Shown here: positions 1 to 64,000 of the stretch, one piece after another
Position numbering within the stretch: position 1 is the stretch's first letter
Layout of the letters: every line of letters starts with the position of its first letter
Assembly (NCBI GenBank): GCA_032871835.1
Contig: CM065299.1
Coordinates: 93,665,152 to 93,729,151 of the forward strand
Source of the DNA: Dipteronia dyeriana
Lineage: Eukaryota > Streptophyta > Magnoliopsida > Sapindales > Sapindaceae
DNA: 64,000 nucleotides
Direction: 5' to 3'
Notes under the pieces: model-generated
The model's database searches: none
What the model saw: the letters and a program-made list of their open reading frames with translations, nothing else
Told to the model about the DNA's origin: nothing
Made by a program: the position numbers and the translations under genes

Positions 1-2115
1 CCCATGATGTATATGTGAGTGATTTACTATTAAACGAACATCATCTCATCAGATAATAGTCTCACATTTAAGATAAAGATATATCGATGAGATTTATGAT
101 ACATTAAAGGTGCTAAAGAAAGAGTAATTAAACAAAACTTAGAAACTATTACATATGAGTGAATCAATTCAATGTTTTATGATCTTGAAAATTAACAATT
201 TATTAATGCTTTCTCTTTTCTTTTCTTTTTTGAAATACAACTATTACTGAAACCTGTTGAGATTAATTAGACTCTTCAAGTGTGATTCAAAATACAACTC
301 CCACTATCAGAGAGATGGTTGTTCCCACAAACCGAAAGAAAACTCATCACATATGCTTATAAAATACGTAGGGTGAGACTCGAATCTCTTACCATTAGAC
401 GTGGAAGAAAGGTGCACAATCATCTCTATTAATAAGTTATGTGCTATGAATGCTTTCTTTATAATTATACTATCAATAATCTGAGTGAGCCAACCGCCAA
501 TTTTCTCTCCCAAAGTCATCTACCTTCTCTCTCTCTCTATTTATTCATTAGGCTAACCTCAACTAGTAAATTATAACTCATTTCAATGGAACTTTCAGCA
601 AAGAGCAACATTTCAAAAAATTAACAAATTAATTACTTACCAGGTACAAGAACAAGGCGAAATAGAGGAATATTTCTATGAAATCTTCGGGATGTCTCTA
701 AATCAGTAAATCGTGAAGCGGAGAAAGCTAGAGCTAGTGTTTGAAATGGTACAATAATTTTTTATTTGGAAGAGATTTTGAGTTTCAAGGAAACTGTGTT
801 TCGGGAATTAAAAAAACCAATCTAACTGTCTATTACTTTTGTTTCCTCAATATTTAATAATACTAATTTAATGGGTTTAAAACTGTATATCAATTTATTA
901 GTTCATATCATAAATATAAATTAGCAATATAAGTTGCATATTAACTTATTAAGTCATGGTCTAGTAGAACAGTAGTAAGCCCTCACGCCTTACACTACGA
1001 AGTTGTGAGTTCGAGTCATATACTCATATTTCCTCCCCTAAATCTCCAATTACTATAATATTTTTTTAAAAAAAACCTATTAATTCATATTATTATAATT
1101 AATAATAAATTACATAAAATTGTAAGAATAACTTTAATGATCACATTTTCTTTCTCATGTGTTAGTTTTACTCCATATAAATCAATTATAAATCTTAAAA
1201 ATCATATATATTTTTGTCAAATTCACCCAAATGAATTATTTTTCCTTCATGACAAATTAGATTATTTCAGAGAGCAACTATCCTCATAATTACAGAACCA
1301 AATTTGATGTTGGTGCAAACTTTACCCGTCGAATGTATTTGTTAACAACCCTTTTTTGGCAGGTTGACAAAGAATAATTTTCTACCGTGTCGACACCTAG
1401 TAGGACCAGGACCACGATCACCCCAAATTCCTTGTACCAAATAAGCATCGGTTCCATATTCGAGAAAAGATCGAAGCCATGGTACACCTTTCTTTTGATA
1501 CCAAAAAAGACTAGTACTGTGATACCAGGTGCCCCGTATATAAGTACCGCGATACCCATCCTAAACTAATCCAATGAATGTGCTCCATCCGTCCAGCAAG
1601 GAGAATGGCACCGAGAAGGTACCATCGCGCAAAGGAGGAAACCACGCCAGCAAGAACGGATCGGTGTACCTAGCACCCTGGAACAGTACCACATATGAAG
1701 GAAGAAAACCAATATTGTCTCTAACAAAATAGAAGGGAGAGTTGACATCTTCACCACTTAAAGCACCATAAAATGGGACCAAATGGTCATCCAAATCAGA
1801 ATTTAAATACAACGAGATTTTGAGGGAACAAATCCCGTGCTTACATTCTCAATCAGTGTCATTCAACGCTTAAATAAGGATTCCAAAGATTGTACCTGAT
1901 TTTCAGGGATCGATGAAATGAATCAGAGTCTATAAATACAACAACATAGGTCGAACAAAGGGATCCATAAATTAAAAGTCTTCACATACTGACAATATAT
2001 GCTAACACCTATAGAAAATTTTTCCCATCACCTACAGAGAGATATCCACTTATCGACTAGCACAAGTTCGCCATCGTCGACCGTGTAAGAGAGACAAAGG
2101 GAGAGAAAGAGAGTT
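1..2115. other. gene-poor flank with SINE-like pieces
   Basis: No protein gene is recognisable here. Two short stretches look like tRNA-derived SINE heads with a box-B-like GTTCGAGTC or ATTCGAGTC core: about 955-1030 on the plus strand and about 360-430 on the minus strand. The section 1290-1840 has a more balanced base composition and short open frames on both strands, but none matches a family I know; it may be decayed LTR or retroelement sequence. The assignments are inference. Confidence 0.35.
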
Positions 2116-3047
2116 CTATAGTGCAGTGACGAACCAAGAAATTTTAACGAGGTGTGGCACTTGAACAAATTAAAAATTATATAAAAAATAAAGAAAAATT
2201 TTAAATTATAATAAAATGTGTTTTTTTTTTATATACAAAAATTGATAGTGCAATGATTTTTTTATTTTAAATAGAACATTTATTCGATATGAACTAAATA
2301 ATCTTACATAAAAAAGAACTAAAAACAAGAAACACAATATTATAAAAATAAATAATAACAAGTAAAACAACATGAACAATAACAAATTATAATATTTATT
2401 CTTAAAAAAAGTAAAATATAGTTTTATAATAAAAAAATATTTTATATTTATAATGAATTCACTTTAAATTTATATAAAAATAATTGATTAATAAATATTA
2501 CTATAAATGTTTTAATTTTTGTTATTCTTCTAATTATTGATTCTAAATAAATTAAATTAATAAAATAAAGAAAAATATAAATGATAAAATAAAATGATAT
2601 ATGAAATATTTTAATATAATAAATTGAAATTTAAGATTTTAGGGTTTATTGATTGGATGTGTTATGTATGTCAAACTAAAAGTATTAGAACTAAGAAAAC
2701 AAAATTAATAAAAGATAATTTATTATATAATAAAATTGAATTAAATAAACCACAAATTAAGGATAGTTAGAAATTTAACAATGACGGAAAAAAGAAAATC
2801 AATTATTTTGTTATAGAAGAAGATGGAAAATTGAGACATGAATTGAAAAAGATTGTAAAATAAAAATAGATATGAAAAAGAACATTTGTTTTACTTGTAT
2901 TGAAAATTGAATCGATGACTTTCATGGGTAAAATGAAGTAAATATACTTATTTGTAATATATATAAACATAAAACCATTTTTTTTTAAAATTGAGGTAGA
3001 GTAAGGGCCTCGTTTGGTCTCCACGGGTGTCCGCCCCTGCTATTGTG
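2116..3047. mobile_element. non-autonomous hAT-like element with 8-bp target duplication
   Basis: The element spans 2124-3039. Its left end starts cagtgacgaacc and its right end, read on the other strand, starts caggggcggaca, which resembles the CAGTGGCGGA-type ends common in plant hAT elements. The flanking octamers ctatagtg (2116-2123) and ctattgtg (3040-3047) agree at 7 of 8 positions, as expected for an aged hAT target duplication. The 916-bp interior is very AT-rich and has no transposase frame, so the element would depend on an outside transposase. The boundaries are read directly; the superfamily is inferred from ends and duplication length. Confidence 0.65.
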
Positions 3048-3867
3048 AAAACTACACTAGCATTGTATGAGAGAACTTTTCAATTAATAAAATAGTTCAT
3101 TGTGTTTTCTTGATACATATTACACCCCTTTTATTGTTTCATTATTGTCAAAATCACGGTAGCTAAAGGTATGTACCCGTTATCATCTTCTAGATTATAG
3201 TTTAAGGATGTTGATCGAAATTTTACAACCAAACGAATTTTCAACTAATGGTATTTTATTTTTCCGATAATATTTTAGGACGTTTATGACGATACAATAG
3301 CCCTCATAAATAATCTTACAGTATTAACATTGTTAAACATTTTTTACTGTATTATATATATATATATGGGGTAATCGTTAGATATTTTATTAGCGTCAAT
3401 ATTTTCAATTTATCGGTCGATAAAAAATATTTTATTTCCACGGCAATATTGTAGACTATTTACGAAGAAATCGTTAGATATTTTATTAGTGTCAATATTT
3501 TCAATTTATCGGCCAATAAAAAATATTTTATTTTCACGACAATATTGTAGATTGTTTACGAAGAAACATTAGCCCTTATAAATAATCTAATTAACATTTT
3601 TAATACTTTTACCGGTATCATATAAGTTACCGTCGTTCATTTTATTGGTGCCAATATTTTATATTTTCCCGTAAAAATATTGGTGTTGATAAAATAAAAA
3701 TATTGGCACCAATAAAAACACCAACTATTACCATATGCGAAAATGTTCAATTTTTTTTTTTACTTTGTTTTTTTTTTTTTTTAAATTAAGGTAAAATTGT
3801 CGAGAATAACCAGTGCGGTCGAAAATAGTTTGTTAGCACTATGTACCGTCATGATTTTTTTCTAGTG
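3048..3867. mobile_element. CACTA-like terminus with internal repeats
   Basis: The stretch ends at 3867 with a sequence that reads CACTAGAAAAAAA on the minus strand, the typical start of plant CACTA (En/Spm) elements. Inside are a two-copy tandem repeat (3373-3566) and a hairpin around 3642-3711 whose arms share ATTGGTGCCAATATTTT-like sequence. Reiterated subterminal motifs are common in CACTA elements. No matching left terminus was found, and there is no transposase, so this is a non-autonomous or truncated copy. Class assignment is inference. Confidence 0.45.
3373..3566 (+). repeat. 96-bp tandem duplication
   Basis: Two head-to-tail copies of about 96 bp start at 3373 and 3469 with aatcgttagatattttatta. 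They differ at only a few positions, for example ggtcgat versus ggccaat. The repeat lies within the CACTA-like segment. Confidence 0.85.
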
Positions 3868-5100
3868 GCCTATGAACATTCTTTTGTTGACTTTGTACGT
3901 AAATGGAGATGATATTTCTGGATTTATCTCTCAACATCTTTGCAATTGACTACAAAATACCACGATAGTTCCAACATTTTTCGCTTTTTCTCTAATTGGT
4001 GAAGACTAAAGCATTGCCAAAAGTCAACTATTCTGCATAGTGTTGGTTGACCTGGTTCCAACTTGACGACCCCTTTTGTGAAATGTTCACAAAGAATGGC
4101 CTGAAAATGGCATATTTGGTAGGATTATACCAACAAATGGCTTCATAGATTCTCATGTGCTCTGGATGTACCTGAACCAAAATTCTCGAATCAAATGTTT
4201 CTTTGTATTGAAAAATCACAAACCAACCAAGAAATCTGATTCAGATTTATTTTTATTTTGGAAATATTACAAAAAAATCTGATTCAGATTATCAACAAGA
4301 TTTTTTATGGAATATAATTTAATATATATACATTGAATGAGAAAAAAAATCAAAAAGCAAAGTCCGTAGATATGCCTTTCTCAGAACCCGATTTGGTTGT
4401 GTGGGTCCCGGACGGGAAATGGAAGATCTCACCCCTTGATCTACAGAATAATTCCCTCCTTTTAATCTCATCCACAAAAACGAATAAAATCAAACGCCCC
4501 AGATTTTTCAATCACTTTGACTTTTGAAACCAGTTGTAGCTTTAGCGTTTTTTTACTACCCGGCTTTCAGACTTCAGAGTAGTAGTTACAGACTTGTACA
4601 GATTTTCCAACACGCAGCGTGTCCACCTGTACTTTGGTATAAGAAAATGCACTTCTCAAGTTTGATGTTTCTTCTCAGGCAAACCAATAGTGGCTCCAAC
4701 TCTAAAGAGCATACACTGCAAAAACCCTATCTGATCACCCAATTGTGTACTTCCACGTAAGCCGAGGTTTTAGTTCACTTCTTACGTGGCATTGTTTTAT
4801 TGGGTGTATAGGGTCGTCTGCACTGGAGGTAGTACTACGTTAAAAAAAAAAACACAACACAGCACTTCTTACCGGTCAAGGTAAAAAGTAATATAAACGG
4901 AACCGCCTTAAATTGTTTCGTGTTCTAGTTTAATAGCAAAATTTGAAAAAAAATCAAAAAAGGAAAAAAAGGTAGAATTAGAAACTCTATCTCTCTCGTA
5001 TGTTTTTTTTTTTTTTTTTTTTTCCTGAGAGAGAAATAGAATACAGTACAAAACCTAATGGGCTTATAAAACACCTGCAAGAAAAAGAAAACAGGCAAAA
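3868..5100. other. intergenic, upstream of DCL1
   Basis: I see no convincing gene. Short open frames around 4028-4219 and 4333-4760 match nothing I recognise. A CT-rich tract and a run of T near 4990-5020 are followed by GA-rich sequence from 5024 onwards. This is compatible with the DCL1 promoter and start of its leader, but no TATA box can be assigned with confidence. Confidence 0.5.
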
Positions 5101-5615
5101 TCAGAGAGAGGGACTAGGGAGAGAGAGAAGAAACGGAAGATTGGGCTGGGTTTCAATCAAGGGTTCAGAAGAAAAGTAGAGCGAGAATGGCAGAATAGGC
5201 GTTGATAGACCGTGGAATCTGAGAAGAATCACACGCAAAAAAGTTGACGGGTGGTTGATTATTATTGTTGTTGTTTTTTATTTTTTCTTCTTCTTTTTGT
5301 TGTTGTTGTTGTTGTTTATATAATTATCCCCACCCTTTAACTCTTTGCGTGTTTCGTACGGTCTATCCACCCTAATCTGTGAACTTCTCACCCTCACTCC
5401 TGTTCTTTCTCTCCACAATTGCTAATTTTGTTTTTTAGCTTTTTATTTACAAGCAGCTATTTATTTTGTTTATTTTGTTTATTTTATTTTTTTTGACAAT
5501 TGATAGAGTTTTATCCTTCTTCGGAGTGGAGTTTGTCTTACTTTTATTTTATTTTATATATATATATATTTATATACTAAATCATAATTACTGTTGAGTG
5601 AAGTGAGTGAAAAAA
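5100..5615 (+). promoter_or_regulatory. probable DCL1 5' leader
   Basis: About 500 bp before the DCL1 ATG is GA-rich, then T-rich with GTT repeats (about 5260-5316) and a TA run (about 5556-5570). No upstream gene intervenes. The leader is probably long, but the transcription start cannot be read from sequence. Confidence 0.4.
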
Positions 5616-8600
5616 ATGGAGGATGGGAATAAGGATTCAGCTACGGCTGATGGTGCTGAATCCAATCAGCAATCTTACTGGTTAGATGCTTGTGATGACA
5701 TTTCTTGTGACATTATTGGTGATTTTGTCGATTTTGATACTTCTTCGGTTGTTCCAAATCAAGACGGCAGTCTTGGTAATGATTTTTTTGGAGGGATTGA
5801 TCACATTCTTGATAGCATAAAGAATGGCGGTGGGTTGCCTAGTAATAATGATAATAATTTATTAGGGAATGGAGTTCAAGATAGCACTATCGGTGAGAGT
5901 TTGTTTCAGAATGAGGGCTTGAGTAATGGTAGTGATAATAAAGATAATCTTGAAAGAAAAAGGAAGGTGCAGAACGGTGATCATGCTAAGAATAATTTTA
6001 TAAATGGTAAAGGAGGGAGTAGGTTGTTGAGTCATTCGACTAATGAGAATGCAGTGCGCAGGAATAATGGAGATAGCGGTCGTGAGGCATCAAGTGATAG
6101 CGAAGAGAGGTTCAGCAAACGGGCTCGGGTTAGCAGTAATAAGAATGAGAGGCAGTATACAAGTAGGGGGCAACAAAGCAATAGGGATAGGGACAATTAT
6201 TCTAGTAGGAAGAGGAATCGTGATGGGGATGAGTTTGATAGAAGGGATAGGGATCATATCAGGAGAAGAGAAAATTATAATGGTAGTAGTAGGAGAGATG
6301 GAAGAGATAGGGATAGGGATTGGAGGGATAGAGAATCAAATGGTTACTGGGAGAGGGATCGGTCAGGGTCCAATGACATTATTTATCGTTCAGGCACTTG
6401 GGATGTTGGTCATAATAGAGAGGGAAAGGAAGTCAATGGGATAAAACAGGAATGCAATGAAAAGGTGGAGAAAGAATTGGAGGTCAAGGAAAAAATTCCA
6501 GAGGAGAAAGCACGAAAGTATCAATTGGATGTTCTTGAACAGGCCAAGAAGAAGAATACAATAGCTTTTCTCGAGACAGGGGCAGGCAAGACACTCATCG
6601 CTGTTCTTCTCATGAAAAGTATTAGCAACGATTTGCAACAGCATAACAAGAAAATGCTTGCTGTGTTTTTGGTTCCAAAAGTTCCACTTGTATATCAGGT
6701 TTGTATGTTTGGAAACCACATTCCCTTTTGGAGTTTAGTATTTATTGTGTCAATTGAAAGCAAAAATGAATTGAAATTATGATCATCTTTGTCTAATTTC
6801 AGCAAGCTGAAGTTATTCGGGAGCGGACAGGTTTCGTAGTGGGCCATTATTGTGGTGAAATGGGTCAAGATTTTTGGGATGCCCAAAGGTGGCAGCGTGA
6901 GTTCGATACAAAACAGGTAACTTTTGAAAATTCTGTTAGTGAGAACATGTTTTCCCGTATTTTCAGGTAGTTTTTTGTTTTAATGTGTTACCTACCTCTC
7001 TATAATCGGATAGTTGTTTTCTGTTGATAGTAATTTGTTATGTTAACCTTATTCATGCTTATATAATTGTTATCTTTCCATTTGTCTTATTATGTCCGTC
7101 AATGTTTTAAAAAGTGTTGACGGTTCGGGGCCTTTTTTTTTCTTGTGAGGCGATGTGGCCACTTCGATTTAGAAATATTAAATAATGCAATTTTTTTTAA
7201 ATAATTCCGAATGTGTGAGATTTGGGTGGGGTGTTGCTCCGTTTTTTTTTTCCTAGGCAGAACTGTTTTTCTATTTTTTGGAACATAGGTGGTGTTGTTT
7301 GATGAGTGAGAGTGGGGGCGTTTGGTGAGTGAGCTGTTGGGGTTTCAAAATATTAATTCTAACTTGGACAACTTCAAAACGGTGAGTTTTGATAAAAAAT
7401 AAAAGCCTTGATTCAAATACCATCGTTTCACCTTTCAAAACCAAATTGATATGGCACCAAAACACACTGCTTCACCACCCAACACCAAATTGGTATGGCA
7501 TCGCCTCACTGCCCCAAGTCGGTTCGGCCTTGAGGCAGTCACCTCATTGCCCAAAGGTGGGGTCATTTTAAAACAGCCCTGAGGTGCCAGCCTCAAGGCG
7601 GTGAAGGCCGGAGACGGCTGAGGTGCGCCCCAAGGCGGCCGCCTCGGCCGATTTTTAAAACAATGATGTCTGTAGATTCTTATAAAGCCATTTATATAAG
7701 ATTCTAGTTGCTGTTGATTATTGATAGTAGGGTTTGAGTTGAAGTTCTTTTTTTTTGGTTGTTTACTCGTTTATCAAATAATGTCTAGTTGATTTCAAAT
7801 ATCAGTAGTGATGCTACTCTGAGGCAAGCCTTCCAAATGCCAGGCAAACAGTATTGTTTTGCTAGTGCAGGACTGGCAAGGTATTTGTTTGGTTTGTTCT
7901 CTGACATAATTTCTCTCTATATGCTTATAGATTAATTAATTGCAATTTGAAATTATTTCCCTGCAATGTTTGTCTTCTGATAATGTAATTGATGGGCTTG
8001 AGATAATAGCATTGAATTAGCAACTGAATAACATGTGTTTTCACAGTGAGTTTGTATCAATATGGTCATGCACTATTAACAGAGGTGTCTGCATTTGATT
8101 CCTTGAATCTGCCTCTTGCCTTGTTACAATGGGTAGGGAAAATTTCATATTTGTATTTAATTTCGTTGTATGGACATCTCTTGCTACTATACTGTTGTCA
8201 ATCTGTGGATGCTTCAATGGTTTTTTACATAATTTTTGTTCAGTTGTTTCTCTTTTTATTGTATTAAGAGATATATGTATCAATTCAACACGTAGCAAAT
8301 ATTGCTATGAGTTTTTGGCTCCAATGTATGGCTGAAGTAGGTTCTTAAATGATGAGATTATCGATGAATGGCATAAAATTGGTATTTATCATGCTCGGGT
8401 TCACCTTACTGTTAGTCCTGTCTCATGATGTGATGGTTGTTCATTACTTAATTACCCAATTGCTGCCTTTGCCACAGGTATTGGTTATGACAGCTCAAAT
8501 TCTGTTGAACATTTTGAGGCACAGCATAATCAAAATGGAAGCAATCAATCTCCTTATTTTGGATGAGTGTCATCACGCTGTGAAGAAACATCCATATTCT

Positions 8601-11600
8601 TTAGTGATGTCTGAATTCTATCATACCACACCTAAGGAGAAGAGACCTTGTGTTTTTGGAATGACTGCTTCTCCTGTAAACTTGAAGGGTATTGGTTTAA
8701 TTTGTGGCTATTGGGTTTGCTTTTCGTTTCTTTCATTCATACATACATACATATATATATATTGAAGATATTGTTTTTTCCTACTGGAGCATCTCAGTTA
8801 ATCAAGTGTATATATATATATATATATATATTGAAGACATTGTTTTTTCCAGTGGAGCATCTCAGTTAATCAAGACTATATTTTCAATTAGTTATAACAC
8901 TAATTTACGGCAATAATCATTTTAAACTGTGGCATGTTCTGGATGTTTGTATTATGTTATATTCAGGTGTTTCGAGTCAAGTGGATTGTGCAATAAAAAT
9001 CCGTAATCTTGAAAGTAAACTAGATTCGATAGTTTGCACGATAAAAGATCGAAAGGAGCTGGAAAAACATGTACCAATGCCCTCAGAAGTTGTGGTAGAG
9101 TATGACAAAGCAGCCAGCTTATGGTCCCTTCATGAAAAAATTAAGCAAATGGAAGTGGCTGTTGATGAAGCTGCACAATCTAGCTCTAGAAGAAGTAAAT
9201 GGCAATTTATGGGAGCGAGGGATGCTGGGGCCAAGGAAGAGCTGCGCCAAGTCTATGGTGTCTCTGAAAGAACAGAGAGTGATGGGGCTGCTAATTTAAT
9301 ACAAAAGTTGAGGGCTATTAATTATGCTCTCAGTGAACTGGGTCAGTGGTGTGCTTTCAAGGTATAATTACTTAAAGATAAGTTTATTATATGTATTGGT
9401 CAACCACATAACTGCTCGGGAATGATTTGTTTCTATTTATTGTGTAGGTAGCACAATCTTTTCTGACAGCTTTACAAAATGATGAGAGGGCAAACTACCA
9501 ACTTGATGTCAAGTTTCAAGAATCCTACTTGAGTACTGTTGTCTCTCTTTTACAATGTGAATTACTAGAGGGTGCAGTTTCTAACAAGGATGCAAAAGTT
9601 ACGGATTTAGAGAATGGCATTGCTCACAATGGGACTAATTCTGATGAGATTGAGGAGGGAGAGCTTCCTGACATTCATGGTGAGTTTTGACTCTTGTCCT
9701 CTTCGCAAGTTCGCAGTAAGCAACTTAAGATATTTTTTGTTCTAATTCGATCAAATCTAAGAGGTATTCACGATCTGGGAAACCGGATTACATTTAATTT
9801 TCTTGAAAATAAAATGAACATGTGGTAATTTGGATAGGGCAAGTCTAAAGCGCCAAGATTAATATTAAGCACAAAACAAATTATTTCAGGGATAGAATCT
9901 GTATATCTCTGGGATAGATCTTTTTACACTCTAGCTACTCATAATAGTTGGCTTGGGGCATATGTGAACCTGAATAAGTTTCTGGGGTCACTTAATGAGC
10001 TACCAATATGGATTATCACTCTTGTTTCTATGTTAAGCATATGCCGCCTCTTCTTAAAATTTCTTCATTTATGCATGTGATTGGGAAAAAAAGAGTTGAA
10101 AATCTCTACTAATCTGGTCCACTTGCATGATGTAGTTGTCTCTGGTGGAGAGCATGTGGATGAGATAATAGGAGCTGCTGTAGCTGACGGAAAAGTGACC
10201 CCAAAGGTTCAGTCACTGATTAAAATACTTCTCAAGTATCAGCACACAGAGGATTTTCGTGCAATCATCTTTGTTGAGAGAGTTGTGGCTGCGTTAGTTC
10301 TTCCTAAGGTTTGTTATGTCAATGCATATAATGTTTCTATGCATCTTTACTTATTTAATTCCTCTTATTAAGTTACTCACAGTAATGGCTTATTCTTCCC
10401 AATTTCCAGGTTTTTGCAGAGCTTCCATCTCTGAGTTTTGTTAGGAGTGCTAGCTTGATTGGGCACAACAATAGTCAGGAAATGAGGTCCTGTCAAATGC
10501 AGGACTCAATTGCAAAATTCCGGGATGGTCGTGTATGTCTAGTTGCCGTGCTGACTTAATGTGATCACTTGCTGTAATGTTCATTTGTAGATGTCTAATG
10601 AAAGTTTGAATGTCTTGTAGGTGACTTTGTTAGTTGCCACTAGTGTTGCTGAAGAAGGACTTGATATTAGGCAGTGCAATGTTGTTATTCGCTTTGACCT
10701 TGCAAAAACTGTCTTGGCTTACATTCAGTCGAGGGGTCGTGCCAGAAAGCCTGGGTCGGATTACATCTTGATGGTTGAGAGGTACTTGCGTTGGATCCGA
10801 TCTATGTCAGAATTCTCTTTCAACAAAAATTATATGAAAGACTCAAATTTTTGTTTTCTTTCCAGGGGGAATTTGTCTCATGCTGCATTTTTAAGGAATG
10901 CTAGAAACAGTGAGGAAACCTTGAGAAGAGAAGCTATTGAGAGAACTGACCTTAGTCACCTTAAGGATACTTCAAGGTTAATTTCAATGGACACAGTACC
11001 GGGTACAGTGTACCAGGTGGAGTCGACTGGTGCTGTCGTGAGCTTGAATTCTGCTGTTGGGCTGATCCATTTTTACTGCTCTCAGCTTCCCAGTGACAGG
11101 TGCTGTGCTTATAATACATACATGACAATTTATTAATGTTGTTGGTTATCTACTTTTTTCTCATTTGCTTTTTATGCATATATCTATCAGGTATTCAATA
11201 CTTCGTCCTGAATTTATAATGGAGAGGCATGAGAAGCCAAACAGTCCTGCTGAGTATTCATGCAAGCTTCAGCTTCCGTGTAATGCACCATTTGAAAAGC
11301 TGGAGGGTCCTGTCTGCAGTTCAATGCGCCTTGCTCAACAGGCATGCTATCATCATATCAATGTTAATTATACATGCTATCATCATATCAATGTTAATTA
11401 TACAAACTTTACCTTACCTTCATTAGAGGATATTGGTTTATTATATGTTTCATGTGTAGGCTGTTTGTTTGGCTGCTTGCAAAAAGCTCCATGAGATGGG
11501 AGCATTTACTGACATGCTCTTACCAGACAAGGGAAGTGGGGAACAACAAGAAAAGGTTGACCAGAACGATGAAGGAGATCCACTTCCTGGGACTGCTAGG

Positions 11601-14600
11601 CACAGAGAGTTCTATCCTGAAGGGGTAGCTGATATACTAAAGGTTCGTTGTCTTTTATGTTTTATGTAACAGTATTTTGGCTATATTTTTTTAGTGGCAA
11701 ATAAAATATTGCTGATATACTCGTGCAATATTTCATGGGGATATATTTGCGTCTTTTAGAAGTGCCTGGTGCGTAATTTGTTTTTTTTTTTTTTGTTTTT
11801 TGTTTTTTCAGTTTTTAAGGTGGTATCCACATAGGTGTTTGATGAGAGATATTTGTTTGTTCATTAGCTTTCTTTTCGCTTTTTCTTTAATTTTTTTGCA
11901 ATGATGGATATAAAATAGATGTGATTTGGTTTATATTCATGATGGGCCATGAATTACTGGTTGGTGGTTGTCATTGTCACAGATGATAGCTTAGTGAATT
12001 CATGTGGTGGTCTTCTGTTTGTTGATTTTTGAATCATGTATTTTATCGTATCATGTCATAAGAAACAGTTGTTTGGGGGAAAAAGTTGGAAAATTGAAAG
12101 AACAACGCAGAAAGTATTTCATACTTAAAAGGGAAAGTAATTTGATAATGTAGCATTGTTTCCGTGGAAATACAACTCAAGCTGTTTTATTACATGTGAC
12201 ATAAATGTTGACTAATTCACCTTTCTCAAATGTGATTTTTTCCCTCTTATTTAGAGTGTTGCCTTCTGGCTTTAGGTGTAATTGCATATTATTGTTGATT
12301 AAAGTATTTTTGATGTGTACTTTTTTTCTGTTTTCCCCGTAAAGGTGTATATGTGAGGTGACTTATAAATTGAAGTATTTTTGACACATGATTTCTCAAG
12401 TTCCAACATTTAATTTCTTAAGCATAATTTTTTCTCATATAAAGTATGGTACAATATACTGAATAACAACATTCTTTGTTAGAAGATGTTTTCCATCCTT
12501 TCCTTTTCTATGGAATAAAGTTTTTCTTACCGTAAGTTCATATAGTGTTTCTGTTATGATTTCACTAGCGTTGGTCTATCATTTCTCCTGCGATGCTAAC
12601 AAGTCAAGGTTCCATATTTTAAGTTGTTCTCTAATCTAGCACGTACATACTTGAACTTGCTGTCATTAGGGAGAATGGATCTTATCTGGACGAGATGGTT
12701 GCAACGAATCTAAGTCGTTTCATCTCTACATGTATTCTGTCAAATGTGTGAATAGTGGCACTTCAAAAGATCCGTTCTTAACTGAAGTTTCAGAGTTTGC
12801 AGTACTCTTTGGAAATGAACTGGATGCAGAGGTATTTGAATTTATTTTCAATATCATTTTGTTAGGTTAACTGAAGCATTTGATACTGACGACATTTATT
12901 GTCAAGTGCCAACAGGTGTTATCGATGTCGATGGATCTATTTATTGCTCGTGCCATGATCACTGAGGCATCCCTTGTGTTCCAGGGGTCAATTAATATTA
13001 CTGAAAGTCAGGTTGGTTGTTGATTAAATTATTTGGATAGTGTTAATATTTCTGTGTTTAGATTTTGGTTTCTGGTGCTCATCATAAAATTCAAATTCTG
13101 CTTTTTTGCAGCTGGAATCCCTTAAAAACTTTCATGTAAGATTGATGAGCATTGTACTGGACGTGGATGTTGAACCTTCCACCACTCCATGGGATGCTGC
13201 AAAAGCGTACTTGTTTGTTCCGGTGGTTGGCGATAAGGATCTAAATCCTTTAAATGATGTTGACTGGGATTTAGTAGATAAGATAATTACAACAGATGCA
13301 TGGAGCAATCCCCTTCAGAAAGCTCGACCAGATGTTTACCTTGGCACAAATGAACGGACACTAGGTGGAGATAGAAGGGAGTATGGATTCGGGAAGTTGC
13401 GCCATGGCATGGCTTTCGGGCAGAAATCTCACCCAACGTATGGCATCAGAGGAGCTGTAGCACAGTTTGATGTTGTGAAAGCTTCTGGACTGGTTCCCGA
13501 TCGTGATGCTATGGGAATGCAAAACGTGGATATGCCCAAAGGAAAATTGATGATGGCTGATTCCTGTGCTAATGTAGACGATTTGGTAGGGAGAGTTGTA
13601 ACAGCTGCTCACTCGGGAAAGAGGTTTTATGTGGAATCAATCCGCTATGAAATGACTGCGGAGAGCTCATTCCCGAGGAAGGAGGGCTATCTTGGTCCTC
13701 TGGAGTATAGTTCATATGCTGATTATTACAAGCAAAAGTATGGTCTCCATTTCTATTTTATGTTTTTGGTCTCTTTATTTCCTGTCCTTTTGTTCTATGA
13801 TGGATTGCATGATTCTAATACAAGTACAAATTGCCTAAATACATCTCAATTGTTGTGCATGAAGAAGGGCAAAAGCTTATCTAAATCTGTGAGAGGAAAT
13901 ACTGTATTACTGTCTGGTGTGAAATAGGCTGGCTTTGTTTAGCCTTAGTAACTCATTTTCTTACCGACAGTAATCTAAGTCCTCATAGATTGGAGAAGCT
14001 TTGTCTCTTCTTGCACAACTGAGGGTGTACTGGTCTATTTATTCTTTTATTTATCTTTATCAGGTATGGAGTTCACCTACTGTATAAGCAACAACCTTTA
14101 ATAAGAGGACGCGGTGTTTCATACTGCAAGAATCTGTTATCTCCTCGGTTTGAACACTCAGAAGGTATGTTTTTAAGAAATCACATACTGCCTCGTAAAG
14201 TTAGTTTTGATTAACTTGAATGTTTTATTAAATGTGCAAGTGTTTTTGTGTAGCACCGGAAGGTGAAATGGAAGAGACTCTTGACAAAACGTATTATGTG
14301 TTTCTACCTCCTGAGCTTTGTTTTGTACATCCACTACCTGGTGCACTTATTCGAGGTGCCCAGAGGTTGCCGTCAATAATGAGGAGGGTTGAAAGTATGT
14401 TGCTTGCAGTTCAGTTGAAGGATATAATAAATTATCCAGTCCCTACGTCAAAGGTAATTTAATAATTGAGTTGACTTGTTCAAATGTTTGTCAAGTACTT
14501 AGTAAGTGATGTGTACCTTCTTTATCTACAGATTCTGGAAGCTTTAACTGCCGCTTCATGCCAGGAGACATTCTGCTATGAAAGAGCAGAGCTTCTGGGA

Positions 14601-16518
14601 GATGCTTATCTGAAATGGGTTGTGAGTCGATTTCTGTTTCTTAAATATCCCCAAAAACATGAGGGTCAGCTCACGAGGATGAGGCAACAAATGGTCAGTA
14701 ACTTGGTTCTATATCAGTATGCACTGAGTAAAGGACTTCAATCATATATTCAAGCAGATCGCTTTGCCCCATCAAGATGGGCTGCTCCTGGAGTACTGCC
14801 TGTCTTTGATGAGGATACTAAAGATGGAGACTCGTCCTTATTTGATCGTGAGAAATCACTTGCTGACGGTAAACCAGGAACTTTACATCATGATGATGAA
14901 TATGAAGATGAAATGGAAGATGGTGAGCTTGAGAGTGACTCAAGTTCTTATAGAGTTCTCTCTAGCAAAACATTGGCAGATGTTGTCGAAGCTTTGATTG
15001 GAGTTTATTATGTTGAAGGTGGGAAGAATGCAGCTAACAACTTTATGAAATGGATTGGGATTCAGATAGAATCTGATCCTGAGGAGACAGGTGACCTAGT
15101 AAGACCATCCTATGTTCCAGAGAGCATTCTTAGGGGTATTGACTTTGATGCCCTTGAGGGTGCCTTGAACATTAAATTTAAAGACCGGGGCCTGTTAGTG
15201 GAAGCTATTACTCATGCTTCCCGACCTTCGTCTGGCGTATCTTGTTACCAGCGTTTAGAGTTTGTTGGTGATGCTGTCTTAGATCATCTCATCACGAGGC
15301 ACTTGTTTTTCTCATACACAAATCTACCCCCAGGTCGCTTGACTGACTTGCGAGCTGCTGCTGTAAACAATGAAAACTTTGCACGTGTTGCAGTTAATCA
15401 TAAGCTTCATGTGCATCTTCGTCATGGATCTAGCGCCCTTGAAAGACAGGTTTGCTATTTTGGCCTTCCCTGGAGTTTTGTTAATTGCTTTCTTGGCAGA
15501 AACTGTTTTTTTTTCCTTAATCAATTTGGCAAGGTATTTGTTTGGTGTGTCCTCTTGACATAATTTTCCTGACTTCTGTTTTCAGATTCGTGAATTTGTG
15601 AAGGAAGTTCAAGAAGAATTGTCAAAGCCAGGGTTCAATTCATTTGGCTTAGGTGATTGCAAAGCTCCAAAAGTTCTTGGTGATATCATAGAATCTATTG
15701 CTGGTGCCATCTTTCTTGACAGTGGACGAAATACTGCAGTTGTTTGGAAGGTTAGTTTCAGCCTCTTTGTTTCCTCTCCTTTTCTTCCATGTACAAACAA
15801 GCATATAAATAGAAAGATTTAAAACTGTGTCTTTCAAATTTCTCTGTTTCCTCAGGTTTTCCAACCTTTGTTGCATCCAATGGTCACTCCGGAAACCCTC
15901 CCCATGCATCCAGTGAGGGAGCTACAAGAGCGATGCCAGCAACAGGCTGAAGGCTTGGAATACAAAGCCACTCGAAGTGGTAATTTGGCTACTGTTGAAG
16001 TCTTCATTGATGGTGTCCAGATAGGAGTTGCTCAGAATCCACAAAAGAAGATGGCTCAGAAACTAGCTGCCAGGAATGCACTTGTTGTTTTGAAAGAGAA
16101 GGAAAAAGCTGAAGCCAAGGAGAACATTGACGAGGTGGATGGCAAGAAGAAGAATGGTAACCAGACATTTACCAGGCAAACCTTGAATGATATCTGCTTG
16201 CGTAGAAATTGGCCTATGCCGTCCTACAAGTAAGAAGAGTTTATTTATTTATTTTTATTTTATATATCTGTTATTTTTGCTAGTATCTTTGTTAAATTGT
16301 TAGTGTGTAGAACAAAATTCTGATCCCTTGTCTCCTCTAGGTGTGTGAATGAGGGTGGTCCTGCTCATGCTAAGAAGTTTACTTTTTCTGTTCGCGTGAA
16401 TACTACTGATAAAGGATGGACGGATGAATGTATAGGAGAGCCTATGCCAAGTGTGAAAAAGGCCAAGGACTCTGCAGCTGTTCTTCTCTTGGCACTTCTT
16501 AATAAATGGTACTCATGA
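5616..16518 (+). CDS. DCL1: DICER-LIKE 1 ribonuclease
   Basis: Nuclear RNase III that cuts pri-miRNAs with HYL1 and SERRATE. Coding exons: 5616-6698, 6803-6916, 8478-8688, 8967-9361, 9448-9679, 10136-10308, 10410-10532, 10621-10781, 10866-11099, 11191-11341, 11460-11642, 12670-12831, 12916-13011, 13112-13737, 14064-14164, 14254-14453, 14532-15449, 15586-15750, 15856-16229, 16341-16518. Twenty exons, as in Arabidopsis DCL1; the sum is 5880 nt, 1959 aa (Arabidopsis about 1909). Seen: an Arg/Asp/Ser-rich N-terminus typical of DCL1; helicase P-loop GAGKT (322-326) and DECH (from 428); helicase C motif ending [13 protein letters not shown]283, platform and PAZ; RNase IIIa ERAELLGD (1432-1439); RNase IIIb QRLEFVGD (1655-1662); two C-terminal dsRNA-binding domains. 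The start is the ATG at 5616; the GTG three codons upstream in frame was not used. Intron 10 appears to be GC-AG. The gene looks intact. Confidence 0.97.
7101..7664. mobile_element. MITE-like insertion in DCL1 intron 2
   Basis: DCL1 intron 2 (6917-8477) contains a GC-richer block with inverted ends: aatgttttaaaaa at 7101 and, on the other strand at the right end, cattgttttaaaaat. The interior has repeated GGCGGCCGCC-like and TTGGTATGGCA-like words unlike the surrounding AT-rich intron. This fits a small non-autonomous DNA transposon. The target duplication was not resolved. Confidence 0.5.
8762..8874 (+). repeat. tandem duplication with TA spacer in DCL1 intron 3
   Basis: Two nearly identical 44-45-bp copies (8762-8806 and 8831-8874; they begin ttgaagatattgttttttcc and ttgaagacattgttttttcc) are separated by an alternating TA run. 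The repeat lies inside DCL1 intron 3 (8689-8966). Confidence 0.85.
11342..11459 (+). other. GC-AG intron 10 of DCL1 with internal duplication
   Basis: The conserved reading [13 protein letters not shown] is restored only if the 118-bp intron begins with GC after CAG at 11341 and ends with AG at 11459. Nearly all of its first half is a 30-bp unit, tgctatcatcatatcaatgt onwards, present twice in tandem (about 11345-11374 and 11375-11404). GC-AG introns are a known minor class of U2 introns. The GC donor is inferred from protein conservation. Confidence 0.75.
12820..12925 (+). promoter_or_regulatory. miR162 target site split by intron 12
   Basis: The end of exon 12 reads CTGGATGCAGAG (12820-12831) and exon 13 begins GTGTTATCGA (12916-12925). 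Joined, they are complementary to miR162 apart from one bulged base. In Arabidopsis miR162 guides cleavage of DCL1 mRNA at this same exon junction, which gives feedback control of miRNA biogenesis. Because the site exists only after splicing, only mature mRNA can be targeted. The miRNA sequence is from memory. Confidence 0.9.
13851..14019 (+). ncRNA. MIR838-like hairpin in DCL1 intron 14
   Basis: DCL1 intron 14 (13738-14063) folds into a long imperfect stem. The 5' arm starts tgttgtgcatgaagaagg at 13851; the 3' arm ends tctcttcttgcacaac at 14019. Paired blocks, read 5'->3' on the 5' arm, are gttgtgca, aaagctt, aatct-tgag and attactgtc, with the terminal loop about 13921-13960. The 3'-arm segment ending ctcttcttgcaca (14017) resembles ath-miR838, which ends acttcttgcaca. 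In Arabidopsis MIR838 lies in intron 14 of DCL1, where its processing competes with productive splicing. Same intron, same arm and similar 3' sequence support homology. Expression is unknown, and the miR838 sequence is recalled, not searched. Confidence 0.72.
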
Positions 16519-17968
16519 TAGTGATAAAGCTTATTATTGGTTGCAACCAAAAACTTTTCGTCCTAATTATAGGCAATGAAATTCTAGATTGACTGCATTC
16601 AATGTTGTAAGCATTCATGATGCAAAATTCATTGACAGAATTTTATGTAGGCCATGTCAAAATTGGTTTGGTCCTGAGGGTTTATCATCATTTAAAGTAT
16701 CTGCTCAAAGAATTTGGTTGGGTATTTAGCAAAAATAATTACAATGACAGAAAGTGAATGTGATTGTCTCTCGATATTAATTTGTAAATTCACTTTCTTT
16801 AGAAGCAGTTGGTATTGAATATCAACCATTGACATGGCTGATTATGGTTGTAGAACTAGAAATCTTTTCTTTTCAAATGATGGAATGACAAGTTTAGATG
16901 TGGGCACTATGTTATATACTTATATTCTATGCACCCTCTTTCCTTTTACATTAGTTGGTTTATTTTTTGTATAAAACACTTGTTTCGACTGTCGCACAAA
17001 CTATAAATCATCATAGTCATTATCTTTTCCCTTATCTCGTTTATTTTTATTACTTGATTCGATAAGTGCCCTTGAGTGTTTTGGCATGCAGTTACTATAT
17101 GTAAAAGAGAGTGAAATGAGCTTCAAAATGGTGAAATCTTATTGGAATTGTTAGTGTGGTTTATTTGATCATTTTTTATCCTGTAGATGAACTTTAGAAG
17201 CACAGTTGTGGGATGTGCAAGAAAATATATATCAATCTTTTCCTTGATATGATAAGACTGGTTGCTGAGATAATTGAAATTACTCAGGCCAATATAATTA
17301 TGCTGGTGGTTTCTTGGATTGCTTTCTCTGTCTGATCTGTTGAATTTAGTAGGTTATATTAGGAACCAGAGGAGAATGGTGGAGTTTCTGTTCTCTGTTT
17401 GTCCTGCAGCAACCGGAAAATAATGAACTTGCAGGAAATGGAGGTTCATCAGAAAATTTGACCCATATTTCCAGTTACACTGGTGGTGGTTTTTAATAAT
17501 CAAGTACTCTGTCAAACGGTTGAACTGGGAAAGTGTTGTTTTATGAACCAGAACCGGACTTTTAATGATGGTGCGCATGAAGTCGGTAAACTTTGTAAGA
17601 TGAACAAGAAAACCGTATTATCCTGGACACTGGTTGAATTGAAATGTAGTTCCAAATTGAGTAATTTAGGTGGACATGTAATTTCTGTCCTTTCTTTTCA
17701 TAATATTGTTCAAATCATCAAACATACATAATCATCCTCGTATCATCGAGATTGGTGAAAAAATAAAGAAGGAAAAAAAATCAAAGAATATGAAGCATAC
17801 ATAATCATCAAAGTTACAAATTGATAAAAATTGTAGTTGTGTGATCTTCAAATGTTGTTTGATAAAACAACTTATTCGAATTGATAGGTTTCTCTTCTCA
17901 GAATTGATGAGTTTCCCTCCGTTTTCTTTTCAAGGAAAAAAAAAGGAGACTACAACGTTCGTGTTTGT
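16519..17968. other. intergenic, DCL1-PPA tail-to-tail
   Basis: The 3' ends of DCL1 (+) and the first PPA copy (-) face each other. The 3' untranslated regions must lie here. I see no other gene, and no repeat with clear borders. Confidence 0.5.
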
Positions 17969-19232
17969 CTATCGCCTCAGGCTGTGCATAATGTACTCAG
18001 CATAAAGATCCCTGCACCGCTCGCATTAGAAATCAAAAGCATTAATCAAACTGAATGTAAAAAAAATAAAATAAAAATTGTTGAAGAACTTTTCAATCAT
18101 GTTTGATTCTGAAAAAAATTAGAAGAAAAACTTACATTGAGTACTGGATTGCTTCGGTTGCTGTGGCTGTAGGCAAGAAATCATTAACTGCAACTTTCTT
18201 GTTCTCATTTTTCTTGTCTGTGCAATGTGTTAAAGAAACCAATATTGTTCACATTAAAAACAAACAATCTCAAGTTGTTAATTGATTTCATTTTAGATTT
18301 GAGATTGAAAATGAAAAGGATACAATCTTCGAAGAAACGACGGATCTCAGTTAGGCGATGAGGGGGCAGCTCTTTTATGTCGGTGTAGTGCTTGTACTCT
18401 GGATCATCAGCACACACAGCAATGATTTTATCATCCTTCTCTCCCTGGACAGAAAAAATTTCAAAGCAGATTTTGATTATTTGCATAAATCTTATGATTA
18501 CAAACAAGTTGTATTTAAGGTGTAGGATTTCTTGTACGGAATCCCCAATAGCTACTATGATAATTTAACAGCTACCGGTAGTAATCTAATAGTTACCGTT
18601 CGTAATCCAATAGGTATCTGTGGCTACCGCTCAAGTTACTATATGTACCTGATCAATCATTGGCATTAGTCCGATTGCCCTGGCTCGCAAAAAGCATCCT
18701 GGCATCACTGGCTCCTGTACATATGATATTACTTGACTGACAAGAAAAGAAAGAAAAAGAAAATCCCACAAGTGACATCATTATTGATATAAATTGTTAC
18801 CTGCATGAGAACCAACACATCGAGAGGATCATTGTCCTCGCATAATGTTCTGGGGATGAAACCATAGTTATGAGGATACACCACTGACGAATACAAAACT
18901 CGATCCACCTTAATGAGTCCAGTTTTCTTGTCTAGTTCATATTTCACCTTACTTCCCTTTGTAATCTCAACAACCTGGAGTAGTAGAAGACTAGTAGTGT
19001 GAGGTGAAAAAACAAATTCAACAAGATAACTTGACAAGCAAGCAAACACAAACAACACAGAACCTACACAGTTGAAAATCGAGGGGGCTCCTGGTCCAAT
19101 CTCAAGATCATGCCAAGGATGTGCAGCTACTGATCTCCTTGACAGAGATGAGAGGATCCTTTCGTTGAGCTTCGGAACTGGACGATCCCCGCTTGCCTGC
19201 TGCACAATTTCATTGTTTGCTTCTTCACTCAT
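17969..19232 (-). CDS. PPA1: soluble inorganic pyrophosphatase, copy 1
   Basis: Family I soluble pyrophosphatase: hydrolyses PPi to phosphate in the cytosol, pulling biosynthetic reactions forward. Coding exons, in minus-strand order: 19232-19068, 18974-18801, 18714-18649, 18444-18324, 18217-18136, 18011-17969. The sum is 651 nt, 216 aa, normal for plant PPA1-type enzymes (about 210-218). The active-site signature D-N-D-P-L-D is at 102-107, after the [13 protein letters not shown] segment; the ending SLRR is typical. The start ATG at 19232 immediately follows a 3' splice site (gttgcag), so there is a 5' UTR intron with its donor near 19318. The fourth coding intron (18323-18218) is U12-type. 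Position next to DCL1 matches Arabidopsis PPA1 (AT1G01050). Compared with copy 2 it lacks two introns. It looks intact. Confidence 0.95.
18218..18323 (-). other. U12-type intron in PPA copy 1
   Basis: The intron starts GTATCCTTTT and ends with the branch-like motif ttctttaac followed by acattgcacag. These match the minor-spliceosome consensus (RTATCCTTT donor; TTCCTTAAC branch site 10-15 nt from the acceptor). Length is 106 nt. It splits a Tyr codon (T|AC) after FFED. Confidence 0.85.
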
Positions 19233-19499
19233 CTGCAACCCCACAAAATATCAGCAACAATTACATTAAACTATATCTATAATCCCACCAAAAAGATAGA
19301 AAAGAATTGAAGATACCTTGATTGATTTTGTTGATAATAGAGAGAAGTGGTAATGTGAATGTAAAGTAGGGGAGATGGAAGAGGATTTATATATAGGAAG
19401 AGATCCTTACTCTGCGGGAACTGTTAGAGCAAGTATTTATGGCAAAAGAGAAACAGAAGGAGATGGTCAATTCTTCCATTCCATGCAATGCCTGGTGCC

Positions 19500-20000
19500 A
19501 CATGTTGAGTGAAGATAGTTGCTAACCACTTGACCTCCACTACTTTTGTGCGAGTGTCACGTGTTCAAGTTTGATTACATTTAAAATTATTCTATCTAGT
19601 GTTGCAAAAGTTCCAGACTAGTCCCTAGTCGGCAGCCTGGCAGCCCGACTTCCATGAAATCGATGTGATTAAACGGCAAACCGTCTAGTCGGGTAAAGTC
19701 GGTAACTAGTTGCCGTTGATCGATTAGGTTGACTTTTTTTAAAAAAATTGAAAAAAAAAGTTGATTGATGAAACAACCTTTGATTTGAGGTTCTCAATAA
19801 TCAATATTGAGTTTTTTGAATTTGATTTTCAATTTAAAGTTTAATATATGAAAATATATAAGGTAGTATGGATATTTACTCTTACTCAATTACAATAAAA
19901 TATATATATATATAAAAACAAATTCCGGCTTGCCACTGGCCTACTTCCGGCCAGCCACCTAATCCCCAACTAGGCAGGCTATGCGCGATAGAAAAAGAGC
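19500..20000. mobile_element. possible degraded DNA-transposon remnant between the PPA copies
   Basis: Around 19602-19700 and 19920-19990 the sequence carries repeated tagtcgg, cggcagcc and ccggcttgcc words in roughly inverted arrangement around an AT-rich core, reminiscent of small non-autonomous DNA transposons. At 19535-19580 there is a SINE-like stretch ending gtgttcaagttt. No target duplication was found. The class is a guess. Confidence 0.3.
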
Positions 20001-20572
20001 ATACATTTTGTGATAAGTGATGAGCTTGATTAAAAGATATTTGATCTAGTGTTGATATTGAAACTATTTATGTGCAAGTTATCTGTGACAGCTTTTATTC
20101 ATGTCATGTTAGATATCTCTTGAAGGGAACCGTGAATTGTGAAGCAAACATTTTTTTACCATCAACAAAGTTTTATGTTTATTGTTATATGAAAATAACA
20201 AAAGATCAAGAAGTAAAATTTTCAATTTTCAGTAACTGGTCCAGTCTCAATACCCCTCTCTGTTTGGGAAAATTTCAATAACAAGTTGGTCACAGATGCA
20301 ATCATTTTTCACAGAGCAAGAAGTTGTAGAATGCAGGACGGTGCTTGAAGATAGATATTCATTTGTAATTTCATTTCACGAAATTGTTGAAACAGAAACA
20401 GAACAATCACCGACGATCATAAAAGCAGAAAATATAAAAGTAATGAGTTCATTTCATCTACAAAATAGTTGATAGAACAAATCTAGTTGATAAAACAACT
20501 TATTCAAATTGATGGACTTCAAGGTTCTATCCTTCATTACCAAAAGAAAAAGATTAAATATAGGCCTTCGGC

Positions 20573-22403
20573 CTACCGCCTCAGGGTGTGCATAATGTAC
20601 TCAGCATAAAGGTCCCTGCACCCGGAAAAAAAAATATATCAGTAGGGTGGAAACTTATTGTAAAAATTCATAGGCTAGTACTTGTGACCGGGGAATAAGC
20701 AGTCCACTAAATGCTTGATGTACTCCAAACCAAAAAATGATTTATTTGCCATAGAAGTAAGGAATTTTGGTCGTATTAGATGGACTTACATGGAGTACTG
20801 AATAGCTTCAACAGCAGTGGTTGAAGGTAAAAAGTCGTTAACTGCAACCTCCTTGTTCTCATTTTTCTTGTCTGTGCAATGTGAGTTAAGAAACCAATAA
20901 TCTTCACATTGTAAAACAATCTCAAATTTAACAACAAACTATAAATTGGTTTTAATATGAAAGAATGAAAAGGATAAAATCTTCAAAGAAACGACGGATC
21001 TCAGAAAGGCGATGAGGGGGAAGCTCTTTGATGTCAGTGTAGTGCTTATACTCTGGATCATCAGCACAAACTGCAATGATCTTATCATCTTTCTCACCCT
21101 GAATAAGTATAATACAGTGGTTATTGTATAAATCTTATAAAGTTCAAAGGGTTCAATTTTTGAAGCTTCGTAGAGTACCTGATCAATCATAGGCATCAGT
21201 CCAATGGCCTTGGCCCGCAGGAAACATCCAGGAAGAACAGGCTCCTGTATGAATCATTAATTTAGGCACTAAATTGAGACATGGATACTTAATTTGAGAA
21301 TTTATCTAGTACCCTCAAAACAAGACTCTCAACTTTGAGAGTATGTCACTCCTTCAAATGTCAAGAAACCATAGGGCCATAGATAGAGAATCTGCTATGG
21401 TTGCAGTTTAGATAAAAGAGTTGTAGAAAAGTCTATAATCTCATCTCAGGAATAAAATTGTCCCATCAACACGTGACCAAATTAGATTATCATTAATAAG
21501 TGTCTCCTTAATTTAGATTGATATAAAATTACCTGCATGAGAACCAAAACATCGAGCGGATCATTATCCTCACATAATGTTCGAGGGATGAAGCCATAGT
21601 TATGAGGATAGACCACGGATGAATATAAAATACGATCAACCTGAGTGTATAGATTATAACAATAAGATCAATTAAAAACTAGAGAGAGATGCAATGGGAA
21701 AGAGATAGACACAGAAGGAGTTGTTCATACCTTAATCAGTCCTGTTTTTTTATCAAGTTCATATTTGACCTTACTTCCCTTTGTTATCTCAACAACCTGA
21801 ACCATTTGAACAAATAAATCAAAGGGATGATAATTCATGGAAATGGTTGAAGTTTAAATATACTGCTCAACACTACGAACTCTTGTTGGTACTTTGCATG
21901 TTAAAGATGAAAAAAAAAGAAGCTTTTGATTGAATGGTTTATTCCTAAACCCGTAATATGTTCTTTTTTCTTTACTTTTCCCACTCCTCAAATGGAGGAA
22001 AATCTGAATATATACATGTCTACACTCTACATTACACCTAGAAATTTGATTGATCAAATCCTGCCCTCAATTTCATATTTGGAGCATAAGCAATTCGTCA
22101 CTCTAAGGCTATTCCTAACATTTCTAAAACGAGTGAAGACATACACAGTTGAAAATTTGGGGGGCTCCAGGACCTGCATATAAAGTATTGCAACACAATT
22201 AATTACCCAAGCCTCCTAATAAGCAATCAAATAAACTAAATAAGTGCATTAAAAAGATGGCTTGTGTCTTTACCAATCTCAAGATCATGCCAGGGATGTG
22301 CAGCAACTGATCTCCTTGACAGAGATGAGAGAATCCTCTCATTCAGCTTGGGAGCTTGACGCTGTGGCGCTTGCTGCTCGCTTGCATTCGCTTCCTCACT
22401 CAT
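20573..22403 (-). CDS. soluble inorganic pyrophosphatase, copy 2 (questionable splice site)
   Basis: Tandem paralogue of the preceding PPA. Coding exons, minus-strand order: 22403-22274, 22173-22145, 21796-21731, 21640-21533, 21244-21179, 21098-20978, 20871-20790, 20615-20573; sum 645 nt, 214 aa. The signature D-N-D-P-L-D and the C-terminal HTLRR are present. Two extra introns, compared with copy 1, interrupt the EIG-PGAP and IK-VDR regions; the other exon lengths are identical (66, 121, 82 and 43 nt). The N-terminus differs (Gln/Ala-rich). The U12-type intron 20977-20872 begins TTATCC instead of GTATCC, so the first intron base is mutated. If it is not spliced, translation runs into a stop 10 codons past the junction and loses the last 41 residues. 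The coding frame is otherwise intact, suggesting recent change or tolerated splicing. A 5' UTR intron donor is likely near 22909. Confidence 0.88.
20872..20977 (-). other. U12-type intron with TT-AG ends in PPA copy 2
   Basis: The intron is 106 nt, the same length and codon position as the U12 intron of copy 1. The donor reads TTATCCTTTT, where copy 1 has GTATCCTTTT; the branch-like motif tttcttaact and acceptor attgcacag are kept. The upstream exon ends GAAGATT in both copies, so a one-base shift to find a GT is not possible nearby. Confidence 0.8.
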
Positions 22404-22949
22404 CTATAACCAGAAAATAAGTACAGAAAAAATTACAGACACCAGCGTGCAATCTGTTCCTCAGTTTAGTTGAATTGTGAATGACATTTACAAGCATCAG
22501 TAACCATAAATCAAAAAGTCAACTTTATAAAGATCTGTTGGTCAAGATTTATAAAAGCAAAAAAAAAGTAATATTTACAAGTGGGACTCTTAAAATTCAT
22601 GCATAGCAATAACTGGGAGATTAAGGTCAATGATGTTCAACAAATAGAGCACAACAACCACAAATACATCCACATAAGATCAAATCATCAAAAGCGGATT
22701 GTTTCTTTTAAAGTGTTTTACATCAAATGCTCGAGTCAAACGAAAGTCAACACTATTGTTTCCACTAGAACAAACCCAGAAACAGATGGTCCTCTACTCT
22801 ACTGACAGATTCAAATTCAAAAGCGTTGCAATCTAGAAATTCGTCTGGAAAAAAAAAAGAGTAGCAGCATAGCATCGATTATCACGAAAAGAAACAGCTA
22901 AACATACCTTGAGTCCTTGATTGTCGAACAAGACACGAAAACGATAATA

Positions 22950-24319
22950 AGAAATGAGATACAGAGAATAATAAAACAGACAGACACAAGCAGCGATCCT
23001 AATTATGCGCTCATTCTACGTGCCATATATTTATAGTGAGAATTTGCTCAAAAAAAATAAAAAAAATAAAAAATCAATGGTTGGTCAAATTTTTCCTGCG
23101 TTTCAGTAAGATTAGGTGGCCCATGCCCACCCCACTAAAATTTAATAATTTTTAATGTGATAAATATTGCTGCCTGTAAACATACCCCATCAGATTGTGA
23201 CATTTTTAGATTTCAATTACAATCGTATTAAGCCTTAAAAATAGACTAGGCAGAATCTTATCTTAGAGGAACAAAATTTTGAGAAAAAAGTATTCTTGCC
23301 CTGATCACTGATGTGCCACCAAAATATGGAAAACCCCACAAAAACAAAAAATGTTAATGTTGTCTCTGTTCGGAGATAAACCAAGAAAAGTTATTCGATT
23401 TATCTTATGTCCTGTCTTTTTAATGGTTCTGTACAAAAGAAAAGTTCATCTACCGTTCTAACTTTACACTAGTGGGTCCTTTTTCTTTTCCACCTGCTGT
23501 ATTTAGACTATCTAGATTTTCTTTTTAATCTGATATTGAATGGACCAACGCCTCTCAAGAGCTGTTGAGAATTGAGATCCATCGGAAGATATCTACTCAT
23601 ATCTTAACAAATAGAAAATTTAAACATATACTTATAATTTATAAAAGAAAAATACTTGGGCTACCCCTCCAATGAGGTGTTACCGAGCTTCTTTCTTTAA
23701 TTTTTTTATTATTATCTAATAAAATAGATCACTTGACACTATCCCATTGGTGGAATCAGTACCTTGGATACTGAATCAGTACCTAATTATTGTTCTTTTA
23801 TAAAATATGTATAGTGAGATCCGAAACACCAATCACGCACTAACGTGGAAAGTAAGTGAACACCATTGTGCTAATAATGGATGAGCAATTACACCATTTC
23901 GCTTTTAAGAAAATGTAATTGCATTTCACTTTTTATTGGAGGGTTTTGAGAGTCTTTTTTATGAGTGCCAACTAATCAAGGATTACTTTAATCCTACTTA
24001 TTATTAACTATTGCTAGTTGCTAAGTGGACCTCAACTAGGTACTGAAATAAAATTTGCAATCAAATTAAACTCTTAAAAAAAGAACAGGTTAATTGTCGG
24101 TGAATAATCTGAGAATATTAACTTTGAAAAACAAGCTGTGAAGGTAAAAATTAAAATAACCAAGTAATCCATGATTTTCTGTACACATTAAAGAGTCTGT
24201 AGAAACCTGCTTCATACACAATAATTTCCAAAATACACTTCATGCATGTATGCACACCAATTCCTTTCTCACAGAGATTGCAATAAGTTTTTGGCAATTA
24301 TGATCAAGAAGAGAGCTAT
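22950..24319. other. intergenic, PPA copy 2 to WAKL
   Basis: AT-rich DNA. The PPA copy 2 promoter must lie at its left side, just above about 22950, and the WAKL 3' end at its right side. I see no gene or bounded repeat. Confidence 0.5.
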
Positions 24320-26705
24320 TTAAGGCACATGATGTATGGATTCAGGAGACATTGATATCATCTGCAGAAGACTTGAATTCGAAAATGTTTCCTGCAATGC
24401 ACGTCCCCTCTTGCTGTGATCTCCATCTAAGTTCTCTTTTGCTATGTGTACAAGCTCCTTGGCAACATCAATCATGCCGACTTTCCCATCTCTCCCGAAT
24501 AACATACACCGCGTTGCAAGGTCTGCAACTATCTCTATCTGCTCTCTTCGAAAGATCGGTTGCTCGTGATAGTATAGAGATGGATCCACAATCTCTTCTA
24601 GCTTCCAACTTCTTATTTTCTGCAATGCACCTGTTGGTTGATCAATGTGTTTGGACCCTGTTATCAACTCTAAAAGTAGCACACCAAAGTCGTAAACATC
24701 GTTTTTATTATGGATTGAATTACCCAATTCCAGGTTTGAGTGATCTAGTACTAATCCAAACCCGGAAATTTTTACTGAGAATTCTTCATCTAAAAAGATG
24801 TATCCGGATTTGAGGCCGCGGTGGAAAATGGGAGGACAAATCTCGTACTGCAAGAAAGCAAGAACATTAGCTGTTTCGGCTGCAATGGTGAGCCTCTTAT
24901 ACCAATCAAGGCCAGTTTTGTTTTCACTACTCTTTTGCAAATGTTCCTCCAGGGTGCCATTTGCAGGATACTCGTACACTATTAGTGGGACGATTCCGGA
25001 TTCGATACAGCATCCGAGGAGACGTGCCAAATTCCTGTGCAGGATTGCTGTCAAAATATCAACCCGAGATATGACTTGAATGAGGTCTCTTTCGCTATCA
25101 CATTGCAATCTGTGTACAGCTATATGTGAACCATCTCCTAACACCCCAGCATAAATTGAGCCATTCGTGTTCTCTACGAGTTTTTGGGCGTCTTTGAATC
25201 CTCTGGTGGCTTCTTCGAGCTCATGATAAGTGAAGAAACGAGTCCTACAAGCTTTCCGGAATGAGATTCTACTGCCAAAATGACCTTGGTCATGATCAAA
25301 TAATGTAGCTCCTTGAACAGGTCGTTTTAGTAGACAAAAGAGTGCTAATAAGGAGACAACAACAAAGGCCGGAGCAAGAACACCTGCAAATTGAGATTCA
25401 AATTAAAGCAACTAGAATTTGTAAAAATTTGTCCTTATAAGAGAAGTATATATCTATATGCACAAAAGGGTTCATTCTGCTTCTGCAGTGACATACCAGC
25501 TACAATTACAACTTCTTTTTCACTTCTCCTTTTTGTGAAGCAGTCCTGTCCAAATGCTTCTTTTCCATTCTTGATACAGGCTGTCAAACATTATCATTTT
25601 GATTAACAAACAAATGTGAATATGTGAAAAAAAAAATATATATTCATGAGTACATCAGATAGCATAGAAAGCAAAAGCCTCTGTAGTCATGATGACCCTG
25701 TCATGGAACATAATGACATGAACAACTTTAATGATGCCCTAATCATGATGAATTCAGTGAATCAGAACTAATTAACAACAGCCCCCACATAGGTTTTATC
25801 TTCTATTGTGTACCCTAGTTGGGGGATTTAATGATTGTATCTAAATTGAAGTCAAATTCTTTATCATGATCACCAAAAAGCTTGAGTGAGCATGATCACA
25901 AAATTTACTCACATTTTAAGCAACCAGTACCATTGGCAAATCCATCTCCAACGAAACCATCCTTGCACAAGCACCTCACACCAGCTCCAACTGTTGTGGC
26001 ATTGACAGTGTTTGAATTTGTAGCACAAACACCTTTGGATGTATTTCTGGGAATTGCCCACTCTAATTTGACCCCACGTTTCCCGGTATTGGTACCTCTC
26101 TCAACAGCCCAAGACGAAAATCCCCTGCATCCATACTTTGAAAAACCTGAAAATCCATCTCCAACATGCCATACACTGTGATCAGATAGTGGGTAACAAC
26201 ACGCAGGTGAGCCACCACCACCGCCATTGCCATCAACATCATCACAATCAGGCAAGTTATTTGTTTCACAACCTGTTTTGCACAAAGAAGAATCCTCACA
26301 ATCATATAAACCAATAACATTATCAACCGAGACTCCAAAGTGGTCGTTTCTCGAGAAACCAAATGAATTCAAATCGTTGTACTGGCGACAAGAAGTTATC
26401 CCCGGAAAATCCACCAGTACACCGTCGGAGAAGAATTCAACAACTTTGTAACTTCGAGCGCTGATGTTGAGGTAAAGGGTGGTTGAATTCGGGCAGTTGA
26501 GACTAAAAGCAGAGGAAAAAACAGAGGAACAAGAATTGGAATTGTTCAAGTGAAATGGAAATGGTATGCTTAAGTTTCCACATTTTTCTTCGATGCATTG
26601 ACATTGAAGTAAAACAGGTTGCTGATGTTGAGTAGAATAAGAGATTTTTGTTTGGTGAAGAATTGTGATCAAGAGAACACAACAAGTGAAAACCAAAGTT
26701 AACAT
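24320..26705 (-). CDS. wall-associated receptor kinase-like protein, predicted pseudokinase
   Basis: Cell-surface WAK-like protein. Exons, minus-strand order: 26705-25913, 25580-25497, 25383-24320; sum 1941 nt, 646 aa. The start is the ATG at 26705, giving a signal peptide (MLTLVFTCCVLLITIL); frame further upstream has only a GTG. Then come a cysteine-rich GUB_WAK-type galacturonan-binding domain (CGNLSIPFPF near the start), an EGF-like segment ending CLCKDGFVGDGF, a transmembrane helix (VLAPAFVVVSLLALFCLL) and a kinase domain like WAKL15/20. The kinase lacks the key residues: the glycine-rich loop is VENTNGS, the beta-3 Lys is His383 (VAVHR), HRD is HRG (Gly482), the metal-binding Asn is Tyr487, and DFG is GFG (Gly500). 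The frame is fully open, so it is probably a functional non-catalytic receptor, not decay. Confidence 0.9.
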
Positions 26706-26819
26706 AGCTTGTAGGAGGAACTGGGAAGTGTTTTGGAGTTTTGACTTGATCACTGAAGACAATGAAGAGCTTGCAGAGAATAGTTTTGAAGGAGTCTTAT
26801 TAACTGTAAAATGCACGTA

Positions 26820-28600
26820 CGTTCATGGGACCCACATTCAGATGAGACACGTGGCAAAGATCAGGAGGTGAGGCATGGAAGTTGGAGAAGAGGAGACGAT
26901 TGGTCTGTGGAATGGGTTACCAAATTCCAAATACATATAGAAGTGTGTGCGTTTTTAGGGAGCGTGGCCTTTGAGTTTTAGCGATTCAATTCATTTTCAA
27001 TGCCCTTGTGTAGTTGTGTGTGTATAATAAATTAATAATACTAAAAAAAAATTCAAATTGGCTCTTCTTTATAACAATAAATTAATGAAATCAAGATGGG
27101 TTTCGAGCATTGATAATGTCAAAATCAAATGCAATAATGTATGTAGTTTGAGAATTACGGAATGTCAGATCTAATTGCAATTCCCATGACGTGTAAAAAA
27201 AAAGCTATTTTACTACAGATCTAATTGTAATTCCCATGACGTGTAAAAAAAAAGCTACTTTACTCTATACCATGAATGTCAAATTTTCAACACTCAATGC
27301 CAGTAGAAGATTAAATCCATTCGGTTTAAGAACATTTCAAACGCAACCGTGATTTGTATTGAAAAAATAGTAACATATCATCACTGTTAAGATATTTATT
27401 TTCTATATATCATAAAAATATACTTCATAAATACTTAATTTAAAATTTAATCTCTAATACTTCAAGTTAAAACACTTGCTTTTTAATGACTCAATAAAAC
27501 TTGTATTTGATTGTTTTGTGGCTACAAAATGGTTGTCCTATAGATAATATGTTATTTGAAAATAGAGAATCCTGTTGACGGAATCCACGTCAAGAATGAT
27601 AATGAATTGTGATGACTGTATTAGAGAGATATATTTGAATTCAATATCTTTTTATCCTATTTTATATCTATATTTTTAACAACTCACAGTTGTGTTAGAG
27701 ATGCTCTAATGGTTATACATTACTTTTTTCATATTTGTAATAGTCTTTCCTTATATTTATCCTTTAAAATTCAAATGGTGGAAAAACCGTTGGAGCTTTT
27801 AGTGATCGATCATACTATCTAGTTTTAGTTGATTCTTTATCTGATTAGTATATGATTTTGTCTTCTTTTTCTTATCATTGGGTGGTGACATCTGTTCTAA
27901 TACCATGCTGGGTTGATTCTATATCTTGTGTCCAAACAGGTGGTGTAGAACTATTGGGTTGGGTGTGTTATTGAATTAATTTTTTAATTTGTGGTTTTTG
28001 GTGCGAATTTTTGGGGCTTACTTTTTTTCTCTCGGTTGTGTTGTAATTTTTTTGTAAGTTGTGAGCTTTGCCTTTGCTATTGGGATACTAAAAACATTTG
28101 ATTTGGTTTACTTTACGTGGTACCCGTAACATCTTAGAAATATTGACCGGGAAAACGAGAAGTTCCAACAAGTCAGCATGTGGGGCCTCATTGATGTAGA
28201 TATGTGTTTGACGTGGCACGATGTGAGTGGACATTACTGGACCCTACATGACCCACCAGACGCTCCACAAAAAGCGTCAAAATGAAGAGAAACTTTCTTT
28301 CTAGTGGCATAGATAGTAACAAAACGGTATTCTAATCATCGGTTCAATGGTTATGACCGTAGGATACTAATTATCAAGAAGCGACTTTGCATCTTTCATG
28401 TATAATTATTTTTGAAATTGGGATTTATATAACTTAAACGATCATAAAGTTAAAAGATGGTCTATAGTGTAATTTGTAAGCCTCCTATCAATACTATGCA
28501 CACCACGATAATATTGCGGTTCAAATCATATATAAAAAACTTCTGTTGATAGTAAATTTTAACATGGGATTAAAGAGAAATTTTTAATCTATTTTTACCT
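26820..28600. other. intergenic, WAKL promoter side
   Basis: No gene is recognisable. It holds the WAKL promoter side and a 50-bp tandem duplication at 27166-27265. Low-complexity AT-rich DNA otherwise. Confidence 0.5.
27166..27265 (+). repeat. 50-bp tandem duplication upstream of WAKL
   Basis: Two adjacent copies begin at 27166 and 27216 with cagatctaatt. Each contains cccatgacgtgt followed by a run of nine A. They differ at very few bases. TGACGT is a bZIP-core word, but regulatory use is unproven. Confidence 0.85.
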
Positions 28601-29778
28601 GGTAGGATGAACCTCCTGATACGGGGTAAGGCCCTTACCTGCTGTGACCTACCTCGAGATACCAGATCCTACGTAACCTAGGTATCTCTATACCACTATC
28701 TGGTAAAAGATTAGCATCACTTCTCCCGAACTGTCATATATCAAGTCGAGCTAGCATCTTGGTACCTCCTACTTGGAACCAGGATATCTATATAGTATCC
28801 GAATACCTCGACACCAGTTCGTGACCCGTCCAGGATATCTCCTACCTGTTATCTAGGTACTAGGATACCTCCAACCTGATATCTAAGCACCTCTTTCAAC
28901 TTGGTACCCGAGTACCTCGATACTACCGTCTGGGAGACTTCAGCATCTACATAAAGCACCAGGTACCCGAATGAGCAGGTCCATGATACTTCCTACCCAG
29001 CACCTTGGCACCAAGACGTCCGACTAGTACCCAAGTACCTCGATGCCATCTCGCCACCTCTTCCAGGTACGTGTCTTGCCCATCAAGCAAGAGGGAAGTT
29101 AGCCGGAAAACTTCAGAATGATTGATCAAGCGCCATGCCACCAGACTGGTACCTCGAAGTACCTCGCCATTGGTGCACAAATCATGATTCTCCTCCAAGC
29201 TACAGAGTTGACTTCTTTGCCATTAAAGTGTCATAATGTGACCATATTGGTCAACAGATTTGTCCTTCAAACATATTTGAACTTGAATGGAAGCCTGATG
29301 TAATCAACTGGAACAATTTCCATATAATTTGATTCTCTCCATCAATGCCAATCATATCCGTAACATGGCCAATCAATTTGGTCTAAATTGTAGGGATTTG
29401 ATTGATGATGGAGAGAGGTTAAAAGGCATGACAAGATCCATACAAGGTATCGAAAAAGGAGGAACAAGAAGGAGCTTCTTCGCCATTTTTCTCAGAGGAT
29501 TTAGCCACTTAACGACACACGATTTCACCATCTCCAACCTTTGTAAATGAGAGAGTTCAAGTGCTTTTTAGGATCACTGTATTATCCCTTCAATAAAACA
29601 GTTTTCTCAGATTATATTTCTCCATATTTGTTCTGTTTACAAGCCGTTTACATTTCCATTTTCCTATGACCACTTTGTCACCTAGATACAAAGTATCTGC
29701 CCCAACTGCAACCTACTGAGTAGCGGTCTTGAGGGTGTTGATTGAAATTCCTCACCTTAAGGGAGTTCTCGGTCAACA
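28600..29778 (+). mobile_element. Ty3/Gypsy 5' LTR (left border unresolved)
   Basis: A stretch rich in repeated ggtacc, gatacctc and cacc words ends with ggtcaaca at 29778, followed five bases later by a primer-binding-like site. It therefore looks like the right part of a 5' LTR. The left border could not be fixed because no second LTR remains in the window. Confidence 0.5.
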
Positions 29779-29783
29779 CTTTT

Positions 29784-29803
29784 TGGTGCCGTTTGTGGGA
29801 ACG
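29784..29803 (+). other. retrotransposon primer-binding site
   Basis: The site reads tggtgccgtttgtgggaacg, close to the TGGCGCCGTCTGTGGGAA found just inside the 5' LTR of many plant Gypsy elements. It sets the element's orientation as plus. Confidence 0.75.
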
Positions 29804-29860
29804 TTCCACACCTCTTTGGAAAGCCTGTAAAATCAAGTTTTTCTTTTGTAGTATACAACA

Positions 29861-30195
29861 TGAGACTTCAATCCTCCCAAGAATAGCCCGAGGCATCAGG
29901 ACACCAGTCCATAGCCTCCACCCGGAAGGCTCAAAAGAAAGGAAAGAAATCGAAGCACAATAATCCTACTCCAGCACCACCTGCTACTGCGCGGGTCGCA
30001 CCCTAGGTCTTAACCTTCCTAGTGGTAGGCCAGGCAATTTGGGAGCAGTAAGCCTTGACCTTTGTGGAGAATGTACGCCTCAGATTAGTCGCAGAAGGTA
30101 TCACTCCCCATCTCGTGACACTAGAGGCTAGAGTAGATATCAGTAGGCCAGTTACCGGGGTGGAGGAAATGGTGAGATATATCACCTTTTTGAAG
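29861..30195 (+). pseudogene. Gypsy gag, N-terminal remnant, cut by the Mutator insertion
   Basis: From the first ATG after the primer-binding site (about 29861) there is a degenerate gag start with early stops. A frame near 30110-30195 stays open up to the Mutator-like insertion. The coding sequence resumes at 38505 on the other side. No function is expected. Confidence 0.5.
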
Positions 30196-30591
30196 GGTGA
30201 TGATGTCACCCTTTTAATAACCTAAGTTTAAAAGACACCTATTATGGTGAACTGTCCAAATTACCCCTAAACTTTAATTTTTTAAAAGCCATGTTTTGAA
30301 CTCGTTGGTATCTCCCCAAAAAAGTTGTCTGAAAAACTTGACTATCTCTCCAAATTCTATAGTAGAAGGTAACAAATATTTATGATCTTCACTTAAATTT
30401 CTTTTATGCATTTCAGATATTTTGCATTCATTTCAGTATGGGTTAACAATGTATCTATTCCTCGATATCAATGTATCCATTTCATATTCTGCACTAGATA
30501 TTCTTCGATATTTAAAGATGAATCGAGCTTATTTTATATTGGAACGAGCTGTTGTTTAGTTTGAAAAAAGCTCAATTATTTGAAAAACATG

Positions 30592-31505
30592 CTCGACAAA
30601 AAATGCTAGATCCCTTAGGAAAAGTTCTCGATAATTTGACAAATAATCTCGATCCCTTAAAAAAGTTCTCGATCCCTTAAAAACTTTCTCGATCCCTTAG
30701 AAAAAGTTCTCGCACTTTCTCGATCCCTTAGAAAAAGTTCTCGCTCCCTTCGAAAATGCTCTCGATCCCTTGAGAAAAGATCTCGATCCCTTGATAAAAG
30801 TTCTCGATAATTTGAAAATTTTCTCGATCCCTTAAAAAAGTTCTCGAACCGTTAGAAATGTTCTCGATCCCTTAGAAAAAGTTATCGTTCCCTTGTTAAA
30901 AGTTCTCGATCCGTTAGAAAAAGTTCTCGTTCCCTTGTTAAAATTTCTCGATCCCTTGATAAAAGTTCTCGATAATTTAAAAAATATTTTCGATCTCTTA
31001 AAAAAGTTCTCGAACAGTTAAAAAAGTTCTCGTTCCGTTGTTAACTGTTTTCGAGCCCTTATGAAAAGTTCTCGATCCCTTAGAAAAAGTTCTCGTTTTC
31101 TTGTTAAAAGTTTCGATCCTTTGATAAAAGTTCTCGATCCCTTAGAAAAAGTTCTCGTTCCTTTGTTAAAAGTTCTCGATCCCTTGATAAAAGTTCTCGA
31201 TAATTTGACAAATATTCTCGATCCCTTTAAAAAGTACTCGAACAGTTACAAATGTTCTCGATCCCTTAGAAAAAGTTCTCGTTCCCTTGTTAAAAGTTCT
31301 CGAACCGTTATAAAAAGTTCTAGATAATTTGACAAATATTTTCGATAAAAGTTCTCGAATTGAACCTTTTTAAAAGTTCTCGAATTGAACCTTTTTAAAA
31401 GTTCTCGAATTGAACCTTTTTAAAAGTTCTCGATTCTTTGTAAATTATTCTCGAACCATTGAAAAAGTTTTCGATCCCTTATAAAAAGTACTCTATCCAT
31501 TTGAT
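30592..31505 (+). repeat. minisatellite upstream of the MULE transposase
   Basis: About 900 bp of tandem, slightly variable units of roughly 20-30 bp around the core ctcgatccctta-aaaaagtt. Units degenerate toward the right end, where a block containing ctcgaattgaacc is repeated three times (about 31341-31430). It ends just before the transposase ATG at 31576, next to the acceptor ttttcacag, so it probably lies in the 5' intron or leader. Open frames through it are repeat artefacts. Confidence 0.9.
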
Positions 31506-31575
31506 GTTTTTGTAATTGTAAAAGTTTTTTTTTAATCTGTTAATAATTGATTGTGATGATGATTTTCACAGGACA

Positions 31576-33586
31576 ATGGATCGGGTTAGATTAGTAATAT
31601 CTTACAACGGTCGATGGTAGCAATTACTTGATGGAAGTCAGAGGTTTCTTGGTTCCGATAACCAAGGAATGTATGTGTCCAGAAATATGACTTACGAAGA
31701 GCTGGTGTCGATTGTACAAACCGTTGTGAAGTACGATGTGAACAAATACATTGCTGATCTACAATCTATATCAATCGTTCCCGGGATAACATGTCGCACA
31801 TTTATAAGAAATGACGACGATGTTTTGTTTATGCTAGGGGAAGATAGGGTAATCCCTCAAGTATATGTCAGTTTAATTGAGAGGGCTGCATGAGGTGTCA
31901 TCGGTGAAGAAATCCCTCGTCATGATAACACCCAATAATCTTGATCTTCCGGCGGAAGCAACCAGTTGTTCACAGAAAGAAGTGGGATTGACGGTAGGAA
32001 AAACCTATGTGGTATCCCACCGGAAGTAGCCGTCCATGGTGATATAGTTGGAGCTCAATTGGACGATGATTTCGGTTGTCAAATTGAAATGAACGCTGAG
32101 CAGTACAACCACCAATACAATGAGATGTACAATGACATGAACAATGAGCGGAACAATGAACCTCATAACCTACCAATCCATGAGGTGGCTAATGAGACAA
32201 ATTTACATCCGGTACATAATGTACCGAACAATGAGGAAGATGAAAAACGGTTCGAAACGAGAAGACATGCAAGACGTGTCCACAGATGTAGTTCCACTAT
32301 AGTAAATATAGCTGGGACATCTGAGGTCTGACCTGATGTGACTCCAGCTGAGTCTGAGAATGCCAGAACGTGGGTTATTCCAGAAGCAGAATCATACTCG
32401 TTTGGTATGGGTGGAAGTAGGAACTTGGTAAAAGATGAACCTACCACCTTGATATATAAAGGTCATTTTTTTCCTACTAAAAAGGATTTGAAGAGATTGG
32501 CTGGCCATTTTACAATGCGGCACAACTTCGAGTGGAAGGTGAAAAGGTCGAATAAGACAACATTACATCTGGTTTGTTTGATAGACAACTGTACATGGAA
32601 GTTAAGAACGGTTAGGAGAGATGAAGCGACATACTTTCAAGTACGAAGTTTTTTCAAACAACACACTTGTCCGTTGGAGGAGATTCACCGCCGCCATCGA
32701 CAAGCTAGTGCAATCATAATTGAAGAAGTGGTTGCACCTAGATTGCAGCAACATGATGGTCGACTAATGCGACCGAAGGGCATAATCGCCGACATGAAAA
32801 CAATGTATGACATCCAAATAATGTACAGTAAGGCACATAAAGCCCTTGATTATGCATTGTCACTTACCTATGGAACGCATGAGGAAAGCTTTCAACTGCT
32901 GTCATCATTCGGTTACGTGCTGGAACAATAAAATCCCGAAACGATTACTGACTTACAGTGCGATGAAAATGGTAAATTCCTATACTTACAGTGCAATGAA
33001 ACGGGCTGGAAAATAGTGGACATTTGACTTAGCCCGGAAGACCTGCACATGTAACAAATTCCAAATGGACCTTCTTCTATGTTCTCACGCTCTCGCAGCC
33101 GCAAGGTACATCATACAATTTTGTGTACGGTTAATATTACTTAAACATCATACAATTTTATCATCGTTTTCAATGTTTTTACAGGGACCGAAACATGAAT
33201 TTCACATCCCTCTGTGTGGACTACTACAAGCGACAAACACTTATTGATGCGTACTCGGTTCCTATTATACCGGTTGGACATCCTTCCACTTGGATTGTGC
33301 CATCTGACATCGCTGAGAGAGTCATTTTGAATCTAAGCCCCAGGAGACAAGCAGGCCGCTCGAGGGCTTCACGCCGTATCTCGACTTCGGAGAGAACATC
33401 CGCACAAAATTGTAGATGATGTCGACAACCAGGGCATAATTCGAGGAGATGTTCTAACCCAGCTTTTACTGATGAAGATCTGAGCAGAGTCATTCCTGAG
33501 GAATACAGACGCAAGTGTAGTTTCTGTCATACTATTAGTCACAACAGACAAACGTGCCCTACTAGAGACGGTGGGACCATGGAATG
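31576..33586 (+). pseudogene. MuDR-family transposase without its catalytic core
   Basis: The N-terminus starts MDRVRLVISYNGRW and then hits a stop; the frame continues past it. The 32338-32931 part is the plant MuDR DNA-binding region, with the C-x-C-x-H-x-C type zinc motif (LIDNCTW to KQHTCPLEE) and a MULE-typical stretch up to SSFGYVLEQ. Almost immediately a SWIM zinc finger follows (CTCNKFQMDLLLCSHALAAA, about 33040-33105), then, after a likely intron, a zinc knuckle (CRQPGHNSRRC). The DDE catalytic domain that should sit between DNA-binding and SWIM parts, normally several hundred residues, is missing. With the premature stops this means no transposase activity. Confidence 0.85.
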
Positions 33587-33799
33587 AATTGAGGCGTTAT
33601 CATGATGATATTGTTATAATTTGAACTCGTATGACTTGTTAAGTAACTGAAATGTAATTGTATTTAAATATGATTTGTATATATACAAATGTAAAAAAAA
33701 TTATACAAAAGAATTGGTAAATATACAAAACTGTTGGTATATATACAAAAGAATTTGTAAATATACAAAGTAATTAGAACATATAAAACAGAATTGGTA

Positions 33800-36700
33800 C
33801 GTATACACATGAATTACTACAGAAATCTATATGGGCCTGGAGTTTGCAAATATTTCAACCGCCATCTTCTCCCGAATGATCCCCATATCGTCTTCAGACC
33901 AATCGAAATCTTTTTTGTTCGCCAGTATGTACTCGATCAATCTCAACGTGTGGGGACCACAGTTACCTCTGAAGTTGGACACATTAACAAGCGTTAATAA
34001 CACATTAGGTTTATACTAATACAGTCTTAAATTGATTATTACGTAATGTCTTACGATTGCTTCTGCTGGGGGATATGTTTTCCCGACACGACGCTGACAT
34101 CAAAGGGCTTACTTGTCTTCTCAAATTTCAACAGTCATGTCGCTCGTTTAGTATGAAACCCGGCTTGATGCAACATCGAGGGCACAAAGTAACGCAACGA
34201 GGCTACCTACTGCTTTCGAATATGAGCTTGGACCTCCTGTCTCCAGGGGTCGACTATGAACATCTTTCCGCATGTGAGGTTCACAGTCACCAGCAGCCAA
34301 TGTTGGCGTCCAATGTTGCACGGTATCAGGACCTGGAAACGTCAACAACAGGTGTTAGGATGTACAAAGCCATTTATATATACAATTGCAAACCATGTCA
34401 AGTAACACTTACCATGTCAACCTCGTGCCACAGCCGGCATCCAATCGGGGCACCCCCAAAGACCGTTGTGAGGTCGTCATCCTTCCACCAAGACCTCAAA
34501 ACACTCCAACTGCTCGGGGTGATCTGCCCGCGAGAATCTCGAGGCATCATTTTTCTGTACTGGTGCTCAAGAAAGGACTGCAGAAACAAAAACACAAATT
34601 TATTATTGTTTTCCATACTGACATAAAACAACGCGTTATCATTATTAATTTCAGTACTTAAAAAATTTACGAGTCCAATATGTTAACCATTTGACTATAA
34701 ACATTCGGGAATGCCCATTAACGCTTCCGAAGAATATGGAGGTACGCATCCATATGCTGGGAATATAAACACGTTAAGATATGTTAAGATGCTTACACAT
34801 CTAAAACAAATACTGAAATCAGGATTTACGGTCGCACATACCTTATCATCAACATCCATGACGTTGGTCTGCAACCGATGGAACCATGCAGCATCAATAG
34901 GCTCCAGCAAATCAACATCACATCTGCATTAATGTTCCATCAGCTACACATTTATATAATGCATTACAAGAAAATCGGCCACCTAAATAACAATGAATTT
35001 TACTTACAGTTCCCAGTTTACGTTCTTCTTGAAGGCTCGGTACGCCTTCACTGGTCACCGTCCACCAGTCCTTGGGGACTAAATACATGGTCAGGTCCCT
35101 CTACTATTACCTTCGCCCTCTTAGGTCAGCATGGATCTGTGTACGGGCTAACCAATTGCCAACCGCGATTCAGTACATGTCTGTGCTGTCGAACTCCCCC
35201 AGACGGGGTGTGCTGAGATGAGGATGAGGGAGGGGTAGCCTACTGCTTGAGGGGAGGTAGAGGGGGAGCCTGCTGCTCAGTCGGAGGTAAAGGGGGGGAG
35301 GGAGCCTGATACTCAGACGTCGGTGGTGGGGGAGCCTGCTGCTCGCTAGGAGGTGGCGGGGGAGCCTGCTGCTCGCTAGAAGGTGGCATGAGAGCCTGGT
35401 GCTCGGGCGTCGGTGGAGAGGGAGCCTGCTCCTCTCTAGGAGGTGGCGGGGAGCCTGCGAATCTCTCTGAGCAGGAGGGGGAGCCTGCGATTCGCTCTGA
35501 GCTGGAAAGGGGCCAACTGCTCACTCAGAGGGGGAGGACGAGGGAGAGACTAAGGCCCACTATCCAGAAATGCCCCTCCAGTATGTGGATCCTCTGTAGG
35601 CCCCAGATCAATGCAAGCAACTCCCTATGTTGTTGCTGTAGATCCTTCTCGCTCTTTCGGAACAAATCGAGCAAATCTCGGTGTTATTGTTGTCGATCCT
35701 CCTCACTCTTTTGGATGGTTCACGTAACTCCTTCAAGTTTTGTTATAAACGGGCCTGAAATCATGCAACTTTGTTAATACGAAAATAATCAACAACTCTT
35801 GTTAATAAAAAGAAAACTACCATCTCAACTTACCTCTCCATCAAGTCGAACGCCTGTACGGGAATCCCCTGTAGCGGAATCAGTTCCTGGGGTGGTAAAC
35901 TGAACCTGCCTCACTCACCGAGGAGATGACTCAGATTCGCCAGTGTCCATGCCTCTGAAATCTAGACCTGTAGGGTCTGAAGCCTCCGTCTCGGTACACC
36001 TCCCACCCTCACCCTCCTCCTCCTCTTGGGGACGAACTGCACTTGTAGTCGGCTCAGGGACAGTAGGAAGGTGAACCCTGACGTCCTGCACATACGTGCT
36101 CCCCCCTCACTTAGGCCTGCAAAGTACGGGGCCACCGCCTCAGCTGCTGTGGGCACGATTTTCGTCCTCACTGGCATCTGAAAGCGTAGTTAGATGAATG
36201 TCATTGTTACATTACTTAACAAAAAAATAAATTACCCTAGCACTAAAAATCTTCTCTAGCTTCTTCCCTCTAGGTTGTTTGGTCAACTCCCACTTCAACA
36301 ACCGAGGGGAAAGGTCTGTAACCCTTTAAGTCCCGAAAACGACGCTCAGTTGGGGGATCACCTCAAAAGGCAAATATCTGCATCAAAGATACGTACAGTT
36401 ATAATCCAAAACAATTTTGGATTAAAAATTAAATGTACATGTTGGAAATGCAATTCCTTACCAAAAGGGTGTGTGATAGACTGTAGATGTTGTACCCCTC
36501 CATGGAATGTCAAACATCGTCCTGTGACTGTTGCCGTCTCTCCTCACGACGTCGCGGTAAGGCATGCTTGAATGAAAATATAGAATGCCTATAGACGTGG
36601 GTACCCCACGGGAAGGTATCGAAGGCATGGAGGTCCTCTACCAACCGAAACTGCCAAACTGGAATCTTCAATCTCTCGTCCACCCACATCAGTATCCAGT

Positions 36701-38241
36701 TCAACATGTAAATGAGTCACAACTTCACAACATCGTACGCCTGTTGAAACTCTCCCTGGGTAAGAACAACCCTCAAGTCATCCAATAATACCTCATCATG
36801 CCCAGGAAAGTACCGTTGATGTATGCCATTCTCAACTGCAACATACATACTCGTGTCCGGTAGGACTCCAAAACGTAATCCAGTGATGAGACTAAATTCC
36901 ACCTTCGAAAACCTCACCATATGGTTCCCTAACAAGAACCGCATCTCATCTATCGGCCCGTCATGGTCCAACTCCCGCAACAGCAGCTGATGAATAACAC
37001 CACCCGAAAACTTCAGCTCCCGGTGCATCGACATGAAATGCCCAAAACAGGGGGCCATGAACCGACGCCAATCCTCAACAGCAAACTCTTCAGAGATCCG
37101 ATTAAGTGCATCGTCTATACGGGCGAAGGCTTCAAAATGGTCGTGTCGGATCAATTTTCCCTTGAACCAATCTCCCTCTGTAGTTTTAAGCAATTCCTTC
37201 ATACTGCTCGTCATCTGCAATGTCACAGAAACAGTACATCAGTAAACTGCACAAAAATTATAAAATATTCTCGATCGTTTGAAACAAATTCTCGATACTT
37301 TTAAAATATTCTCGATCTTTTGAAAAAGTTCTCGATTTGTTTAAATAGTTCTCGATCCTTTGCAAATAGGCTCGATCCTTTGAAATTAGTCTCGATCCTT
37401 TGTAAAACCTCTCGATTCATTGAAAAATCTTCTCGATCATTTGAAAAAGTTCTCGACCCTTTGACAAACATTCTCGATTGTTAGAAAATATTCTCGATCC
37501 TTTGAAAATACTCTCGATCCTTTGAAAATACTCTCGATCATTTGAAAAACCTCTCGATTATTTGAAAAATATTCTCGATCAATTTAAAAAATCTCAACCC
37601 TTTGAAAATATTCTCAAACCCTTAGGAAAATTGTCTCGATCCTTTGAAAAACCTCTCGATTCTTTGAAAAATCTTCTCGATCATTTTCTAAAATCTGGAC
37701 CTTTTGAAAAATATTCTCGATCCTTTGAAAATAGTCTCGATACTTTGACAAACCTCTCGATTCTTTGAAAAATCTTCTCGATTCGATGACAAATCTTCTC
37801 GATTCGATCATTTTAAAAAATCTCTATCATTTGAAAAACAATCTCGATCGTTATCATAATATTCTCGATCGTTTTCAATAATTCTCGATCGTTTTCAATA
37901 ATTCTCGATCTTTTCAAAATAGTCTCGATCCTTTGAAAAACCTCTCGATTCTATGAAAAATATTCTCGATCATTTAACAAAAGCTCGATCACTTTGAAAA
38001 ACCTCTCGAATCTTTCTAAAAAAATTCCTCGATCTCGCTTGAAATATTCTCGATTTATTTTTATTTCAAAACAAAAATTGCTCGATACCAGAATATTGAA
38101 CCTCATTTCAAATCCAAACCAAAACCACAATCAGTGTCAACCCTAATCTACAATTTCAATCAACAAAACAAGTCTAAAATGCAATGATAAGTTATGAACA
38201 ACAAATCGAAAAATAAAACAAACTGAACTTACCTCTGTCAT
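33800..38241 (-). pseudogene. DUF1985/Ulp1-like peptidase gene carried by the MULE
   Basis: Reads leftward. A mini-exon encoding Met-Thr-Glu at 38241-38233 has a good donor (gtaagt); a long intron (38232-37215) holds the right minisatellite. The next exon starts at 37214 and encodes a DUF1985-type domain (SGGVIHQLLLREL, MVRFSKVEFSLITGLRFG). A proline-rich linker follows (about 35524-35240). The C-terminus is a C48 (Ulp1/SENP) cysteine peptidase: the His-Trp region HWLLVTVNLTCGKMFIVDPW (around 34270-34310) and a catalytic-Cys region NCGPHTLRLIEYI (around 33915-33965). Several frameshifts or unrecognised introns separate these blocks, so the copy is probably decayed, but the catalytic words remain. 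This class of peptidase removes SUMO-like modifiers; its role in MULEs is unknown. Confidence 0.75.
37260..38085 (+). repeat. minisatellite in first intron of the Ulp1-like gene
   Basis: About 800 bp of 20-25-bp units around ctcgatcctttgaaaaata. The core is the same as in the left array (30592-31505) and in the same plus orientation, although the two ends of the element are inverted relative to each other. Confidence 0.9.
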
Positions 38242-38504
38242 CGCTGCAAAATGTATTGTATTGCCGTTCCGGTCAATAAGCTATCGATTTGCTCACCGTC
38301 GATTTCGTTGTCGTCTTTTTCTTTCTCGGTTTCTTTCTCACTATTGCTTTTCTCAGACTCACAAAACGATAACTTTTCTCTCTTTTTCAATTTTGTCGGG
38401 GTATTCTCGTCTCTTTACGTTAAATGGTGCCTTTTAAACTTACATTACAAAACTGGTGATATTTGCACAACTCCCCTCTCAAATAGTGCCATTTATTTTT
38501 CAAG

Positions 38505-40690
38505 CCCTACCGGGGTGGGTACCCTCTTTTGATAGATTAGGACCGCCACCACCGGTACCAGTCCACGAGAGGCTAGGGCCCTCTGCCCTCAATTCTGGAC
38601 AGGTTAGGGCACGAGGCCCCAGCACATTGAGCTACCAACCCCGATAGGTAAAGTCAGATATTGATCTCCCACTTAGGAAACCTCATCAACTAGTACAATC
38701 GGTAGCTGCTGGAAGGCAACCTCGATCTGCTACGGGATGAAACATGAGAAGTGCATGAGAGAACCCCATTCAGGAGGAGAATCGGGACGAAGCTTCCATA
38801 GCATCTGATGAGTCTGGTAATGAGGACTCTAAGGTCAAATCAAAGTATACTGGGAACAAGCGCCTACGGGACCAGGTGACCCAAATAGCGAAAGAGATCC
38901 AGGAATTGAAAAGGGGAAAGCACCAGGAAAGCCGAAAAGATCCTTGGACGAGATGAATGCCCCATTCTCCATAAGGATCAAGGGAGCAGAGCTTTCTCCC
39001 TAAATTTAAGATGCCCATTGACAAGTAGTTCGAGACAGAGGATTCTTTGAGCCACCTGGAGAGTTTTGTACAACAGATGGAGGTCCAGAACATAACCCGG
39101 GCCGCCATGTGTATGATGTTCCCAACCACGCTAACTGACTACGCCAAGACATGGTTCCGAAAGCTACCGGCGGATAGTGTTGATTCATTTACTAAGCTAT
39201 CTAGTGATTTTTATACTCAATACCAGGGAATCAAGCTGTGTCCCAAGGACCCCATCCACCTGTAGTATATAGTACATGAGCGGAGTGAGTCACTCAGGTC
39301 TTATGTAAAGAGATTCCACAAAGAAGTGATCCAGATGGGGGTCTTTGTAGAAAAAGAGACCCTGGCCAATTTCAGAAGAAACCTTTGGGCTGGTAGGCTA
39401 TTCCGATCATTCGCCAAGCAACCACCAAAAATGTATCAAGAGATCTACGATATGGCACTCGAGCAGGTAGAGGTAAATGAACAGCTCTGGGTCAAGATTG
39501 AACACGACAACCTGAGGGCTGGAAAACTCTAAAAGAAAGAAGCACCCAAGCCAACACCAATCCAAAAGGTACAAAACAAACCTCATAACCGGTGTACATA
39601 CCGCCTTTCATCTTTTCAACCTTAGCGGGAGTGGTACTCAACAAGGAGAACCCTGCCTCAAGCTTCGCCTCCTCCTAAAGAGGTAACCCCGATAGCCTAG
39701 AAAGATAGAGGGTACAACCACTAGACCCCCTTCAATGCATCTCGCGAGATGATTTACCTCGCTATCCGAGATAAAGGGCTATTCCGGAAGCCCAATCATA
39801 TCAAAGCACCGATTGACGTGAGGAATCGCTATAAGTGCTACAATTTCCACGAGGACGTGAGACATAACACCTCGGAGTGCTACAACCTGAGTAACCAGAA
39901 TGAGGCTCTAATGAGAGGCAGCTGCTTGGAGGAATTCATACAGTAGGTGTGGGACAACATCCACATGGGGAAAGAGGTACGGGCAGAGATTAATGAAGAT
40001 GCGAAAATGAGGAAAGCAAATGCAGCAGATCCAAGTTATTCACACCATCAGTGAAGGTTCTACCTTGGAAAAGACTTCCAACAATTCAAGGAAGAACCAT
40101 GTTAAGAAGATACCCCAAACAGAGGAAGGGTGAGACATTTTCAAGGTTGCCCGGGATCAGCAGGTACCTTTCAGTCAGCCCAGATCGTCTTCACTAAAGA
40201 GGATGTGTACAATACAGTGTAACCCCATGATGATTCTGTGGCTGTCACTATACAGATGGCAATTGCCTAGTCCACCGTGTCTTGATCAATACTGGTAGCA
40301 GCGTGGATATCCTCTTTAAAGACACTCTAGAGAGGTTCAATTTGAAGCAGTGCTTCTACAACAACTGCACCATGCCACTGTATGGCTTCACCGGGGACTC
40401 GATATTACCAGTCGGGTCCAATATTCTACCGGTGATAGTAAAAGATGTGTCGTTCCAATAAAATATCATGACTGATTTTGTGGTGGTAAATACCCCATCT
40501 GCTTACAATGTCATTCTTGGGAGGCCCTTCCTATCAGCCCTTAAGGGGGTCTTGTCCATTTACCATAACATCCTAAAATTTCCAATAGGGGACAAGGTAG
40601 GCGAGGTGCGGGGAGATTGACAAGCAGCATGAAAATGCTATGCAGTATTTACCAACCCGATGACGTTATCAAAGCAGTGTGCACAAGTTA
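38505..40690 (+). pseudogene. Gypsy gag and protease remnant
   Basis: Right part of the interrupted retrotransposon. Gag: frames at 39047-39532 encode retrotrans_gag-type sequence (DYAKTWFRKL, QRFSD/YTQY-like motif, YDMALEQVEVNE). A zinc-binding segment KCYNFHEDVRHNTSEC lies near 39820-39885. Protease: about 40260-40600 encodes a retropepsin-like part with VLINTGSSVDILF (Asp changed to Asn in the D-T-G triad) and YNVILGRPFLSALKG. Stops and frameshifts interrupt all of it. The sequence ends near 40690 without reverse transcriptase, integrase or 3' LTR. Confidence 0.75.
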
Positions 40691-43600
40691 CCATCGAGTT
40701 AAAAAAATAATTGTTCATTTCATATTTTCGTAATTACATATATTTTTCTTATTTTGTATTACTTTATCTTTACTAAATTATTATTTTTCATATTAATTAT
40801 TTCAAAAGATAAACAAATTAATTTCAAAAGATAAACAAATTAATTTCAAATTTACATTTATATAATTGAATTGTTAAATTGATAGAACAATCAATTTTTT
40901 GTATATTACTGTATTTTTCATAAATCCTAAACCCTAAACCCAAAATCCAAACAAACTTAATTTTTAAAAATTGGTTTCGAAAATGACTATGGACCAGACT
41001 CGTGGACCGGCCCCGCACGACCCTCCTAAAGCAGGCCAACGGGTTGTGCTGTGCCACCGTTTTTGAAAACGGGTCGGACCTGGTCCGACACGCACACCAA
41101 AACGGGCATCGCCAGGACGTACCTAATGGGCAGGACCGCTCCAGATTTACACCACTGCTCATCCCTAGCTTAGTGTGATGGGTTCAAATTATGTCCACCT
41201 TTTTTAAACTATGAATCACTGAATCAGTTGTAATAAATAATCAATTTATTTAAAGATTCTTTCCTCAATTCTTTAGAAAAAAAAAAAATACCAGTATCAC
41301 ACTTTTAAGTCTCATCTCTTATACCTTAATTTAGGCAACAATGAATAATGTGATGATGATGTTGTAATTAGTAATTACTAATTAATATACATCGACATGT
41401 TGGTATAATATAATTGCTATTTCAATGCAGATACCAAACAAAAATATTTAACATTACTCGTCAATTCATGCAATAATAATTGTTTCCATACTTGAATATT
41501 TTATAATTTATACAACCAAAAACCTTTTTATTATAAACTCTACTAATTAGAATCTTTATTACAATTAAATCTACTTTAGAAACTCTACTTAAAAAGTCAT
41601 ACCAAACATACTATAATTCAATGTTAGATCCACTAGAAGGCTGCACCGGGTTATGGGTTATAGTCGGGCATCCCTCTAAAAATATAAAAGAAACGAGGCA
41701 AAATAAACCTTTAATTGGATAATAATTTAATTGTTATATTGGTATATAATAGTTTATAATAGTTTATCATGTAATGGAAGCTTTAAATTGGATAGGGACA
41801 TAGGATAATGTACAAATTAAACCTTTTCTACCGGTTTATTTCTTATTTTTTTTATAAGACTTTATATATTATTAGTTAATTTTTTTACTTATAAAATTAT
41901 AAGTAATTACATGATCAAAATCTGAAAATGGTTTAAGACGGTGTAACTTATTTCATTTACTATGACCCGTAGGGGTGTAGTTCAGCTCATAGATGAAAGA
42001 GCTTGAAGTTTGGGTAAATAACTCTCGAGTTAATGTTTTGAATCCTGATAAAAAAACTTTTTAAAAAAAATACCTGGTTTAAATAGGTGGATAGATAAAT
42101 ACTGTAAATAATAATAAAAAACTTATTTTATTTACCTACCCTACCTCGAAGTCAAAAGATAATAAACATACTTTCATCAAAAATTATGTTAAAAGTTTTT
42201 TTATTCTTAATCAATGAATTACATTTCTAACATGGAGTGTAAACCGAAGATGAAAATCACAAGAGTTATCTCCGCAATTCACACTGAATTTAATAAATTT
42301 AGTATGAGTGTCTATAAGTCATTAATTAAGTTGTTTATAATATACTGACTAACTAAAAGTAGATAAATCCAACAATTGATAGCTAGCTAAAGAATTGGTT
42401 TTACTACATTAGTATGTATTAAGGAAAAAAAAAACTAATATACAAATTAGTCTAGATTGCAAATATTTCCTAGGTTCACCCTTTGTATTACGTCTTCAGC
42501 AAATTAATATTCTCTAAGTTTAAAAAATTGTAATTCTTCTAGGTCGGAAACAAAATAAAGCCTAATAATCTAAGAGTGCATTTGACATATTGTATTGTAT
42601 TATGTTGGATCGTATTGAATTAGGTTGTATTGAATTGTATTGCATTATACTGTATTATTTTTATACAATCCTGTGATTGATAATATTTTATATTAACCTG
42701 TATTAAGTTATACAGTATTTTGATGTGATTTTTATTCCTCTATATTTTATTAACTAATACAATTGATATATTTTTAGAATAAAAAATTATATTATAAAAT
42801 ATATATTTATTGTATTATATTTTTAAAAATAATAAATAAAATATAAGTGATATTTTTATTACATAAATTATCATTTATGTATGATGTAACAAATATCAAT
42901 AATATCTGACATTTTTTTACTATTATATTTATCTTATATAATTTTTATATTTATATTATTTAAATAGCAATTTATTTTTATTCATTTAATTAAATTTATA
43001 TAATATTTAATTAATTTAATTTTAATTTTAATTTTATTATTACAATAAAATTATATTATTTTTAAAATTATTATTACTATTATTAAAAATTATCAATATT
43101 ATTATTATTGTATACTATATATTATTATTATCATTATAATATATACCATTATTTTTAAATTTTAATATTATTATTATTATTACTCTTCCAAAAATATATT
43201 ATTATTGTTATTATTATTTTGACATATTTATTATTATTTTTATTATGTTATATATTTCTCTTCCACCACCGTCTATTGTATTAAACCAATTAAAATGTAT
43301 TAGTTAGTACAATACAATACAATACATAGTAAAAAGCTTGTAGTGTATTATCGTAATACATTTTAAACTTTTAATACTGTGCAGTATAAGGAACCAAACA
43401 AGCCCTACTTGTAATAGTAATTAACAAATTCATAATATATATCTTTCAAATAAAAAAAAAATCATAATATATAAATTACTTTTTTTAAAAAAGAAAAGTG
43501 GTTTAAAAAAAAAAACCCAATAGCAGGTAAAAAAAGGACAGTAAAAAGGGTGGGCGAATAGGCGTGTAGATAAGCAAGTCAAGAAATGGACGTGCAATCA

Positions 43601-43700
43601 GCGCTCTTCAAAATCAAAAGTGCTTCCCTTCCCTGACACCATCGGCGTCGTTTCCACACGCGAAACGCAAACGAGAAAAAAAAAAACATGAGACATTGAA
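40691..43700. other. AT-rich intergenic with a probable MITE
   Basis: No gene found. About 42570-43410 is extremely AT-rich, with trinucleotide-like ATT runs, and is bounded by roughly inverted ends (agagtgcatttgacat on the left; agggcttgtttggttcc on the right, other strand) plus inner tattgtattgtatta and its complement. This resembles a hAT-like MITE, but no target duplication was found. A SINE-like stretch lies near 41960-42050. Confidence 0.4.
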
Positions 43701-43917
43701 TTGAACCCAAACAAGATAACAACATCATCAACAACAACAGCTATCTATCGAGTATTGTCATGAAACAAAACTCTCTCAAACCTTTTAACAAACAACTATC
43801 ATCACTATCGAAAAACACACACACACACACATGATGATATTTTACCACTGAACACGAAGAAAAAAGAAAGAAAGAAGAAGTCCACTTTGTTTGATTGTGG
43901 TGAAGTGGACTGTGTTG

Positions 43918-46900
43918 ATGGATCAGAAACAAGTCCGGTTGATTGGGGATTACATAGTGGGTCCGAGAATCGGGTCGGGTTCGTTCGCGGTGGTGTGGAA
44001 GGCCACCCACCGTCAGCTGGGTATTGAAGTTGCAGTGAAGGAGATTGACAAAAGGTTGCTTAGCCCAAAAGTCAGTGATAATTTGCTCAAAGAAATTTCC
44101 ATACTCAGCACCATCAATCACCCCAACATTATCCGATTCTTGGAAGCTATCGAGGTCTTTTATTATTCATAATCATTATTATTATTATTATTTCTTCATT
44201 TTTTCGATGTTGTTTTGTTGGGTTTATATATATATATTTTATTAACTTGGTGTGTGTACAAGTGATGATAATGTATTATGATGTTTTTGATTCTGGGGTT
44301 TTTGGCAGACTAAAGAGAGAATTTATTTGGTTTTGGAATACTGTGATGGTGGTGATCTTGCTGCTTACTTAAATAGGCATGGCAAAGTATCAGAGGCTGT
44401 TGCCAGGCATTTTATGAGACAATTTGGTATATATAACGGTTACTTTACATTACAGTAAATCAATATTGATTTTCATTCAAGTTCTTACTCTTCATGTTCA
44501 GGCAATTCGATTTGAAAATTCTATCTTATTTGGTAATTCACTTATTCAATGTTCAATTACCATGGAAAGTGTTCTTTTAATGTTTTTTCTTAATTGGATA
44601 ATGCTATTTAGCTGTTTAGATTCAACCAAATTGATATTAGTACTGATTATGCAATGGGTATGTTATAAAGAGTTTGCTTTGCTAGTTTATGGTTAATTCT
44701 GGCCCCCCGAGTTTTATACATTCTCCATTACTGTATTTGGTGCATGTGGGAACGAAATTCTTGTACTTTGTTTGATTGGTGCATTATCTTGTGCAGCCGC
44801 AGGATTGCAAGTGCTGCATGAAAAACATCTCATTCATAGGGATTTGAAGCCGCAGGTATTTTGTCTTGTTCACAAAGTGTAATTTAGATGTTACTAGTTC
44901 GATTTTCTCTACCAAGTGCTGTTATGCTATGTTTATGGTCAAATATAGATCAGTTTACTATCAAGGGTTTGTGTATAAGCCATACAAAATTCTGCTGGAA
45001 ATCTATAAGGTATTATAGATAGATAGTGTGTATGGCGTACCTAATACTTCCGCAGGGTTCTGTAAATGTACTTCGTTGGGGATGAAAGCTATATTTCTAT
45101 GTGAATATTTATAATTAGTAGTTGCGTTGTAATAATAAGCTGGACATCAATGCCATGTGGTGTATTCTTTATAATTCTTTATGCTAAAACCTGCAGAACC
45201 TATTCTTATCAACTAACGAAGCAACTCCAGTATTGAAGATAGGGGATTTTGGTTTTGCCAGGTAATTCTGTTGCATTTTTAAATTCATATCATGTCTTGT
45301 AAATCCTATCTTATTTCTGTTTTACATAATGATATGACATTTGTGCCGTAAACGTTAGATGGTTGAAAACTCTGTATTTGTTTATGCATGTTCCTTTGCG
45401 ATGCTTTTGAGGGGTGTCCCCACTATATCCTCAATTTCTTAGAATGGACCCTGTTCCTTCTGACACCCGAATTATCATAATGATGGCGCAGCAAAGAAAT
45501 AAATTAAAAAAAAAAAACCTTAATCGATTTGTTTGGCTGGTCTACTTGGATCCATGAAAGTCTACTGAGGATCTATATTTTGTTAATTGACAATCATTGG
45601 TTATCATGTGAGCCACACCTCTCATGTTGATTCTTTTACTGTACACTAATTTTGTGATAATGTGGAAGGATTATTAATTTGTATCTTCAAAATCTTTGGA
45701 AACAAGTTTTTTTGAATCTATTCTGTAAATCAGTCCAGTGCACTGATAATAACTTGCTGACAATTTTGTTTGACTGATGGATTTTGCCACTTCCGGGCAG
45801 CAAAAATTAAATTATAAAGCTGATTTGTCAATTTTCTCAAATTATCTTTTGCACTTGGTCATATCCTGTATTTATTTGTTTGTTAGGTCCCTGACACCCC
45901 AAGATTTGGCTGATACACTATGTGGTTCACCATTATATATGGCTCCTGAGATTATTCAGAACCACAAGTATGATGCAAAGGTTATGAAATTACTTTGAAT
46001 TTTCAGTTTCTGTTGAATTTATCACCTTCATGGTTTTAAATTGAATGTTATGGTGTATGCAGGCTGACTTATGGAGTGTTGGGGCAATCTTGTTCCAACT
46101 GGTGACCGGGAAACCTCCGTTTGATGGCAACAATCACTTGCAGGTGTTTGGAAGATGAAATGTGTTTTTTCCATTCAAAAGATTTTAGAATTCTTCATAC
46201 GTTTATCAAAGCTTAAGAGCAATAATGATTGACAGTTATGTGAAAGTTCTCAATTTGTGCTGCTTATTCTTATTCCGATACTTTTTTGCGCACAGCTTTT
46301 TCAGAATATTTTGACATCCACCGAGCTTCGGTTTCCACCAGGCGCTTTAGAAGACCTACATCCAGATTGTGTGGACCTCTGCGGAAGCCTTTTACGACAA
46401 AACCCAGGTACTGGTTGCTATTGTGCAGATTTTTTATTTGTGTTGTAAATGTTGGTATGTGTATGCTAATGATTGTAGCTTAATATTATGATAATCTGCA
46501 TATTGCACAACTGGTCTTTTATAAACTTTTATAATCTCAACTTTGATTTGCAGTTGAACGGATAACATTCAAGGAGTTCTTTACTCATAAGTTCCTGGGG
46601 GAGCTGAGGTAACCTTTTGAACTTCAGTGCTATAAACTGCTATATGTTGTTTGCAATTGGTGTTGTATATCCTTTTTATTCCTTTCTGTTCTGGTATTTT
46701 TAGCAGGCAAAGATAGTTCATCCTAATTAGACTAATTATAACATCATGATCTGCAGACAGGCAGTTGATGTTGAACAGGCTTTACCAGTTCCACAAATGG
46801 AACCGGTAATTGAGCAATTCAATTCTTCTATTCCTGAAGAGAGGCCTGCATCTAGCAGAAATCCAAAATCGGCGTGTTCTTCTATACGTGACAAAATAGT

Positions 46901-48770
46901 ATTGCATATGAAAGATCGTGGCAACACATCAAGCACTAAAGGTATTCGTGCCAGTTGCATGGTGATGGGACTGGGAAAATCTATTGATTGTCAATGTTCA
47001 CAAGATCTGCTTAAAAGTTTGTTTATGGTTTAGGATGTTCCCATTCAAGCTCTAACCTGTTGTGAGATTAATGTTTCTGTTTTATACATCCAGTTGCTGA
47101 TTCGATGGAGTCCATTGAAAAAGAATATGTCCTTGTCAATTCTCATTTTGCTTCAATGGATGCATTCTCCTACTACCTTGACACGTCTGTGCAAAATGCT
47201 TCCACAAGCAAGGTTTCTAGCAGCCCATCAAAGAAGGATGACCATTTAGAAAATTCTACGCAAACAAAGGAACTGGCTGTTGGTGCAGGAAGTTCACAAT
47301 CCCATATATCAGCTCCATTAGAACCATCGTGGAAATCAAGTATATTAAAAGAATTGCAAGGACTGACCATATTGCATCCGTCTACCAGGCTCCAACTGTT
47401 GCATCAGTATCTGCATGCTCTTGCAGAACTAGCACAAGAAAAGGTGATTTTCTTTTACCCAAAAGTTCACTATTTTATGGCACAACTGGACAGTATATTT
47501 TTCTGATTCAAATGAAAAAAAAGGACGCTAATTTTCCTTCACTCTCTGTTAGTTGTAGCTTAGTATTGCAATGTCCTTTTCTTTGCTTTGGTTTGCACTT
47601 TTAGATACAAGCAGAGTTATTGACATGTCCTCTTTTGTGGACTATTCATTAATCATTACCATTATGAATTGCTTGTGCCTGAAGGACTTCAGGTGCTGTG
47701 TGTAGTGTATGTACTATTATTCCTTGCTGAAGAGCAGAAACTTTTAGTTGATGAATGCCTGTAGACATTAGCATGTGCCAATTGTCTATTTCATTTTTTA
47801 ACAGAACCTTTTCGTTTTGTGTATTTAAATTCCCGAAAGACACATTTGTTCTCCTTGTTAAGCATATCAACCAATTCAAATCTGTTAGTCTTCTGATGCA
47901 AATTTGGAGCATAAAATACACTACGTAAACTACTTAATGGAGTTCTGACTTGCAATTTTTCAGTACAATGCAGGACTCTTTCTAGAATCATTTTCAGTTG
48001 AACTAGTTGTTTTGGCTATATGGAAAAAAGCTTTTCAAATTTGTGACTCCTGGATGGCCTCTGAGAGTGAATTACCTAGCACCAGTTCAGGCAACAAATC
48101 TACACTTGTTCTGGATGGCACTTGCTCTGCTTCAAATTCAGATTTTAGCAACCCTTCTTCTGCTTCCATGTGGGCAGAGAAAGGGTTTATTCTTGCATTT
48201 GATCGCGCTGAAAAGTTATCAAATGATGTCCGAGATATGGATGGTTAGTCTTTTCATTAATGTTCTGTGAAATGCTTTCCTTTTGTTCCTTCGTGATATT
48301 GAGTTTTCGTCGTACTCAAAATATCCGTCAAATATATTGTAGTTGCTGCTGAGATGCCTGATGCCATGGTAATCATATATCACAAAGCACTTTCTGTAGG
48401 GAAAAGTGGTGGTGTAAGTACACTTTTACAGTACCATTAGTTCTCTTCTTGAACCGTCAGCTCAGCATTTTTTTTTTATCTACAGAAAATCATCTATTGC
48501 CTAATTGGTTTTTTTTTTTTTGCCTTATTGCAGGTTGAGGAGTACATGGAGAACAAGATTACTGCTTCTAAATTGTACTCCAAATCAATGCTTCTTCTAT
48601 CATTTATTGTGGGAGAAGCCACTTCTCTGCAACTGAACCCTCGATTTTCACTAACTCCTGCAAATAAGAAGCTAATTCAAAGCTACATTGACAAATTGCA
48701 GTCACGTCAGTCTCATTTTCTAATGTCACAGCCTTCTCCAAAGCAATCCATAAATACTGCCAGGAAGTAA
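43918..48770 (+). CDS. ATG1A: autophagy serine/threonine kinase ATG1 (ATG1a-like)
   Basis: ATG1/ULK kinase that starts autophagosome formation with ATG13, ATG11 and ATG101. Exons: 43918-44154, 44309-44426, 44797-44855, 45197-45261, 45887-45980, 46063-46143, 46296-46407, 46554-46608, 46757-46941, 47094-47443, 47964-48243, 48343-48413, 48534-48770; sum 1944 nt, 647 aa (Arabidopsis ATG1a about 626). The kinase domain is complete: GSGSFAVVW (19-27), Lys41 in [14 protein letters not shown] (from 132), DFG (155-157) and [12 protein letters not shown] Ser-rich linker follows, then a C-terminal helical tandem-MIT-like region (from WKSSILKEL, about 420 onward) that in ATG1 binds ATG13. The full-length C-terminus excludes the truncated ATG1t type. 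The ATG1a-like assignment over ATG1b/c rests on remembered kinase sequence. It looks intact. Confidence 0.93.
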
Positions 48771-49794
48771 ACTCTAATTGGTTCTGTACAGCTGCAATTA
48801 AAAACCACCTTTACTTGCTGGGTTTCTTCCTTACCGACAAACTTGCCTGGAGATCACGGTTATGCAACAGACAGTTTTGAACTTTGTTTGATATGGATAC
48901 AAATTAATAGCTCTTGATATATAATCTAATGTGTATATAGATAAAAGTATATAAGAGAATGCAGGCGGTCCAGGGGCAAGATGACCCATATACGCGTAAA
49001 TAATATCTTTTTATTCATTATTTAGATAGAATGTTATAATGAATAGAATTGTAACTTGTAAATAGCTGTTTTCTACTAAGTGCATAAAGATTTTACTCGG
49101 TTCGATTTCTGCTCCTACGCATTTGTATGGCCTAATGAATGTCGAATGTCTGGCTCTCAGCAACAGCTACCTCATATGAGCCACTGTCTAGGGCGTCTTG
49201 AGATAGGTGCAGTTGACATCCTTTAAGCATATGAATGGGTTCGTATTTTTTATGATGCGACAATTACAAACCACCTTTGTAGTTCTCTCAGCAGACTTGT
49301 CAAAAGATAATTTTCAAAATCTTTCACTTGTCAATGCAAATCAAAGATTAGTCAAGGACTCGAGGCAAAAGGGTTATGCAAATCTGCTCAAATCAAGCGA
49401 GGATAGCTTTATCTAACTCAATATTTGTGCAGGGAATAAAAATGCAATGTGAACGAAAAGGAAAGGGGTATGAAAAAAAATACCTAAGGAAAAAGTAAAT
49501 GTAGAAGACATACCTTTGGAGTAAAAAGGCCAAAATCAAGGCCTATTCAATACTTGATGGTTCTTGTCTAGGTCTGCCTAATTAAATGAGATTTTAGGAA
49601 CAGTTACATAAGTTCTGGAATGTGAACAAGTCAATGTAGCCATATATTATTGTACACACCTACACGAAAAAGTCTCGTGAACTCGACTTGATATTAAACA
49701 TGGAATGAAAATAGATATAGCGTGGAAAATTAGAAATAAATACATGCAAGCTAACAAAAGGTTTCCCTTGCTTAATTGCAAGCAACATTAAATT
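48771..49794. other. tail-to-tail spacer ATG1-LHY
   Basis: About 1 kb between the ATG1 stop (+) and the LHY stop (-). It must hold both 3' untranslated regions. Nothing else is recognisable. Confidence 0.5.
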
Positions 49795-52700
49795 TCAAGT
49801 TGACGCGTCTCCTTCCAATCGTATCCTTTTGGGGCATTTTTCTTCGGTTTGGATTTGGTTGCCGGTGTTAACTAACCTGTTTTCCTTGGCCTCCACGGAA
49901 CACCTTTTGTAAGGCTTGAAACCTGTTCGACGAGCCTTTAGCTTTCCATATCCAAGCCCAATTGACAGCAGCCCCTCCTTCCCATTGTTATCACCCTTGC
50001 ACAATTTCGCTTCCTCTACATGGACAGGACAAGAATCCCATGTCTTGCTGTTGAGATCTAAAAGTGATGCATTTCTGTCTTGCTCATTGGCATTTTGCAT
50101 ATCTTCTTCTCTATAGTCCTGCTGCTGCATGTAGCTCTTCAAAGCATGTGGAGGTGAAAAGCTTTGTGGCAATACTTCTCTGGAGAAAAGCGCTTGAAAA
50201 GCCAGCCGTCCCTGACATATTAGCATACATTAATTTAAACAACAATGAATGCTTAAACAATAGTCAGAAACCCTTATTTCTTTGCAACGGTAATAAAAAA
50301 AAATTATATCCACAAACAAAAAATTGTGCAATTACCCCTTCAGAAACTTCCTTCCAAGAATCATTAATAATGCTGTTGCTTCTAATGCGACGATTAATAG
50401 ACTCTAAGGCTGGATGATTTGCATCATCTTCTTTTGGCTCTTCTTTGTCTTTATCCTGCTTCTCTAGTGCATCTGTCTCTACTTCACTGCTAGAAGCTGT
50501 GTTGGAACCACACGAGGAGCGGTCCACCTGTTTTCTGCCCTTTGTTTTGTTTGGATCATGAATCTCATTTTCTTCGGCAACCTTCTCATGATCAGCAACT
50601 TTCGATTCTGTATTAAGCTTTGCACTTGCATTCTCTTCGGACTCTGATACTGACATAGTTGGTGATTTGGAGGCTGAATGTTGAGCTTGCACAGCTTCAG
50701 AGAATTCTGGCTCCAGTTGTTGTTCATCTAAGGGAGGATTTGGAGGAGCATTATCTTTTCTCTCTGTGTTGGCTGCTGGAACTTCACCAGTAATCATCGA
50801 TGAAACTGCAGTTGTAGAGGCCGGAGGACAGGTATAAGCAGCGTGGAGAGGAGCACACAATGGAAGCAGTCCATGAGCTGCCCACCATGCAGTGGCAGCT
50901 GCTACAGTTGCAGCAGCAATAGCTGCCATACTAGGAGCAGAGTTCATTTGTCTAGACGGAAAACTTCCCTGCGGACATGCAGGAGAATCTGCAGAAGTTT
51001 CCACATTAGCATAGGACCAAAATGTAGCTGCAAAGCTTGCAGCAGCATGGGCTGCAGGGTTTTGTAACAGAGTAGAAACAATAAGACTCGCACAAGTGGA
51101 GGAGATGTGAAGAAATGATTGATAGTCATCTTGATTTTGGTAAATTGGGGTAAAGGGAGGATAAAAAGTTGGAAATGATGTAGTAGATCTTGGCACATTA
51201 CTCTGATGTTCAGTAGTAGCAGATGCAGCTGGATTTGCGAACAGATTAGGATTTCCTTGAAATTCTCCCATTGGCTGAAATTTGGAGTCTTTAAATTGCA
51301 TATTCTGAGGACTTTGAGTACATGGTCCATTGCTCCCGTCTACAATGTGCACAGCAACATTCCTGGGATAGTTCTGTGTACTTTGCATCTCATCTGCTGT
51401 CGAGGCACCATTGAATTCATCTATTTTCTCACCTTGAACTGATTTCTTACTTTGAGGGCTAGTCTCCAAGTTCAAAGCTTTACTTGTGCCATTATCCTGC
51501 AGTGGCAGTTTAGCATCAAGTTTATCAAACTTTTCATTGCCTTAAAGTTCAACAATTAACAATGACATAAGATCTATTTGTTTGATCCTGATTTACTACC
51601 TGTTTCAGCGAAGAGACAAATTCCATTAAAGTGCATGAACTGCGTCCCACTGGCATTGGTATAGAATTCTTATTCACAGAAGAAACAGAAGAACAGTGAG
51701 CTTCATGGCACAATGTAACGACTTCCGAGCAATTGTCATCCTGATTTTCTTTTGTATTTGTTGGCCTTTCTTCTCCATCAGGTCTCTAATATATACCAGA
51801 AACAAGGTAAAATTATTGAAAGAAAAAAAAAACATGAGCAAGATATATAAACTCAGCGAGGAAAAGAAAAGGGAGAACTCACCTCAGAAACAGGTTCTCT
51901 CTCCAAGTCCATGACTTGTTTACAAGAAGAAACTGATGTTCCAATTTTTCCATCATTTGCTCCAACCTGAAATGTAGGACCACCTGTGCAGTTCTTTCTA
52001 GGATAAGGATTGCGTGGTTTCCTTTTGGGGCGTGGAGGTGGAATCTCTATGTCAATAGCTTGTCCTATTGGAATGCCTTTAGAAGAAGCTTCCTTCTCCA
52101 GCTGCAAGTGAAATATTTTTCAGTATTCTAAACTACAGATAAAACTAAAAAGGTCTGATCCAAGGCAGTAACAGCTGAATCCAACCAAAGTAAATAAAAG
52201 GCACGACTCAAATATTTTGTAGGGAAGCTTCATATTGAATTACTAAGATTTTTTTATTATCGGAAATTTTAAACCCAAACAATGACCCTGCTGCTTTTGC
52301 CTTATTGACTGCAATATGGTAGAATGGAAAACTCTAAATTCAAGGGGTTTTATTGTTAAAGCTATCATACCACATGTTAAGCACTAAAACATATCTGTAC
52401 AAAAGATGTGACAGATATAATAGTTATTTCATTTTTGATATTATTTTAATTCAATCCTAGTAATAGTATAAACATTTCAGTAGACGTTAGAGATGTTTAA
52501 TGCAATAACCCAAAGAATCGTGATATGAGGAGCCTTGTATTGGTTCATCTTATTTTGTTTAAAAGAATATTTGATCTGATTCTTCTCTTTTGTTTTTTCA
52601 ATTTGACGTTTGAAGAAAATTAAACATGCGGTATTAACGGGGTTAATTAAAGACAATAGCCCTATCATGAATCACTAAAGTTAAATTGCATAAAAAGTAT

Positions 52701-53839
52701 TTCTGGCATGGTCCCAATATATGCCAGGATGTTCATGAAAAGGGAAAGAAACCAGAATAATTACCAGTTTGAGAAAGGAACTAAAGTGGAGGATCCATCC
52801 AGTGAGAATCAGAAAAGCCAAAACATAATTCTTATTTTATGATTTCTTAATTCCAAAAATTGAAAATGATTAGAGAATTATTATATTTCAGGACATCCAG
52901 GAAAATTTTGGGATAATTGAAACCTGCTTGCAGAGGCATTATATTTGGTGTATCAACACAAGAAGGAGCTAGCTGCATAGGGAGCTTGAGAGTTGAAGAG
53001 TATTTTTTACTCTGTCATATGTAGGAAAGAGTTGATTATTGTCAAACCATCTTACCCACTACTAGTGTTAGTGATATGAAATAAAAGTATATTGTGGTCC
53101 GCATAAAGGATGTATATTCACAGAGCCCTGGAAATCTTGATCTAAGTAGAGCTCTTACATAGACTTCTGTTCTTCCTTCTTTCCTACCATTGTTTGTGTT
53201 TTCTAAGTGACAGAAAATCAATTACTTGCACCAAAGAAAATTAACAGTTATACAGAATAATCACCTATGGATTCTAAGCCATTGTATCCAAAAGTCGCCC
53301 ATATCAGGCTTCTCCTCGTTTTGGAAAAGTGGATAGGAAAATAATGGTGGACAAAAATATTATAGTAATTCCCATAAAACGATCATCACACAGCATGGCT
53401 TGAAAGAAATTGGAGATGCGAGAAACTTTGGCCTGAAGTTCAAGAGCAGTTTTGGAAAGTAAACCAATGGTTGAACTTGTCAACATATGAAGAGAGTGGT
53501 CCCTGGAATACTTGTAACACATTTAGCCTTACTATATAAGAAACTGTTTCTCAGGTAATTGTCAGCATAGACATCCAGACTAAGTCACTGCATGGTTTTC
53601 TCCACAATTACAATTATTGGCACCGATAACTTTGGTAATGGACAAGTGTAAATCCTATATTTAGGCATGACATATGATCTCCAAAACATTAAATATGCAT
53701 CTTCTAGAGGATTAATAATAAAAAGATGACACTTAACCTAAAAAAAAGCCATATCTTCATGGTACTAGGGAAATCAACACAAACATCTTCATGCTAACCC
53801 ACAGAGCTACAACCTAGAGGAAGATCCTGATCCAGTATC

Positions 53840-53875
<36 letters not shown>

Positions 53876-55768
53876 TTATAACACATTCTCATGTATATCA
53901 GAAAAATAACCATAAAGCAGAAGATGATCAGTAAAAAGGTCAAGTTAGTAGAAAAGGTAACTTGATTTTTCCCTCCGACTATGGCAATGCTATTTTCTTC
54001 AAAACTGCCATAGATTTAAGCATGTGAAACAAGAGAACTCCTTACTTTAATGCTAGCACTTAAAAAAAGATGGATCACTTCAAGTCACTAGGCTAACCAA
54101 AGTTCGGTTTTCTCAATGATCTTCTGCAAAGAACGCTTAAATTTACTATTACGTCTTGGTTGAAAACACCTATCACTAGCTTCTATGCTGACAATGCATA
54201 TCACATGATGATTATTTCTTCTTTAAGAGGTAAAGTGGCCCTTTCACTCTTTTAACCTTCTTTCCCCCTCCTTTATTTTTCTTCTGAATGAAGCCAAAAG
54301 TAACTATTAATTCCTGCAACCGCAATTCCTCACCAAATTATTCAACTCAATCTTGAGGTTTCATTCTCAAATTTTCAATTATGTCAGCCATCTTAGATGA
54401 ATTCTATGATCCTACCATTTTGTCAGTCCTTTTTAATGATGTTAACATAGTATCACGGGCTCCTTGTAAAATATTCACAAAACTTCAGTGTCATTAAACT
54501 TAATGCAACTCTAGAGGACTTTTACACACACAGTGTAGTTACATTTCCTCACTGTTAGTACAACAATAAAAGAAAGTTCGTTTTGCCTGGCAATTTGGGC
54601 TAGAGCAGAAACCAGGATTACTTATTCTCACTGTTAGACATAAAAAGAGAAGGCGGGGGTGGGGGTGGTTGACCTAGCAATGTGAAGAAAGTTAGTTTTG
54701 CCTAGAAATTAGGACTAGAGCAGAAACCACAATTGCTTATTCTCACTGTGAGTAAAACAAAAAAAGGGGGGCTGGTTTCACCTAGCAATGTGTGATTGCT
54801 AGGCCAAACCAGCCCCCCTCTCCAGTAAATTAGTAAAGATCCCATATCATGAGTGAGTGACAGAAAAGTGATGAGATTTTAATGTGAAATCCTCTAGTTT
54901 TCCTGGAACAAAAAAGTGAAAGACGAGACTTTCTATATGCGTGTAATATTCCAATGAGAAATGAATCTAGATTCTTCTCCAATTAAAGCAAGACCAAAGA
55001 AATTTTACCAATATGGAATGCCAATGACAAGACAGCTTGACTACATACACATCAAAAAATTAACATGCTGTATAACATAATCTGAATAGTTGAAGGTTTC
55101 TAAACAAATCTAAGCATACACATGAAATGGATTGATACCATCTCATAATGCAGTTCGATCCACAGCCAAGCAATAAGAAGCAGGAATACAAATACGATGC
55201 AAGAGTAAGGCAATAAGGTACCGATTGACCTTTGAAAAGAACTTTTGTGCATGACTTCTTATCTGCACAGCAGTCTTTGTTCCTATATGTTCTGCACAGC
55301 ACAATGTAAAACACAGGAAGAAGAGAAGAGACATATCTCCAATTAAGTGATTACATAATAATAGAATTTCATGTCATTCCTAGTAGGTACATCCAACCTT
55401 CTGCTCTTCAATTATAAAATTACATCTATATATACTTGTGAAAATATTTAGACCAAAAGAGCAATCGGAAAAAAGACAGAGAGAGTAAGAGATATAAGAA
55501 AAATTTAACCTTCTATGCGTTGCCATGCTCGTCCATAAAGCTTCAAGGCTTCTAAAAACCTATTATGCTCATCCTCCGTCCATCGCTCACGCTGCTTAGT
55601 AATTGTATATGGCTTCCTTGTCTACCATTAACCAAAAAAAAATCGCAATTCATGTATTCAATCCTGGAATAATTACTGCAATATCGAAAGAAAAAAAAAA
55701 TAAAGAATGAAGTATGCGATTTCAGTGACCTTAATAACCAATTCTTCTTCAGAAGAGTACGTGTCCAT
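49795..55768 (-). CDS. LHY: clock MYB transcription factor LHY
   Basis: Morning-phase single-MYB (REVEILLE/CCA1 family) repressor of evening genes. Exons, minus-strand order: 55768-55730, 55621-55510, 55291-55230, 52101-51883, 51785-51600, 51529-50336, 50211-49795; sum 2229 nt, 742 aa. The MYB repeat starts at [12 protein letters not shown] (24 onward) and ends SHAQKFFSK (63-71), the LHY/CCA1 signature. Then come the [14 protein letters not shown] basic segment, an Ala-rich stretch with [13 protein letters not shown] and the C-terminal block [20 protein letters not shown]. The third coding intron is 3.1 kb, unusually large here. The acceptor of exon 6 (51529) was chosen to keep frame; the nearer AG at 51541 would shift it, so this junction needs cDNA. 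Downstream of DCL1-PPA, as in Arabidopsis. Confidence 0.93.
53840..53876 (+). repeat. ATT microsatellite in LHY intron
   Basis: Uninterrupted attattatt run of about 36 bp inside the 3.1-kb LHY intron (52102-55229). Confidence 0.8.
54572..54818 (+). repeat. tandem ~115-bp repeat ending in a hairpin, LHY intron
   Basis: Two related copies begin at 54572 and 54687 (gaaagttcgttttgcctggc / gaaagttagttttgcctaga) and share gagcagaaacca and cttattctcactgt; a partial third copy precedes them near 54547. At the end of the second copy, arms 54766-54789 and 54795-54818 are complementary at 22 of 24 positions with a 5-base loop (ggggggctggttt... and its complement). All lies inside the large LHY intron. 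Confidence 0.8.
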
Positions 55769-56780
55769 AACCAGACCTGGGCAGATACCGCTGCTTCAAA
55801 TCCTCTCTAACGAGCAATGGATAAAACAAACACCTCCCTCCATTTCTTCCCTCACTATATACTAATAAATCCGTTGTTGCAGTAGTTAACAAAAATTTAT
55901 ATGGGAAAACTACTGCAAAAGACAAAAAAAAGCAACAGCAATCGATAGAGATCCGTCTTGGTTTCGTTTCAAATAGCATTCCAATTCACATTCACTGAAG
56001 ATATAAACAACAAAATGATTATGAAAATAATAATAATAATAATAATGAAATTTTGAGAATCCACCAGAACAGAGAGAGAGAGAGAGAGACGCTTCTCCGA
56101 AAGTACTTAAAAGAAAAATCCTTTATTCAGAATCCTCACCAAAACGAACCCGTAGACGGCAAAACCTTTACAACGTGGAGATGAAAACACAAAAGCCACA
56201 AAGAGACAAAAACGTGAATCAGTAATCAACAACCATTTCCATATCTAGTACTCCACCTTTCCAATAATGAAATCAATACACCACTTCTCATAGAAGTTTT
56301 AACTTACTCTTTCTCTTTGTTTGCCGAGACACATAGCTCAAATTTCAAATCTCATAATGACTTTAAAAAATCCAAAAAGCGAAGTGTGAAATTTGAAATC
56401 TGAGTTCGGTGTCTTTTGGTAGATTTTTCTCGGCGAGCAAAGATAGAGGTGGAAGTGGAAGCTCTAAAGAGATGGAAAAAGTACCTTTGAAGAAATCCAT
56501 GGCGTACGAGAACTCTAGAAGCATCGATACAGTTGTGATCATGCATGGACGGAGAATTCACCGGCAGCTAACCGGAGAACTCATGGTTGCCTGCAGTGGT
56601 GGATCTGAATCGAAAACACTTTTCTTATAATAAATTCGAAAAGAGAAAGATTTTGAGTTGAAAAATCGAGCAGAGAAATGAAGAGAAGAGAAGAGAAGCA
56701 AGAGAAGTGACAGAGTTTTTGTTGTGGAGAGTCAAGAGTGGATACCTATGACTCCAGAAACCACAGTTTGGGAAACCAAG
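55769..56780 (-). promoter_or_regulatory. LHY 5' leader with non-coding exon and upstream frames
   Basis: Reading leftward from about 56700 there is a CT-rich leader with repeated cttctctt. An upstream ATG opens a frame at 56561 that runs to 56352. A plausible donor (caaag|gtactt) is at about 56486. A 3' splice site (cttttgcag or gcccag) lies close to the main ATG at 55768. This implies a non-coding first exon with upstream ATGs, as is usual for LHY/CCA1 genes. A GA microsatellite is at 56069-56089. Exon borders are inference. Confidence 0.5.
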
Positions 56781-57323
56781 GAGCAATCTCAGCCACTATA
56801 ATTTCCTGCAAATTTTTATTTTTGTTAAAAATTCATAAAATTAATTTGAGGCTACAAAAGAGTGAGAGCAACAGAAGAAAGAGATGGGAGACGGAGGGAT
56901 CTCTGGATGATGCCAAGTGGCAAATATGTAGTGGCTGATTAAGCTAAAGCACACCCTTGCACTTTTTCTTATTTTAATTTTTTGGTCGAATCTCCGCCAC
57001 AAGTTTCCATCCGGTAAGGTTAGGTCCGTAAAAGCGCCTCCAGCTGGGACTTGTGGGACTCATACATGACGTGGCCCTCGTAAGACTACCGTCTTTTATC
57101 CGGTCATGTTTGTACGGACAAGTGTGGAAAGAGGACGGCGATGCTCCAGCTTGGAACTGGTGACCGGTACGTGGCGGTTTGTGGGGGTAGTAGAGGCTGG
57201 TCAAAACACACGAGGTAATAACTTTTCTTAAACTCCGACACCTACGATTCATGCGGTTCGTCAAAGGAGGTTTGACTCTGGTCCTTTACAATTGGATAAC
57301 AGTGAATCTTACAATAAATCTAG

Positions 57324-57329
57324 CACGTG
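57324..57329. promoter_or_regulatory. G-box (CACGTG) upstream of LHY
   Basis: Perfect CACGTG in tagcacgtgact, roughly 600 bp upstream of the likely LHY transcription start. G-boxes mediate light input (PIF/bZIP factors) in clock promoters. A second ACGT core, ccacgtca on the minus strand, is near 57066-57073. Function is inferred from position only. Confidence 0.35.
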
Positions 57330-57885
57330 ACTTCGAGTTTGATAGCACAATTTTCGATCTGTTGGGCCGAAATTGGGAAGAGAAATATTCTGGGTCTTGG
57401 CCCAATAACACTGCGGTTGAGTGAGACCCACATTGGAATTGGAATGCTAGAAGAAAGTACAGTCCAATTAATTTTTACAGATCTTAAGTACACATAATAA
57501 ACTTTAAAAATAAAGAAGTCATATCAAAACTCACTTTTTAATGATTTGCTAAAAATGGAAGTTATGTTACACAAATAGAAGTCAATAAACAACAAAAGGG
57601 GCATATTTGGAAATTCATGGGATGTTTATAAGATATAATGTTTTAAAAAATTTAATGGGATGTATATCAGTATATACAAAAATGGTTGCACATTACAATT
57701 TTTTTTAGAGGTGGAGGTGGAAATATCAACGCTCTTCAACAAATATGTAATTACTTTCACTTCACATATGGGCTGTTGTAGCTATTGCCAACCTGGGCTG
57801 GGCCTTGTTGGGCCAAGGACAATCACTGAATAGGATCTCTTGTACTCTTATTTGGGCATTCATGACTTGGATCACATAGTTAACT

Positions 57886-59066
57886 TATTTTCAAAAACAA
57901 ATTACACCAAACTCACTTGAGGTTTATTATTTTACAAGCGGAACCAACTTTACCGTTAATTGACAAACCACCTTCTCTATCGTTAGGGTTTGACTGTTAA
58001 GTGTGAGAGTTGACCGTTATAAAATGACAAACAACAGAAATACCCTTGGTTCACCACAAATCTAAAAAAACTAATTACCCCAAACTCCCCTTGAGGTTTG
58101 TTTTTTTATACATAGAAACAACTTTATTGATAATTGATACTCACCTTTCCAGTCGTTAGTCAAAGTTGGTCAAATTAAACTGTTTCCAATTTTAACTATC
58201 AAAACTAAAGATAATTTAGTCATTTGAAGCATTATATATAATTGAATAAATTTTTTAAAACGAAGATTTTTTTAGATGTTTTAAAATGAAGATTAAATGA
58301 AAAAAAAAAGTCGTTCTTAAAATTAAGATTTTTTTTTTGGAAAGAAAAATATGATTAATTGAAAAAAGCAATTTTATTCATTAAAAAAGGGATAGTCCAA
58401 TCTACATTAAAAGAAATTCAATTTAAAAAAATCTTAATGCCTTTAACAGTTCGTCGGTTCTACCAACAACACAAATCATAATCCCTTTCTAATTTTTTTC
58501 GATCTCCTCTATGAGAGATTGAGCCAGTTTACCAGTTTTACCAATAACACAAATCACAATTCCTTCATAATTTGTTTTCAATTTTTTTATTTATTAAAAA
58601 ATAAAAAAATTATTTGATTTCTTTGGGATTTTTTTTTTCTTATTTATAAATAGATATTGAGCTTTTTTATTTTGTTTTGAACAAATTGCTCAAAATTAGG
58701 AAGGGATTATAATTTGTGTTGTTAGTGGAACTAGTGAACTGACTTCATTTTTGGAAGAAATCTGACTCAATCTCTCTTGGAGGAGATCGAACAAATTAGG
58801 ATGAGATTGTGATCTGTGTTGTTGGTGGAATTGACAAATTGTTAAATACATTAAGATTTTTTTATTTTTATTTTTAAATTTGAATTTCTTTTAATTTAGA
58901 TTGGACTGTCCGTTTTTAATGAAAATTTTCATTTTTTTAAATTCTTAATTGTCAATTAATCTTATTTTTCTTTTCAAGAAAAAATAAATCTTAATTTTAA
59001 AAATAGTTTATTTTTTCACTTAATCTTCATTTTATAATACCTTAAAAAAATCTTTATTTAAAAAAT

Positions 59067-59113
<47 letters not shown>

Positions 59114-59329
59114 TAAAATGCTTCAAGTGACCTAACTATCCTTAGTTTGATATTCAAAATTGGTTTACAGTTTAATTTGACTAACAATAAGGGAGGTGAG
59201 TGTCATTTATTAATAAAGTTGTTTTTACCCTAACGGTAGAGGAGGTGGATGTCAGTTAATAGTAAAATTATTTCAGCATGTAAAAAAGTAAACCTTAGAG
59301 TAATTTGGTATAATTTGTTCTATTTCCAA
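57886..59329. mobile_element. giant fold-back (long inverted repeat) element
   Basis: The element 57895-59320 (about 1.43 kb) is an imperfect palindrome centred near 58610. Paired blocks include aaacaaattacaccaaa (57895) with the complement of ggtataatttgttc (59320), gtcaaattaaactg (58164) with its complement near 59170, and inner blocks around 58400-58520 and 58750-58930 (cgatctcct / aggagatcg). Flanks tattttcaa (57886-57894) and tatttccaa (59321-59329) differ at one base, fitting a 9-bp Mutator-type target duplication. No protein is encoded. If transcribed it would form a ~600-700-bp dsRNA. Confidence 0.75.
59073..59110 (+). repeat. AT microsatellite
   Basis: Alternating at run of about 38 bp within the right arm of the fold-back element; no equivalent run exists in the left arm, so it expanded after insertion. 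Confidence 0.85.
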
Positions 59330-59420
59330 TCATTCAATATTTCTAGAATGTGTACTTGCAAATTTCTAGGATGACCTGATAATCAAGCTCTTAACAAGTT
59401 GCTGCCACCACCGTCCGATG

Positions 59421-59494
59421 AGATTTGGTGATAAAAGATATTGATTCAGTCAGATAGAGATTTGGTGATAAAAAGTTATTGATTCAGTCAGATA
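59421..59494 (+). repeat. 37-bp tandem duplication
   Basis: Two adjacent copies starting agatttggtgataaaa at 59421 and 59458, each ending ttgattcagtcagata. Confidence 0.85.
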
Positions 59495-59839
59495 ATTTTC
59501 TCAGATCCGAATTGTTGTAGTGAAAAAAGCAAGCCACTGCACGATGGACTGATAGTAGTTTTGTAGTTGGTTACCGTGGTTGGTAAGTTGGACAAGCTTG
59601 TAAACAATCTGGCTACTGTCTCCGATTACTTTTATGGGCAATTCACAATCACATAGTTGGGCCCCTCGTAGACTTTTTATTTTATTTTTTTGTTTTTTTT
59701 GGGTGCCTTTGATAGAATCGTTTCAAGACCAAATTTTCTTGGATCTATAGCTAATAGCTGGTTTAACTGTCACTGTCACTTTTAATTAAACTGCCATAGA
59801 TAAATTTTACCCTATGAACATGTCATTAAACAAAGAGGA

Positions 59840-60628
59840 TAAAATGCCAGGTAAACATCCAGATAGGTATTCAGAAAATATCCTACAAGATAGTGCCGAA
59901 GAAGAGAAAACCTGAGTAAGCATATATTGAATGAAACCTACTCGGGGTCAGTTAACAACACTCGGGACTAGTTAAACAACGCTTCCACTCGGGCTCAAAC
60001 GGCGCTACTCGGGACCATCAGGTATTACTCTTACTCGACAATAAATACGATCCGAGTAAGAACTTGGTGCTCAATTCACACGGATTAAGTCATTAAATAC
60101 GCGAAGATATCCATCAGGAAGGAATCCTAAATAAAATAGAACATTAAGTTAGAAGAGTCCCCAATCAGGAAATAACTTGATTTCTTTACAAAGACTACAT
60201 TCTTATAAGGAAACAAGTCCAAGTTGGACTGGACTACTAGAATCCCATTCGACTTCCATACAAGACTCCGAAACAGAAAAGAAGACAATCAGCCTCAAGC
60301 AAGTAAATAATTGTAATTAAATACAAAGATCCTGTATTACTTGTACAAAGCAGATTAGGGTTCTATAAACATATAAATAGACCCATAATCTCGTCCAGAA
60401 AAGATATAGGCAATATAGCATACACAACAAGCAACAGAAAAATACAGAGAGAAGAAAAAGAGATCAAGAGCTTGTAAACATCATATTTTCATAGTGGATT
60501 TTGGCTTGGTTGATCCTTCAACCACCCGTGGACGTTTCTCCGATTATCGGAGTTTTACCATGTAAAACTTGTGTCATTACTTTCTCTGAATCTCTTTCTC
60601 TTTGAATTAATAGCCGAAATCCAATCCT
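59840..60628 (+). mobile_element. LTR remnant, Gypsy-like
   Basis: LTR-like architecture: a body with repeated actcggg words, a TATA-like ataaatagac near 60375, GA-rich R region with agagatcaagagcttgtaaa near 60460, then aaccacccgtggacg and ttttaccatgtaaaa before the next LTR begins at 60629. This layout resembles plant LTR R-U5 regions. Neither the left border nor a partner LTR was found. Family is a guess. Confidence 0.45.
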
Positions 60629-62361
60629 TGTTGGATCTTCTGATACAATCCAGAAATCGACGTCAACATAAACAATATTGAAATAATATTGGTGGAATTT
60701 TACGCGAAGCGTTGCTAAATAGAACACAAACAAACAATAGCAAAATAAAGAATTAAGATGAAGAGAATAAATCCAATCACACAACACAAGAAGATTTTAC
60801 GTGGAAATCCAAATCGAGAAAAAACCACGGCCGTTAGGACGACAAGAGAAATAATCCACTATGTGATAAATTGTTACAACCACACTTTCATGATTCTCTC
60901 TCTAAACTACCCTAAACCCAATTACACCCGATACTCTCTTGAGATCTCTATATTTGCTAATTTGCTCCATGTTAGGTTTGACTCGTATTCTCAAGTGAAC
61001 CCAATGTTAACCAAACAAAACTCAACTGATGTGGAGCTTCCTGGAGACGTGGGATAAAGTTTGGAAGTTGAAGATGGTGTTTGAGGGAGGCTTGAAGACT
61101 GAAAGAACAGATGGAAATAAGAAATGTGTTTTCTTCTGGAAAGTTCTTGTGCTAATCATATTAGGAAAATCTTGTACTTAAAAGAAAATGATTTCTTTTA
61201 AATAAGAAGATTTGTCATAAATAGGAAATAGTATTTATGTGGAACAAACAATTCTTGTACGTTTAGGAGTAGGATTTCCTTTTATGTTAAACTCCCTGTA
61301 ACTATTATAAATAGACCTTGTATCTAGGTTATTTTGTGTGGAGAAAAAAGAACACCATGTAACATCAGAGAGTAGTAGAGAGATCCGGGTGAGAGACCTG
61401 TGGGAATATCATGGGAGGGATCAAAAGGAATATCAGTGGATCAAGTTAGAGATCCGTGAGTGATATTCAGGGGAGACTTAAGGGATATTGTGGGGTTCTT
61501 GGTGAGGATTTTGTGAGCGTGGTTTAGGGTTTGGGTGTGAGAGAGAATCTTGGAATATATGGTTGTAACAATTTATCATATAGTGAAATTTTCTCTGTCG
61601 TCCTGACAGCCCGTGGTTTTTTACCCGATTTGGGTTTTCCACGTATATCTTGTGTTGTGATTGGATTATTTTCTCTTATCTATTTTTTCTGCTATTGACG
61701 TTATTAATTGCTATGAATTATGGGCATATATTAGGCACGATGATTCCACGATCATCGATTCAAAATCTCCAACACTCCACACATAATAGTCTAGCTATTA
61801 GGGTCTATTCATACGAATTACAGTGAGTTTAATATAAAAGGAAATCCTACTCCTAAATGTACAAGAATTACTTGTTCCACATAAATACTATTTCCTATTT
61901 ATGACAAGTCTTCTTGTTTAAAAGAAATAATTTTCTTTTAAGTACAAGATTTTCCTAATCTGATTAACACAAGTATTTACAGAAGAAAACACATTTCCTA
62001 TTTCGTGCAAAATCCACTATTGATGCGGTTCGGGTCGTGGTTGGCCACCCACGCCCTACACCACATGCATCGCTGTCGTCCACCGCTCCGAGTACCGCGG
62101 TTAGTGCACTTGCCTCTGCCGCTGTTCGTGCCGCGTAAACTCACATGCATTCTACCGCTCTCTGTGTCGCGGTCTGTGCACGTGTCCGCACCGCGATCCA
62201 GACCGCGGTACTTACCAGATTTCGTTTTCTTCAGTTCTTCGGTCTCCAAACCTCCCTAAAACTCTATCTCCTACTTCCAAACGCATCCCACGTCTCCAGG
62301 AAGTCTTCGCATTGGTTGAATCCCATTTGATAGCCATTGGAAATTCAAACCATATCTAACA
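60629..62361 (-). mobile_element. older solo LTR, inverted and interrupted
   Basis: On the minus strand this is a copy of the LTR found intact at 60970-61774. Its 3' part is 60629-60964 and its 5' part 61780-62361. It starts tgttgg (plus strand, 60629) and ends ctaaca (62361; a second similar end after a 30-bp duplication at about 62393). Shared blocks include the gtggttttttacccgatttg-type U5 sequence (complement at 60790-60840) and the cacgtctccagg block (62289). The 5' part carries an extra GC-rich ~230-bp segment (about 62015-62240) absent from the younger copy. No matching target duplication was found at its outer ends. Confidence 0.75.
60965..61779 (+). mobile_element. solo LTR with perfect 5-bp target duplication (Copia-like)
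   Basis: The LTR is 60970-61774 (805 bp), starting tgttagg and ending ccaaca. It is flanked by identical ctcca on both sides (60965-60969 and 61775-61779). A TATA-like tataaatag lies at 61316-61324, and the U5 end has the gggttttccacgtat / cttgtgttgtgattgg words typical of plant Copia LTRs. No internal domain or second LTR is present, so it arose by LTR-LTR recombination. It sits inside an older inverted copy of the same family. Confidence 0.88.
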
Positions 62362-62393
62362 AATAATACTCATAATCAAGCCATATCTAACAA

Positions 62394-64000
62394 ATAATAC
62401 TCATAATCTATCTTCCTGAATATTTAATTACTTTACCTTCTCAAAACAAAGAAAAAGTCAAAAAATAGTGTTTATTAAGGGTCAATTCTCTCGGTGGTTA
62501 GAGACTAATATATCCATCTTTTCTTATTAAACCGTAACATATGAGAAAATCTTTACTTTTGGAGGATGAATTCTATTATTGGACAAGGTCCACAGCGTAG
62601 AGAGTGCACTAAGAAAGCACCACCAAACAACAAATATACAAATAATTCACCAATTTTTAAATGTTTAAGTTTTTCGGAGGAGACAGAACTCAGAAGACAC
62701 CAACTTTATTGATCGATTAGCAATAAGACTTTGAACAAAATAAAGCAAACAAACAATCACTCCCAAATCTTGTCCATAGATTAAGATTTTTTTCCTTTTT
62801 CTTTTGCCAGGATGTGTATATATAAAAAAATAGAGCAAGATAAGGACAAGTCATAACTTATGTTGCATTTGATTTTTTCGTTTGAAGACCGAATGATGTT
62901 GAATTATATTGAACACAGAATAGTTACTGAAAATTGAAAACTGAATAAAATTTTTGATTTTTTTTTTACTGAAAACCGAAATAAGTAATAAGTTGTTTGT
63001 TTTTTTAAGTTATAAATATCTGAAAATAAATATTTGTACACCTATACCCTTTTAACTATTATTTGTTATATATTTATATTTTAATGTATTCCATGTTTAT
63101 ATTTCGAATTATAATAATATAATTCTCTATCAATGTAAACATATCATATAAATATACCACAAACAGACATAATTCAATTATATATATATATATACTTATA
63201 TGTAAATTAACAAAATTATTGTCGAATTTGAAAGTATCTCATTTAGGTATATAGAGATAATATTGTGGTGCTTGCGATACATATAAAGTGCATGTAGTTT
63301 ATGGTTAAGTTAGTTTAAGTTTGTTTGTAAAATCGGTTAATTTATTTTTTAAAGTTCTAATTTTATGTATTCACATAATATAAAACTAATCAAAATATGA
63401 GGAAAAAAAAAGTCTTTACCGAAATATAAATAGAAAGCGAAACAAGTTTGAATACAATTAAAAAAAAACGTTGGATTCAAATGGAGATTTTAGAGTTTTG
63501 AAAAAACATGATTTTATAGCTGCTAAAATTATTTAACTAGTGAGAAAAAAAATATGGTTAAGGGTGTGAGAGAAGATAAAACAGGAAAATAAATAAGACT
63601 TGTAAGGATAAATTTGAAAGTTATAAATTAATATATATTCAGTTGATTTGTTCAGTGATTTTAAGAGTCCATTAAGTGATTTTATCACTTAAAAAATCAA
63701 ACAAAATAACTTAATGACACACATTAATTGTCACTGAGTGTTAATTGAAAAAATCAAACAGACCCTTCTAATATTCACACGTTGAGAAAGTAAAGTGTTC
63801 ACTCATAAAAATATTGACTATTTAGCTCACTTTAAATAAGTGGATATATATATAAAAGTCTAAAATTTTATTTGAACATTAATTTAATTGAAAATTAAAA
63901 AAAATTATGTAATATAAGCATATATTCTAATGCAAAATTAATAACATAAACATGATATCAAAAAAATTTAAGATAATAATTAAACTTAAATTCGGAACAT
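62394..64000. other. AT-rich right flank with possible hAT-like MITE
   Basis: No gene. Approximately 62862-63768 may be a MITE: left end gcatttgattttttcg, right end (other strand) gggtctgtttgattttttca, with an AT-rich interior and further tttgattttttaa-like words. No target duplication could be found, so it stays tentative. Confidence 0.35.

Follow-up and report, generated by a model that had tools for sequence, protein, structure and literature searches.

A putative MIR838 orthologue in intron 14 of the DCL1 gene of a maple-like plant

Results

The DCL1 gene and its neighbourhood

The window, which is the whole stretch of 64,000 nucleotides (64 kb) analysed here, carries a DCL1 gene with the following features.

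5616..16518, plus strand: DCL1 gene, intact, 20 coding exons, 1959 aa before the stop
12820..12831, plus strand: first part of the miR162 target site, at the end of exon 12 (CTGGATGCAGAG in the spliced CDS)
12916..12925, plus strand: second part of the miR162 target site, at the start of exon 13 (GTGTTATCGA in the spliced CDS)
13738..14063, plus strand: DCL1 intron 14 of the gene model, 326 nt, donor AAA/GTATGG (the slash marks the exon-intron border), acceptor TCAG

The gene model included 19 introns with GT-AG borders and 0 internal stops. This agrees with the sequence-only reading of this DNA, which had claimed an intact DCL1 gene of 20 exons with a homologous intron 14 of 326 nt. In the same model, a GC donor replaces GT at intron 10 (11342-11343, CAG/GCATGC). 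In addition, intron 2 (1561 nt) includes a strong GC-rich (about 0.6) stem at 7481-7669, which is possibly an insertion. Exon 14 matched AtDCL1 (PDB 7eld) with an E value of 2.1e-108, and the whole protein was 97% identical to DCL1 of Acer negundo at 100% coverage, 90% identical to that of Xanthoceras and 89% to that of longan. The likeness to Acer negundo identifies the host as a maple or close kin, in Sapindales and so outside Brassicales; the sequence-only reading had only considered the case of a plant outside the relatives of Arabidopsis. Sapindales and Brassicales, the order of Arabidopsis, both belong to the malvids, and Medicago is a fabid. One scan each of viral contigs and of genome contigs with DCL1 exon 14 returned no relatives.

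The 22-nt miR162 site spans exons 12 and 13, and its pairing with miR162 reached -33.7, compared with -37.5 for a perfect site. Since this site is present, the plant could have both of the feedback arms known from Arabidopsis.

Downstream of DCL1, we found a soluble pyrophosphatase ORF (Pfam), which precedes a gene that we take to be LHY-like; the 425-aa ORF of the latter had no Pfam match. The order DCL1, pyrophosphatase and LHY-like gene is presumably the same as that of At1g01040-At1g01060. Furthermore, there is a wall-associated receptor-kinase-like gene at 24320-26822 on the minus strand, which consists of an ORF with a galacturonan-binding domain and a kinase ORF. Two transposon-like ORFs scored below their Pfam cut-offs, one at 32332-32928 on the plus strand (MuDR DNA-binding domain, 24.0 bits, cut-off 25) and the other at 36720-37238 on the minus strand (DUF1985, 26.9 bits, cut-off 35.1).

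A stable stem-loop in intron 14

Intron 14 contains a long stem-loop, whose parts are listed below.

13817..13850, plus strand: weaker basal extension, 5' side, pairing with 14020-14047 in the minimum free energy (MFE) structure of 13817-14047, mean pairing probability 0.50
13851..14019, plus strand: core of the MIR838-like stem-loop, MFE -66.2 kcal/mol
13856..13879, plus strand: 5'-arm stretch facing the miR838-equivalent segment, 24 nt, from the MFE pairing table
13997..14017, plus strand: putative segment at the miR838 position (AGCTTTGTCTCTTCTTGCACA), from alignment with the RF03974 consensus
14020..14047, plus strand: basal extension, 3' side, mean pairing probability 0.61

The core was far more stable than its shuffled versions, which had a mean of -38.05 kcal/mol (z = -7.27, matched by 0/200 shuffles). 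The extended stem 13817-14047 (z = -6.71; 0/200) and the whole 326-nt intron (-87.5, z = -4.09; 0/100) were also stable. Thus, the long stem at 13851-14019 that the sequence-only reading had claimed does exist, its 3' arm ends with tctcttcttgcacaac as described there, and the fold of the complete intron, which had been proposed as a check, gave the same answer.

Pairing is strong along the miR838-position segment, with a mean probability of 0.94. On the opposite arm, the bases 13866, 13867 and 13874 are unpaired, so that the facing stretch is 24 nt long, with an end point inferred from the 2-nt overhang rule. The duplex at the miR838 register includes one mismatch pair and three unpaired bases, the latter on the 5' arm only, and it would be a 21/24 duplex. 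Published criteria for plant miRNAs allow a miRNA/star duplex to have up to 5 mismatched and up to 3 bulged bases, and the predicted maple duplex sits at this limit. Because of the three unpaired 5'-arm bases, a clean 21/21 duplex at this register is unlikely.

Stable stems occur elsewhere in the window. In a scan of the plus strand (step 60, 40 shuffles), an off-register window at 13861 ranked 8th of 1064 by z (-4.73). No window at the hairpin locus was among the 30 most stable listed in a raw-energy scan of both strands (step 20, 6384 windows). The strength of the stem is not unique in the 64 kb, and the case therefore rests on homology and position. At the level of sequence, CTTCTTGCACAAC occurs exactly once in the 64 kb, and the partner arm is its sole match with one mismatch (0.10 expected at one mismatch or fewer).

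Several other repeats were seen during these scans. T-rich direct repeats of 27 nt (13752-13778 and 14034-14060, 74% alike) lie close to the two ends of intron 14, flank the stem and may be only low complexity. The strongest hairpin of the z scan (-8.22) is a MITE-like repeat at 54570-54819, which combines an 87-nt direct repeat (80%) with a 25-nt inverted repeat (92%) and probably lies in an intron of the minus-strand LHY-like gene, below the Myb exon. The second strongest (z = -6.96) is a long AT-rich inverted repeat at 56281-56449, upstream of the same Myb exon; this repeat is possibly young or a source of small RNAs.

Homology to MIR838

A 401-nt stretch was searched with Rfam, and the top of 4227 families was MIR838 (RF03974) on the plus strand. 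The match extended from 13822 to 14046 and included most of the 5' basal extension; it covered model positions 1-170 of 170 with 24.8 bits and an E value of 0.012. As a palindrome, the stem-loop also matched RF03974 on the minus strand (17.8 bits). The gathering score of RF03974 is 190 and was not reached; a search of the whole window listed the family neither at this score nor at E <= 10. So high a gathering score probably means that the seed consists of closely related sequences. As the score is below gathering, we name the hairpin MIR838-like or orthologous and do not file it as a member of RF03974.

The consensus letters of both RF03974 arms were then aligned to intron 14, with 5000 shuffles and with all 19 DCL1 introns for comparison. 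The 5' arm scored 44, against a shuffle maximum of 38 (0/5000), and the 3' arm scored 33, a value reached by 11 of the 5000 shuffles. Intron 14 was the best of the 19 introns for both arms; the other 18 reached at most 22 (5' arm) and 26 (3' arm). Across the 64 kb in windows of 326 nt, the 5' arm was also best at the hairpin (44 on the plus strand and, owing to the palindrome, 46 on the minus strand), followed by 36 near 46001-46101. The 3' arm alone, with its 33 at the hairpin, was exceeded near 46601-46701 on the plus strand (35) and near 31800-31900 and 9200-9300 on the minus strand (36 and 34). Among the six best places listed for each arm and strand, only the hairpin locus was high for both arms in one window. 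We therefore take the hairpin as a probable orthologue of MIR838, mainly on the basis of the 5' arm and the position, and the homology to the Arabidopsis hairpin that the sequence-only reading had claimed is supported by both arms.

What is kept of MIR838 is the base of the stem, GUUGUGCA...UGCACAAC, together with the adjoining CUUCU. The mature region is different. An ungapped comparison by hand of 13997-14017 with miR838, a sequence in agreement with the consensus of RF03974, gave 13 of 21 identical bases: the last 11 match throughout, but among the first 10 only 2 do. The earlier count of 11 matches among the last 12 bases (14006-14017) is right, and with 13/21 over its full length the mature miR838 sequence is not conserved. 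In the alignments, 3 nt of the mature region are missing relative to MIR838. With 2/10 first bases kept, 3 nt missing and a 21-nt product facing a 24-nt partner, conserved target choice is unlikely. In addition, within the DCL1 coding sequence the closest match to a target of the maple segment had 7 mismatches, which does not suggest self-targeting.

Covariation

The sequence-only reading had proposed arm covariation as a check, and this was not demonstrated. In the Rfam-fitted alignment, which leans towards structure, 43 of 55 lettered pairs hold (0/5000 shuffles reach 43), and of the 17 pairs in which both bases differ, 10 remain paired. In the sequence-only alignment, 35 of 44 pairs hold compared with a shuffle mean of 34.0 (1577 of 5000 shuffles reach 35), and pairing survives in only 2 of the 5 pairs altered on both sides. 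The covariation first counted in the fitted alignment (10 of 57 pairs doubly substituted yet paired) was rejected, since the unfitted alignment has no excess over chance. Covariation is thus not established from the two sequences compared.

Translated intron-14 tails of other plants

As a stand-in for intron DNA, we used predicted proteins whose reading frame continues from exon 14 into intron 14, and compared their C-terminal tails. Of 12 candidates obtained with the intron-14 tail by itself, none reached E <= 10. The ORF of exon 14 plus intron found 121 proteins, of which 120 were listed (P0121-P0240); such predicted ORFs are a usable, degenerate record of plant intron sequence. Tails with at least 20 residues after a 12-residue motif were scored, namely 34 and the hairpin plant's own, and the others were left out. 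The 24 tails shorter than 44 (stop counted) mostly end before a hairpin would start and hold little information.

The ungapped test used 200 shuffles with Arabidopsis and maple motifs, and the gapped test used 60 shuffles with the 10 tails of at least 44 (stop counted) and the hairpin plant's own. P0207 and P0216 stood out: both had 0/200 with the Arabidopsis motif, 1/200 and 0/200, respectively, with the maple motif, and 0/60 each in the gapped test with the Arabidopsis arm (P0207 with the maple arm, 12/60). Their tails encode the MIR838 5' arm, and their nearest named DCL1 is that of Tarenaya (79-80%) in a comparison that used the best 120 of 661 DCL1 relatives. Tarenaya is a genus of Brassicales. 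These two tails thus serve as a positive control for the method. The maple-like plant's own tail gave 0/200 (ungapped) and 1/60 (gapped) against the Arabidopsis arm.

Among the remaining ungapped results, P0136 (a 27-residue tail) had 2/200 with the Arabidopsis motif, and P0132, P0124, P0163 and P0180 had 2/200, 3/200, 6/200 and 7/200 with the maple motif. P0201 was unremarkable with both motifs and P0163 with the Arabidopsis motif. The eight other long tails and P0161 were retested with gaps, 400 shuffles and two arms. P0163, whose nearest named DCL1s are those of Pterospermum, Craigia and Durio, reached 2/400 with the maple arm and 36/400 with the Arabidopsis arm; P0201 (78-80% to its nearest) reached 12/400 with the Arabidopsis arm and 26/400 with the maple arm. 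P0180 had 9/400 with the maple arm, but elsewhere in the tail, and 349/400 with the Arabidopsis arm; the remaining six gave 23/400 or worse. Given 18 tests, the matches of P0163 (Malvaceae-like) and P0201 (eudicot) are only hints.

Discussion

A possible self-cutting device and its alternatives

If intron 14 is retained, translation is predicted to stop early.

13925..13927, plus strand: in-frame stop in retained intron 14 (ORF 13088-13927), truncated protein of 1377 aa

A stable stem-loop in intron 14, arms homologous to those of MIR838, a stop within the retained intron and a miR162 site are thus all present in this gene. Because this anatomy is shared with Arabidopsis, self-cutting in competition with splicing is the best explanation. 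We consider, with moderate confidence, that the hairpin is a MIR838 orthologue and that DCL1 most likely uses it to cleave its own pre-mRNA, a reaction that would compete with splicing. By analogy with Arabidopsis, plentiful DCL1 protein would excise the hairpin from the nascent DCL1 pre-mRNA ahead of intron-14 splicing. This cut would part exons 1-14 from exons 15-20, and less functional DCL1 mRNA would be made; where splicing comes first, the full DCL1 mRNA would result. The result would be feedback control of DCL1. The small RNA may be a by-product, because it is the paired stem base and the position that are conserved and not the target-choosing 5' half of the mature sequence. Papers that cite Rajagopalan et al. 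2006, among them a 2016 Medicago study (PMC4833791), state that in Arabidopsis the DCL1 fragments left after a cut at the intron-14 hairpin are non-productive.

It is also conceivable, although we think it rather unlikely, that the homologous hairpin acts, if at all, through splicing: it would slow the removal of intron 14 and produce a retained, truncated DCL1 mRNA without cutting by DCL1. The early stop in the retained intron would suit such a role, and so would the donor, which lacks the usual G at -1 and agrees with 6 of 9 consensus positions; however, among the 19 DCL1 donors two score 5 and six besides that of intron 14 score 6, so that the donor of intron 14 is not the weakest. The Medicago data point both ways. 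There, the DCL1 mRNA retains intron 14 at 9% in seed and at 15-22% elsewhere, and 5' RACE detected no cleaved DCL1 fragments; yet three 21-nt small RNAs come from the Medicago stem, none of them the miR838 homologue, and Arabidopsis is reported to release miR838 (PMC4833791).

It is more doubtful that the hairpin is a relic, that is, an ancestral MIR838 locus decaying in this lineage without function. The 3 nt missing from the mature region, the three bases unpaired on one side, the poorly conserved 5' half of the mature sequence in the hand comparison and the unfitted alignment without covariation would all be consistent with decay. However, the stability of the stem is still extreme (z = -7.27), and the likeness of the 5' arm to Arabidopsis is far above that of shuffles, where long neutral drift of an intron would be expected to erase it. 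Finally, a chance or transposon-derived palindrome (such as a MITE) that merely resembles MIR838 is very improbable: the window does hold further strong hairpins, including the MITE-like repeat of the LHY-like gene nearby, a few other places score as high for the 3' arm by itself and T-rich direct repeats flank the stem, but both arms are homologous to MIR838 in the orthologous intron and CTTCTTGCACAAC has no other near copy in the 64 kb.

Age of the hairpin and earlier reports

Returning to the reading of a self-cut hairpin, we tentatively propose, less firmly than that reading itself, that the intron-14 hairpin dates back to ancestral rosids, perhaps to ancestral core eudicots, and that its shape is what has been maintained, as a cis-acting "self-cutting" sensor of the DCL1 level. 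miR838 would then be a lineage-specific by-product, and Arabidopsis, Medicago and the maple-like plant would hold surviving versions, with hints in P0163 and P0201.

The sequence-only reading had suggested that such a hairpin would be older than thought. An orthologue outside Brassicales speaks for this, but it is only partly new, because a Medicago hairpin was published in 2016 (PMC4833791). That paper reports a DCL1 intron-14 hairpin with miR838-homologous sequence and calls miR838 "non-conserved" (PMC4833791), and a 2013 paper calls miR838 seemingly Arabidopsis-specific. The feedback on DCL1 that is taken as conserved is that of miR162. What is added here is one order, Sapindales, to a published legume hint; the question was not opened by it.

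A Salvia study found no such precursor in any of 19 DCL1 introns, a grape prediction study found no matching precursor, and a Nicotiana benthamiana study had partial DCL1 assemblies of comparable size with no miRNA. A Brassica rapa study predicted MIR838 members from ESTs, and a 2026 review names miR838 in virus-infected cucumber and watermelon, without a link to the DCL1 intron in the text available. In the literature on miR838 and DCL1 intron 14, judged largely by title and the start of the abstract, we recognised no DCL1 intron-14 hairpin outside Brassicaceae besides that of Medicago, and no match combined miR838 with Acer. For longan, litchi, Citrus, Populus and grapevine, miR838 was in none of the matches listed, which says little on the remainder.

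With a Sapindales orthologue beside Medicago, this feedback in cis could date back roughly to the rosids, and it should be sought by position and structure, not by mature sequence. The hairpin supports the published legume hint that this self-limiting device predates the cabbage family. It also suggests that the product under selection is the cut in the host mRNA, not the miRNA.

Comparison with known systems

Physcomitrella miR1047, in intron 7 of PpDCL1, is likewise a hairpin in a DCL1 intron that has been proposed to feed back on DCL1 (PMC4429486, PMC4053937). However, it lies in another intron, has another sequence and is described as independently evolved. The Medicago truncatula hairpin is closer: by its published description, it is in the homologous intron outside Brassicales, has miR838-homologous sequence and meets a stop on retention, and it has small-RNA and retention data of its own (PMC4833791).

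Arabidopsis MIR838 (RF03974, AtDCL1 intron 14) is the nearest system. The hairpin of the maple-like plant, known from sequence alone, differs from it in a longer upper stem and loop (225 nt on the 170-position model), in a mature region that is 3 nt short with 2 of 10 first bases kept, and in a score below Rfam gathering. Nevertheless, the two share the gene, the intron number, the stem-loop, two alignable arms and the base GUUGUGCA...UGCACAAC.
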